Shown: in pieces, positions 1 through 64,000 of the stretch
Position numbering within the stretch: position 1 is the stretch's first letter
How the letters are laid out: every line of letters begins with the position of its first letter
Source: Sorghum bicolor
Taxonomy: Eukaryota; Streptophyta; Magnoliopsida; Poales; Poaceae
NCBI RefSeq assembly: GCF_000003195.3
Contig: NC_012876.2
Coordinates: forward strand, 43,694,396-43,758,395
Length of the DNA stretch: 64,000 nt
Direction of reading: 5' to 3'
Notes under the pieces: model-generated
Database searches by the model: none
What the model was told of the DNA's origin: nothing
Seen by the model: the letters and a program-made list of their open reading frames with translations, nothing else
Program-made: the position numbers and the translations under genes

Positions 1-488
1 GGAGCAACCATGTTGTCAGCCATAACACAAGGATGGGATGGTCAAGCCTCTACAGGGTCGGGACTATGGCTTCACCACTCACCAGAGGAAGATCATTGGT
101 CAAACACATGTAAAACCTTGTGTCCTCTTGCGACTATAAAAGGGGAGCCAGGGCTCACATCCAAGGCAGACTCAAGACTCTCGACATACACTCACCACAC
201 TAGAACTCCCTGCAAGTTCACACACACCAGAGTAGCAAGTAGCGCTCTGTCCATCACATAAAGTCGAGACCTGGGACTTAGCCCTCTCTCGCAACCTGCT
301 TGTATACCCCTACTACGAGCACTCTTGGGTGCAAGGCAATACAGACCCCCGATCTCACTAGACGTAGGGCATCCTTAGCCCGAACCAGTATAAATTCCCT
401 GTGTTCCACTTGCATCACCATCCGGGTTTAGGTAGACACACAGACTCATCACTTGTTTGTGTCTAGACGACGAGTCTCGACGCCGACA
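1..488 (+). repeat. 3' portion of a Tat-type LTR, left end outside window
   Basis: The block ends in CGCCGACA at 488, and the next base resumes minus-strand integrase coding of element G in mid-domain, so this is an insertion. On the other strand the same end reads TGTCGGCG, giving the expected TG...CA terminus. A TATA box followed by a transcribed-looking tail sets the plus orientation. The phrases cccgaaccagtataaa and ccatccggg resemble the 3' part of LTRs of grass Tat-lineage Ty3 elements (family recollection, not a search). Its start is left of the window, so a solo LTR cannot be told from a full element. The bases after it, gtgcg (489-493), would be the target duplication. Confidence 0.65.
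134..143 (+). promoter_or_regulatory. TATA box of the left-edge LTR
   Basis: CTATAAAAGG is followed by GC-rich sequence and about 345 bases to the LTR end, the usual spacing for an LTR promoter and R-U5. Confidence 0.6.
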
Positions 489-700
489 GTGCGAGTCCAG
501 AGATAAAGTCCATACTTACTTCTTCCCATTTCCAACTAGGGATCGGCAAGGGTTGAAGTAAACCTGCTTTCATGTGAACTGCCTTCACACGATAACAGTT
601 ATCACAACGAGCAACAAAAGCAGCAATCTCCTTTTTCATCTTTGCCACCAGAACAGAGGTTTCAGATCCTGATACATCTTACTACTACCAGGATGGATAG
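489..700 (-). pseudogene. Integrase N-terminal fragment of element G
   Basis: The minus strand reads a zinc-binding end (ARCDNCYRVKA) and the start of the catalytic core (WKWEEVSMDFISGL), then stops at the inserted LTR at 488. This is the HHCC domain plus the first catalytic aspartate of a Ty3 integrase; the rest of the core and any chromodomain are beyond the insertion. The upstream portion is frameshifted, since the histidine half of the zinc finger is only recoverable in another frame. It would have inserted the element cDNA in the nucleus. It is clearly non-functional here. Confidence 0.8.
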
Positions 701-1019
701 ATAGCTTGGACGAATGAGCTTCAGATAAGATCTGATTGCGGTCATCACGGTTCTTTGGTACAACAAGCCGATCTTTGAACCATAGAATTCTGTTCTCATC
801 GACTCAGAAATGCTTGGTTTCTTCTTCTTTCATCTTCCGCTTTATATGGTGGATACCAACATCAGTTTGCTGCAATTCGATCACTCGATTTCGAAGATAA
901 CTTTTCAAAGCAATCTGGTGAAGCACTAGTGGGTGCATAAGACGTGAGAACGATGAATCTTCAATCTGAACTGAATGGAGTGTGATTTCCGACTCAAGGC
1001 ATCCGCAACCACATTTGCC
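701..1019 (-). other. Degraded RNase H-integrase linker of element G
   Basis: Only scattered minus-strand polyprotein-like words are visible, broken by stops and frameshifts. It joins the RNase H end (ADALSRKSH near 1000) to the integrase fragment. Confidence 0.5.
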
Positions 1020-1525
1020 TTGCCTAGATGATAGTGCACTTGAAGATTATAATCTTTAGTCAACTCAAGCCACCTTCGCTACCGCATGTTCAATTCAGGT
1101 GGGGTGAAGATGTACTTGAGACTCTTATGGTCAGTGTAGATATTGCACAGATTACCCAGCAAATAGTGCCTCCAGATCTTCAAAGCATGGACAACTGTGG
1201 CCAATTCTAAATCATGTGTAGGGTAATTGACCTCATATTTTTGAAGTTGGCACGAGGCATAAGCGATAACACAACCTTCTTGCATCAACACACAGCCCAG
1301 ACCGATACCAGATGCATCACAAAAGACATCGAAAGGCTTCTTGATATCAGGTTGAGCTAGGACAGGGGCTCATGTCAGCAATGTCCTCAACTCGTGGAAT
1401 GCCTCTTCACACTCAGGCATCCACATGAACTTCTCATCTTTCTAAAGTAGGCGAGTCGTAGGCTTGGATATTTTCGAGAACTCTGGAATGAAACGACGAT
1501 AATACCCAGCCAAACCCAGAAAACT
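1020..1525 (-). pseudogene. RNase H region of element G
   Basis: In minus-strand order the sequence reads the RT thumb/connection (SFLGLAGYYRRFIPEFSKI), then an RNase H with [33 protein letters not shown] and [11 protein letters not shown]. These are the expected acidic and tether motifs of Ty3 RNase H, which removes RNA from the RNA-DNA hybrid during reverse transcription. Several in-frame stops occur, near 1527, 1445, 1374 and 1079. It continues directly from the RT frame and runs into a degraded integrase. Confidence 0.85.
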
Positions 1526-2659
1526 CTAAACCTCGTGCATCAAAGTTGGAACCTTCCAATCCAGCACTTCTTGCACTTTGGCCGGATCCACCGATATACC
1601 TTCTTTATATAAGACATGGCCCAAGAAAGGTACTTTCTTTAGCCAGAACTCGCACTTGCTAAACTTGGCATAAAGCTGATGCTCACGCAAATGAGTTAAC
1701 ACTACACGCAGATGCTCTGCGTGTTCTTCTACATTGCGAGAATATACTAAGATATCATCAATGAAGAGCACCACAAACTTGTCCAGTTCGGGCATGAAGA
1801 CCGAATTCATGAGATACATGAAGTGTGCCGGTGCATTCGTAAGACCGAAAGACATGACGAGATACTCATACAACCCATACGTCATCGAGAATGCTGTTTT
1901 AGGTATGTCTTCAGGACGGATCTTGATCTGATGGTACCCAGACCGCAAATCAATCTTGGAGAATACCTTAGCTTTGGACAACTGATCAAACAAGATATCA
2001 ATGCGAGGAAGAGTATACTTATTCTTGATGGTCACCACATTTAGGGAACGATAGTCCACACACATGCGCAAAGGTTGATCTTTCTTCTTCACAAAGATAG
2101 TTGGACAACCCCAAGGAGAAGAACTAGGATGAATTTGGCGGCATTCTATATTGTCTTCTAGAGATAGGTGCCGTACTGGAAGCAATTCAATTTTGAACTC
2201 CACATCCCGGTCTAGAGGAAGCGCAGGCAAATCATTAGGGAATACATCCAGAAACTCACACACCATCAGAATATCCTTGATGGCCCTCGATGTAACTGCA
2301 TTCATTGTGCTACAGATATGAATATCCCGAGGAAGTTGCACTAAGAATGCCTCCTTAGTACCAAGGTCTCTCAACATCACCACACGAGTAGTGGTGTCGA
2401 TAAGAACCCCATTACCACTCATCCACTTCATTCCTAGAATTACATCTATACCCACACTGGGCAAAACAACCAGATCAGCTAGGAACTGATGGTACCCTAT
2501 TTCCAGAGTTGCCCCCAAAACCACTTGATTTGTAGAAATATTATTTCCAGCGGCACTAATGCAATAACTGCCTTTATCAAGTGTAACAGCCTTGAGATTA
2601 TGCTGAGACACAAAATATGAACTCACAAAGGAATGTGATGCTCTTGAATCAAAAAGCAC
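1526..2659 (-). pseudogene. Protease and reverse transcriptase of element G
   Basis: This is one open frame of 377 residues. Residues about 2-110 are a retropepsin-like domain starting [12 protein letters not shown] and ending [10 protein letters not shown]. Residues about 150-370 are a Ty3 RT with [37 protein letters not shown] and the catalytic FIDD. The family protease motif is DSG; here it is DSR, so the catalytic turn is damaged. In life the protease cleaves the polyprotein and the RT copies the RNA in the virus-like particle. It lies downstream of gag on the same strand. The frame starts inside the protease, so the true N-terminus is in the degraded stretch before it. Confidence 0.92.
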
Positions 2660-3763
2660 AAGTGCATCACATTAGTTAACCAGGAACTTACCAGCCGTAA
2701 CTACCTCACCAACAGGGATGGCTTGCTTCCACTATAGTGTAGTGAACACGGCCCTGACAGACATTCCCTTGGTTGCCCTTCTTTGGCGGGTAAGGACAGT
2801 TGCTTTGCCAATGCCCTGTCTGATTATAGTTCCAGCACGGACGGTTGGCGGGTGGAGTCTTGGCATAGCTAGGCCCAGTGTTCCCCCTAGGAACAGCAAT
2901 GGAGTACCCTTGCAGAACCCCGTCTTCGCCTAATTCTTCTTTGCTGGAGGATGGTATCGCATATTAGGGGCTGGAGCACGATACTGGGGCCTAGCTTCCA
3001 CTAGAGCCTTGGACTGAGATGCCCCTGCCCCGGCCTCAAAAGCTCACTTGCGAGTCTTGGTCGCAGTGTACACAGTGTTGTAATTCTCTTGGGTAAGAGC
3101 ATCACTGACAAACTCATTGAAGGTGGCACACTTAGTGCGGCCCATAGTCTTCAATAGTTTGGGGCCAAGCCCCCTCTTGAAGCTAGCAATCTTCTTTGAT
3201 TCTGTGCTCACAAACTCAGGGGCATACCTTGATAGATGATTGAAAGCATGCAAATACTCCTTCAGAGTTTTGTTGCCCTGAGTTAACTGCATGAACTCAG
3301 TATGCTTCATTTCCATGACCCCAGGAGGTATGAAATGCCCCTTGAAAGCTTCACAGAAGAGATTCCAGTCAACCACAGTGTTATCTAGAAGGGCCTCCCT
3401 ATGTTGATTCCACCAGATGCCCGCCGGACCCCGCAATTGATGAGCCATGTATTCCGCCTTCAGACTTTCAGTCAACCGAAGTAAGCGGAACTTCTGCTCC
3501 ACCAAGTTCAGCCATTCTTCTGCCTGAAGGGGTTCTTCAACCTCTATGAAAGATGGGGGCTTGGTATCCATGAAATCCTTGAAACTGCTGTACTGATTAG
3601 GTGCTGGCCCATGTTGTATGTCCCGACCACCCTGATTTGCCATCTGACGGATAGTCTCCGTCAGCAACCTCTGATTTTCCACCTTCGCTTGCATCAGCTC
3701 TGCTGGATTCGGTGGTGGAGGAGGAGGGGTGGATCCATGTTCGCACGATTTCCCGCACCTCAA
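2660..3763 (-). pseudogene. Gag with degenerate zinc knuckle, element G
   Basis: The first 239 residues (3763-3044) form a Ty3 Gag core: a proline-rich start (PPPPPPNPAELMQ), a capsid region with AEEWLNLVEQKFRLL and AFKGHFIPPGVMEMK, and LTQGNKTLKEYLHAFNHLSRY. A stop at 3044 separates it from the nucleocapsid tail, where about 2850-2790 reads CWNYNQTGHWQSNC, a CCHC knuckle whose second cysteine is tyrosine (TGT to TAT would explain it). The start at 3763 is uncertain, because another frame upstream gives MSRGT then a stop, so a frameshift near 3750 is likely. Gag forms the particle and binds the RNA. Confidence 0.85.
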
Positions 3764-4144
3764 GTGCCTCTAGACATTTGTAAAGACACAGTTAGTGAGT
3801 ATTGTTGATGACAAGATTTGCCGTAGAAGAACTTATAATCATGCCTGAAAGTATTCGAGGGAATAACTTTACAGAAAAAGGCACAATATTTCAATTCCAC
3901 AAAACAACATCACCAATCACAGCACATGACACAGGTATCCATAAAATGCACAACAAAGGGAAATATCATCCTAGCCGTTCGAACATGATAGAATCGTTAC
4001 AACATCCGGTCCATAAAGTTATTACACCACCATAGCACAGGCACAAGTTTTAGATCAAGGTTCAGGATTACATCATGATTACAAGGGCACGACTGCCATA
4101 GGTCACACTCAAAAGAACCTCACAAGGCAGCTACCAACTACCCA
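3764..4144 (-). other. Non-coding spacer between ORF0 and gag, element G
   Basis: About 380 bases with no coding sense on either strand and no recognisable primer site. Confidence 0.5.
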
Positions 4145-5111
4145 CTACACTCCAGGCTCATTGCCCAAGTTAGCGTCGAAGATCGCCTCTCCGTCCTCGT
4201 CGCTAACCAGCTCAAGGTCCTTGTCCTCCATGTCCTCGTGCAAGGGTGGTGCAGCCGCGGCCGGTCCATCTACCTCCATACCATCATCATCGGCCATGAT
4301 CAACTAAGGTCCCACCTCCGGGTAAACTGGTATAGGGTGAGGAATAGGGTGTAGCAAGTCATTGACGCGGTAAAACTCCACCAGACTAGCCTAAATCTTA
4401 TCCTGTAGATAGTTCTCCCGCTCAGCCGATTGGACACAATGCATCTCCCATGCCCGGCGCCTGTTCTCCGACACACGGAGTGCAGTATCCCTCTCACGAG
4501 TGATCTGCACCAAGCGCTCCTACACGGTCTCCTTCTCCCTAGCCAACTAACTCGTCTGCACCTGCTTATGATCTCTCTCTCTAGTGGCCTTCACCCACAG
4601 CTGCCTACGATACTCCGCAATGTCCTCCCAGTCATTGTGGTCCTTCTGGGCCTACTCCAGGAGTCTAGCTTGCTTGCGAAACTTGCGAGCATGCTTTTCA
4701 GCCTTCTGTTGCATCTCCTGAGCCTAGGGAACAACACCCATCACCTATGCATAGGTGTCCTCTCGCTGACTCAACACCTTGAGCACAGCCATCATAGCGC
4801 TCATAGCAGGACTGGAGCTCTTAGCTCGCTCTCTTCGACCACGGACCAACGCACATTCATCAGCCTGCTTCCACTCCGCCGCTATTGGGTCAGCATGGGG
4901 AATGGAGGCCGCTGGCCCTCCTGTTAGCTCATCACCAAACCTCTGACAGATGTTGAGCAGCATAGCATGGGGTCTCCCCATCTGAGTTGTAGGTCACTCC
5001 TGTCCATGCAGGCCTGCCCCCATGTGGTGGGACAATGCCATGCACAGCAAACCACTGCAAGTCTCCTGTCATATCCACCTCCCACCAGGAGTACTGAGGT
5101 GGCTCAATATA
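4145..5111 (-). pseudogene. C-terminal part of the ORF0 protein of element G
   Basis: Upstream of gag on the minus strand is a broken ORF. Near 5100 it reads IEPPQYSWWEVDM and later GGRPAWTG, a tryptophan-rich folded segment. A long charged region with coiled-coil character follows (REKE..ERLVQITRERDTALRVSENRRRAWEM near 4540-4420), then an acidic tail (GMEVDGPAAA, DKDLELVSDEDGE) ending at a TAG at 4145. Several stops and frame changes interrupt it. Extra ORFs ahead of gag have been described in RIRE3/RIRE8-type rice elements (family knowledge). The function is unknown. Its start is on the far side of element A, at 12276-12373. Confidence 0.7.
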
Positions 5112-6591
5112 TGTTGAATTCGTTAAGTGCAATAAGAATAAGAAAAATTCCGCAAGCGCATAGAACATCATCGTAGCATTTTACCGGGAGTATTCCAGGT
5201 ATCGTTATTTATATTTTACCACTGGGAAGCTAAGGTCAAAGAATCTGATAACTTACTATCATGCATCTACTAATTTAATAAACCAACTAGACTAAAGTAG
5301 GGGTAAATGATATATGATAGGTAATAATATAAAGGTGAGAATTCTATGATAAATGCGTAGATAGCCATAGCGGGAGGACAACGAGAGAGACCTAGGTTCC
5401 TGTATACTTCTCTATTACTTGAGTTCTGTGATAACAAAGAATGTATAGATATAGCAATCACATATTAGCACTTTGGGACATCAGAACACCAACCACAGAA
5501 AGAGAACTGGAAGGGGGCTGGGAAGCTCTGACTACGGTCCTACAAACACCGATCCGAACGAGGTGGAATACGTCGACCGTTAGGGCTGTCACTACCCTAG
5601 GGCTACCACAACAATCCGCAGGACTGGGTGAAACCTCAGGTAACCTCTAGTATAGACACCATGTCTACACTAACGATTACTACTCTAATTACCATGAATA
5701 ACTAGAGCACTCGATACGAACAGAGATCCTATGCCAAAATATAACAACTACAGTACTCGATAATAATAAAGGCATAAAAGTAAATAGAGAAGATAAATAT
5801 ATTAAAGCATAAGTCTTACAATAAATATAAAGACATACCAAAACTCTGAAGACTTCTCCAGAACCGAAGCGCAGCTCCGCTCTCCCTAACTCCTGACAAG
5901 AACTAATCTACTACATTGGAATGTCTAGCCCTAATTCTCTATACAGGAAAGGTTATCCTTCAAGGGCACCTCTCAACTCTATAATGATGTGTTCTCCTCT
6001 AGGGGCTAGGGGCCTTGCTTATATAGCCTCCTCCTTTGTGCCCTTTTTGGTTCAGCAGGCGATGTGGTACTAAACTTTCCACCATATCTTATTAAAATGC
6101 ACATAGGCCTTAATGGACCAAAATCGGAGTTGGGCCCAATTAATCCCGCACCTCTTTTATGTGGAGTCCTTCTTTTATTAATATCTCTTGATTCCGAACT
6201 CCAAATATACCAAATAATATTTGAATTTCGATCAGCTCGAGGAGATCTTTGTAATGGTGTACTCCATTTTGTGATTGGTGCTTGTACCAGGGCGGGCGCC
6301 CTAGGATCAAGGGCGGGCGCCCTGGTCCCAGGCCCGTCTCGGCTCCGCTTTGGTCGAGTTGCTTCTAGAGTCTTCCTGATTATGGAAAATTACCGCACAC
6401 ATTAATTCTCTATGTAAACTCGACATGTGGGCCTTTCATTCATATTTCCTGATAACCCCCTGCAGAAATAGACAAACACCAAAACTCATGAAAATCTGTC
6501 AGATGAAACCCAAAGTCTAGGTGTCGGTTGCATTTGGATCCTTTTTCATAATTAGTTGATGGTTAAATGTGAGCATTAAGGACCGTCAACA
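5112..6591 (-). repeat. 3' LTR of element A
   Basis: The LTR begins TGTTGAATTC and ends CCGTCAACA on the plus strand. A minus-strand TATA box (GCTATATAAG) is near 6018-6027. Paired GC-rich boxes sit at 6289-6302 and 6310-6323. The terminal dinucleotides and inner junction match the right copy. Confidence 0.95.
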
Positions 6592-6606
6592 AGCTCCCCC
6601 AAGCTT
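6592..6606 (-). promoter_or_regulatory. Polypurine tract of element A
   Basis: The minus strand reads AAGCTTGGGGGAGCT immediately before the 3' LTR. It primes plus-strand DNA synthesis. A perfect hairpin (6610-6631) precedes it. Confidence 0.85.
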
Positions 6607-8769
6607 AACCTTTGCTCATCCCTGAGCAAAGATGGACTCAAGAGTTTCTGCAGTGGTTTCATGCCTTAAAGGTACACATGCGTTCAAACAAGATCTCATC
6701 TCCGGGTTAGGGTAAACTGTTAAGATTTAAACTTACTCATTTTACCTTCCACCATGGGGCTTGTAACCATCACTTATGCCTTGAGCAGTTAAAAGATAGA
6801 ACGGTCTAGTCAAGCGCCATGTCTCTTGTTCTTCGATTAACTATAGCTCTAGAGTTTTTGCAGATTTTCAAATAAAACTCAGATATTCCTTGTATGACTC
6901 TCTCTAGTCTCTCTTTTATGGTATTTCTGGATCCTTACCAAGGTAGTAATGGTGTATGCCTTCTCTCAAAGTATGTGGTATTTTTGGTATGAGGCATAGT
7001 GGTATTGCCTTCTCTCTCACCCTACTCTAATAAGGTTTTGATATCTAGAGCTCATAGGTGGGAGATAGCTAATACATACTTACAAGACATTTATTGCATA
7101 GTCAAACCATGGATCTAGAAGAACAAGTCAATAAGTCAAATTAAGATGTGCATGTGTGGCGAATGGATGGTGATAATGGTGAAAGTCTAATTCTACTTTT
7201 GCTCTTTTGAGGGGGTACATACCTTTCTTGCACTTGTGGCTTTTGAGGGGAATGAGACGCTCTATATTTTATTTTTCTTTTCTCTCAGGTGGGTATTTTG
7301 TACCCCTAATTCTACTGTCGGACACTTGTCCATTTTTACCTCTCGTCTCACTTTTTCTCTTTTTTTCGAGGTTTCGGGCACTTGCCCCTTTTTATTTTCT
7401 CGTATTCAATTTTTTTTCAGAGCACTCACCCTCCTGGAATAATGTAGCAAGTGGTAGTAACCAAAATATCTTGACATTTATTTCACAGGGAATAACAGGG
7501 ATAGGATAATGTTTTTGGCTATTCTCTCCTAGATAGGAGTAGAATAATTTTGGTTGAATCTGGATATGGAAATGAGTGGATGTATGTGGATGCGTACTTC
7601 TAGAGTAGAAGCAACATGTATGAGTGAACGTGCAAGTGAATCTTGATTTTAACCGCATGACAAGCTCCTAAGGGTCTAATAGCTTGACCACACTCAATGC
7701 TCATAAGCAGTAAAAAGTAAATGTATGGTTCATAGTCTAATAAGCTTGTATATATGACTGTGGTAGGATTTTAAACTCTCATCATACAGGAACTCAGCAT
7801 GCAACATTTTAAAGATTTTGAAAGATAAAATTCTCCAGAATTCTAGCATCTCTAGGAACAGATAAACAGCAGCTCAACCTTCCCATATCGTATCTATTAA
7901 CGACTTAGACATTTGATCAGGTACTCTTCCCGCAAATTCAGGTTTAGAGCAAGCTTTAAATTATAACAGTTATGCCTAAACTTGAGAGAGAGCTCAAATT
8001 TGAAAACTAGGTACTTGGCAGAGCAACTATTCATCATATCCATGTAAGAGTTTATCATTGAAGTTCAGTTTGGCATAGACACTTTATTTATTTATTTAGC
8101 AAACTAAGCAAAGATATATATAAGCACAAAATGTTTAATTGGGTTTTTATGATTATGCATTTTTTTATTATTTGAGTAAGGTATAAATGTGAGTAGAAAC
8201 ACTTAGCTAGATAAATGGGGGTGCTCTCCCCCAAGCTGGATTTTAACGTAATTTCTTCTGATGTAGCTAGCAGGTGGCGTAGGTGTATTTGAATGTTGGT
8301 AGCACCTTGATAGCGATTAAGATATCCTCCGTTTGCTAGTCTTCCTTGATCCTTGAATTCTGTGGAGCTCAAATAGACAACAAAGCTTTATGGAACTGGT
8401 TAAGTGTTAGCATAAAATCTCTTAGCCTTTATCATGTTGAGCTTCCTCTAATAAATATTACACTCTTTGGTAGGATCATAAATTTATTTTGATATTTTCA
8501 TTTTTACAGGACAAAAATATATTTATTTTATTTTTATGCCACCATAGTGAATGAGTTTTATGCCACGAGCATACTCACATGGGGCTTACTGTTTTTAACA
8601 TTTTTATTTTCTTTTCAAGATAGCATGATTAACTAACAAGCTATTTAAGGAAAGTAAATAATTTAAGAAAAAAAGGAATGCAGAAACGATAAATATGGAT
8701 AACTACCGATTTTACCTTTCGGCGAGGGTTCAATGTTTTAAGTCTTCTGAACAAGACTTCTCATCGTGT
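6607..8769 (-). other. Non-coding 3' interior of element A
   Basis: About 2.2 kb without coding sense. It is conserved in blocks with the 3' interior of element B and holds the pre-PPT hairpin, the short-hairpin module (7291-7387) and an internal PPT-like tract (8225-8236). Near 8700 it matches the segment of element D near 57680 (accgattta, ggcgagggtt). Confidence 0.8.
7291..7387 (-). other. Short-hairpin module, element A copy
   Basis: Three inverted repeats lie in a row: GGGTATTTTGTACCC (7291-7305), GGACACTTGTCC (7320-7331) and GGGCACTTGCCC (7376-7387). The same set in the same order recurs in elements B, C and D. The interpretation as RNA structure is inference. Confidence 0.7.
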
Positions 8770-9048
8770 TTATTCTTTAGGTGCGTCATTTGAGTTAGGT
8801 TTGGACCTTGACATCTGCACCTCTTGATACGGTGTCACCCATGTTTTTCGTTTGCCCAGCAGTTCGATGTGCGGCGTTGGCAGCATCCTCCTTAGTGTGT
8901 TTGTGCTCGTAGATCCAGATCCTTCACTTGGTAGAGTCTGGGAGTTGGAAAACTCCTCCATGTTTTGCTCAAAGTGTATCCTACTCATAGAGACAAGCCA
9001 GAGATCAAGTGCATGGGCCCTGTTGGTGGAAAACACCAACAGAACCAA
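8770..9048 (-). pseudogene. Remnant of the gag-protease linker, element A
   Basis: A 92-codon minus-strand frame contains MSRIHFEQNMEEFSNSQ and SGSTSTNTLRR. The matching segment of element B (27000-27070) reads HFEQNMKEIHNSQ and RSTSINTLER just before its protease domains. In A the sequence leaves the match before the protease, so the coding part is deleted. It is the only coding trace I see inside A. Confidence 0.6.
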
Positions 9049-10769
9049 AAGTGTATTTGTTCTTCTCTAACCTTAAGCATAGTGAGCAAGACAAACTTGA
9101 TGGATGATAAGATCATGAGTGTATCATTTAAAACATTTGTCACTCAACCTTATAGAAAGATAATCTATCTAAGTAAATGTTATATATATATATATCTTCC
9201 AAACATTGAGTGTGCAACATTTTAGCTCATATGATTAGGAGTGTGGGGTCACAAAGGTGGAAGGACTAAACATGTTGAATCGATTTGGTTGGTTAATCTA
9301 GAGTTGTAAATCATACATGTTTGTCTCTTTTATTCATGTGAACGCCAGAACTAAGGAGAAACTTATAAAAAGTGATAGTCAAGCACCTTAAGATGTTACC
9401 TTACTTGAAGAGTGATGGTACAGTATCACCTTGTGGGAGCTTTCCTTTCTTAGCGGTTGTGCATCGTGTTTGTGGCACCCTCCATGGATGATCTCTTGTG
9501 AGCTATGCCTTCCTTGTGTAAATTGTTAACCTTCATGTGTCTCTATCTTTGTCTCCAATGTGAGTTTATCTCAGGACTTCCCAGGTCGATATTGAAAGTT
9601 TTCCTGTAGGGGTTAGTCCAACAAAATATCCAATATCTACTATAGCATACTATCGGCTCAAAAATCAACCTAGACACCATGTCTAATTTGATTTAGGAGG
9701 GAATTTTAACTTAAGCATCATGCTTAATTTAAAATCCCTTGGAAATAAGATCATCATTCCTAAACTAAGCACCATGCTTAATTAAGAGATAAATGAAACT
9801 ACTCCAAACCTAGACATATACTAAAGCAAATAAAGGTAGCATGAGAGCATTTATAGAGATCTACTCAAGTGGAGATGAAGTAGTGTGATTAGTATTTAAC
9901 AAATTGAGCATGTCTCAAAGGTAGGGACAACCAACATAGCAACATGGCAAAAGATGTTTTTATGTAAAGTACTCCCCCAAGCTTGAATTTTGCAAAATTC
10001 AAGTTTGGATGAATTTAATTCAATGTTGCATGATGATTGGTTGGACATACCTTGTTGTTATTCTTCACTCTTTTACTTCAAGCCTGAATCGCGAAGATAA
10101 CGGGATTGCTTCCCCCGAGCTGAATGTTGACATAGTCTTTAATCTTGAATCCGCACAACACAGATGTTCTTCAATATTCTTGAGCTTCAAAATGTCAGTG
10201 ATGATTGCAGCGCTTCCAAGTTGATGAAGATATCTTGATCATTGGGGATTCTCTCTTTAAATCGTGTTAAACTCAAATAGACAACAAAACTTGTGGCACC
10301 GATTAAACATTAGTAGTTGGCCACTTAAGCCTTAGTTGTCCAAGCTTTTTAGAATTTTCTTAATTCTTTTTCTAAGTAGAGTTTCAACAAGATATCTTTC
10401 TCAATATATATATTTTTTAGGGTTTTAATCTTTCTATGAAGCAAAAAGGAAATGGAACATGATGAATGCATGTTTATTTATTTTTATTTTATTTTTTTAT
10501 TCCACCACGGTGAATATGCCTGTGGGCTTTTACACACCACACAATTTATTCACTTGGGGTTCTAGTATTTAAGATGCAATGAGTTATATAAAATATTTTT
10601 ATTATATTTTCTAATGCAATAATAATGCAGAAAGATAAATATGTTATGGAGAAATAAATATGCTAAAAACAAATGCAGAAAAGATAAATACAATAAACCT
10701 ACTAAAGCTAGTGATACATTAAATTAGCAGACATCAAGATCATTATCAAAATCATCACACCAATTGCTT
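9049..10769 (-). other. Non-coding 5' interior of element A
   Basis: It is collinear with 25900-26990 of element B. It carries a perfect 22-base palindrome at about 9981-10002, PPT-like tracts (9972-9984 and 10110-10122), an AT-dinucleotide run near 9183-9195, and no convincing ORF. Confidence 0.75.
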
Positions 10770-10786
10770 CCCTGGAAACGGCGCCA
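10770..10786 (-). promoter_or_regulatory. Primer binding site of element A (tRNA-Asp type)
   Basis: The minus strand reads TGGCGCCGTTTCCAGGG, complementary to the 3' end of plant tRNA-Asp(GTC) at 15 of 17 positions, 8 bases inside the 5' LTR. Confidence 0.85.
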
Positions 10787-10794
10787 AAAATGCT

Positions 10795-12275
10795 TGTTCA
10801 CATTCGTTAAGTGCAATAAGAATAAGAAAAATTCCGCAAGCGCACAGAACATCATCGTAGCAATTTACCGGGAGTATTCCGCGTATCGTTATTTATATTT
10901 TACCACTGGGAAGCTATGGTCAAAGAATCTGATAACTTACTATCATGCATCTACTAATTTAATAAACCAACTAGACTAAAGTAGGGGTAAATAATATATG
11001 ATAGGTAATAATATAAAGGTGAGAATTCTATGATAAATGCGTAGATAGCCATAGCGGGAGAACAACGGGAGAGACCTAGGTTCATGTATACTTCTCTATT
11101 ACTTGAGTTCTATGATAACAAAGAATGAATAGATATAGCAATCACATATTAGCACTTTGGGACATCAGAAGACCAACCATAGAAAGAGAACTGGAAGGGG
11201 GCTGGGAAGCTCTGACTACGGTCCTACAAACACCGATCCGAACGAGGTGGAATACGTCGACCGTTAGGGCTGTCACTACCCTAGGGCTACCACAACAATC
11301 AGCAGGACTGGGTGCAACCTCAAGTAACCTCTAGTATAGACACCACGTCTACACTAACGATTACTACTCTAATTACCATGAATAACTAGATCACTCGATA
11401 CGAACGGAGATCCTATGCCAAAATATAACAACTACACTACTCGATAATAATAAAGGCATAAAATTAAATAGAGAAGATAAATATATTAAAGCATAAGTCT
11501 TACAATAAATATAAAGACATACCAAAACTCTGAAGACTTCTCCAGAACCGAAGCGCAGCTCCGCTCTCCCTATCTCCCGACAAGAACTAATCTACTACAT
11601 TGGAATGTCTAGCCCTAATTCTCTATAGAGGAAAGGTTATCCTTCAAGGGCACTTCTCAACTCTATAATGATGTGTTCTCCTCTAGGGGCCAGGGGCCTT
11701 GCTTATATGGCCTCCTCCTTTGTGCCCTTTTTGGTTCAGCTGGTGATGTGGTACTAAACTTTCCACCATATCTCAATAAAATGCAAATAGGCCTTAATGG
11801 ACCAAAATCTGATTTGGGCCCAATTAATCCCACAGCTCTTTTATGTGGAGTCCTTTTTTTATTAATATCTCTTTATTCCGAACTCCAAATATAGCAAATC
11901 ATATATGCATTTCGATTAGCTCGACGAGATTATTGTAATGGTGTACTCCATTCTGTGATTGGTGCTTGTAGCAGGGCACGCGCCCTAGGATCAAGGGCGG
12001 GCGCCCTGGTCCCAGGCCCGTCTCGGCTCCGCTTCGGTCGAGTTGCTTCTAGGGTCTTCCTGATTATAGAAAATTACCGCACACATTAATTCTCTATGTA
12101 AACCCGACGTGTGGGCCTTTCCTTTGTATTTCCTGATAACCCCCTGCAGAAATAGACAAACACCAAAACTCATGGAAATCTGTCAGATGGAACCCGAAGT
12201 CTAGGTGTCGGTTGCATTTGGATCCTTTTTCATGATTAGTTGACGGTTAAATGTGAGCATTAAGGACCGTCAACA
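10795..12275 (-). repeat. 5' LTR of element A
   Basis: 1481 bases, beginning TGTTCACATTC and ending CCGTCAACA on the plus strand, closely matching 5112-6591. The paired boxes are at 11973-11986 and 11994-12007. Confidence 0.95.
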
Positions 12276-12373
12276 GTATACCCCACTAACTGCAGCACTC
12301 TCCGAAGTAGGGTAGGAGTGCGAAACTCGCTCAGAAAGGTGTCACTGGGAAGAGGTGAGGCGGGCACGTCCAT
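12276..12373 (-). pseudogene. N-terminal part of the ORF0 protein of element G
   Basis: A minus-strand ATG at 12373 opens a frame (MDVPASPLPSDTF) that reads to the element A insertion and continues in frame at 5111 once A and one target copy are removed. The bases just before the ATG, TTCCACAG, look like a splice acceptor, and a GTAAGC donor-like site exists at 13836, so the leader may be spliced. The interruption comes about 32 codons into the ORF, so the protein cannot be made here. Confidence 0.6.
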
Positions 12374-14846
12374 CTGTGGAAAGGAATAACTATGGGTGAG
12401 AGAGGATTATTTAAGCAAAACTTATTAATTAAAAAGGAAGGATATTGTAAGAGAAGGAGTAGACAAAATATATGTATGAATGCGATATGATGCAGGCACA
12501 AACCGTACATCCTCGCAAACTTAGAAAATTATTATTCTAACGGATATACGGTGGCATACATTCGTCTCTCAAAACGTTAACTATCGATTTACACGCGCGC
12601 TGTTAGAGTACCTGCATAAAACTTCATTGCAGCCAAACAATTCCCAATATCTCACTCAATAAAGCACTAAACTAAGTGCACATTGCTTATACATATCCCG
12701 GCATGCACAAACAATGACACTACATCCACCCGAGAAATTAAACACCTAATTAAAAGGCATTTACTAATTTAATTCCATAAAAGGGCATAATTAAAAGATA
12801 CCAGCAAGAGTGCTCAGAAAAATCTACAAAAAATATAGAAGCACAAGCAAGATACTTTGACATTACCATAAAATGTTCAAAGCAATTGCACATGCCAAAC
12901 TTAAGATATTAATTAACATGTAACATGGTGCTTATTTTGCAAATTAAGAAACATGGCTTAAATAGTGTCAAACAACATATTTCAGATTATTTACATGCTA
13001 CTACTACAATGAGCAAGCTTGACACCAAAGGAAAACACTAGCATAAGCATGTAACATTTATTATTATTTACACAAGAATTTAAGCAATAGTATTAACATA
13101 AATCACATATAAGAGATGCAGTACTCCAAAAATCATGAAATATTTACCAGAGCATACCAGTAACACACAAAGCATAGCATAAAAATTTCACAGCATTTGG
13201 AGCACTATATCAAGAGATACGAATTTACATATAATTAACAAGATTAATTCATAACAATTATTTCTCACAGGGAACATGGTACATGTTATATTTTTATTAA
13301 AAACTAGCCTACCAGAGGAGCACAACAAAATCTGAACCACCTCAAAAAGACTTTCCACACTCTAGTTATGATTTTTCCAAAAACAGCACAAACCCTAAAT
13401 TCCAATAGGAGGACACAGGGACTGACAGGGAGACCCCATAGGTCCACGGACCCCACACGTCAGTGACCCCGAGGACAAAGGCGAGGCTTGACCGCCGGAA
13501 AGCTCGTCGACAGCGAGGTCTCGGCGACGGTCAAGGGCACCATCGTGCTCCTCACTCTCTTCCGCGACGATGATACCAGAAACCCTAGCTCTACTGCGCT
13601 CTACGGACCTCGCCCTCGCGAATGGCGGCACGGCGGCGGTGCGCGGCCGACCACCAGCGTCTCTGGTCGGAGACCGAGTGGTAGAGGATCTCGTCAAGCA
13701 TCAGCATGATGAGGCGGAGCTCTAGGAATAAAAACAAGAAGTAATGCTGGACTAGAGAGCCCTAGCCACGACAGTGGTGACCACGGCGGAACTCCGGCGA
13801 GGTGAGCTCGCAACGGAGAAGGCAATGCAGGCTTACCGAGGCTCGACAGCTGCAGCCAACGCGACAACGGTGATGCGGAGAAGCTGGCGAAGCGCTGGGT
13901 GGAGTCGCTTGGCTGGAGACGTCGTGACACGAGCTCGCGAGCTCACCAAAGCGACGGCGGAGACTCGGAGAAGATGGTGAGCGAGAGAGAAATGGCGCTG
14001 TCCACGCCATTGAGGACGTCGTGGCAACCTTGTGGACGCGTTGGGTGCTGACAAGTGAGACCAACGGCGACGTACGGACACCATGGGTCCAAACACGCGG
14101 CGGCACCGGCGAGCTCCTCCCCACTAACGCTGCCCTCATTCAGTCTGAAGCCCGACTAAAACTCGATTTTGAGCAGCGATTAACTCCTAATTTGATCGAT
14201 GGTTTTGTTGTCTAATTGCTCCATAATGAAGAGCTACATGAGGACTCAAGCTTTTCTTAAAGGATCACAACTTGGTTCGGCCCAGATTTCAAACTAGATG
14301 CCACCAATGTAACTCTCGAGCAAACTAGGTGAATTCCAGACTTTGAAAAATTTCTAAGTGTTGGAGACAGCCCCAATTTCTACCTTGTGTGCCACTTTTG
14401 AGCCTGCTCTGCACATTTTCATGAATTGACTCCAAAAGAACTTTTGTTTCTTAGGAAATTTTCCACAACTTCTCTGAAGGGTGCATCAACATGCAAGAAC
14501 TCCAACATGGACTTCATAAAGGATCTTTGAACAGCACTCTAGAGGGTCAAACTTGGTCAAACAAGGATAACTAGGTTCTAGGTTCACTTTTGGGCTAAAC
14601 ACGCAACATGAACATTGCTTCTTAGGGTATGTTAAGGAAGGATAAACTATTTATGAGGGCCTAGGACACAAACAAGAGCATGACATAAACAAACATAGGC
14701 ATAGAGAGCATAATTAAACAAGTTAACCACACTTATGCATAAAATGACATGACCCAAGGTGAAACATGATCATGGTATGCTTATGAAGATGATTATGCTC
14801 ATGTTATGCATGTGAAAGGATGCAACCATAACACTGGGGTGTTACA
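12374..14846 (-). repeat. 5' LTR and leader of element G
   Basis: The right end reads TGTAACACCCCAGTG on the minus strand, a common LTR start in this clade, and abuts the LINE. 13395-14215 is GC-rich and CpG-rich, like a plant 5' UTR, with open frames on both strands that show no protein family. 12400-13390 is AT-rich and featureless to me. I could not find the LTR end or primer site. Confidence 0.65.
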
Positions 14847-16239
14847 TGTTTTATAGGCTTTTTGGCAACTTTTCCAACCTAAATATTGAACTGAGTAGTA
14901 TAAATTCCTCAATTATTGCTCTGGTGCCAAAAAAGGACAATCCTGAATCTGTCAATGACTTCAGGCCCATCTCACTGCTCAATTACTCTCTAAAATGTAT
15001 CACCAAAGTGCTATCAACAAGGATTCAGAAAGTGATTCTACAAATTGTCCATACAAATCAGTATGGTTTCATTAGGCAGAGAACTATCTAGGATTGCCTA
15101 GCTCGGTCCTTGCAATTCTTGCTTCTGTGTCACCACTCGAAGAAAGAGATTGTCATTCCGAATCTAGACTTTGAAAAGGCCTTTGATAAAACTGAACATC
15201 AAGTCATTCTCGAAGTTCTCAAACAAAAAGGATTTCTAGATAAATGGGTTAGGTGGATAGAAAACTAAGCTCTACGAGCGCCTCAATACTATCGAATGGA
15301 ATACCTGGTTAAACTTTTATTTGCAAAAGAGGTATGAGACAAGGTGATCCACTATCCCCACTCCTTTTTATCCTTGCTGCTGACTTGTTGTAGACCATTG
15401 TGAACAAAGCTTGGCGGGCTGGTGTTCTTAAACACCCCCTTAGTGATGAATTCCAAGATGACTACCTAATTGTACAATATGCTGATGACACACTATTAGA
15501 ACTCCCAGGTGATGCTAGAACTTTGTTCAATCTCAACGGCCTACTGAGAAGCTTCTCTCACTCAACTGGGCTACATGTCAACTTCAGCAAATCTTTTTGG
15601 GTACCCATCAACATGGGATCTGAACGAGCTGCCCGCCTTGCTAATAATTTTGGATGTCAAGTAGGAGATATGCCTTTCACATGTTTGGGTCTGCCTCTTG
15701 GAACTACAAAGCCAACAGTCACTGAGTTTATGCCACTGATGGCCATAATAGAAAGAAAAATATCTAGAATTAGTAAATTCCTTTCTTATAATGGAAGACT
15801 CATCTTGGTCAACTCTGTGCTCTCGGCCCTTCCAACCTTTTACATGTGTTCCCTTAAACTACCTCCACAAATTATAAAACCAATTGACTCCTACAGGAAG
15901 CATTGTTTATGGGACAAGGGGGACATTTACAGAAAAGGTAAGTGCATGGTTGCTTGAGAAGCAGCCTACAAACCCAAGGATCAGGGAGGATTGGGCATTA
16001 TTGACATTAAAAGCCAAAATGAAGCCTTACTTATGATTTTTTTGGAGAAATTCTATAATCAAGCAGACATACCATGGGTGAAGCTAACCTGGAATAAGTT
16101 GTATTCAAACACACAGATCCCCCCTCATGCAAGAAGCCCTGTGGGATCCTTCTGGTGGAAGGACATCATGAAACTTTTCCCAAGCTTCCAAAACATCTCG
16201 ACGTGTGCACCCAACAGAGGTAATTCTGTGTTATTTTAG
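14847..16239 (+). pseudogene. LINE reverse transcriptase
   Basis: Motifs occur in order: IIALVPKKDNPESVNDFRPISLLN (RT domain 0-1, near 14910-14985), QYGFIRQRTI, NLDFEKAFDK near 15165, GMRQGDPLSPLLFILAADLL near 15330, the catalytic YADD near 15480, and the downstream GLPLG and LSYNGRLILVNSVLSALPTFYM blocks. This is the L1-clade RT that performs target-primed reverse transcription. Stops near 15091, 15268, 15391 and 15957, plus a frameshift around 15310, show it is dead. The enzyme would start upstream of this fragment. Confidence 0.9.
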
Positions 16240-16830
16240 ATGTTTGGATTGATAAGCCATTAAAGGATAAATTTCCCCAACTTTTCTCATTTACCAGAAA
16301 ACCAAAGTGCTCAATCAGATTCTTCCTCAGGCAGCAGGAGGACCCGTTATTCAGCCCCTTCCCTTGTCCCCTCTCGCTTGTGAACAACTTGATGATGTTT
16401 ATGATATTCTCCACAGCAGAACTTGGGATGAAATATTATGTGACTCATGGCTATAAACCTGGGGATCCCTAGTCTATAGCAGCAAGAAGGCATACATGGC
16501 TCTCATAGATCCACCCAAGCTTCCCCTTTATTCAAATGGTTGTGGATATCAGGCAACCTAGGAAATCACAAGTTCTTCTTGCTACTATTGAGGGACAGGC
16601 TTAATACTAGAAATCTTCTAAGAAGGAAACACATGCATCTAGAAGACTACAACAATGTGCTTTGCAACCTAGGATGTGAGGAAACCTCTTCCCATTTATT
16701 CTTTGAGTGCACTTTCAGTGGAGACTGCTGGGCCTCTGTACCCATCAACTGGAATCTTGACCTGAGTTCCCTTGACAAGTTAATCCAAGTAAGAGAGGCT
16801 TTCGGTAGCATCATCTTCTGAGAAATCATC
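16240..16830 (+). pseudogene. LINE C-terminal region with zf-RVT domain
   Basis: After a badly broken stretch (16240-16520), the plus strand reads WLWISGNLGNHKFFLLLLRDRLNTRNLLRRK, then CNLGCEETSSHLFFECTFSGDCW. That is the cysteine-histidine zf-RVT domain found after the RT in plant LINEs. A stop follows near 16821, then ACWIIWKTRNNIIFDN, also typical of this region. The 16831-17051 tail has no further domain. Confidence 0.85.
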
Positions 16831-17051
16831 ATCACGGCCTGCTGGATCATTTGGAAAACAAGAAACAATATCATCTTCGATAACAGCCAGAAGAACCTGC
16901 AACTCTAGAAGAGGTAGTTTAAAGCCAAACTTGAACTGGTTTGTACCAAGACCAAGCCCCCAAAAAGTGACCTTCTGCTTAGTTGGAGAGAGTCTAGTTT
17001 GTTCTCCTTTTCTCCTTTTGGGCTTGATGCCTTGTAACGTTGTTTTGTATT

Positions 17052-17407
17052 TGAAAGGATCAAGATGCCCAAGAGGGGCGGTGAATTGGGCTTCTCTAAA
17101 AATTTAAGCAACCTACAAGCTTCAATTCAACCCCTTGTGCCTAGTGTGTCCTAGAGAGCTACTGGATAAATGTTTTGCAACCTAGTTCCAATCCTATTCT
17201 AGCAAGGCAATTCTAGGAATGTAAATGCTCAAAGTAAATGCTAGAAAGTAAAGGAGTAGAGCAAGAGGAACACGGTGATGTTTTGCTGTGGTATCGGAGA
17301 GTCGCCACTCCCCACTAGTCCTCATTGGAGCACCTGCGCAAGGGTCTTGCTCCCCCTTGGTCCACACAAGGACCAAATTCTCTCTACGGGCTGATTCTTT
17401 GACATTC
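17052..17407 (-). repeat. C4: end of a copia LTR, split by C3
   Basis: The block starts TGAAAGGATCAAGATGCCC, the same terminus as the LTRs of C2 at 21145 and 49530. It follows their sequence for about 356 bases, to a point matching their cttcaacact. It then jumps to a different copia LTR at 17408. The rest of C4 must lie beyond the right edge of the window. Confidence 0.8.
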
Positions 17408-18407
17408 TAAAAGGTCCTAATATGGCTAGAGGGGGCGGGAATAGCATATTTAAAAATTCTACAAATCACTAGAGCAAGAGGTTAGTAAATAACAAAGCAA
17501 AGCTTTTTGCTCTAGCTCTAATGGAGTGTTTGCAAGCCACCTATCCAACAATTCTAGTTGATATGAACACTAAGCACACAAAAGCTATGTCACTACAAGC
17601 TACACTAGTGAACTATACTACACAAGGCAAAGTGAGCAACTAAACTAATTACACTACTTGCGGTAAGTAATGGATAGGATGAGATATTTATACCGCCGTG
17701 TAGGGGATGAACCAATCACCAATATAGACAATCAAGCACCGGGAGAATGCCAATCAAACACAATTGAGACACCGATTTTTCTCTAGAGGTTCTCGTTCTT
17801 GCCAGCACGCTACGTCCCCATTTCGTCGACCAACCACCGAAAAAAATAGCGGGCTATTTTTCCGCTATAGCGCCGCCATAGCGGGATATTTAAAACGCCG
17901 CGACGATATCAGTCATTTTCCCACTATCAGCGCTATCTCCGCTATTTTCCGCTATAGCGCCGCTAAACCGCTATATCGGCATAGCGCCGCTATTTTTTCG
18001 CTAAGCTTGAAGTGGCATTTGGGCCGAAATTGAGCCCGAACTTTAGCCCAAACTGGAGCCCAAAATGTAACCCTAACCTGATATCCAACACTCAGTCACT
18101 CTGCTCCCCCAACTCCTCCCCCGACTCCACCCCACCGCGGCGGCGCCCGCCCCCCCCCCCCAGACTAAAAACCTACCTTGCACTCTTCTATTCAGATCTA
18201 CACTCCTTCTGACTTCATTACTGGCGCTCCTTCTCTGGAAACCGAAATCTGCCGTTTGCTCGGAATATCAAACTGCTTGAGAGATTGAAGACGGATGCAG
18301 AATGAGAACTTTTATCTGAGGTTGTTGTAACAAGGCGGGCACGCTCCTCTGATGCCCCTTCGAGGCTGACGTTTCACCAGTCACTCCCTGGCTAGCTCTT
18401 ATGCAAA

Positions 18408-18507
18408 NNNNNNNNNNNNNNNNNNNNNNNNNNNNNNNNNNNNNNNNNNNNNNNNNNNNNNNNNNNNNNNNNNNNNNNNNNNNNNNNNNNNNNNNNNNNN
18501 NNNNNNN
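18408..18507. other. Assembly gap, 100 N
   Basis: Exactly 100 N, the usual length for a gap of unknown size. It separates the hAT 5' UTR-like part from the BED exon, so the true distance is not known. Confidence 0.98.
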
Positions 18508-18642
18508 CTGAGCGAAGTGCACCGCCAGCGCTAGCGCCAGCGCCAACAGTAGGCAAGTTCCCGAATCTCCCCTGTTCTACTGCAGTTCAGTTAGTCCTAC
18601 AATGATCAAGCACTTATTATCCCTGTTATGTCCACTTTGTAG

Positions 18643-18845
18643 GCTTATCTAGAACTGCATCCACGGGCATTGAATCAAATGAACCAACTGACCTAGCTTG
18701 GAAGTACTGCACAATGCCAGATGTGAACAAGAAAGGTTCTCTCCAGTGCACCTTCTGTAGCAGCATCTATCATGGTGGAATAACAAGAATCAAGTACCAC
18801 CTTGGTAAAGTTCCTAAATCCAATGTTGCGAAGTGTAAAAAAGTT
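18643..18845 (+). pseudogene. BED zinc-finger exon of a hAT transposase
   Basis: A splice-acceptor-like TTTGTAG ends at 18642. The open frame after it contains DLAWKYCTMPDVNKKGS, then CTFCSSIYHGGITRIKYHL, then AKCKKVP. The order W-x-Y, CxxC, GGI-R-K-H and a final C-x-KVP is the BED finger at the N-terminus of plant hAT transposases, which binds the transposon ends. The frame meets the LTR junction about 15 bases later and stops. The dimerisation and RNase H-like catalytic parts are absent. BED fingers also occur in domesticated hAT proteins, but the repeat context favours a transposon fragment. Confidence 0.8.
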
Positions 18846-20316
18846 CCATCTGAGTGGTTTGGCGGCTAAGAGGTGTAGCACGAACCTCGTCCTCATTACG
18901 ACACCACAAGAACCGACCCACAAGTGAGGTAACTCAATGACCCGAGCAATGCACTATAGTTACCTTTTGGCTCTCCACCGAGAAGGTACAAAACCGCTCA
19001 CAATCACCAGGAGATAGCCACAAATAATGACCAACTCGTGCCAATGCTCCTCCGCTGCTCCAAGCTATCTAGGTGGCAGCAACCACCAAGAGTAACAAAA
19101 AAACCACAGCCAAATCGATCCCCAAGTGCCACTAGATGCAATCACTCAAGCAAATGTACTTGGAATCACTCTCAATCTCACAAAGATGTTTAATCTATGA
19201 AGGAGATGAGTGGGAGGTGTTTGCTTAGGCTCAATGGGATGTCAAGTATGCTAGAATGCTAAGAGGATGAGCCATAAGCCGGCCAACACGTATTTATAAG
19301 GTCCTCAAACAAATAGAGCCGTTGGCTCTTTCACTAGACTGAACTTGAGGTCACCGACGCACCACAGGGAACCGCTAGATGCTCAAGCCCAACGTCCGGT
19401 GCCCTAAAAACTGCCACGTGTTGCCCTTTCTACATTCATGCATCGATCTCTAACGGACATCTGCAGAGCACCGGACGCGTCTGGTACTCACCGGACCCAT
19501 GCGTATAGAGGTCTGCAGAGATGCTCGATCACCGGACGCTGCACCGGTCTCATACGCAGGGAGGTTCGCAAACGGTTTGCACACCAGACTCATACCACCG
19601 GACGCACCCTGAGCGTCCGGTGCTCTCAGTCAGAGACGCCCACTGAGCTCAGGCCACACCGGACGCACAAACAGGGTCAAGCCCGCGTCCGGTGCCTGGC
19701 TTCCGGTGCCTAACCATAGCTAAGCTAGGCACTGACAGCACACCGGACGCACAGACACAGCGTCCGGTGCCTCCGTGGCTAGTGTCCGGTTTGTGTTTCT
19801 CAGCAACTTCTCCAAATTTCCCACCGATGCAATAGAAAATATGCACTTCATTTTCTCAAAAAGCGCCGACACCACAATGTGTAAACTAACATGTGCACGT
19901 GTGTTAGCATTTTCACAATCATTTTCTTCAAAGGAGTTAAGTTAGCTCACTAGGTTCTAAAAGCATGCACATGAACAATGACACCTAGTGGCACTTGTTA
20001 ACCACTTAGCCAAAGAATTCTCCTTTTTATAGTACGGCTATCTATCCCAAATGTGATCACACCCTCTATGCTGTCTTGATCACCAAAACCAAAACCCTAA
20101 GCAATACCTTTGCCGTGATCTCCATAGGGTTTTGTTTTCCTCTTTCTTCTTTTCCAAGTTGAGCACTTGATCATCTTGTGGTCATCACCATCATCACCAT
20201 GATCATCACTTGCTCTATCACTTGGCATGTACCAACCTCATTAAGTCTACACATACTTAGGATAGAGGTTAGTACTAGGGTTTCATCAATTATCCAAAAC
20301 CAAACTAGGGCTTTCA

Positions 20317-21144
20317 ATCTCCCCTTTTTTGGTAATTGACAACACTTTTTACAAAGATTTTCGATAAAATTTTCTTGGATTCATGTTGCTTGCCCAATCA
20401 TTTTACCATGTGCAAAGGTTATGGACAAGTATCATAAACCCAAATTGGTAGCAATTGCTCCCCCTACATATGTGCTAAGAGTTTGGATTTGAAAGCTTGC
20501 ACATATGCTTGAATAGGAATTATAGGAGTCAATTTATACCAACTGATGCTAAGGTGTAAAGAATGGACCGTTGAAGCGTGATACCAATTGGAGTTGCCAA
20601 TGTATACCATCCTTAGCACCATTAGTAACTAGACATTCACAAAACTAGAACACCCCGTGAGATCAACATTATAAACAAGGTGCTAGTACCGCTTGTGAAA
20701 CAAGTAATCGTCTAGTTACACTACCTATGCATGCTAGTTCTTCATTTCATCAATCAAACCTACAACTAGCACACATCACACAAGCAAGGTATCGGAGAGA
20801 AAGCTTCTCAAGCTAATGCTAATGCAAGGAAACATATGTGATGCACATTCAAATGCAACATACAAGTTTATGAGCATGCTCCCCCTACTTGTGTGCTTCA
20901 AAATTATAATTAATCCCCTTCTTTTATCATGTTTACTTCCCTATCTTTGTACTTCTTTGTAATTTCTCTCCCCCTTTGTCATCAATGACCACAAAAGGTG
21001 AGCTCAAATTTTAGATAGGTTAGTGTTAAACAATGTGAAGTGAGATCATTTTCCCAAATTGGTCCAATCTAGATTACTAGCCTAAGACATTTAACTCGGT
21101 TTGATCCAAGGACAAGCTTCTTCACACCTCCAAATAAGGGTTAT
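20317..21144 (-). other. 3' non-coding tail of C3
   Basis: About 830 bases between the C2 insertion and the C3 LTR, with no ORF. The minus strand shows repeated polypurine runs (GTAGGGGGAGCA near 20463 and 20885, AAAGGGGGAGAG near 20975) and the terminal tract AAAAAAGGGGAGAT at 20317-20330. Its other half is 51092-51355. Confidence 0.75.
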
Positions 21145-22706
21145 TGAAAGGATCAAGATGCCCAAGAGGGGGGTGAATTGGGCTCCACTAAAAATTTAAG
21201 CAACCTATAAGCTCCAACTCAACCCCTTGTGCCTAGTGTGACTAGAGAGCTACCGCATAAAAGTTTTGCAACTTAGTTCCAATCCTATTCTAGCATGGCA
21301 ATTCTAGGAATGTAAAAACTCAAAGCAATTGCGCAAAGTAAATGCTACAAAGTAAAGGAGTAGTAGAAGAAAGTGCTCGGCGATGTTTTGCCGAGGTATC
21401 GGAGAGTCGCCACTCTCCACTAGTCCTCGTTGGAGCACCCGCGCAAGGGTCTTGCTCCCCCTTGGTCCGCGCAAGGACCAAGTGCTCTCTACTGGCTGAT
21501 TCTTCAACACTTCGTCGTGGTGAATCACCCAAAACCGCTCACAAGCTTGACACGAGCCACCCACAAGAACTCCGGGCGGTCTTCATGCCTCCAATCACCA
21601 CCGAACCGTCTAGGTGATGGCGATCACCAAGAGTAACAAGCGATGAACTCTCACTTGACCCACACATGGCACTAGAGAGTGGTGGATGCACACTTGACTC
21701 TTGGAATTCAACTAGAGAAGGATTCTCATAAGAAAGCACTCAAAACTCAATCCTCTCTAGGCTCTTGCTTCTCTCTTGCTCCCCAAAGTGTTTCTCAACT
21801 GCTCAAATGGGCAAGAGACATTCCATGGACGAGGTGGAGGAGTATAAATACACCCCATCAAGTCCAAGGGTCGGCCAACAGTTTTACACTGAAAACAGGA
21901 TCACCGGACGCTGGTTATGTTGCACCAGACGCACTGCACCGAGCGTCCGGTGGCCTCATAACGGCTAACTGTACTCTCTCTGACAGAGCAGTGGACGCTA
22001 CTTCCCAGCGTCCGGTGACACCGTCCGGTGTGAGGATGAACTTTACATCCTCCCTGAGTTTAGGACCCGACGCTACCCAGTGAGTCCGGTGCTAGCGTCC
22101 GGTGACCTCGGTTACCTTTTGACCTCCCTGGGTTTAGGACCGGACACTACCCGGTGCGTCCAGTGCTAGCGTCTGGTGCCAAACCCTAGGGACTCAGGCA
22201 CTCTTACTGCTATCGACCTCATCGGACACACTCACAGAGCGTCTGATGCAGCGTTTGGTGCCAACCTAGGCTTCCAAACTTCGTCGAAATGCGACCGTTA
22301 CAAAACAAAGTTTGTCCCTCTCGATCTAAGGACTATCTTTGAGCTGCCTAGTGCTAGGTTTACCAAGTGTGCACCACACCTAAACCTAAAGCCTTGCCTA
22401 AGTCAATCTACTAGATCAAAGCCCCTCTTAATAGTACGGTCAAAGGAAAACAATGTCCTAAACTATTCTAGGTGCCCTTCTTCACCATATGGCACTTAGA
22501 CCTAGTCTAGTCTCGATGATGTCCAACCATCCTTTGAAAACCAAAACAATTTCCACTATTAAGTAGGCATGTCCGTCCCTATCCATCGAGTACCTATTAC
22601 CATGACCTAACACTAATGACTTTGCCTCTACAAAACACACGTTAATCATAGTAATCAATATTGTCATTAATCACCGAAACTCATTAGGGGCCTTGATGCT
22701 CTTTCA
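21145..22706 (-). repeat. 3' LTR of C2
   Basis: 1562 bases from TGAAAGGATC to ATGCTCTTTCA. Its minus-strand TATA-like TATTTATACTCC lies near 21840-21851. 21895-22260 holds many CACCGGACGC/GCGTCCGGTG motifs. Confidence 0.95.
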
Positions 22707-22736
22707 ATCTCCCCCTTTTCGGTGATTGATGACAAT
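22660..22736 (-). promoter_or_regulatory. Polypurine tract of C2 inside an inverted repeat
   Basis: The tract AAAAGGGGGAGAT (22707-22719) directly precedes the 3' LTR. Bases 22717-22736 and 22660-22679 are complementary at 19 of 20 positions, placing the tract end and the LTR terminus in the loop of a potential hairpin. Confidence 0.75.
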
Positions 22737-23092
22737 AACCTCAAATATGAAGGAAATGATGTTTTCAAATGAATTGGTTTCTATAAGGATGAGACAATAA
22801 GAACACAAAGGGATTAGGCATGCTTATATCAACCAAGTCTACCATCCTGCATCCAAAAATATGAGATGTGCACAACAGGATATAATAGCATATGGCTCAT
22901 AGTACATCGGAGTAAAAACGCAAAAGCAAGGTAAAAATAGCCAACCACATGACATAAAGATATCACAACAAAGCATATGTCATGTCTCACAACCAAGTGT
23001 ATCTCACAAAGTATCTCACACAAATGCATAAAGGTAAACATGATTCATGAAGTAGCATAAAGCACACAAAGTAATCAAAGCCCTCATTGGCT
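22723..23092 (-). other. 3' untranslated tail of C2
   Basis: It lies between the env-like ORF and the polypurine tract. No coding sense is visible on either strand. Confidence 0.6.
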
Positions 23093-24050
23093 CTAGCTCC
23101 CCCTAACTCTATCATACTCTAAAACCGTCTCCCCCTTTGGCATCAAGCACCAAAAAAAAGGAGGTGGAGGTGGAGCAGTGGAGTCCCACGGCACGGCCTG
23201 AAATTGAGCTGCATCATCTGATCCATCGGTCGTCGACTCGGAGGAGGTAGAGTGACCCTCGGATGCTGCACGAGCTGGAGAAGCTATCTGGGTCTGGTCT
23301 GTGGGCTCTGAAGCTGTCACTGTCTATGCTGGTGGCTCAAGTCCTGCTGAAGAAGCTAGCACAGTCTCTGTAGTTGTAGCTGACGTCTCTGGCACTGTAG
23401 AACACGGTGCTAGTGCTCTGATGAGGCCACGGACGACGACAGGCGCTCGATAGTGGTGACTGAGAGCATAAAAGCTGCAAGAGCCTATAGTGGATAAGGC
23501 GTAGGGTCACTAGTTAGAGCACTGTACAAAAAAGAGATATGCTGCCCTACCGACGAATCCAACACTAGCTATGAAGCTATAGTTGACTGCGGGGTAAAGC
23601 CTTAGCGAAGCGGGGTAAACTGAGGCACCTGCTCAAAGCCAGAGGAAATGGCATCCTGAGAAACCTGGTGCTGAGGAGTCGAGAACGGCTGACTCTGAGC
23701 AGGTAGCTGAAGCGGCGGCTGGGACTGACTCTAAAACCCACTGCGCTGTGAGGCTGGAGTCGGAGGCGTGACCGAAGATGTGCCTGGAAGCTGTATCTGC
23801 GGTAGCTGAATCCCTAAGGCGGCCATAAGAGTGGCCATCACGACAGTCTGCTGGGCCTGGAAAGCCGGCTACTGCTCCTGGAAGGTCAGGAGCTGTCTCT
23901 GATGCTCGTCCTGCCTGGCCTGCATTGCTGCATTGATGGCAGCCTGGTCTCTGTCCCTCCTAGCCTGCTCCTCAGCTACTCTACGCTGATATGCCCTCAT
24001 CCCCTCAAGTATAGCAAGCAGAGCTAGATCTATGGCACTAGAAGAACCTC
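23093..24050 (-). pseudogene. C2 env-like ORF, C-terminal part
   Basis: The minus-strand reading is glutamine- and alanine-rich with coiled-coil character (AINAAMQARQDEHQRQLLTFQEQ, then AALGIQLPQIQLPG). It ends in a proline-rich tail (PWDSTAPPPPPFF) and LMPKGE before a stop at 23093. Stops occur near 23877, 23733, 23607 and elsewhere. It continues from 31584-32189 across element B, with acctc duplicated. SIRE-type copia elements carry an env-like ORF after pol (family knowledge), but its role in plants is unproven. I see no clear signal peptide or fusion peptide here. Confidence 0.65.
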
Positions 24051-25329
24051 TGTTGACGGTCCTTAATGCTCACATTTAACCATCAACTAATCATAGAAAA
24101 GGATCCAAATGCAACCAACACCTAGACTTAGGGTTTTATCTGACAGAATTCCACGAGTTTTGGTGTTTGTCTGTTTCTGCAGGGGGTTATCAGGAAATAC
24201 GAAAGAAAGGCCCACACGTCGGGTTTACATAGAGATATTAACGTGCCGCGCAATTTTCTATCATCTAGAAGACTCCAGAAGCCACGGGACCAAACGGGAG
24301 ACGTAACGGAGCCGGGCACTGGGCGCCCGCCCTCCCTTACTGGGCGCCCGCCCTCCCCCCTGGACCAATCAGGGTGAAGTTCGGGGATCATGCTCCACCG
24401 ACCTAAAGGATCAAGGATAACCGTTCAATCTAAGTCGGTTTGATCCAACGGCCCATATTCACTTGAAGGGACTATAAAACCAGACCCCCCTGGCCCCTGG
24501 AGATCATACCTCTTCTACAGAATCAAAGCTAGGGTTTCAATTCTTCATCCAAGTAGAGAGGATCCCTCTAGTTCTTCTAGTTCTACCTCTAGTTCATCTA
24601 GATCTAGTTCTAGTTCATCTAGTTCTAGTTCTAGTTCCTCTAGTTCTAGTTCTAGTTAGTTCTAGTTGTTATCTAGAAAATAGGGAGAGAGAAGAGGAGA
24701 GCAGAGGAGGAGCCGGATCTGTCGGATCTTCCTCAACATTATACTTTTGCAGCATCTGGTTCGTTCTTCATCGTTCTCCAAGTTCTTCAATTCATAATTC
24801 CTGAGTTCTTTAATTACTTTTATTTACATTCAAGTTATTTATTGGATTCCCGCTTGCATCAAGTGCTCTAGTCTTTATAACGCTAGAGTAGTAATTAATA
24901 GATTAGACGTGGTGTTTAGTCTTGCGATTACCTGGAATTGCACCCAATCCCACGGATTGTTGTGGTAGCCCTAGGGTAGTGACAGCCCTAACGGTCGACG
25001 TATTCCACCACGTTCGGATCGGTGTTTGTAGGACCGTAGTCGGAGCTTCCTAGCCCCTTCTCATCTCTTTCTGTGGTTAGTGTTCTGATGTCCCGATATA
25101 GATAATCTTGAAGTAATTCTTGATTCTTAGATCAACTAGAGAACTCTCAGGAAACTTCCTCTCTTCCCACCAAAAATAATCATATAGTTATCCTTGGGCG
25201 ATCTTGGATCTTAATTAGTACACTCACGTTCTCTGTGGAAAATCGATACTCTGGAATACTCCCGGGTGAAGGCTACATCGGTATCCGTGCGCTTGCGGAT
25301 TTTTCTGTTTGCGTTTAAAGTACCCAACA
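24051..25329 (+). repeat. 5' LTR of element B
   Basis: It has GGGCGCCCGCCCT boxes at 24321-24333 and 24342-24354, a TATA box (ACTATAAAAC) at 24471-24480, and a transcribed minisatellite at 24568-24675. Confidence 0.96.
24568..24675 (+). repeat. CTAGTT minisatellite in the B LTR
   Basis: Imperfect tandem copies of ctagtt and ttctagttc follow the TATA box by about 95 bases, inside the transcribed region. The same array is in the 3' LTR at about 30820-30930. Its role is unknown. Confidence 0.85.
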
Positions 25330-25336
25330 AGCTTTC

Positions 25337-25353
25337 TGGCGCCGTTGCCGGGG
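25337..25353 (+). promoter_or_regulatory. Primer binding site of element B (tRNA-Asp)
   Basis: TGGCGCCGTTGCCGGGG is complementary to the 3' end of plant tRNA-Asp(GTC) at all 17 positions, 7 bases after the LTR. Confidence 0.92.
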
Positions 25354-25448
25354 AAACGGTAGCTGTGCTAGTTTCGAACCAAGTCGTCCGTGTATCCTTT
25401 TTCTTTTCCTTTTTTATCACACTCACCTTACTATTTTCACCATACCAC

Positions 25449-25661
25449 ATGGATTTCACTCTAAGCATTAATGAGCATGGAATTTATTTCATAGCCACTT
25501 CATTTACTCCATGCTCATATGCAACATCTTCACAATCCATTGGTCTCTCCAACATCACCACATTCGAGATCTCCAACCCCCTCTTACTTTCTATTCATAA
25601 AAACTTTAAAAGGGCGGTTGTCGATGCATATGTCTATATTAAATATTGTAGATCTCGTTGA
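25449..25661 (+). CDS. Small ORF at the 5' end of the element B interior
   Basis: 70 codons start at an ATG 95 bases after the primer site (MDFTLSINEHGIYFI...) and end at a TGA. The segment LSNITTFEISNPLLLSIHKNF is reminiscent of the first residues of a grass Athila-type Gag-like ORF, but that is recollection only. No domain can be named. Another in-frame ATG lies upstream at 25266 inside the LTR, but a product of the genomic RNA would start at or after 25449. It may be the truncated start of the lost gag. Confidence 0.4.
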   Translation: MDFTLSINEHGIYFIATSFTPCSYATSSQSIGLSNITTFEISNPLLLSIHKNFKRAVVDAYVYIKYCRSR

Positions 25662-26959
25662 GTTGATCTTGATATAGGTCAGCGTTGGAGGGGAAACCAC
25701 TCGCCGACATAAATTGATGGTTTCCCAAGGACAAGCTTAGCGTCCTAAAATAAGCACTGATAAGATCGTAACATAAGCTTTTAATTATTTGCAACACTAC
25801 CTTGTGTATTGAGCATATAAGGATAATTGTAAAAATAACCCTTCGGGTATTCTTGTCACTAACCTTTGCAGGATTGGAGCAAGAAGATCGGATGAATGAC
25901 AAGCACAAGGTATGTCCAACCAATCATCATACAACATTGAATTAAATTCATCCAAACTTGAATTTTGCAAAATTCTAGCTTGGGGGAGTACTTTACATAA
26001 AAACATCCTTTGCCATGTTGCTATGTTGGTTGTCCCTACCTTTAAGACATGCTCAATTGGTTAAATACTAATCACACTACTTCATCTCCACTTGAGTAGA
26101 TCTCTATAAATGCTCTCATGATACCTTTATTTGCTTTAGTATATGTCTAGGTTTGGAGTAGTTTCATATATCTCTTAATTAAGCATGGTGCTTAGCTAGG
26201 AATGATGATCTTACTTCCAAGGGATTTTAAATTAAGCATGGTGCTTAGGATAAAATGCCCTCCTGAATCAAATTAGACATGGTGTCTAGGTTGATTTTTG
26301 AGCTGATAGTATGCTATAGTAGATATGGGATATTTTGTTGGATTAACCCCTGCAGGAAAACTTTCAATATCGACCTGGGAAGTCCTGAGATAAACTCACA
26401 TTGGAGACAAAGAGAGAGACACATAAAGTTTAACAATTTACACAAGGAAGGCATAGCTCACAAGAGATGATTCATGGAGGGTGCCACAAACACGATGCAC
26501 AACCGCTAAGAAAGGAAAGCCTCCACAAGGTGATACTGTACCATCACTCTTCAAGTAAGGTAACATCTTAAGGTACTTGACTATCACTTCTATAAGCTTT
26601 TCTTTGGTTCTGGCATTCACATGAATAAAAGAGACAAACATGTATGATTTACAACTTTAGATTAATCAACCCAATCGATTCAACATGTTTAGTCTTTCTA
26701 CCTTCGTGGTCCCACACTCCTAATCATATAAGCTAAAACGTTGCACGTTCAATCTTTGGAAGATATAAACAAAACATAAGTATACATAGATTATCTTTCC
26801 ATTAGGTTGAGCGATGTGATCTGACAAATGTTTTAAATATTACACTCATGATCTTATTATCCATTAACTTTGTCTTGCTCACTATGCTTAAGGTTAGAGA
26901 GAACAAATACACTTTTGGTTCTGTCGGTGTGTTCCACCAACAGGGCCCATGCACTTGAT
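25662..26959 (+). other. 5' non-coding interior of element B
   Basis: It is conserved with element A (9049-10000, reversed). It includes an imperfect form of the A palindrome near 25967-25988 and a PPT-like tract (AGCTTGGGGGAGTA, 25978-25991). No ORF is supported. Confidence 0.7.
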
Positions 26960-28176
26960 CTCTGCCTTGTCTCTATGAGCAGGTACACTTCGAGCAAAAT
27001 ATGAAGGAGATTCACAACTCCCAGACTCCACCAAGTGAAGAACTTAGATCTACGAGCATAAACACACTGGAGAGACTAGACACTCAGGCAATCACTGCCC
27101 TGAGATGCTTGAGGACATAACTACTGGAGTAACCCGTGGAAGTAATTACTGACTTTCTGCCGATCAAGAGAGACAATCCAGGACGCCCCGTCATCCCGAT
27201 CTCCATCGGCATGGTGGACTTCCTAGAAGCACTCTGTGACTTTGGCTCCAGCGTCAACATTATGCCCAGGGGAGGCCATTCCTAAATACCTCAGGAGCTG
27301 TCATCTACGCTAGTGCTACCAAGATCAGTTTCTACATCAAGGGGAAGAAGGAGACATTTTCCTTCAAGAAACAAGACTACACAAATCCTAGAGCAATCCC
27401 GACATGAACCAAGGAAGAGGAGCAACAGGAGGAACAAGAACAAGCAAATCTGTACCGAGTCAGCTAAGATAGTCACGGCAGTTCAAGGAGGTCAAGATCG
27501 TCAACTTAAGTCACCGTTCCTGACCAAGAAGGATGACCCCGGTGTTCCAAGCATCGAGTGCACAATCAACGGATATTCTTTTCAGAAGACACTCTACGAC
27601 ATCGGATCTGACGTCAACATAATGGCCACAGTCACTTATCAGCTCCTGCACGGAACCATGCCCCTACAACCAACATACATTCAGCTCGAGATGATTTTAA
27701 GGTTATTGACATGGGAGAAGACGAGTACGTTCCACCCATCATCTTTGGGAGACAGTTCCTCAGCACCGTTAAAACAATCATCTACATTGGAACCGGAGAA
27801 GTCCACATGAACTTCCCCTCTGAGAAGGTACGCCGCCATTTTAATGAACCTTAACTATATAGTTGAAGACTCTAAGCAGGTCAGGACAAGAAGAAGACGA
27901 CGCAACCGCAACCAGAGAAGGCAAATCATCAAGGACGGATGAGCAGACTACGAAGGAGAAGTAGTAAGGTCTGAAGACATACAGCTTGATCAGAACTGTC
28001 CTGAGGAGACCGTAGCACCGAGTCAGGTGTGTAGAGAGAAGATAGTTATACATGAAGAGCAGGCGCTGCCGGAACCACCGACTACGCCATCCAGCGAATC
28101 CCAGGACGACTGAGAAAACGGAGAGTCCCGTTCGGAGGACTTAAAAAAAAACACCGAACGCCTTGCCAAGAGGTAA
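26960..28176 (+). pseudogene. Gag-protease remnant with two protease-like domains, element B
   Basis: After a linker (HFEQNMKEIHNSQ near 27000), the plus strand reads IPISIGMVDFLEALCDFGSSVNIMPR (27190-27270). In another frame follows GRPFLNTSGAVIYASATKISFYIKG, the two ends of one retropepsin-like domain with its middle deleted. A basic linker (SRHEPRKRSNRRNKNK) leads to a second, longer domain: GVPSIECTINGYSFQKTLYDIGSDVNIMA (27543-27630), then after a frameshift GRQFLSTVKTIIYIGTGEVHMNFP. Both keep a D-x-G motif (DFG, DIG). A tail ends at a TAA at 28176. Neither domain is intact. Retropepsins act as dimers, so a tandem pair is notable. Confidence 0.75.
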
Positions 28177-30290
28177 ACTTGGTAGTTATCCTTTTTCCCT
28201 TTCAATTATTTAAAATAGTTTGCTTAGTTAATCAGGTTCATATCATCTTAAAAAAAATAATAAAAAAAATGTTAAAAATAGTAAACCCCACGTGAGTATG
28301 CTCATGGCATAAAACCCATAAGTACATTCACTGTGGTGGCATAAAAATAAAATAAATATATTCCTGTCCTATAAAAATGAAAATATAAAAATAAATTTAT
28401 GATCCTACTAAAGAGAGTAACATTTATTGAGGAGGCTCAACATGATAAAGGCTAGGTATTTACGCTAACCCTTAACCAGTTCCACAAAGCTTTGTTGTCT
28501 ATTTGAGCTTCACAGAATTCAAGAATCAAAGAAGACTAGCAGACGGAGGACATCCTAATCACTGTCAGGGTGCTGCTGACATTCAAATACACCTCCACCA
28601 CCTGCTAGCTACATCAGAAGAAATTACGTCAAAATCCAGCTTGGGGGAGAGCACCCCCATTTATCCAGCTAAGTATTCTACTCACGTTTATATTTTACTC
28701 AAATAATAAAAAGATGCATAATCATAAAAACCCAAATAAAGATTTTGAGCTTATATATATCTTTGCTTAGTTTGATAAATAAATAAATAAATAAATAAAG
28801 TTTGCTATGAACCCTCATGATAAGCTTTCACATGGAAATGATGAATAGTTGCTCTGCCATGACTAGTTCTAAAAATTGAAATCTCTCTCAAGTTTAGGCA
28901 TGACTGTTATTAATTAAGATTTGCTCTAAACCTGAACTTGTGGGGAGAGTACTTGATCTAAAGTCTAAGTCGTTAACGGATACGATATGGGAAGGTTGAG
29001 CTGCTGTTTATCTGTTCCTAGAGATGCTAGAATTCTGGAGAATTTTATCTTTGAAAATCTTTAAATTGTTGCATGATGAGTTCCTGTATGATGAGAGTTT
29101 AAATTCCTACCACAGCCATATATACATGCCTGCTAGACTATGAACCACACATTTACTTTACTACTTATGAGCATTGAGTGTGGTCAAGCTGTGTAGACCC
29201 TTAGGAGCTTGTCATGTGGTTAAAATCAAGATTCACTTGCACGTTGACTCATACATGCTACTTCTACTCCGGAAGTACCATCCACATATATCCATCCATT
29301 TCCATCTCCAGAACCACCCAAAAATATTCTACCCCTAATCCGGGAGAGAATAGCCAAAAACATTCTCCTATTTCTGTTATTTCCCGTGAAATAAATGCTC
29401 AAGTTATCTTGGTTACTACCACTTGCTATATTATTTCAAGAGATGAATGCTCTAAAAAAAAAGAAGAAAAAAATACGAGGAAATAAAAAGGGGCAAGTGC
29501 CCGGAACCTCAAAAGAAAAAAAAGTGAGACGAGAGGTAAAAATGGACAAGTGTCCGACAGTAGAATTAGGGGTACAAGATACCCACCTGAGAGAAAAAAA
29601 TATATATATAGAGCATCTCATTCTCCTCAAAAAGTTTCAAAAGAGCAAGGAAGGTATGTATCCCCTCAAAAGAGCATAAGTAGAATTCGACTTTCACCAT
29701 TGTTATCACCATCATCACCATACACCATTCATTTGCCACACATGCACATCTTGATTTGACTTATTGACTTGTTCTTCTGGATCCATGGTTTGACTATGCA
29801 ATAAATGTCTTCTAAGTATGTATTAGTTGTCTCCCACCTATGAGCTCCAGATATCAAAAGCCTTATTAGAGTAGGGTGAGAGAGAAGGCAATGCCACTAT
29901 GCCTTATACCACAAATACCACATACTTTTAGAGAAGGCATACACCATTAATGCCTTGGTAAGGATCCAGAAATACCACAAAAGAGAGACTAGAGAGAGTC
30001 ATACAAAGAATCTCTGAGTTTTATTTGAAAATCTGCAAAAACTCCAGAGCTATAGTTAATCGAAGAACAAGAGACATGGCGCTTGACTAGACCGTTCTAT
30101 CTTTTAACTGCTTAAGACACAAGTGACGGTTGCAAGCCCCATGGTGGAAGGTAAAATGAGTAAGTTTAAATCTTAACAGTTACCCTAACCCAGAGATGAG
30201 ATCTTGTTTAAATGCATGTGCATTTTTAAGGCATGAAACCACTGCAGAAACTTTTGAGTCTATCTTTGCTCAGGGACGAGCAAAGGTTAT
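28177..30290 (+). other. 3' non-coding interior of element B
   Basis: About 2.1 kb collinear with 6607-8600 of element A. It contains a PPT-like tract (28638-28650), the short-hairpin module (29491-29584) and the pre-PPT hairpin (30264-30285). Short open frames here show no family. Confidence 0.8.
29491..29584 (+). other. Short-hairpin module, element B copy
   Basis: GGGCAAGTGCCC (29491-29502), GGACAAGTGTCC (29544-29555) and GGGTACAAGATACCC (29570-29584) are in the same order as in elements A, C and D. Confidence 0.7.
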
Positions 30291-30303
30291 GCTTGGGGGA
30301 GCT
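30291..30303 (+). promoter_or_regulatory. Polypurine tract of element B
   Basis: GCTTGGGGGAGCT lies directly before the 3' LTR, preceded by the hairpin CTTTGCTC-AGGGAC-GAGCAAAG (30264-30285). Confidence 0.88.
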
Positions 30304-31583
30304 TGTTGACGGTCCTTAATGCTCACATTTAACCATCAACTAATCATAGAAAAGGATCCAAATACAACCAACACCTAGACTTAGGGTTTTATCTGACAGA
30401 ATTCCACGAGTTTTGGTGTTTGTCTGTTTCTGCAGGGGGTTATCAGGAAATACGAAATAAAGGCCCACACATCGGGTTTACATAGAGATATTAACGTGCC
30501 GCGCAATTTTCTATCATCTAGAAGACTCCAGAAGCAACGGGACCGAACGGGAGACGTAACGGAGCCGAGCACTGGGCACCCACCCTCCCTTACTAGGCGC
30601 CCGCCCTCCCCCCTGGACCAATCAGGGTGAAGTTCGGGGATCATGCTCCACCGACCTAAAGGATCAAGGATAACCGTTCAATCTAAGTCGGTTTGATCCA
30701 ACAGCCCATATTCACTTGAAGGGACTATAAAACCAGACCCCCCTGGCCCCTGGAGATCATACCTCTTCTACAGAATCAAAACTAGGGTTTCAATTCTTCA
30801 TCCAAGTAGAGAGGATCCCTCTAGTTCTTCTAGTTCTACCTCTAGTTCATCTAGATCTAGTTCTAGTTCATCTAGTTCTAGTTCTAGTTCCTCTAGTTCT
30901 AGTTCTAGTTAGTTCTAGTTGTAATCTAGAAAATAGGGAGAGAGAAGAGGAGAGCAGAGGAGGAGCCGGATCTGTCGGATCTTCCTCAACATTATACTTT
31001 TGCAGCATCTGGTTCGTTCTTCATCGTTCTCCAGGTTCTTCAATTCATATTTCCTGAGTTCTTTAATTACTTTTATTTACATTCAAGTTATTTATTGGAT
31101 TCCCGCTTGCATCAAGTGCTCTAGTCTTTATAACGCTAGAGTAGTAATTAATAGATTAGACGTGGTGTTTAGTCTTGCGATTACCTAGAATTGCACCCAA
31201 TCCCACGGATTGTTGTGGTAGCCCTAGGGTAGTGACAGCCCTAACGGTCGACGTATTCCACCACGTTCGGATCGGTGTTTGTAGGACCGTAGTCGGAGCT
31301 TCCTAGCCCCCTTCTCATCTCTTTCTGTGGTTAGTGTTCTGATGTCCCGATATAGATAATCTTGAAGTAATTCTTGATTCTTAGATCAACTAGAGAACTC
31401 TCAGGAAACTTCCTCTCTTCCCACCAAAAATAATCATATAGTTATCCTTGGGCGATCTTGGATCTTAATTAGTACACTCACGTTCTCTGTGGAAAATCGA
31501 TACTCTGGAATACTCCCGGGTGAAGGCTACATCGGTATCCGTGCGCTTGCGGATTTTTCTGTTTGCGTTTAAAGTACCCAACA
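30304..31583 (+). repeat. 3' LTR of element B
   Basis: 1280 bases, nearly identical to 24051-25329. Paired boxes are at 30574-30586 and 30595-30607, again 21 bases apart although both have point changes. Confidence 0.96.
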
Positions 31584-32189
31584 ACCTCCTACCTCGTGGT
31601 CGTGCTGCCTTGGAGGAAGATCTAGAATAGGGAGACAATAATCATCGTCTGAGTTGTCTGAAGCAAAATCAATCTCCTCCCGAGCCTCAGCGTCTGCAAC
31701 TGCCCCAATAGCTGTGTCCTGCTCCTCCTTTGTCTCTGGGACTGCCCCTGAACTGCGGGTAGCCCTAGGTCAAGGTGGTGGCACCCAGCCACTTGGTGTT
31801 GGAGGAGGAGGTGGAGCTCGAAGATCATGGTGCGCTCTCAGCATCTGTCGGGTGTCGTAGTGCGGAAACACCGTTTCAGCGTCTGTCAACTCTCTCTGAA
31901 GGTGAGCTAGAAGGAGCTGTGGCCTAGCATGAAGAATAAGCAGCGTGATCCAATGTGCGTACGGCAGCTGACAGCGACTGCTAAAGCCCTCTCTAACCGT
32001 GTCCTCTATCTCAGACACTATCAAGTCTCACAAGTCAAACAGCCTCTGAGCGATCAGGTGAGCTATGAGCCACTGCTGAATCCTAGTGAACCCATCTCTA
32101 TAGCCTGGCCTAGGGAGAAGTGTCTTCCTCATGACAAAGTCACGAATCCTAGCTGGGCATTTCAGATCACCCACTGTCCTGCCGGAGCC
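31584..32189 (-). pseudogene. C2 env-like ORF, middle part
   Basis: The minus strand reads RIRDFVMRKTLLPRPGYRDGFTRIQQWLIAHLIAQRLFDL, a stop, then SEIEDTVREGFSSRCQLPYAHWITLLIL and a proline-rich stretch (RAPPPPPTPSGWVPP). It links the N-terminal part at 41390-42425, across element C, to the C-terminal part at 24050, across element B. The folded-looking middle has no domain I can name. One TGA or TAG at about 32028 and frame changes near the ends show decay. Confidence 0.65.
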
Positions 32190-33397
32190 TGTTGATATTT
32201 GGTAACGCAATCAGAATTAATCCACAAGCACACGGATATCGGTGAGCACTTCACCTGGGATGTTATCCAGAGTATCGTATTTATATTTTTACCACTAGGA
32301 GAAAGCGTGCATCTGACCAACCCTGTCGATTACTACTAACCTTTAGGCTACAAACTATGTGACTCGATGTGAGTGATGTATAGAGAAGACTACAACCGCA
32401 CTCTCGTTCTAACCTTGGTATGGATGATCTACTGTTCTGTTGGGGAGGCTCACGGAATCTAGAAACCACAGAGGATGTTCGAGCCGCACCTATAAACCCT
32501 ATCGATCCTACTAACGGGATATAGGCTACAAAGGTAACTCGGAAATGTCACGTTCCTCGCTACTACCACGGTCCAGCTAGTCAGGGGATATCTGTGAGTA
32601 TCCTAGCCCAAACACCACATTTATGCTAGAGATGATTACTCTAAACTCTACGCGAAGAGATCAAAGTAAACTCATCAACCAAAGAACAATAAAACAAAGA
32701 ACTTACTAGAATTTAGAAGTCGAAACACTGAAGAATCCTAGGAGCAAGCCTTGGGTTAGGAGACTTGATCCCGCAGGTACAACCTCGGAGTAGACACCGA
32801 CAGGTCGGGCTTCCTCCAATCTACACCTCCACTCTATCTCTCTCAATCTAGTAGAACTAGACTACTCTCACATTGGATGCTACACCCTATGAGGTGGGAA
32901 CCCTAAGGAACCTCTCTCTCTGAATCCTCTCTGTAAAATATGCTAATGAATAATTGGATTCTCCCCTCCAAGGGCCAGGGGGCCTTGCTTATATTGTCTT
33001 TTCAAATGAATCTGGGCCGTCAGATCAAACCGACATTGATTGAACGGTTCTCCTTGATCCTTTAGGTCGGTGGAGCATAATCCGCGAGACTCGTGCTGAG
33101 CGCCCAAGGGGGGGAGGGCGGGCGCCCTGCCCCCAGGCCCGATCGGCCTCCCGTTCGTTCCCATGGCTTCTAGACTCTTCTAGATGATAGAAAATTGCGC
33201 GGCACGTTAATATCTCTATGTAAACCCGACATTAGGGCCTTTCTTCTATATTTCCTGATAACCACCTGCAGAAATAGATAAACAACAAAACTCATGGAAT
33301 TCTGTCAGATCAAACCCTAATTCTAGGTGTTGTTTGTATGTTGGTCCTTTCCCTTGTTTATTTCATAATTAAAATTGATACTTAAGAACTGTCAACA
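32190..33397 (-). repeat. 3' LTR of element C
   Basis: The minus-strand start is at 33397. The GC-rich box is at 33115-33128, with a worn second copy 21 bases away (33094-33107). Confidence 0.96.
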
Positions 33398-33410
33398 AAT
33401 ACCCCCATAC
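33398..33410 (-). promoter_or_regulatory. Polypurine tract of element C
   Basis: The minus strand reads GTATGGGGGTATT directly before the 3' LTR. A hairpin (33416-33438) precedes it. Confidence 0.85.
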
Positions 33411-34712
33411 TTAGGCTTTTACTCGTCCTCGAGAAAAGGATGGTTAAGAAAAATATCTAGGGTTAAAACATTGTAAAGCATTCTCTTCATACTTGCAGGT
33501 TGTTGTAAAAATCCACTGTGTACCGTAGTTAGGGAAATATATGGTCAAGAGTAGAGGTCCTTTCTTCTTAATCCTGTCACTTGGAGTTTTTGTATATTTT
33601 TTGAAAAGAAATTTATCATACCTTTATCCTCATAGGTTCTCAGGTCACTCATTATCTTTTATATATCTCACTGAGGCTGTTTTAATTTGCAAAAAATTCA
33701 CAAGCATACTTACCTTGCATTTATTGCCTGATCAAAACAGGATCCGAGGAGAGGAATGCCATACTCTTAGATCAAAGACTTTGGAAATTAAAAACTTGTC
33801 AACTCTTACTGGCATATTGCTTATTAGAGGGACCATGGGCTATCATTTTCTTCTTTCTTTTCTCTCCTTCTTTTTTTTTCAGGTGGATACCGAGGTACCC
33901 CTAATTCTACTGCTAGACACTTGTCCATTTTTTCTCCGAGGTTGTCGAGCACTTGCTCCTTTTTATTTCCTCAAAATATTCATATTTTTGCATAGCCCAT
34001 GCCTCTAAAGCAATAATACTTCAGCAGAGTGAATCTTTCTGAATAAATGTCTTGATCTTAGAAGTATGATAAATCTCTCAACAAGGGTCTAACTCGTTTC
34101 GAACAAACTCAATACAGAGTAGATAGCTTTTATAATTGTCATAATTAATATTTTTAGGTTTAGTAAGCATATAAAACACTGAGGATGGTGGCTAGAATTT
34201 TTTGAAGATTTTGAAATAAATTCTCCAAGCAACAATGATATCAAGAATAAGATACTCATACTCTACCATCTCATATTCCACAGTGACTTAAGCAGCACAG
34301 GGTTTTTGAAATGATTTTTCAATAATTGGAAGTTTTTAGGAAATATCACAGAATGAGATTGATCATGATTAGAAACATTTTAATCTTGTTAATTTATCAT
34401 GTCGGAGACAATATTCTGCATGAACCAAGATATATGTGTATGTGTAAAGTGTGCAGAGTATGTACCTGAATCGTGGAGTGGTGTAGTCGAAGTGCATTTG
34501 GTGTGTCGAGGGATCTCCCCCATACTTGTTTTCTGCTTTCTTGCATAAAAGTAAAGTAGAGACACACAAGACATAATAATAATAATAATCTTTATTAATC
34601 TTGAGGCATTTATTACAAATGACTAGTAATGAACTGAAGCTAATAATAGATCTAAACTGAATTTAAAGATAAATAACTATGATGCACTGCCTCAAGATCT
34701 AATCTAGATAAC
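33411..34712 (-). other. 3' non-coding region of element C
   Basis: About 1.3 kb between the extra ORF and the polypurine tract, AT-rich, with the pre-PPT hairpin and the short-hairpin module (33885-33958). Open frames on the plus strand (around 33541-34008) read hydrophobic low-complexity peptides without a family. Confidence 0.75.
33885..33958 (-). other. Short-hairpin module, element C copy
   Basis: Plus-strand inverted repeats are GGATACCGAGGTACCC (33885-33900), AGACACTTGTCC (33915-33926) and GAGCACTTGCTC (33947-33958). The last differs from the GGGCACTTGCCC of element A at two paired positions, keeping the stem. Confidence 0.7.
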
Positions 34713-35339
34713 TTAGCGGCGCTCTAACTCCCTGATCTTCTTATTTGCACTAGCGAGATCATGCCTAAGACCTAGGATAACGGTGTTCTGGTTAGAGAGC
34801 TGCCTAGTGATAGAGTTAACCGAGAACTGGAGCTCTATGATGACCTTGTCTAGCCTACGAACGTCCTCATCAATATCTACTATAGTCTTGCGGCGCTTAG
34901 GGGGTGTCTCAAGAGCGTTGAGAGCGTGCTTCGGGGCTGCCTTTGGAGGGATGAAACAGACTTTGGCTGCTCTAATTCCCTCGAAGTAAGGCCTCTCCTC
35001 CGTAGTGTAGCGGATGCTGCTGATCTCGCCGCTCCGGTTGGTCTTGACTCCAACGACCCGCTCATTAGGCCAGGGTGGCAGGATCCTCGTGCCGGCTGGC
35101 ACCTTGACGGTGGGCTCCTTCTTGGCTAATGGTCCCTTGAGAAGTAGGGGCTGCGGTGCTGCGGTGAGAACTAGTTGAGCATGGTAGGATTGGGTGGAGC
35201 TGCGCTGGCGTGATGGCATGGCTGCTAACTGTCGCTCTGTGTTGGCCAGGACGAGAGCGTAGGCGTCGGGGTCTTCCTTGGGCTTCTTGTTGAGGTCGAA
35301 GGGGACGACTTCCCAATCATCGTGGAACTCTTCGGCCAT
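34713..35339 (-). CDS. Extra 3' ORF of element C (unknown function, coiled coil)
   Basis: This is an intact 208-codon ORF, unlike the broken pol before it. The N-terminus is acidic (MAEEFHDDWEVVPFDLNKKP). The middle is proline- and basic-rich (ILPPWPNERVVGVKTN). A basic PPKRRK at about residue 143 could be a nuclear localisation signal, and the last 55 residues form heptads (VRRLDKVIIELQFSVNSI) typical of a coiled coil. No transmembrane segment or signal peptide is seen, so it is not obviously an envelope protein despite its position after integrase. It has its own TATA box about 90 bases upstream. No named family fits; it could be a structural or RNA-binding accessory protein. Confidence 0.7.
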   Translation of the reverse strand: MAEEFHDDWEVVPFDLNKKPKEDPDAYALVLANTERQLAAMPSRQRSSTQSYHAQLVLTAAPQPLLLKGPLAKKEPTVKVPAGTRILPPWPNERVVGVKTNRSGEISSIRYTTEERPYFEGIRAAKVCFIPPKAAPKHALNALETPPKRRKTIVDIDEDVRRLDKVIIELQFSVNSITRQLSNQNTVILGLRHDLASANKKIRELERR

Positions 35340-35423
35340 TGGGTTAGCGAGGATCTAAGCAAGCTCTAATAGAATGAGAGAAGGCTTGAATAAATTGGTG
35401 TTGAAAACTGACGTCAGGGGTCT

Positions 35424-35654
35424 GTTTATATAGGGGTCAAAAAGTGCCTCTAGGGTTTGCTCGGGCTACTCCCGCCGCCATGCGTGTGAAACCTTCCATC
35501 TGTATGATTATTTAGTTTACCATAAATGAGTTTATTGTGACGGAGGAAATCGGGACTGAGAGGAGACAGGGGCTGGGCGCCCGCCCTCTTCATCAGGGCG
35601 CCCGCTTTGTGCCTGGCCCCGTTGTGGGCCCGCTTCCTCGAGCATGCTTCTAGA
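35424..35654 (-). promoter_or_regulatory. LTR-like promoter block before the extra ORF of element C
   Basis: On the minus strand the block begins TCTAGAAGCATGCTCGAGG and contains AAGCGG and GGGCC. It then has two GC-rich boxes at 35596-35605 and 35575-35587 (21 bases apart) and a TATA box CTATATAAAC at 35433-35424, 85 bases before the ATG. The LTR of element A runs TCTAGAAGCAACTCGACC, AAGCGG, GGGCC and the same two boxes in the same order. A palindromic TGACGTCA at 35409-35416 lies just after the TATA box. Promoter function is inference. Confidence 0.65.
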
Positions 35655-35805
35655 TGCAGACTTTATTCAAAAAATATATACTTGGCCCAAAAACGTTAGA
35701 TTAAAAAGGTTGGGCTCTAATTCTCCATGGGAAGGTAGAAATAGATCACGTCTATCTCTTCTAATTCTTTATTGGGCTCTAAAAATAATTTAAGACGTTG
35801 ACCAT

Positions 35806-37086
35806 TTACCTTGAATAACGTACCTTCGTTATTTTGAAGTGTGATTGCTCCGTGGGAGATGAATTGATTACTTTGAATGGTCCTTCCCATTTACTCTGGA
35901 GTTTTTCATGCCCGAAAAGCTTTACACTGGAATTAAAAAGTAATACCTTATCTACGGGTGCAAACTCCTTCATCGTGATCCTCTTGTCATGCCACCTTTT
36001 GACTCTTTCTTTGTAGATTTTCGAGTTGTGATATGCTTTCTCTCGCCATTCTTCCAATTTTGATAGTTGCATCCTTCTATGATCTCCAGCGACATCTAGG
36101 TCCATATTCCATCTCCTTATGGCCCAGTGTGCTTTGAATTCTAGTTCAACAGGTAGGTGGCAAGTCTTCCCGTACACCAATTGGTATGGGGACATTCCAA
36201 GTGGGGTCTTGTATGCTGTCCGGTATGCCCAGAGTGCATCAGGTAACTTGTCCTTCCATGCCGTTCCCATCTCATTGACTGTTTTCTAAAGAATATTCTT
36301 GATTTTCTTGTTGGAAGTCTCCGCTTGGCCACTTGTGTGAGGATGGTAGGGAGTAGCGATGTTGTGACGGATTCCATGTTTCGACAGATAGTGTTTGAAG
36401 CATTTGTCGATGAAGTGTGCTCCTCCATCACTTATCACTACTCTGGGAACTCCAAATCTTGGAAATATAATTTCTTCAAACATCCTCTTTGAACTGATGT
36501 TGTCAGCGTGTTTGCAAGGTAGTGCCTCTACCCACTTGGAGACGTAGTCAACTGCCACCAAGATGAACTCACACCTCTTTGATGGGGGAAATGGACCCAT
36601 GTAATCTATTCCCCAGACATCAAAGAGCACAATCTGTAGGTTGTTGGTGAGTGGTATGGCGTCCCTTGTATTTATGTTTCCGTGCCTTTGACATGGCCCA
36701 CATCTTCTGATATATTGCTTCGTGTCTTCATACATTGTAGGCCAGTAGAATCCACACTACCAGATCTTTGAATGTGTATGGAATGCTCTGTAATGACCTC
36801 CATATGGTGATGAATGACATCTGTCAATGATCTTCCATCCTTCCTCGATGGTCACACATCTTCTGAGTAAGCCATCAGAGCATACTCGGAAGAGGTATGG
36901 CTCATCCCATATATGTGAACGACTTTCTTGAATAAGCTTCTTCTTGTTCGCTCCTGGTGGTACATACCCTGAAACCATAAAACTAACAATATCTGCATAC
37001 CAGGGGTCAGACCTGTTAATCCCGTAGAGCATGTCGTCCCGGAGTGAATCATTGATGGGGGTTTCCTGTGGATTCTTAAAATACAT
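35806..37086 (-). pseudogene. Integrase of element C
   Basis: Minus-strand order: zinc-binding HHCC (HSSPYGGHYRAFHTHSKIW ... RRCGPCQRHG), then the catalytic core with FDVWGIDYMGPFP (first D), VVISDGGAHF (second D) and HPHTSGQAETSNK (E), then [11 protein letters not shown] and a C-terminal DNA-binding part ([12 protein letters not shown]). All three catalytic acids are present. Stops at 37087-37089, 36757-36759 and 36286-36288 interrupt it, each one transition or transversion from a sense codon. It would splice element cDNA into chromosomes. It directly follows RNase H in the Ty3 order. Confidence 0.92.
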
Positions 37087-38544
37087 TCAAGACAAGTGAT
37101 CAGCAACAGAATTTTCTACTCCCTTTTTATCTTTTATCTCTAAGTCAAATTCTTGAAGTAATAAGATCTATCTAATCAGGTGAGGTTTAGCATCTTTTTT
37201 AGTGAGAAGATATTTTAGTGCAGCATGATCAGTGTAAACAATTATTTTAGCTCCAACTAAATAAGATCAAAATTTATCAATGGCAAAGACAACGGCAAGA
37301 ACCTCTTTTTTAGTGGTTGCATAATTAAGTTGAGCTCCTGTCAAAGTTTCGCTAGCATAAGCAATTGCATGATGCTTCTTATTTTTAGTTTGTCCCAAAA
37401 CTTCCCCCACAGCATAATCACTAGCATCACACATAATTTCAAAAGGCAACGACCAATCAGGGGGTTGAATGATTGGTGTAGAGATGAGTGCATTCTTTAA
37501 TAAATTGAAAGATGTTAGGCATGCATCATCAAATTCGAAAGGAGCATCCTTGGCTAGCAAAAGAGTAAGTGGTCTAGCAATGAATGAAAAATCTTTTATG
37601 AATCTGCGATAAAAACCAGCATGGCCAAGAAAGCTTCGAATTCCTTTTATATTCACGGGTGGCGGTAGTTGTTCAAGTACTTCAATTTTAGCTTTGTCTA
37701 CCTCAATACCTCTTTCAGACACTAGGTGTCCCAGCACTATTCCTTCTCTAACCATAAAATGACATTTTTCCCAATTAAGGACAAAGTGCTTTTCTGCACA
37801 TATTTGCAAAACCTTGTCTAAGTTTTCAAGACAACTATCAAAAGTTTTTCCATATACAGAGAAATCATCCATAAAAAATTCCATAATCTCTTCAATCATA
37901 TCAGAAAATATAGACATCATGCATCTTTGAAAACAAGCTGGTGCATTACATAACCTAAAAGACATTCTACGGTAAGCATAAGTTTCGTATGGGCATGTAA
38001 ACATGGTTTTGCTTTGATCATCGGGATGGATCGGGATCTGGTGATACCCTGAATATCCATCTAAGAAACAGAAGAACGAATGGTTCGCTAATCGCTCTAG
38101 CATCTCATCTATGAAAGGTAAAGGAAAATGATCTTTTTTCGTGGCTTTGTTCCGTTTTCTATAGTCTATGCACATCCGCCACCCTGTGACGGTGCGTTGC
38201 GGAATTAGCTCGTTCTTTTGATTCGTAACGACAGTCATGCCTCCCTTTTTAGGCACAACTTGAACTGGGCTCACCCACTCAGTGTGCGGCACAGGATATA
38301 TAATCCCTGCATGTAGCAACTTTATAACTTCCTATTTAACTACCTCTCTCATCGCGTTGTTTAGTCTACGTTGGGGCTCTCGAGAAGGTGAAATAGAAGG
38401 ATCTATCGGAATACGATGGGTACAAATCATAGGACTGATTCCTATAAGATCTTGGAGTGAGTAGCCAAAAACTGAGTGATGTTTCTCAAGAATGGTCATT
38501 AACCGCAGAGTTTGCTCTTGAGTGAGTTTATTACTAATGATCAC
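37087..38544 (-). pseudogene. Reverse transcriptase and RNase H of element C
   Basis: Motifs include RTVTGWRMCIDYRKRNKATKKDHFPLPFIDEMLERLANH, FCFLDGYSGYHQIPI, RMSFRLCNAPACFQRC and the catalytic FMDDFSVYG, followed by the RNase H with FEIMCDASDYAVGEVLGQ and YATTKKEVLAVVFAI. The VTNQKNELIPQRTVTGWR signature and FMDD box are typical of the Athila lineage. Stops lie at 38332-38334, 37267-37269 and 37168-37170. The frame upstream (38545-38700) continues in another frame, so a frameshift lies near 38710. It copies element RNA to DNA. Confidence 0.94.
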
Positions 38545-38699
38545 AGGAAACTCTGGATTATTGTTTAGGAAAGCATAAATAAGACCGGGTGGTAAAGTTT
38601 TAAGTTCTATGGGAGGTCTAGGTGTTTCTACAAACTCATCTAAGGGTTCAGGTTCAGAAGGTTCAGCTTCTTCTTCTATAAAGAAAGGAGCTTCTTCTT

Positions 38700-39605
38700 C
38701 TAAGTCTGGTTCATCAAAAGCTCTAGAGATGCAGCCTTTACCTCCTCCATAGGATCGGGCAAAAGATATGACTCGGTCTTATTATTTAAGGACTGAGAAA
38801 TCATTATTGTAAATTTGAAAGCATTTCCAAAAGAAATGTGTAGCTTTCCAGTATGACCTTCATAAAGGAGTCTTCTAAAAGGTTGTCCTATCAATAGGTC
38901 AAAGTCCCATGTATCAAAGATATAAAAGTTCAAATGAACCATGGAGCCTTCTACCATCAACGGTAGGACATTAATAATTCCAAGACTAGGGACCAATCGT
39001 CCCGAAGATTCCTTTATGACCTTTGTTATGGGGGTTAAGACCAAATTTTTAAATAATTTAAGTGCAAAAGATTTAGACATGATGTTGATCCCCACAACAG
39101 GATTATAGAGAGCATCAAATTGATCAGAATCATAAGCACAGCGTATAGTTATAGTAGGTGTGTCCAAACGAATCACATCAGAGGAAAGCTCTGACTCCTC
39201 CAACCATTCGCTACTCATGACTGCGATAAGCTCTCTCAATTGATGTTTAGTTGGCAAACAAATGCTAAAATGGCCGTTTTGGGGTTTGTCTATAGAATGG
39301 TAGTTTGAAATGTTTACAAAATCGGCAAAAAGATCAGATTCTATATCCAGCATGAAATCAGGTGGTGGAATTTCTTCCTTTTGTGGCTCAGAACTTGGGA
39401 TAGCTAAAGTAGATGGAGAATTTGGTAGAGTGTCTACTTCGGCTTCGTGGGTTTCATCATGAAGGGTATTATCCATCTCAGCTTCTAGGACTCTATCTAG
39501 GATCACTCTAGCGTTATCAGTAGGGATGCGAAAGAAAGAACCACTAGACATTGTATGTAGCATTTGTTTATGATCTTTATGCGAAAGAAAGAACAGGGTG
39601 TTCAA
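38700..39605 (-). pseudogene. Protease-like domain of element C
   Basis: 301 codons. The C-terminal half (about residues 150-265) reads IRCAYDSDQFDALYNPVVGINIMSKSF, later FYIFDTWDFDLLIGQPFRRLL, which is the retropepsin fold. At the catalytic turn, where Athila-type proteases read D-x-G (DLGASVSVMP in element D here), this protein has NPVVG and no aspartate. I recall similar NP-VG forms in other grass proteins, so it may be a lineage feature and not damage. It overlaps the end of gag by 29 bases in another frame and is followed by a frameshift before RT. Confidence 0.8.
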
Positions 39606-40087
39606 GATTAAGGTTTGAACCAGATTCTAAAAGATCAGAAAAATGTTTCCAGGATTTTCCCAAAGTTTCATTATCTTTTTGTTTAAAAGATAGGACTTCG
39701 AGTCTAAGGTCGCCGATACGGTCGAGGGAATAAAAGTCTAGACAAAAGTTGGGTCGTAAAACTCCCCATTCACCTCGTTGTTGACTTACCTTCTGACTAT
39801 ACCATTGTCTAGCTTCTCCCCTTAAAGAAAAAGGAAAAAGCTTCCAACGTAAAGTTTTATCAGAAATGCCTTCAATGCGAAGACAATCACATGTTTGCTC
39901 AAAATCTCTAATATGAAAGGGTTTTCGTCTTCCTTTATTGAAAAGGATAGGTTTTGAATCATGGCAATCAACCTGGAACTTAACGTATACTGGGATGTTT
40001 GGATAGGCTGTGATGACTCCCATGGTAAAAGGTCAGTTTCCGAAGTTTTTGCAAATTGATAGATTGATTTAGAATCTTGGTTTTCCA
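39577..40087 (-). pseudogene. Gag of element C
   Basis: An ATG at 40087 (MENQDSKSIYQFAKTSE) starts the leader. The main frame from 40023 reads KPFHIRDFEQTCDCLRIEGISDKTLRWKLFPFSLRGEARQWY, the conserved retrotransposon Gag core, then DRIGDLRLEVLSFKQKDNETLGKSWKHF. The two segments are in different frames, so a frameshift lies near 40020. No zinc knuckle was seen before the protease. Length is short for an Athila Gag, which suggests an internal deletion. It forms the particle and packages RNA. Confidence 0.85.
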
Positions 40088-40194
40088 TAAGGTAAGAGTA
40101 AAGAAAATAAAGAATATAAAAAGATAAGAAAAAATAAAAGTATAAATACAAGATAGTAGTAAGACTCAAGGTTATCTCAGCAAACCGTCTTTCT

Positions 40195-40211
40195 CCCCGG
40201 CAACGGCGCCA
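40195..40211 (-). promoter_or_regulatory. Primer binding site of element C (tRNA-Asp)
   Basis: The minus strand reads TGGCGCCGTTGCCGGGG, complementary to plant tRNA-Asp(GTC) at all 17 positions, 8 bases from the 5' LTR. Confidence 0.93.
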
Positions 40212-40219
40212 GAAATGCT

Positions 40220-41389
40220 TGTTGATATTTGGTAACGCAATCAGAATTAATCCGCAAGCGCACGGATATCGGTGAGCACTTCACTCGGGATGTTATCTAG
40301 AGTATCGTAGTTATATTTTTACCACTAGGAGAAAGCATGCATTTGACTAACCTGGTCTATTACTACTAACCTTTAGGCTACAAACTATGTGATTCGATGT
40401 GAGTGATGTATAGAGAATACTACAACCACACTCTCGTTCTAACCTTGGTAAGGATAATCTACTGTTCTGTTGGGGAGGCTCACGGAATCTAGACACCACA
40501 GAGGATGTTCGACCCGCACCTATAAACCCTATCGATCCTACTAATGGGATATGGGCTACAAAGGTAACTCGAAAATGTCATGTTCCTCGCTACTACCACG
40601 GTCCAGCTAGTCAGGGGATATCTATGAGTATCCTAGTCCAAACACCACGTTTACGCTAGAGATGATTACTCTAAACTCTACGCGAAGAGATCAAAGTAAA
40701 CTCATAAACCAAAGAACAATAAAACAAAGAGCTTACTAGAATTTAGAAGTCGAAATACTGAAGAATCCTAGGAGCAAGCCTCGAGTTATGAGAGTTGATC
40801 CAGCAGGTACAACCTCGGAGTAGACACCGACAGGCCGGGCTTCCTCCGATCTACACCTCCACTCTATCTCTCTCAATCTTGTAGAACTAGTCTACTCTCA
40901 CATTGGATGCTACGCCCTATGAGGTGGGAACCCTAAGGAACCTCTCTCTCTGAATCCTCTCTGGAAAATATGCTAATGAATAATTGGATTCTCCCCTCCA
41001 GGGGCCAGGGGGCCTTGCTTATATATTCTTTTCAAATGAATCTAGGCCGTCAGATCAAACCGACATTGATTGAACGGTTCTCCTTGATCCTTTAGGTCGG
41101 TGGAGCATAATCTGCGAGACTCGTGCTGATTGGCCAGCAGAGGAGGGCGGGCGCCTAAGGGGGGAGGGCGGGCACCCTGATAGAAAATTGCGCGGCACGT
41201 TAATATCTCTATGTAAACCTGACATGTGGGCCTTTCTTCCATATTTCCCGATAACCCCTACAGAAATAGATAAACAACAAAACTCGTGGAATTCTGTCTG
41301 ATCAAACCCTAATTCTTGGTGTTGTTTGTATGTTGGTCCTTTCCCTTGTTTATTTCATAATTAAAATTGGTACTTAAGAACCGTCAACA
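40220..41389 (-). repeat. 5' LTR of element C
   Basis: 1170 bases. Compared with the left copy it lacks about 60 bases just past the GC boxes, yet keeps two boxes at 41144-41156 and 41165-41178. A minus-strand TATA (ATATATAAGC) is near 41017-41026. Confidence 0.95.
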
Positions 41390-42425
41390 GAGCCCTCACC
41401 AAAAGGCTAACGAAAACACAGCGCAAAAAAGTCAACAGGGGGAAGTGCACCGACGTAGGTCGTCGAGGGGGCTCAAAGTTGCCACAGCACAACTGGTGAA
41501 TCGTGGTGTCAGAAGCCGTCAGCCCCAAAACCTCTTTGGCCCTCTGAGCTATCACCCTATAATCTGTGCCTGCCAGTGTGTAGTGGATATAGCGATGGCC
41601 TGGCAAAGCAAGCAGACTTGGGAGACCTGGTAGGTAAGTGAAGTACTGTCTGATATCTGCACCTACCATGTTTCCTAGTACCTCAAGGTCTAGCACCCTA
41701 TGCTCCCTGAACTAAGTCTTAGCATGAACAAATGCCTGGTACATGTCGTCCTGAACCACCGTGTAGAATCTGGAATGAGCCCTCTGATCCCGGGCTGCTG
41801 GGAACCAGGTGGGGAAAGGAGCAAACCTCAACTTTTGAATCTCACGTGTAGGGTCCTGGGTGTAGCCCTTATGTATCCTGGCAGGAGCTGGATGTGGAGC
41901 TGGAGTACCACATGCCGGTGTGGAGCGAGCAGACAAGGTGGACTGACCCTGCGTACCAGTCCTGGAGGCAGCCTAGGTACGAGTGCGAGTCGACCTGCAA
42001 AGGGGCTGCTCCTCCTGCTGAGCCTATGTCGGGCCCTCTGCCTAGGCCTCTGCCTCTGTCTCCTTCTGTGCTGACTCAGTGACGTCAATCCATACACGCT
42101 GACCCCCTAGCATGATGGTGCCAAGAGGGGTCCCGTGTCGTGCCTCAACCTCAAGCACTGCACACCTCTGAGCTTTCGAGAGATCTAACCCAATCCTCAG
42201 TGCTCCTAAGTGGCCACCCCTCTCTGCTGCCTCAGCTGCTGCTGCCACTGCCTCTACCACCTCATCAGCCTCTCTGTCATTGGCCTTCCTCTTCTTTGTA
42301 GCTAGCTTCTTTCCTTTACCCTTCTCTACAACTGACAGGCGGCGGGGAGGATCACCACCACCGTCACCTCCTGGAGAGCCACCACTGCTAGCTGTTGGAC
42401 CACTGATGTTTTTGCACCGTGCCAT
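41390..42425 (-). pseudogene. C2 env-like ORF, N-terminal part
   Basis: The ORF opens at 42425 (MARCKNISGPTASSGG). It is glycine-rich, then strongly basic (KGKGKKLATKKRKANDRE, a likely nuclear localisation signal), then alanine/glutamate helical (ADEVVEAVAAAAEAAERGG). Further on are FAPFPTWFPAARDQRAHSRF and VLGNMVGADIRQYFTYLPGL before the element C insertion at 41389. Stops at 42042 and 41712 interrupt it. Position after RT-RNase H matches the env-like gene of SIRE elements (family knowledge). A nuclear signal and no signal peptide argue against a membrane envelope role. Confidence 0.7.
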
Positions 42426-42549
42426 TGCAAGAACCTAAGCCTAAGAAACTGCTAAAAGCTGACAATCTGACACTCTAGAGGCTTGGCCTCAGTCCGTACT
42501 CACGGGCTTGGCCCCGAGTTCACTGACACTGCCAAACTGAGACCACGTG

Positions 42550-42834
42550 CTGCAAGAGATTGAATAGATAGGGTATACATAAGCACACATAATAGCTAGA
42601 CATCAGAAAAACCAATAGATCACAAGATTAGGTGAGGAACGGGTGCGAATAGCTTACAATCAGATGTTGAGACGCGTTTCGGATGAAAGATCACGATCGG
42701 AATCTACCGGAGAACACGAATCAACTCCTCATGGTGCTGCAGAGATGGAACGGAGCAGATTGAGGTTAAAAACCACGTTGTAATTCATTGACACATAAAA
42801 TCAAACACCTCGAGGGCAGGGTAAGGAAACTCAC
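42550..42834 (-). other. Predicted 5'-UTR intron before the C2 env-like ORF
   Basis: On the minus strand a donor GG/GTGAGTTT begins at 42834 and an acceptor CTCTTGCAG ends at 42550, enclosing a T-rich sequence. The ORF ATG is 124 bases further on. This is a pattern call only; RNA reads would decide. Confidence 0.45.
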
Positions 42835-43053
42835 CCCAAACCCTAAAATCCATGTGAGAGAGGGATCCTTGGGTGCGGAGAAGGAAAGAGGAGGGGCCTG
42901 GAGCAGATCAGTCACGGGGAAACCAAACACCACCGGTGGGAAAAACGAGATCGACGAAGGCGGCGGCTGGTCAGCAATTAGGGCACGAACGGCACAGCTG
43001 CTGGGCGAGTTCGCGAGAAAAGAAAAGCTGGCTGAATAGACACAGGTCTTGGG

Positions 43054-43330
43054 GTTATATGCGCTGTTCGCTGGGTCACTGGATGGTCTTAAAGGGGCAC
43101 CGGATGCGTCCGGTGACCACTGGACTAAAACTCAGAGAGTTTCACAATTCGTCCGACCACCGGACGATGGCCACCGGACGCTTACCCAGCGTCCGGTGCC
43201 TCATGGCACGCCTAGGAGAACCACTGGACGCACCTCACCGAACGTGCTCGGAACACTGTTCTAGCGTCTGGTGAGTGCTGTCCAGTAGACTCACCACACC
43301 GGATGCGCTGCAGGAGCGTCCGGTGCACCT
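43054..43330 (-). promoter_or_regulatory. LTR-like promoter block before the C2 env-like ORF
   Basis: Copies and variants of CACCGGACGC and GCGTCCGGTG cluster at 43090-43325, then a minus-strand TATA (CATATAAC) follows at 43061-43054. The same order, motif cluster then TATA box, is found in the C2 LTRs (50285-50645, then near 50230). The sequence downstream looks like a 5' UTR with a donor site. Confidence 0.6.
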
Positions 43331-43840
43331 CTGGCCTGTTTTCAACTTGGAACTTCGCCCGACTTTCACCCAACCAAGTTCCAATTTCAAGAACACTCAA
43401 ATGAACACAAATTGGAACTGGTATGAGTGACCTCTCTCAAACCCTCAAATTTTCACAAATATTTTGCCTTAGGCATAGTAGTTTTTATGAAAATAGTCAA
43501 GTGAAAGCACCAAGGAGCATCTTGTGGCCATAAAGCTAGGGGTTTAAAACATAAGGAGCTTTGAATGCTCCCCCTATCTATGGACGAACACAGCAGATGC
43601 TCAAGACATAACCAAAAAGAAACGATAAACCAACAAGCATGCATATGATATGAAATGCAATGCAATACTTGAAAGTAAACTAATGCTTGTCAAGTTTGAT
43701 CCAAGGTTAAGCTTTTTCACACACACATGGGGGTTATCTTAACCATGTTGGACAAGCCTTATACACAATCTTTTTGTATTTTTATTTTTGGTATGCATGA
43801 TATGTAAAACAAAAGCTATTTACAAGGTCAACACACAACT
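43331..43840 (-). other. Spacer between pol and the internal promoter of C2
   Basis: No coding sense. It contains an internal polypurine tract (ATAGGGGGAGCATTC near 43566-43580). Confidence 0.6.
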
Positions 43841-45545
43841 TCATTGTTTAGTGAAGTTAGAGAGATCAAGCACATTTAGTTCATTTCTCAACATACAAAA
43901 TCTAGCTTCATCTAGGGGTTTTGTAAAGATATCGGCCAATTGATTTTCCATCCTCACATTCTCTAGGGATATGTCACCATTAGCAACATGATCCCTAAGG
44001 AAGTGATGACGGATGTCAATATGCTTTGTGCGAGTGTGTTGAACCGGGTTGTTTGCAAGTTTTACGGCACTTTCATTGTCACACAACAAAGGTACTTTGT
44101 CTAGCAAAGTTTGTTTCATGCAAAGTATTTGTGCACAACAAGCACGAGCGGCAATGTATTCCGCCTCGGCCATTGACAAAGCAACACTATTTTGTTTCTT
44201 TGACATCCAAGAGACAAGTGATCTACCTAGGAAGTGGCACCCTCCGGATGTGCTTTTTCTATAAATGCGGCACCCGACATAATCCGAATCGGAATAGCCC
44301 ACAAGTTGGAATCTTGCACCTTTGGGATACCACAAGCCTAGGCAAGGTGTGTATTTTAGATACCTAAGAATTCTCTTGACGGCAATCAAGTGAGATTCCA
44401 TAGGCATTCCTTGATATCTAGCACACATACACACTCTAAACATGATATCGGGCCTAGATGCGATGAGGTGGAGTAAACTTCCTATCATGGAACGATAGAG
44501 AGTTTTGTCAATTGGGTTACCTCCCTCATCCAAGTCGAGATGCCCATTTGATGCCATTGGAGTCTTGATTGGCTTGCAATCCATCATCTTGAACCTCTTG
44601 AGAAGATCTTGTGTGTACTTTTCTTGAGAGATGAAGACCCCTTCCTTCATTTGCTTGACTTGAAATCCTAGGAAGAAGGATAGCTCGCCAATCATGGACA
44701 TCTCAAACTCCTTGGACATCAAATCACCAAATTCCTTGCAAAAATCTTAATTATTTGAGCCAAAAATAATATCATCAACATAAACTTGGTAAATGAAGAT
44801 TTCCCTGTTCATTTTCTTGGTGAAGAGTGTTGTGTCAACTTTCCCAATCTTGAAGCCCTTCTCAATGAGGAAGTCCCTAAGCCTCTCATACCAAGCTCTA
44901 GGAGCTTGCTTGAGACCATAGAGAGCCTTGGACAACCGGTAGACATGCTTGGGGTACCTAGGGTCTTCAAAACCGGGGGGTTGCTCAACATAGACAAGCT
45001 CATTAATGTAACCATTTAAAAACACTTTTCACATCCATTTGAAACAACTTGATATCATGACTAGATGCATATGCAAGTAGGATATGGATAGCTTCAAGTC
45101 TTGCCACCGGTGCAAAGGTTTCACCAAAATCAAGACCTTCCACTTGTGAAAAGCCTTTTGCCACGAGCCTTGCCTTGTTGCGCACCACTTTGCCTTGATC
45201 ATATTTCTTGTTCTAGAAGACCCATTTTGTTCCAATCACTCTTGCATCTTTGGGTCGCTCTTCAAGTGTCCACACTTGATTGCGAGAGAAGTTGTTCTAC
45301 ACCTCTTGCATTGCAATGATCCAATCCGGATCACGAAGAGCTTCCTCTATAGTCTTTGGTTCATCTTCAAGAGACACAAAAGTGTGATGTTCAATAAATA
45401 AAGCATGTCTAGAGTGTGTAGTTACACCACGTGATGGACTCCCAATGATGAGATCTTGAGAGTGGTCTTGGAGCAGGTGTGATGATCTTCTTGGCGCCAC
45501 TTGAGGGGTTGCTTGGGGAGCATCAACATATTGTGCTTGTGCCAC
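43841..45545 (-). pseudogene. Reverse transcriptase and RNase H of C2
   Basis: Minus-strand motifs: DPDWIIAMQEV, NKARLVAKGFSQVEGLDFGETFAPVARLEAIHILLAYA, MDVKSVF then (new frame) [36 protein letters not shown], and the catalytic YVDDIIFGS. The RNase H follows (VGYSDSDYVGC, ALSMAEAEYIAA, NPVQHTRTKHIDIRHHFLRDH, LADIFTKPLDEARF). This is the Ty1/copia RT, downstream of integrase as expected for copia order. A stop at 44744-44746, a frameshift near 45015 and stops near 45300 and 45215 inactivate it. Confidence 0.95.
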
Positions 45546-45718
45546 CGCTTGCTCCTAAGTGACTTGAGTGTCTTCATGAGAATCTCTCACATCCTTGTCT
45601 TCATCTTGTGGTACATGTGAGGTGGATGGTGGCTCAATGATTTGCAAATCATCATCTTCTTTTGGCTTGATGTCTCCCACCGGCATGTTCTTCATGGCAT
45701 CCCTCAATGGTTCACCAC

Positions 45719-46987
45719 CTACATCATCAAGATTATCACTTGCTCCTTGGAGCCATTAGTTTCATCAAATTCAACATCAAATGTTTCTTCAACCATGTTT
45801 GTGGCATGGTTAAAGACCCTACATGCCTTGGACTTTGATGAATAGCCAACTAAGTAGCCAATGTCACATCTCCTTTGGAACTTTCCCAAGTGTTGGCGCT
45901 TCTTGTACATGTAGCACTTGCACCCGAACACACTAAAGAATGAGACATCAGGTTTCTTCCCATTGAGCAACTCATATGGTGTCTTCTCTAGGAACTTGTG
46001 AGGAAAGAGCCAGTTTGACGCATAGCATGCGGTGTTGATTGCCTCGGCCCACATCTTCTCCGAAGTGTTGTACTCATCTAGCATTGTTCTTGCCAAGGTG
46101 ATCAAAGTCTGGTTCTTTCTTTCTACAACCCCATTTTGTTTTGGTGTGTATGTTGAGGAGAACTCATGTTTGATTCCAACTTCATCACAATATTCTTCAA
46201 TATTGGTGTTATCAAACTCTTTGCCATTATCACTCCTAATCTTCTTGATCTTGACATCAAATTGATTTTGGGCATTCTTTGCAAACTTCTTGAATATTGA
46301 TGCCACTTTGGCCTTGCCTTGCAAGAAGAATGTCCAAGTGTACCGAGAGTAATCATCAACTATGACTAAGAAATATTTGTTGCCTCCAAGACTAGCATAT
46401 GTGGTTGGTCCAAATAAGTCCATCTGGAGTAGTTCAAGCACTCTTGAAGTAGAGAGATAGGCCTTTGTTGGATGGGTGTTAGCAACTTGCTTGTCGGCTT
46501 GACATGCACTCTAAAGCTTGTCCTTTTCAAAGGTCACATCCTTCAAGTCTCTAATCAATTCTTTCTTCATCAACTTCTAGAGTGTGCCCATTCCAACATG
46601 TGCTAACCTTCTATGCCACAACCACCCAAGTGAGGTCTTGGTGAATAAGCAAGTCTTTACATCATCTTCATCGGATGAGAAATCAACTACATATAAGTTG
46701 TTGTGTCGGAAGCCTTTGACTACCATCTCATTGTAATCCTCCTTGGTCACTATTACTTCCTTCTTCTTGAATAGACATTCAAAACTAAGATCACAAAGTT
46801 GTCCAACCGAGAGCAAGTTGAAACTTAATGATTGCACATAGAGCACATTGGTGATGGAGTTGTCATTTGATATAGCAACCTTTCCTAGACCCTTGACCTT
46901 GCCTTTTGAATTGTCACCAAATATGATCTTCTCTTGGTTGTCAACATCTTCATCAAGTGAGGTGAGCATCCGGGGATCTCGTGTCAT
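45719..46987 (-). pseudogene. Gag-pre-integrase and integrase of C2
   Basis: The first part (46987-46577) carries the protease-integrase junction, with LYVQSLSFNLLSVGQLCD and LWHRRLAHVGMGTL (zinc-binding histidines), then a stop at 46577. The core (46441-45719) has MDLFGPTTYASLGGNKYFLVIVDDYSRYTWTFF (first catalytic D), RSDNGKEFDN (second D) and TPKQNGVVERKNQTL (E), then FGCKCYMYKKRQHLGKF. All three acids remain. The protease itself is in a degraded stretch around 46990-47060. It would integrate C2 cDNA. Confidence 0.93.
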
Positions 46988-47058
46988 ATTTTGAGTGCAA
47001 CCACTATCAATTACTCAATGTGATCCACCAGTCTTGTAGTTCACCTACACACAAGAGA

Positions 47059-49477
47059 TCAAGCTTGAGATTTAGGGACCCACATTTGCTTAGGGCCCTT
47101 GACCTTCTCTACTAGTTGCTTTGGCACCCAAATCTTCTTTGGGCTTTGCTTGCTGGGTGGCCCCATGAAGCTAACCTTGACCTTGCCACTTCTGTCTTTC
47201 CTTACAATGTAGTGAGCATTAAAGGCAAATGGTCTAGCATGCTTGGGCAAGGGTGGTGGTAGTGGTGCCTCACACTCATGAGCAAAGTGTCCTTCTTGAC
47301 CACACTCAAATCATCTCTTTAGCTTTGGCTTGCTTGAATGATCAAGAGTGGTTAGTGACTTGATGAGCTTGCTTTGGTGAGCCTTGTAGCCAATTCCACT
47401 TTTGTGAACTTTGAAGGTCCTTCCCTTTTGTGAACTTTGCTAACCCCTTGGTTAGGTGTTCCTTCTCTTTCTTGAGCTTGCTATTCTCTTGAGTTAGCTT
47501 CTTGATGATTGGGTCATTGTTGCTTGCTAACTCTTCTAAGATGAATGACTCATCTTCTTCTTGCTTGTCATACATCAAACCAAACTTGAGATATTGGTTC
47601 TCTTCCTTGAGAAACTTGTTCTCATATGCAAGCTTCTTATCTTGATCAAGTGACTCAATCACTATTGTGTTGTGCTTGGCTCGCTCTTGTAACTCTTTCT
47701 TGAGCTTAGCATTTTCTTCCTTGATCTTGATAGTGTTCTCATAGTTCTCAGCCACTACCACTTTCTTGCCCTTGCAACCAACACATTTGCTTGTGCTTTC
47801 CACAAGTAAGTCATCACAAGATGTGGCTACATCAAGCTTAGCAACATGGTTAGTAGCATCATGTGTTTCATTGATTGCAAGATCATAAGCTATCTCAAGG
47901 TTGTCATAGTTGGCTTTTAGAGTTACAAGTTCTTCCTTCAAAGCTCTATGTCTAGTGATAAGCTCATCATGAACACTCTCAAGTTTATCATGTTTTTCTT
48001 TGAGCTCTTTTAAAAAGAGTTTGAGCTCTTGAGCTTAGTGGTCATGATCTCATTTTGATCTCTAACCTCATTACTAGATTCAAACTTTTCTAGAAGTGAT
48101 TCATTTTCAAGTTCAAGTTTTTCATTTTCACTTCTAGTTTTTCCTATGACCTTAGTGTATTTATTTAGCAATTTTACAAGTTCGTCATAAGATGGTGATT
48201 CATATTCACTATCACTCTCACTACTCTCATCCTCACTTTATACCTTCTGGTCACCCTTGGCCATGAGGCATAGGTGTGTAGAGGATGTAGATGGTGGTGA
48301 AGATGATGGCGATGAAGCATCAATGGCAATGGCGACAACCTTCTCATCATCACTTTCGTTGCCGGAGGAGTCACCACTTGAGCTTTCAATGTCGGTGAGC
48401 CAATCACCAACAATGTAAGCCTTGCCATTCTTCTTCTTGTGGTACTCCTTCTTCTTGCCACCTTTCTTCTTGTATTGCTTCTTGTCGTTCTTCTCTTCAT
48501 CGCTTGAATCATCTTGCTCCTTGTTCTTCTTCTTGTACTTGTCCTTCTTGGGCTTTGGACATTGGTGAGCAAGATGACCAAGTTCACCACAATTGTAGCA
48601 ATCCATCTCGGAGATGGGCTTCCTCTTGCTACTTGTGAAGAACTTCTTCTTCTTCTTGGAGTCAAAGTTGACTCCATTCTTGTTGAGCTTCTTCAACATC
48701 TTGGTGGTTCTTCTCACCAAGAGGGCAACGGATGCATCATCATCACTTGAAGTTGATGACTCAACTTCAATCTTCTTGGCTTTGCCCTTGTGAGAAGCTT
48801 TGAGAGCCAAGTCTTTCTTTTCCTTCTTGGTCGATGAGGAGCCATCTTAGGGGTTTATGTGCATGTACATTTCATGAGCGTTAATCTTCCCCAATATATA
48901 TGGACGTTGGTGTGGCGGTGGAGAGATCGCCTTGATGAAGCACGATTACTATGTGCCTATATTTCTCAATGGGTTGAACACATAATATCTTCCTTGCCAC
49001 ATCCGTCACACTCATTTGATTGAGCCTAACTCTATTTAGCTCCTCTACAATGACATTCAAGCGAGAATACATTTAATTAGCATTTTCTTTTGGAAGCATT
49101 TCAAATGTATTAAGCTTGTTCATCACAAGATGAAAGCGTTCCTCACTCTCACTCTTGGATCCCTCATGGAGCGCACAAAGTTCCTTCCATAAAGCAAGGG
49201 TGGTTTTGTGGTTCTGAACGCGGTTGAACACCTCTTTGCAAAGGCCTATAAAGATGTGGTTTTTGGCCTTTGCATTCCACTTCTCGTTTTCTTGTTCTTG
49301 TGGAGTAAGCTTGTTCTTGTGGAGTAAGAACGATGTCTTTTGCCGGAGGGGTAAACCCTTCGGTCGCAGCTTTTAGGCACTTAGTGTCACATGCCTCAAG
49401 GTATGACTCCATCCGTATTTCCAATACGAGAAGTCATCCCCATCGAACATGGGTGGCGGTCTATCCCCATTAGACAT
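47059..49477 (-). pseudogene. Gag of C2
   Basis: The start MSNGDRPPPMFDGDDFSYWK at 49477 is the classic copia Gag opening. A helical Gag core follows in changing frames (LALWKELCALHEG, MYSRLNVIVEELNRV). A first zinc knuckle is intact (CYNCGELGHLAHQC, near 48612-48570) within lysine-rich tracts. A long coiled coil (47941-47342) contains ENAKLKKELQERAKHN and ENSKLKKEKEHLTKG. A second knuckle near 47310 reads FECGQEGHFAHEC, with a TGA where its first cysteine should be. Gag makes the particle and binds RNA. The coiled-coil extension is usual in SIRE-type Gag. Confidence 0.9.
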
Positions 49478-49514
49478 CTTTCTCTAGGTGGTGAAGCCTA
49501 AGTAATGAGCACTA

Positions 49515-49527
49515 GGCTCCGATACTA
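49515..49527 (-). promoter_or_regulatory. Primer binding site of C2 (tRNA-Met-like)
   Basis: The minus strand reads TAGTATCGGAGCC two bases inside the 5' LTR. It differs at two positions from TGGTATCAGAGCC, the usual initiator tRNA-Met site of copia elements. Confidence 0.8.
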
Positions 49528-49529
49528 AT

Positions 49530-51091
49530 TGAAAGGATCAAGATGCCCAAGAGGGCGGTGAATTGGGCTTCTCTAAAAATTTAAGCAACCTATAAGCTCC
49601 AACTCAACCCCTTGTGCCTAGTGTGACTAGAGAGCTACCGGATAAAATTTTTGCAACTTAGTTCCAATCCTATTCTATCATGGCAATTCTAGGAATGTAA
49701 AAATTCAAAGTAATTGCGCAAAGTAAATGCTAGAAAGTAAAGGAGTAGTGGAAGAAAGTGCTCGGCGATGTTTTGCTGAGGTATCGGAGAGTCGCCACTC
49801 CCCACTAGTACTCGTTGGAGCACCCGTGCAAGGGTCTTGCTCCCCCTTGGTCCGCACAAGGACCAAGTGCTCTCTACGGGCTGATTCTTCAACACTCCGT
49901 CGCAGTGAATCGCCCAAAACCGCTCACAAGCTTGACACGAGCTACCCACAAGAACTCCGGGCGGTCTTCGTGCCTCCAATTACCATCAAACCGTCTAGGT
50001 GATGGCGATCACCAAGAGTAACAAGCGATGAACTCTTACTTGACCCACACAAGGCACTAGAGAGTGGTTAATGCACACTTGACTCTTGGAATTCAACTGG
50101 AGAAGGATTCTCACAAGAAAGCTCTCAAAACTCAATCCTCTCTAGGCTCTTGTTTCTCTCTTGCTCCACAAAGTGTTTCTCAACTGTTCAAATGGGCAAG
50201 AGACCTCCCATGTTCATGGTGGAGGAGTATAAATACACCCCATCAAGTCCTATGGTCGGCCAACTGTTTTACACTAAAAACAGGGTCACCGGACGCTGGT
50301 TATGTTGCACCGGACGCACTGCACCGAGCGTCCGGTTGCCTCATAACGGCTAACTGTACTCTCTCTGACAGAGCGCCAGATGCTACTTCCTAGCATCCGG
50401 TGACACTGTCTAGTGTGAGGATGAACTTTACATCCTCCCTGAGTTTAGGACCGGACGCTACCCGGTGAGTCCGGTGCTAGCGTCCGGTGACCTCGGTCAC
50501 CTTTTGACCTCCTTGGGTTTAGGTCCGGACGCTACCCGGTGCGTCCAGTGCTAGCGTTCGGTGCCTAACCCTAGGGACTCAGGCACTCTTACTGCTATCG
50601 ACCTCACCGGACGCACTCACAGAGCGTCCGGTGCAGCGTTTGGTGCCAACTTAGGCACCCAAACTTCGTCGAAACGGGACCGTTCCAAAACGAAGTTTGT
50701 TCCTCTCGATCTAAGGACTATCTTTGAGCTGCCTAGTGCTAGGTTTACCAAGTGTGCACCACACCTAAACTTAAAGCGTTGCCTAAGTCAAGCTACTAGA
50801 TCAAAGCCCCTCTTAATAATACGGCCAAAGGAAAACAAGGTCCTAAACTACTCTAAGTGCCCTTCTTCACCATATGGCACTTAGACCTAGTCTAGTCTCG
50901 ACGATGTCTAACCATCCTTTAAAAACCAAAATGATTTCCACTATTAAGTAGGCATGTACGTCTCTGTCCATCGAGTACATATTACCATGACCTAACACTA
51001 ATGACTTTGCCTCTGCAAAACACACATTAGTCATAGTAATCAATATTGTTATTAATCACCGAAACTCAATAGGGGCCTAGATGCTCTTTCA
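49530..51091 (-). repeat. 5' LTR of C2
   Basis: 1562 bases, TGAAAGGATC to GCTCTTTCA, the same length as the left copy. The CACCGGACGC/GCGTCCGGTG cluster is at 50285-50645 and a minus-strand TATA-like TATTTATACTCC near 50225-50236. Confidence 0.96.
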
Positions 51092-51355
51092 GTTATCTTG
51101 TACCATGTTGAGTTCAACACTTGTTGCTCATATTCTATATTAAACACTAGGATTGAAAGCCCAAAAACATGTCATATGCTACCACATAGTGGTACCATAC
51201 AAGCATCAAATTCATTTGATTTTCATGAATGAGCCTAAGACATGTAAAGAATTACTGGATGCACTAAGCAAGTCCTTAGCATAGGATGGATGACATGTCA
51301 AACAATTTTACCTTGCTTTGCTTGAAGGAGCGGCATGTCATATAGTTGGGGTGTA
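51092..51355 (-). other. 3' tail of C3, part upstream of the C2 insertion
   Basis: It directly follows the C3 RNase H stop on the minus strand and continues at 21144 after C2 is removed. No ORF is seen. Confidence 0.7.
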
Positions 51356-52692
51356 TCAACACATATTTGAGAAGTCAAGTATGTTCAATTCATTCCTTAT
51401 CTTGCAAAACCTCTTCTCATCAAGTGGCTTGGTGAATATATCAATAAGTTGATCATCGGTGCCTATACTCTCAATGCAAATGTCCCCTTTTTGTTGGTGA
51501 TCTCTTATGAAGTGATGGCGGACATCTATGTGCTTTGTTCTTGAGTGTTGAACTGGATTGTTCGTGAGCTTCACGGCACTTTCATTGTCGGATAGCAATG
51601 GCACTTGCTTGAAGTTGATTCCAAAGTCCTTCAATGTTGCCTTCATCCATAGTAATTGTCCACAACAACTACTGGCCGCAATGTACTTCACTTCGGTGGT
51701 TGATAGTGCAACACTATCAAGCTTCTTGGATGACCATGAGACAAGTGATCTTCCTAATAGTTGACATGTGCCCGATGTGCTTCTTCTCTCAACTTTGCAT
51801 CCTGCACAGTCCGAATCGGAATATCCAATAAGTTCAAACTTTGCACCTTTGGGATACCACAAACCAACATTTTGTGTATGCTTCAAGTACCTCCATATTC
51901 TCTTTGTTGCTTTCAAATGACTTTCTCTTGGCGAGGCTTGGAATCTTGCACACATGCATACACTAAACATGACATCCGGTCTTGATGCGGTCACATAGAG
52001 TAGGCTTCCAATCATAGATCGATATAACTTTTGATCCACCAGATTTCCACTTGTATCATTATCCAAACTTCCATTTGTTCCCATTGGTGTGCTAATTGAT
52101 TTTGCATCATCCATACCAAACTTCTTGAGCATGTCTTTTATGTACTTGCCTTGACTCACAAATGTGTCATTCTTCAATTGCTTGATTTGAAGACCAAGGA
52201 AGTAACTAAGCTCTCCAATCATTGACATCTCAAACTCATTAGCCATCATGTTTCCAAACTCCTCACAAAATTCTTAGTTGATCCAAATATGATATCATCA
52301 ACATATATTTGCAACACAAACAAGTCTTTGGCAATCTTCTTGGTGAAGAGAGTGGTGTCAACCTTGCCCATCTTGAAACCTTTAGAGAGTAAGAAGTCTC
52401 TCAATCTCTCATAACTTGCTCTAGGTGCTTGCTTCAAACCATACAATGCCTTTCTTAGCTTGTAAACATGGATGGGTTTCTTGTCATCTTCAAAACTGGG
52501 AGGTTGCTCAACATATACTTCTTCATTGATATAGCCATTGAGAAATGCACTTTTCACATCCATTTGGTATAACTTCATGTTATGAGCACAAGCATAGGCC
52601 AACAAGATCCTAATTGCTTCCAATCTTGCAACCGAGGCATATGTTTCACCAAAGTCAAGACCTTCAACTTGAGTATAGCCTTGTGCTACCAA
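51356..52692 (-). pseudogene. Reverse transcriptase and RNase H of C3
   Basis: The minus-strand RT (52692-52246) reads [65 protein letters not shown] and the catalytic YVDDIIFGS. The RNase H frame (52249-51356) has IGYSDSDCAGC, STSGTCQLLGRSLVSW, AAEYIAA-type KYIAASSCCGQLLW and NPVQHSRTKHIDVRHHFIRDH, ending at LDEKRFCKIRNELNILDF. A one-base overlap and frame change near 52249 separates the two. It is related to but clearly different from the C2 RT, so two SIRE-type families are present. Confidence 0.95.
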
Positions 52693-53127
52693 TCTTGCTT
52701 TGTTCCTTACAACTATCCCGTCTTGATCTTGCTTGTTGCAAAAGACCTATCTAGTACCAATGACATAATGATCACTAGGCCTCTCAACTAATTCTCATAC
52801 TGTATTTCTCTTGAAATTGTTAAGCTTTTCATGCATAGCATTAACCCAATCAACATCTCTCAATGCTTCATCAATCTTCTTTGGCTCAATGTGAGACACA
52901 AAGGAGAAATGCTCACATAATGATGCTAATCTTGATTTAGTTTACACTCCTCTTTGAATATCACCAATGTTATGATCCAATGGGTGATCTCTTGCAATGT
53001 TTGTTAGTTGGAGTATTTGCACTTGATTACTTGCACTTGTTTGATCATGAGATGATGTACTAGCTTGTTGATCTTGCACTTGTTTACCACTTGTACTAAC
53101 TTGATTTTGATCATGAGAACCACTAGC
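52693..53127 (-). other. Degraded integrase-RT linker of C3
   Basis: Broken minus-strand copia polyprotein sequence with several stops, joining the integrase end to RT. Confidence 0.6.
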
Positions 53128-53393
53128 TTACACATAAGAGGTAGGAAGCACTTGATCTTTGTCATCTTCAACATCAATCATCTCTCTAGGACTTACATCA
53201 CCAATGTCCATGTTCTTCATTGCATCGGCCAATTGAGTGCCTCTCACGTCATCTAAATTTTCATCTTCCTCTTGAGAGCCATTGGTTTCATCAAACTCAA
53301 CATCATGCACCTCTTCAAGAGTACCACTAGCAAAATTCCAAACTCTATAAGCTTTGCTAGTAGTGGAGTAACCAAGCAAGAAACCTTCATCAC
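53128..53393 (-). pseudogene. C-terminal end of the C3 integrase
   Basis: The minus strand reads DEGFLLGYSTTSKAYRVWNF and EEVHDVEFDETNGSQEEDE, the conserved end of copia integrase also seen in C2 (YLVGYSSKSKACRVFNHAT, DVEFDETNGSKEQ). Element D cuts it at 53394. The catalytic core and gag lie beyond D, outside the window. Confidence 0.88.
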
Positions 53394-53778
53394 TGTTGAC
53401 ACTAGCTAACACCACTTGAATACTAGGATGTCATTCCCAGCATGCTGCCAGAGTGTACAAAGGTATTTATGAATGTAAATGCTCTCTAGAAAATAATATA
53501 TTCTATCCGCAAGCGCACAGATAAAATACCTCATTGTAGCATTTCACTAGGAAAGTATTCCAGGTATCGTTATTTATAATTTTGCTTAAGAGGACAGTGG
53601 AAATGAAGATAAGGATAAAATCTATCAAGGCATAGACTAGAGATAAACTTGCAAGAGCATGATTACCAAAGCTCGTGGAATTATGTCAGATAAAACCCTA
53701 ATTCTAGGTGTTTGGTGCATATTGATCCTTTTCCATGTTTAGTTGATGGTTAAATTTAATACTTAAGGACCGTCAACA
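53394..53778 (-). repeat. 3' LTR of element D, internally deleted
   Basis: Only 385 bases, against at least 1339 in the right copy. The first 270 or so match the start of the right LTR and the rest matches LTR-end sequence of related elements, so about 1 kb or more is deleted, including the GC boxes and TATA box. Confidence 0.85.
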
Positions 53779-53793
53779 AACTCCCCCAAGCTT
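53779..53793 (-). promoter_or_regulatory. Polypurine tract of element D
   Basis: The minus strand reads AAGCTTGGGGGAGTT directly before the 3' LTR, preceded by a hairpin at 53798-53817. Confidence 0.87.
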
Positions 53794-55250
53794 ACACTTT
53801 GCTCGTCCCTGAGCAAACAGCTAAACTCAGATGGATCAGGAGTTGCTTCGATGTTTTCTTTCCTGACAGGCACACATGCTTTTCATATAAAAATTCTTCC
53901 AGATTAGAGTGAAGTCTTAAGTAATCGAAAGACAAAATAATTATGTCAAGCACTATTCCTTCTGTCTATACTTCACCTTTGTTCCGAAGTTTTGCATAAG
54001 TTTTCAAAAATAAAGCTCAGAGTTCCTAGCTATGATCCTCTCAAGTCTCTCTATATGTGGTATTTGTGGATCCTTACAAAGATGTCACCTACCTATAGCT
54101 AATGGAATATTTAAGTGGAGCTTATAGCAGTGAAAAACAGCTCATACATATGTTGTCTAATTGAGCCATGGATCCAAAGGAACTCAGCATATAATTAAAT
54201 CAAGATGTGCATGTGTGGTGGAGTAAATGATAGTAATGGTGGAAATATAAGTAATGATAAAACTTACTTCTCATTGCTCCTCATATTGCTATCTCTCCTC
54301 CTCTTTGATCTTTGCATTGGGAGAACATGGGCTATCTTTTTCTTTTCTCTTTTTCTCAGGTGGGTAGTTGATACCCCTAATTCTACTGTCGGACACTTGT
54401 CCATTTTTTCCGATCAAGTGGGCATCTTTGTACCCCTAATTCTACTCCGGACACTTGTCCATTTTTACCTCTCGTCTCACTCTTTTTTCTTTCTTTTTTC
54501 AAGGTTCCAGGCACTCGCCCCTTTTTATTTCCTAGCATATTTTTGCATAACCCATGCCTCTTCTGCATTGAATCCTTTTGGTGAGAGAGAATAACAACAC
54601 TGGGGACAGTGCGTGATAATATTTTTAGGAATTTTAATGAATGGTGGTGGATGGTGTAGTAGATGTGTGCAAGTGAATATCTTAATCTAACCACATGAAA
54701 AGCTCCTAAGGGTCTACACGACTCGATCAAACTCAGTGTGAATATAAGTTGCAAAAGATGTTATAGCAAGTATGGCTGTGGTAGGAAGTTTGTCATGCTA
54801 GGAACTCATCATGTGATTTGCAAGTTTTCAAAATAAATCTCCAGAACTTAGTGTAGTAGGAACAAGATAAACAGTAGCTCAAACTTTATATCATGTCTTT
54901 CTCTTACTTAGACTTTAGTTTTAGGTTCATGCTTCCCATAGATAGTAAATTTTAATTTTAGTAATTCTTGGAAGAACTCTAATATAAAACCTAGGTACTT
55001 GAAAGTAAGCAAACAGAGCAACTGTTCATCATTTCCATCATGCATCTTTTTGGTCTTTTATTTTTTTTCTAGAGATTAACACTTAGCAGGTAAAATAAAT
55101 CATACTTATCTACACACTCTTTTTATTTTGTTTTCATGTTTATAAAATGCAGTAAAATAAAGCAAGAAAATATTTATTGAATTTTCTAAGTTTTTCTCTT
55201 TAAATAAAACACTAAACAGAAAAGAATAAATAAGAAAAGCAAATAAAAAC
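53794..55250 (-). other. 3' non-coding region of element D
   Basis: AT-rich, with no ORF I can support. It contains the pre-PPT hairpin, the duplicated short-hairpin module (54362-54520), and sequence matching the A and B interiors near 54650-54760. Confidence 0.75.
54362..54520 (-). other. Short-hairpin module, element D copy (partly duplicated)
   Basis: Plus-strand inverted repeats are GGGTAGTTGATACCC (54362-54376), GGACACTTGTCC (54391-54402), then GGGCATCTTTGTACCC (54420-54435) and GGACACTTGTCC again (54449-54460), then GGCACTCGCCC (54510-54520). Two of the three units are doubled. Confidence 0.7.
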
Positions 55251-56858
55251 TTACTTGATAAAATGGGGAGGAACTCCTCCAAGCTGGAAGTGGTTGTCGG
55301 TCTTACCCAATGTTCCAAAATCGCATCATGGTGGTGATGTTGTCGTTCATCGTCGTGGTGTCTTGTCTGAGTTCTTGTACTGCAGTGGCGTGGTCCTGGT
55401 TCCACTTTTGTTGCTGTTCTAGGAGTCGTCCATGTTCTGCTTGCGTATTCTAGATGTCGAGGAGGGTGTTGTCGGTACGGGTGAAGAAAGTGCTGGCCTC
55501 TTGGTAGTAGTCATTCGTGAACACATAAGAGGCGTCGGAGTACCGTCCTGCATCGAATTGGGGCTGGGATCTAGATCCTGAAGCTCCATATGGATCAGTG
55601 GAGTACCTGCGCGTATGGAAAGGCGGGTTTGTCCAATGGTGATCTTGGCCTTCTGGCCATGTCTCCTGTGTTGGCTCTCGTGGTTGAGCATGTCGAACCC
55701 ACAGGTCCCGAAGGACGCGGGGGTTGTAGTCGCAATAATGCAGGTGCGCTGCTTCTTCCGGCCCGGGATCAGCTCAATACCAGGTGCGTTCTTGATGGGT
55801 GGTCATCCTTTTAGATGCCACTCGTTGTGGAGCTCTCTGGTTTACCGGTGTCACTGCAATTTCAATCAAATAATTTTGAATAACATAGAGGCGAAGGTTC
55901 AGGTTAGGTAACTGAATCTTGCCTTTATTATCATATAACATATACATTATATTCCCCTCTTTTTTCAACATCCGAGCTTGCCTAAATGTGTCATAGCCAT
56001 GATAAATTTGTAACTCGTCTATGAATTCCAATGATGAGTTTTCTAGCAAATTAAGATTAGAGGCTAGATGAGTGATAAGTGAAGTACAACCGACAGGTCC
56101 CTAAAGACTAGGTATACTAAACCAATGAGAAACCAAAAGTGTAACAGGTGAAGTGGGTACTTTAATTATAGCAGCATATAGAAGTTGTAAATCTCCTACT
56201 CTTACTTTTCTAATATCATCACGATGGAATAGATTGTACCCGAGCCATTTGTGGAACATCCTAAGAGTGGGGTGTTCCATGTCGCTGGTTCGGGCTTGGC
56301 TATAAAACTCATCTCTAGATATCTCTCTCCAGAACTGGTGTCTTTTAAAATTGGGTAAGTCGGAGTCAATGTCCAAGATGCATCTTGAAGAGAAACTGAG
56401 ATGGTCGCTCAGTTCTCTCCAAGACAACATAATGTCCTGTTTGAACATCCGAAAAGCGATTCCCCCCCATAATATTGTAAAGTGCAAAGAAATTCAAGGG
56501 TGAGATATCGGGAACCCAGCTTAGTTATGTTCCAAAAATTTGTCCATCCCACCATCTGGAAAATCAAATCGAATTTAGTATCCATACCTGTTTCTTGTAG
56601 CAAGATAGGATCAAGAGTGGGGGTGTGAATGAAATCCTTATTCTTTAACTGCTAGTAAACTTCCTTCTCCCTGCGGGTCTTTAGCCCAAGGTCTCCTGTT
56701 TTGAGGAGGACCTTTACTCGCGGATCAGATGAAGATGACGGAGCTTGCGGGGGCATCGGGTCGATGCTCATCTCTGACTGGTGCGAGGAGTGTCGGGACG
56801 AACTCCTCGTACCGATGTTCTTGAAGGCCTTGCCCGCATTCTTTACCTTTTTGAACAT
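55251..56858 (-). pseudogene. ATHILA-type (env-like) ORF of element D
   Basis: The start MFKKVKNAGKAFKNIG at 56858 is basic. The next part reads GMDTKFDLIFQMVGWTNFWNITKLGSRYLTLEFLCTLQ (56590-56480), the hallmark of the ATHILA ORF-1 family (Pfam ATHILA, from memory). Further on are DLPNFKRHQFWREISRD, MFHKWLGYNLFHRDDIRKVRVGDLQLLYAAI and a C-terminal QLGGVPPHF. Stops near 56652, 56101 and 55755 and a frameshift near 56480 break it. It occupies the env position, but I see no signal peptide, and its role is unknown. An upstream frame from 56885 exists but a splice acceptor precedes 56858. Confidence 0.75.
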
Positions 56859-56859
56859 C

Positions 56860-57040
56860 CTGCAAACAAAAGTTGACACACACACAACTAATGGAAAATG
56901 TGAGAGAAAAAATGTTAGTGGTGAGCTGTCTGAAATGTCAGTAGTCCAGGGGTTAGTCGTTCAAGACAAGTTTTTATTTTGGCAGCACCTCCCCCTAAAC
57001 AATTTTTACTTCCGCTCTGGACAGCGGGATCACTACTTAC
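56860..57040 (-). other. Predicted 5'-UTR intron before the element D env-like ORF
   Basis: A minus-strand donor CTA/GTAAGTAG begins at 57040. An acceptor TTTTGTTTGCAG ends at 56860, one base before the ATG at 56858. The span of 181 bases is T-rich near the acceptor. This is a pattern call only. Confidence 0.45.
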
Positions 57041-57198
57041 TAGGTGAACCTTACTCTCTCACTCAAAGACTACCAACCTCTCTTCCACTCTGCTCTTCCT
57101 CTCTACTCTACTTCACTACAAGAGCTCCTTCTCTGGAAACTGAAACTTGCATGGTTTTTTGGGAGGCTTGTGTGATGGAGATGGAGGCAGGAGGTGGC

Positions 57199-57256
57199 AA
57201 TTTATAGGAGTAAGGGGGGACAGGGTGGGCGCCCTCTATAGGTGGGTGGGCGCCCA
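57199..57256 (-). promoter_or_regulatory. Promoter-like block before the element D env-like ORF
   Basis: Two GC-rich palindromic boxes are GGGTGGGCGCCCA (57244-57256) and GGGTGGGCGCCCT (57223-57235), 21 bases apart. A minus-strand TATA (TATAAATT, 57206-57199) follows. The spacing and boxes match the LTRs of A, B and C. Confidence 0.6.
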
Positions 57257-57744
57257 CCTTTGGTGGCCATCCTAGCTGCAACTTTTCTATTTCCTCCTTT
57301 GCTTGGCTCTTACGCAGAATAATAGTTCATAGTTGGTGGTTGGTCGGTGGAAAAGTGCTGGTGAGTGGAGATATGTTGGTGGATCAAATAATGTGATGGG
57401 ATGTATGTGAGGTGTGGTGTATGACATGTGGGACCCAAGGAGTGTGGGTCATGCTTCTTGAAGGTTGCTATAATTAAATATAATGCAGGAAAATCTATGA
57501 GAATTGAAACTTTTTGAAATGATAATGGAAAATATTTTTGTGCCTCCACAATGATTAATAAATATGGGTTGTCACATACCATAATTATTATTTATATGGG
57601 GCTTTTGATTATTATAATGCTATGAATAAATATGACTAATGCAGGAATTAAATAAGAGAGAATTAATGATGCGGATAAATACCGATTTACCTCCCGGCGA
57701 GGGTTTGGGATTTTTAGGTCCCCCAAGCTGGACCTCCAAATCTT
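57257..57744 (-). other. Spacer between protease and promoter block, element D
   Basis: This is where RT and integrase would be expected. It is non-coding and includes a PPT-like tract (57719-57728) and a segment shared with element A near 8700. Confidence 0.7.
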
Positions 57745-58674
57745 TTAATCTTCTGAATTACCTTCCTCCGGAGATGGTGTCTCCAGTGGTTCTTCTTCAT
57801 GAACTTTCTTCACTGTAGAGTCTCTCTCTGGTATGGGCTTGAATGTGAAGTGTTCTTCTTTTCCGTTTATGTTGAACTTGATTTCTCCCTTTCCGACATC
57901 AATGTGGGCATTGGCAGTGCTCAGAAATGGCCTTCCAAGGATGATTGACACTTTTGAGTCGGGACTCATGTCCAGTACCACGAAGTCTACTGGCACAAGG
58001 AAGTCTCATATCTTGACTGGAATGTTTTCGGCGATGCCCAACGGGTATCGAACTGATTGATCTGCTAGTTGCACGCACATTGATGTTGGTTCTAGGGTCG
58101 TATGCTCAAGCTTCTTGTAGACCGATGCTGGCATCACACTGACACTTGCTCCGAGATCACAAAGTGCGTTATTGAAGTGTTGGTTTCCGATCGAGCAATC
58201 AATAGTGGGGCATCCTGGATCCTTCTTCTTCCTTGGTGGTTTGTTGAGGATGGCCGCACTACATTCTTCTATCAGCTTGATAACCTCAGTGGTGGGCAGT
58301 GGTCTCTTCTTGTTAAGAATATCTCTGATGTAATTTGCATATGTGGATACCTATATGGCATCAAGTAGCGGTATGTTGACATATAATTTCTGAATGACCT
58401 CTACAAACTTACCAAACTGCTCATCCGACTGCTGTCCTCTGTTTCTTCTTGGAAATGGCAAACAATTGGTGTCATAAAAATCTTTCCTCATTTCTCTATC
58501 TCTTGGTGGTTGTAGCAGATCTTCTGCTTCAACTGGGTTTTCTTCTTCTATCACTGCTGGTTGCACTGGTGCGGATGTTCTTTGTTTCTCTTTTGGGTAT
58601 GGGGGATCCCTGGTGGCTTTTCCTTCTCTAGTAGTTATGTTCTTTACCTGCTCAATGTTAGTGGCAATAGGCAA
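57745..58674 (-). pseudogene. Protease domain of element D
   Basis: The minus-strand linker (MPIATNIEQVKNITTREGKATRDPPYP..) is followed by a basic region and then KKKDPGCPTIDCSIG, and the retropepsin motif NALCDLGASVSVMPASVYKKL near 58175-58110, with D-x-G intact. VPVDFVVLDMSPDSKVSIILGRPFLSTANAHIDVGKGEIKF completes the fold. The frame ends cleanly at a TAA or TGA at 57745 after an acidic tail (EEEPLETPSPEEGNSED). Stops near 58351 and 58005 interrupt it. It would cleave Gag. Confidence 0.88.
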
Positions 58675-58859
58675 TGCAGCAGCTAGCTTTATTAATTTAA
58701 GCTCTACCCTTTTATTAAGAGTGTTTTGTTCATCAAAGGCAATGTAGCAGTTAATAGCAATGCAGCAGTTAATAGAAAATCCATTTTATTGTGTATATCT
58801 TTTAGAGATGATTCATTTGTATGTAGCCTTTGTTTAACTTCATCATTAGTTTTGGTTTG

Positions 58860-59729
58860 TTAAGAAATTATCTCTTTTAATGAAAGTTGCTTGAAAGTGT
58901 TACTTGAATTCATACCTTTGCTATTGGGTTGACTCGAAGTAGGTTGATATTTGTATGCTGTCTCAGTGGCCCTTTGATCTTCTTTCAACTTGGCCCTCTG
59001 ATCAATCCAATGGAGCAAATTTTCCATCTTTGTTGATAATGCATTTTCTTCTTCTGGTATTTCTTCAGTTTGATGACATTGTTGAGCTTTATCTTGGAAC
59101 CAGCTTTGATTTTCTGCTATCTTATCCAAAAGTATCTCTGCTTTTCCAATTGTAAGGTCCAAGAATGATCCTTTAGCAGATGCATCTAGGCACTCATGAG
59201 CCTTCTGGGTTAATCCATGGTAGAATGTCTGCATAAGTAACCATATGGCCTTTCCATGGTGAGGACAATCTGATATGTATCCTTGAAAACGCTCTCATGC
59301 TTCTGAAATGGTTTCTGTCTTCTGCTGTTGGAAACTGACAATATTTCCTCTTAAGGCAGCTGTCTTGCCTATAGGGAAAAACTTTGATAGAAAGGCATCT
59401 GACAAGTTCGTCCAGTTGTTGATGTTATCTTGATAGGTGTAGAACCACTTCCTCGCTTTCCCTTCTAGTGAGAATGGAAAGAGGTGAAGCAGTATGACAT
59501 CTTTGTCGACTCCGTTGATGCGGATTGTGCTTCCAATCTCTAAGAAATTCTTCAAGTGTGCACTAGCATCTTCATGTGCCTTTCCACTGAATTGTGTAGC
59601 TTGCACCAAATTGATGAGGCTTGACTTGAGCTCGAACTCAGGTGCTCCTTCTTCTACTGCAAATCTTGGAAAAGTTGGAATGTTCTCAAGACTTGGTGCA
59701 GAGAATTCTTGCAAGGTCTTTTGTGCCAT
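58860..59729 (-). pseudogene. Gag of element D
   Basis: The start MAQKTLQEFSAPSLENIPTF at 59729 is followed by the capsid core LLHLFPFSLEGKARKWFYTY, NNWTNLSDAFLSKFFPIGKTAALRGNIVSFQQ and, after a TGA at 59295 that replaces a tryptophan, ERFQGYISDCPHHG. The second part (59234-58860) reads FYHGLTQKAHECLDASAKGSFLDLTIGKAEILLDKIAENQSW, typical of Athila Gag. 58675-58859 is a worn linker to the protease. Gag would let D form particles but not copy itself. Confidence 0.92.
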
Positions 59730-59824
59730 AGCTTCAGCAATTGGTAGCTAGCTTCTTCTTCGTTTCTTGATTGCTTTGGTTCCGATGATGAAGAGTTGAA
59801 TGTACCAAAGTCAATCTTGATATA

Positions 59825-60232
59825 TGTCGACGAAAGCTAGTCGGCAGTCTACCCTGGGGTATACCCACGGTAGTAGTTTATCGATAGACGGTGCGCAAAC
59901 TACGAACTTGATGGTGACGCAAGACACGGACAAGCTTTTTATCCAGTTTCGGCCGCCGAGTTGGCGTAATACCTACGTCCTGCGTCTGGTTGTATTGATT
60001 TGCGTTGAGAGAATATGATGTATGATCTGTCCTCTAGGGGACCCCTGCCCCTCCTTATATATCGTGAAGGAACAGAGTTACAAGCAAAGTATCCTATTTG
60101 GTACAATATCTTATAGCCTTGTGGTGCACGCCGACTAGTCGTGCGCCGCACGTCTTCATCTTGTGGGCCGAGCCACCTCTGATGGTGCGGCCCATATAGG
60201 CCCATGAGGCTATAGGGGTTTATACCCCCACA
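59825..60232 (-). repeat. 3' LTR of element E
   Basis: 408 bases, TGTCGACG to CCCCCACA on the plus strand, with a minus-strand TATA (ATATATAAGG) near 60053-60062. Confidence 0.95.
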
Positions 60233-61135
60233 GCTAGTCCCCGAGCACCATGTATTGTGATGTAACACGCTGTCTTGAGCTTCTTCGATCAGTGAGGCTT
60301 GACGTCTTCAATAAGTAGGAAAGTCGCCCAAACAGTTGCAACGGTATTTTGACCAACTCAAAAGACAGTTGATCAACATTGACATCAAAGAAGCAGGTTG
60401 TACGAAGAATGCATGGTGCTCTTAATTAAAAAAGATTTCTTTCCTCGTGAAGTGTGCCCACTTTACTTTTCTGAAAACTATAGACCTCAAAAAAGCAAGC
60501 ATATTCACCGCAAGGTGAAGTGTGCCCACTTAGTCCCCGAGCATGGTAGTAGGTGACGTAGGCACGTGGTGCCAGGGTCTAAAAAGAAAATCATAGAAAT
60601 TCTAAAACTGAGATGCATGGCCAGATGCATCGTACCGATGTAGTCCCCGAGCTTGCTGGAAGGCGAAGTATGAGCCTTGTAGCAAGGTCTAAAAAATTGA
60701 ATTTACCAGTCCCCGAGCATATCATGCTCGTCTGCAATTGAATAGAATAATCGACCAGTCCCCAAGCATATAACGCTCGGTGGTCGGGACAGTCCCCGAA
60801 TTCTCAAATTGGTGGGCTGGTCGACCGGTCCCCGAGCGTATAGTGCTCGGTGGTCGGTGCAATCCCCAAACTCACAAATTGGTGAGCTGGTCGACCAGTC
60901 CCCGAGCGTATAGTGCTCGGTGGTCGGCACAGTCCCCGAGCACGGCGTAGAGACCGGTGGACAAGTCCCCGAGCGTGGTTGGGAACGTAAACGTGCTCGA
61001 TGGTCGGCACAGTCTTCGAGCACAGCATAGAGACTAGTCGACAAGTCCCCGAGCGTGGTTGGGAACGTAAACGTGCTCGGTGGTCGGAGCAGTCCCCGGG
61101 CACAGCGTAAGGAATAGTCGACGAGTCCCGGAGCG
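60233..61135 (-). repeat. Array of about fifteen AGTCCCCGAGC repeats in element E
   Basis: Copies start at or near 60235, 60531, 60641, 60709, 60756, 60790, 60828, 60862, 60896, 60930, 60964, 61011, 61045, 61091 and 61124. From 60740 on they form longer tandem units of about 68 and 81 bases. Many pair with a following GCTCGG, as in CCGAGC-gtatagt-GCTCGG. The minus-strand copy next to the LTR (60233-60249, GGTGCTCGGGGACTAGC) is the polypurine tract. Confidence 0.85.
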
Positions 61136-61559
61136 TAGCTTGTCGACTGGGCCAAACTCCTGAAAAATAAATATAAAGAATAGGTAGTACATGATGTATA
61201 AATAAACTTTAGATAAAAAATCAGTACTAAGATAAGTTTAGATTTTTTATTATAAAATTAGCACGAGTAGTTAATTCATCCTAGAGCTTGTACCAGCTCT
61301 GGTCTAACCAACAATCAGCATGAGGTGCGGAACCTAGGCACGTGTAGGATTATCAGCCACGTCAGAGAGCTACTGCCGACCACCCGGAACGCAGAGGGCG
61401 GATCTCGTGCACGTGTAGGGAGGAGTCGGAGACAGTACCGGCTCTGGAAAGCTCGTGTAGGAGAAAAAACTAGTCGCCTAAAAAAGTTGTTTTGAAGAAT
61501 AATAAAAAATATTATGCCAAAAATAAATAAAATATTAGAAGTGTACTTATCTTTGAAAG

Positions 61560-61985
61560 AAAGTCTAGTCGGTGACGACAAAATTGTTCGGCCCTTGAGC
61601 TTTTGGACTTGTCATGACGGTGGTCGCTGTTATCGTAGCGTCGTTCTTCGCGGCGATTATTATTGCGACTGGTGGTGAGAGCAAGTAGGCCAAACAATTT
61701 GGTCGGTGACGACAAAATTGTTCGGTCAGAGCAGGTCGGTGTTGTCGATCTGCTTCCCTCTGTAGCAGGGAAGCGGGTGACGCGTTGTCGGCGTGGTCGG
61801 AAACGTTGCTGGAGTAGTCGAAGTCGTAGCCAGCGTGGTTGGAGTCGCGACCGACGTCGATGAAGAAGTGATTGGCGCAGATCGGATCTACGCGACCTCC
61901 GTGGTCGTGGCGGTGAAGCTGTTGAAGCTAACGGTGAACGTGAAGTCGTCCGCCATGGCCGCGGAGTCGAGGATGATGGCCATCT
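61560..61985 (-). pseudogene. Gag N-terminal remnant of element E
   Basis: The minus strand opens at about 61983 (MAIILDSAAMADDFTFTVSFNSF), close after the primer site, and meets a stop after about 31 codons. Arginine-, serine- and threonine-rich sequence without a domain follows. A 27-base duplication (ggtcggtgacgacaaaattg) occurs at about 61570 and 61703. I call it a gag start only from position, and the function is lost. Confidence 0.4.
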
Positions 61986-62012
61986 TGTTCGTCGGGAGAG
62001 CTGTACGCACAC

Positions 62013-62030
62013 CCCCTACCTGGCGCGCCA
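62013..62030 (-). promoter_or_regulatory. Primer binding site of element E
   Basis: The minus strand reads TGGCGCGCCAGGTAGGGG one base from the 5' LTR, the right position and start (TGG). I could not match the tRNA with confidence. Confidence 0.6.
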
Positions 62031-62031
62031 C

Positions 62032-62440
62032 TGTCGATGAAAGCTAGTCGGCAGTCTACCCTGGGGTATACCCACGGTAGTAGTTTATCGGTAGACGGTG
62101 CGCAAACTACAAACTCGATGGTGACGCAAGACACGGACAAGGTTTTTATCCAGGTTCGGCCGCCGAGTTGGCGTAATACCTACGTCCTGCGTCTGGTTGT
62201 ATTGATTTCATTTTGAGAGAATATGATGTATGATCTGTCCTCTAGGGGACCCCTACCCCTCCTTATATATCGTGAAGGGACAGAGTTACAAGCAAAGTAT
62301 CCTATTTGGTACAGTATCTTGTAGCCTTGCAGTGCACGCCGACTAGTCGTGCGCCGCACGTCTTCATCCTGTGGGCCGAGCCACCTCTTATGGTGCGGCC
62401 CATATAGGCCCATGAGGCTATAGGGGTTTATACCCCCACA
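62032..62440 (-). repeat. 5' LTR of element E
   Basis: 409 bases, nearly identical to 59825-60232. Confidence 0.95.
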
Positions 62441-62637
62441 ATATACCCTGTATAAAAATATAAACATAGAAAAACAATAGGGTGAACCTGCCAAAGCAGA
62501 GGTGCCTTGTTATGATTTCTCACTTAGTAGCTGTTTTATGCAATTATTTCTCTATAGTCTAGTCTAATATTTTATGTGAATAACCTTGACTAATTTCCTG
62601 ACTTTCCTTACCGTTCCTATGTGTTTCCCTTTTGTCT

Positions 62638-62654
62638 CCCTGGCAACGGCGCCA
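62638..62654 (-). promoter_or_regulatory. Primer binding site of element D (tRNA-Asp type)
   Basis: The minus strand reads TGGCGCCGTTGCCAGGG, one mismatch in 17 to plant tRNA-Asp(GTC), 7 bases from the 5' LTR. Confidence 0.88.
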
Positions 62655-62661
62655 AAATGCC

Positions 62662-64000
62662 TGTTGACACTAGCTAACACCACTTGAATACTAGGTTGTC
62701 ATCCCCAGCATGGTGCCAGAGTGTACAAAGGTATTTATGAATGTAAAGGCTCTCTAGAAAATAATCTATTCTATCTGCAAGCGCCCAGATAAAATACCTC
62801 ATTATAGCATTTCACCAGGAAAGGATTCCAGGTATCGTTATTTATAATTTTGCTTAAGAGGACAGTGGAAATGAAGATAAGGATAAAGTCTATCAAGGCA
62901 TAGACTAGAGATAAACTTGCAAGAACATGACTACTAATGAGGAACTCGTCACACAGTCACTTAATTTAGCAGGGGGTAAGCCATAATAATAATGATAATG
63001 AAATATAAGCTCATGGGTAAATAACACAGCGATTAGAAAATAGACTACTCCTCATATATGTAAGGTGACGTCGGATTAGCTAGAGAATGGATTCTAAGTT
63101 ATCTACTATCTACTAAGTCACAATCTACTCTAGTTATCTACAAGATCATGTATAGCATAAAAGACTCATCATTCATGTATATGGAACATTGCTAAAGTAA
63201 ATCAGAACATCGCAAGACTTACTCGGCAATACAAATTCTGCGTGTCCTAACAACTGAGGGTGGACTATATAAGAATCAACAAAGCTGTCACTATCACGAA
63301 CTACCACATGACCCGGCCAATAGGATACATTTGCAGGTAAATAACATCTAAGCACCACGCCCACATGTGATCTACCACATAACTCCCGCGCGTCAAGAGC
63401 TAAGCGCTTTGTAAACTTATACATAAACTCAATATCAATCATAACTATATCAAATATCGAACTAGAGCAAACTAAGAACATAATGAATAGAGACATAATG
63501 CAATTAGAATAAAGTAGTAGAAAAAGATATGAAATAATACCAATCTTTATTAATGAAGATCCGAATCCAGAGCACTAGGCTCTACTTCTCTAATTCTATC
63601 TAATCAATCCTATAGAACTTGAAGGATTAGGGAGTAGCTAATTCTAATTCTCTGTGGAAGAGAAGTTCTAAAACCCTAACTTTGATGGCTTTCTCTGATA
63701 ATGATTTCTCTTCTCTCCCCTGGGGTGGAGAGGCCTTGCTTATGTAGTCCTTTCAAGTAAATTTGGGCTGTCGGATCAAACCGACATTGATCGCACGATT
63801 TTCCTTAATCCTTTAGGTCGGTGGAGCATAATCCGCGAGATTGGACGTGATTGGCCCCGAGGCCAGGGCGGGCGCCCTGCCCCCGGGCCCGATCGGCCTC
63901 CCGTTCGTTCCCGTGCTAGATTAAGGAAAATTGCACGACACGTAATTATCTCGTTGTAAACCTGACATGTGGGCCTTCTCTCCATATTTTCTAATAACCC
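62662..64000 (-). repeat. 5' LTR of element D, cut by the window edge
   Basis: It begins TGTTGACACTAGC and is still LTR at 64000. A GC-rich box (63865-63878) is present as a single clear copy. A minus-strand TATA-like stretch (CTACATAAGC) is near 63738-63747. Confidence 0.92.

Follow-up and report, generated by a model that had tools for sequence, protein, structure and literature searches.

Element C, one of the LTR elements nested in the 64-kb window (the whole stretch of DNA analysed here), carries an accessory open reading frame (aORF) of 208 codons between pol and its 3′ LTR, preceded by a short module that resembles the U3 of LTRs in the same group. We hold it about evenly balanced whether this is a sense accessory gene with a promoter of its own, one that would share the module with the U3s and be co-regulated with the LTRs. 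By sequence comparison the U3-like module is genuine for element A and for LTR B5, and weaker for the other LTRs, including those of C itself. The likeness appears to be confined to ~82 bp, which supports a short module but not the capture of an entire U3.

Element C and Its Setting

Element C lies on the minus strand, with its 5′ LTR at 40220–41389 (termini TGTTGAC...CAACA) and its 3′ LTR at 32190–33397, the two paired by BLAST. The same five bases, GAGCC, flank the element at its 5′ end (41390–41394) and at its 3′ end (32185–32189); paired LTRs and a 5-bp target duplication, as in Ty3/gypsy elements, are thus both present. The LTRs agree at 1,104 of 1,173 aligned sites (94.1%; 69 differences and 10 gap events), a divergence of ~3% per copy. 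What remains of gag-pro and pol (35717–39605, minus strand) is interrupted by stops and frame changes, with open pieces in three frames, and the last pol frame stops at 35717–35719. A 350-aa piece (37267–38319) matches the Pfam domains RVT_1 and RNase H; the presumed integrase piece (35806–36270) has no Pfam match, and the order reverse transcriptase (RT)–RNase H–integrase rests on our reading of the frames. From its motifs we take C to be of the Athila lineage, and its pol motifs presumably set it apart from the lineage of Retand. The RT piece found no relatives among the viral contigs.

A polypurine tract, AAGTATGGGGG, adjoins the 3′ LTR (33402–33412, minus strand), and a second polypurine-tract-like copy of AAGTATGGGGG lies at 34517–34527 on the same strand, 1.1 kb upstream of the first. 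At equal base use, ~0.03 occurrences of this 11-mer are expected per window.

Gene-Like Anatomy of the Accessory ORF

The aORF (34713–35339, minus strand) is intronless, encodes a basic KRRK motif and a C-terminal leucine zipper, and lies between pol and the 3′ LTR on the strand of pol, which makes it a sense accessory ORF. The preliminary description proposed that it is transcribed from a separate promoter, and the anatomy is consistent with this. The motif CTATATAAAC is found at 35433–35424 (minus strand) and the ATG at 35339, as described. A candidate TATA box, CTATATAAA, was identified there by sequence match (35425–35433, minus strand), the 94 nt from TATA to ATG hold no upstream ATG, and polyadenylation-like signals (TTGTAA and two AATAAA, at 34614 and 34596) follow behind the stop codon (34591–34618, minus strand). 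The pattern CTATATAAR occurs at three sites in the window against 1.2 expected, one of them being the TATA of LTR A3. Directly below the TATA box lies a palindrome, TGACGTCA (35409–35416, minus strand), which occurs three times in the window against 0.64 expected.

Base composition changes over the same region. The aORF has a GC content of 0.55 and a GC3 of 0.65, compared with GC3 values of 0.33, 0.35 and 0.46 for three gag-pol pieces, and 200-bp bins over 34820–35619 have GC contents of 0.52–0.61 where most neighbours have 0.30–0.45. Over 34800–35650, that is, both GC and GC3 jump sharply across the accessory gene and its candidate promoter relative to the rest of C. This break, which fits a separate promoter as well, suggests that the accessory gene has had its own history or been under its own constraint. 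We looked for repeats at the ends of the cassette or in its flanks, as a sign of separate insertion, and found none that were convincing. The aORF has no match of note in the other elements of the window (a single chance-level match, E 2.7), and neither it nor the block upstream has relatives among the viral contigs or the bacterial and archaeal genomes.

Retroviral env is expressed by splicing of the genomic RNA, and so are env-like ORFs in some plant elements. The genomic RNA upstream of the aORF contains 121 ATGs, so scanning from the 5′ LTR would not get to the aORF unless splicing intervenes. That the aORF is expressed from the 5′ LTR in this way, its TATA-like and GC-rich parts being incidental, seems to us rather unlikely. 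The AG dinucleotides at 35366 and 35364, between TATA and ATG, follow a pyrimidine-rich stretch (15 of 20) and could plausibly serve as a 3′ splice site, and splicing is reported for barley Bagy2 (PMC7264820). However, splicing needs neither a suitably spaced TATA box, nor an ATG-free leader, nor AATAAA directly behind the ORF. These favour transcription from an internal promoter. The survival of an intact aORF beside a broken pol, which had also been put forward as a sign of separate use, turns out to be a weak argument. In simulations at the divergence of the C LTRs, 60% of neutral ORFs of this size acquire no stop, and the probability of escaping both stops and indels is ~0.04–0.13 when each indel is counted as fatal.

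A Short U3-Like Module Upstream of the Accessory ORF

The block before the aORF had been described as a repeat of the LTR promoter layout. Starting at 35654 and reading along the minus strand, one indeed finds TCTAGAAGCA, CTCGA, AAGCGG and GGGCC in the order claimed, and the two GC-rich boxes (GGGCGCCCG, plus-strand positions 35575 and 35596) are spaced 21 bp apart, as they are in LTRs A3 (6290, 6311) and B5 (24321, 24342). Counting its complement, the 12-mer box is found eight times in the 64 kb; seven of these lie in LTR copies or an LTR-like piece, and the eighth is in the block. What survives of the claimed layout is a short module at 35654–35572 (minus strand), consisting of TCTAGAAGC, a spacer and the two boxes, which matches the LTRs of element A without gaps; the rest of the block and the orientation of the boxes do not follow the LTRs.

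We compared the block with six LTRs (A3, A5, B5, B3, C3 and C5), using as a null 300 dinucleotide shuffles for each, and as a window control 342 segments (171 non-LTR segments on both strands). The best ungapped matches were 48 of 80 identical positions with A3 (35654–35575 against 6369–6290), 50 of 82 with A5 (35653–35572 against 12052–11971) and 37 of 55 with B5 (35623–35569 against 24305–24359), none of them equalled in 300 shuffles. For B3, C3 and C5, 86, 27 and 281 of 300 shuffles did as well, so that the alignment is better than shuffled sequence for three of the LTRs and not clearly so for the other three. In the window control, the number of the 342 segments reaching the score was two for A3, zero for A5 and one for B5, compared with 97, 48 and 305 for B3, C3 and C5. 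The LTRs of C itself are the worst matches to the block. MAFFT aligns the block in register with the U3s of five LTRs, the module being free of gaps except in C3; in the 5′ LTR of C the spacer is largely missing.

When the boxes are omitted and the register is fixed on TCTAGAAGC, 26–28 of 47 columns agree in A3, A5, B5, B3 and C3 (0–5 of 20,000 shuffles). With the nine anchor bases omitted as well, 17–20 of 38 columns agree in the five LTRs (72–859 of 20,000 shuffles), and the middle of the module alone is therefore a signal modestly above chance. It could be argued that the likeness is one of chance, between two GC-rich stretches with binding sites that are common in promoters of the host genome. 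Only A3, A5 and B5 stand out, the middle part is modest, and in a gapped test of the box-free part one other, unrelated locus of the window scores equally high (four overlapping windows of 8,888). Set against this are the absence of any equal among 300 shuffles for three LTRs and a box that, within the window, is restricted to the LTR group and the block, with the same 21-bp spacing in each; we find the chance explanation very improbable.

The preliminary description had further suggested that the aORF is driven by a captured copy of U3, which is borne out for the ~82 bp that take in the two boxes and not for the remainder, which down to the ATG matches no LTR. The colinear match ends at 35569–35575 and does not run through the TATA region. 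The segments 35424–35570, 35340–35440 and 35655–35720 have no clear match to any of the six full LTRs; the lowest shuffle counts among these 18 comparisons, 15–21 of 300 with B5 and B3, are unremarkable for 18 tests. It is on this absence of matches outside the module that we base its ~82-bp extent.

The boxes themselves run the other way. In element orientation the box reads GGGCGCCCGCCC in the LTRs and GGGCGGGCGCCC, its reverse complement, in the block; block and LTRs have in common a palindromic core, GGGCGCCC, and the 21-bp spacing, with the pair in the block (35575–35605, minus strand) reversed relative to the LTR boxes. Gapped local alignments score higher in the opposite than in the same sense for A3 (40 versus 32), B5 (42 versus 27) and C3 (35 versus 22), and also favour the opposite sense for B3, C5 and the right-edge LTR-like piece; A5 is the exception (31 versus 36). 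The box-free part, by contrast, prefers the same orientation as the LTRs.

Could a whole U3 have been copied into the 3′ region, for instance through strand transfer during reverse transcription, and have decayed except for one module? The gap-free, colinear run from TCTAGAAGC to the boxes would fit such an event, as would the preferred orientation of the box-free part. Yet the boxes stand in the opposite sense, no match is found over the 140 bp between the module and the TATA box or above 35654, and the best match is element A, not the LTRs of C. With its boxes reversed and no U3 likeness beyond the module, the block does not look like a simple copy of an entire U3, an origin that we consider improbable. 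In the reading that we favour, an internal promoter sharing only a module with the U3s, this module may be a piece of copied U3, or it may have formed around the same set of binding sites.

Other leads to the boxes were pursued. The box-pair pattern matched five viral contigs (L001–L005), and a literature search with the 12-mer box returned a single, unrelated paper on the fly. A reading of TCTAGAAG as a heat-shock element was rejected. Judged by the heat-shock-element consensus, the three-unit pattern GAAnnTTCnnGAA has one mismatch in A3, B5, B3 and C3, two in A5 and three in the block, and with one mismatch or fewer it occurs at 58 sites in the window. Being so common here, and with three mismatches in the block, the pattern fails to explain it.

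The Predicted Accessory Protein

The predicted product of the aORF belongs to a well-populated group of sequences. A set of 417 candidates yielded 202 relatives at E ≤ 10, of which the best 120 all had E values below 1e-66. Among the same best 120 of 202, full-length relatives are 63%–96% identical, 41 are exactly 209 aa long, and 108 have the loose basic pattern K[RHC][RHC][KR]. A profile search scored 7,996 candidates and found 271 at E ≤ 1, the best 120 being nearly the same set. Conservation was examined in an alignment of 48 sequences (the aORF of the window and 47 chosen relatives), most of which retain the basic residues 148 and 151 and the residues at the heptad positions (I167 in 45 of 48, L170 in 46, L195 in 46, I202 in 45; position 184 is polar). 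The a/d heptad core fraction is 0.87, a value reached in 0 of 5,000 shuffles.

AlphaFold models one helix at residues 153–207, with pLDDT mostly above 90, and gives no confident structure before residue 137 (mean pLDDT 55.0, pTM 0.26); 142 of 208 residues fall below a pLDDT of 50. The Pfam search of the aORF returned no family at the curated cut-off, and a PDB sequence search yielded nothing at the default cut-off beyond two chance-level matches. By eye, the sequence has no long hydrophobic run. A nuclear role for the protein would be our tentative assignment.

Comparison with Known Systems

Env-like ORFs, such as those of Athila and Bagy2, differ from the aORF in that its best-modelled part is predicted to be a long coil and not a membrane protein; the aORF also differs from the sense accessory ORFs of these elements in having a promoter-like region and no Pfam family at the curated cut-off. 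Closer in layout is gene23 of maize Grande, which PMC7264820 describes as lying between pol and the 3′ LTR in antisense, with a promoter just upstream, and as encoding a nuclear protein. Like gene23, the aORF occupies a long 3′ internal region and has promoter-like sequence just upstream. Unlike gene23, which is antisense to gag-pol, it is in sense, and its upstream region contains a module common to LTR U3s. Antisense ORFs with a TRP28 domain are presented in PMC11963269 as a conserved 3′ ORF of Retand with a proposed DNA-binding function. These differ from the sense aORF of element C both in strand and in domain. Among the titles and abstract openings that we searched, none described a plant element whose sense accessory gene has an LTR-like promoter, although this is not a claim of absence from print.

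In foamy viruses (PMC517496), a second sense promoter precedes a 3′ accessory gene, and the nuclear product Bel1/Tas binds both this internal promoter and the LTR. The parallel here consists of the module common to block and LTRs and of a protein predicted to have a basic zipper.

A Possible Two-Promoter Arrangement

In the arrangement that we propose, the aORF would most likely be transcribed independently from the internal promoter, with a transcription start and a use of the poly(A) signals that we infer. The shared module, its boxes two helical turns apart, would recruit the same DNA-binding factors to both promoters, which might then fire together. The basic-zipper protein could itself bind the module. 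A full circuit of the foamy-virus kind, in which the internal promoter yields a nuclear basic-zipper protein that binds the 21-bp-spaced boxes in both promoters and through them activates the LTRs of partner elements, A and B among them, is an analogy to which we attach very little probability.

We know of no established function for the accessory ORFs of plant LTR retrotransposons. A module common to an accessory promoter and LTRs suggests a testable role, that of a self-encoded regulator of LTR activity, and such a regulator might also act on related elements that have no polymerase of their own. The arrangement would extend the idea of an own promoter from antisense genes, as in Grande, to sense genes; with a sense accessory gene, the genomic RNA would have to tolerate internal poly(A) signals.

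Neighbouring Elements

The interiors of elements A (6600–10800) and B (25330–30310) are 88%–91% alike. A tblastn search (three queries from C and one from B) found in neither a match to the RT or gag-pro pieces of C, and A and B may be non-autonomous. Both carry the module, and neither yielded an RT akin to that of C, so that their expression and mobilisation might depend on factors supplied in trans.

Close to their 3′ LTRs, A, B, C and D share a segment (7262–7423, 29467–29601, 33853–34006 and 54332–54561) with 68%–92% identity. It can form small hairpins (GGGGCAAGTGCCC, GGACAAGTGTCC, GGGGTAC...), and the four sequences have 18 consensus pairs, one of them with a change on both sides. The segment may be a packaging or RNA-structure signal held in common by elements with and without RT. 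The LTRs of element B contain 21-bp tandem repeats of the CTAGTT type (24544–24678 and 30797–30931).
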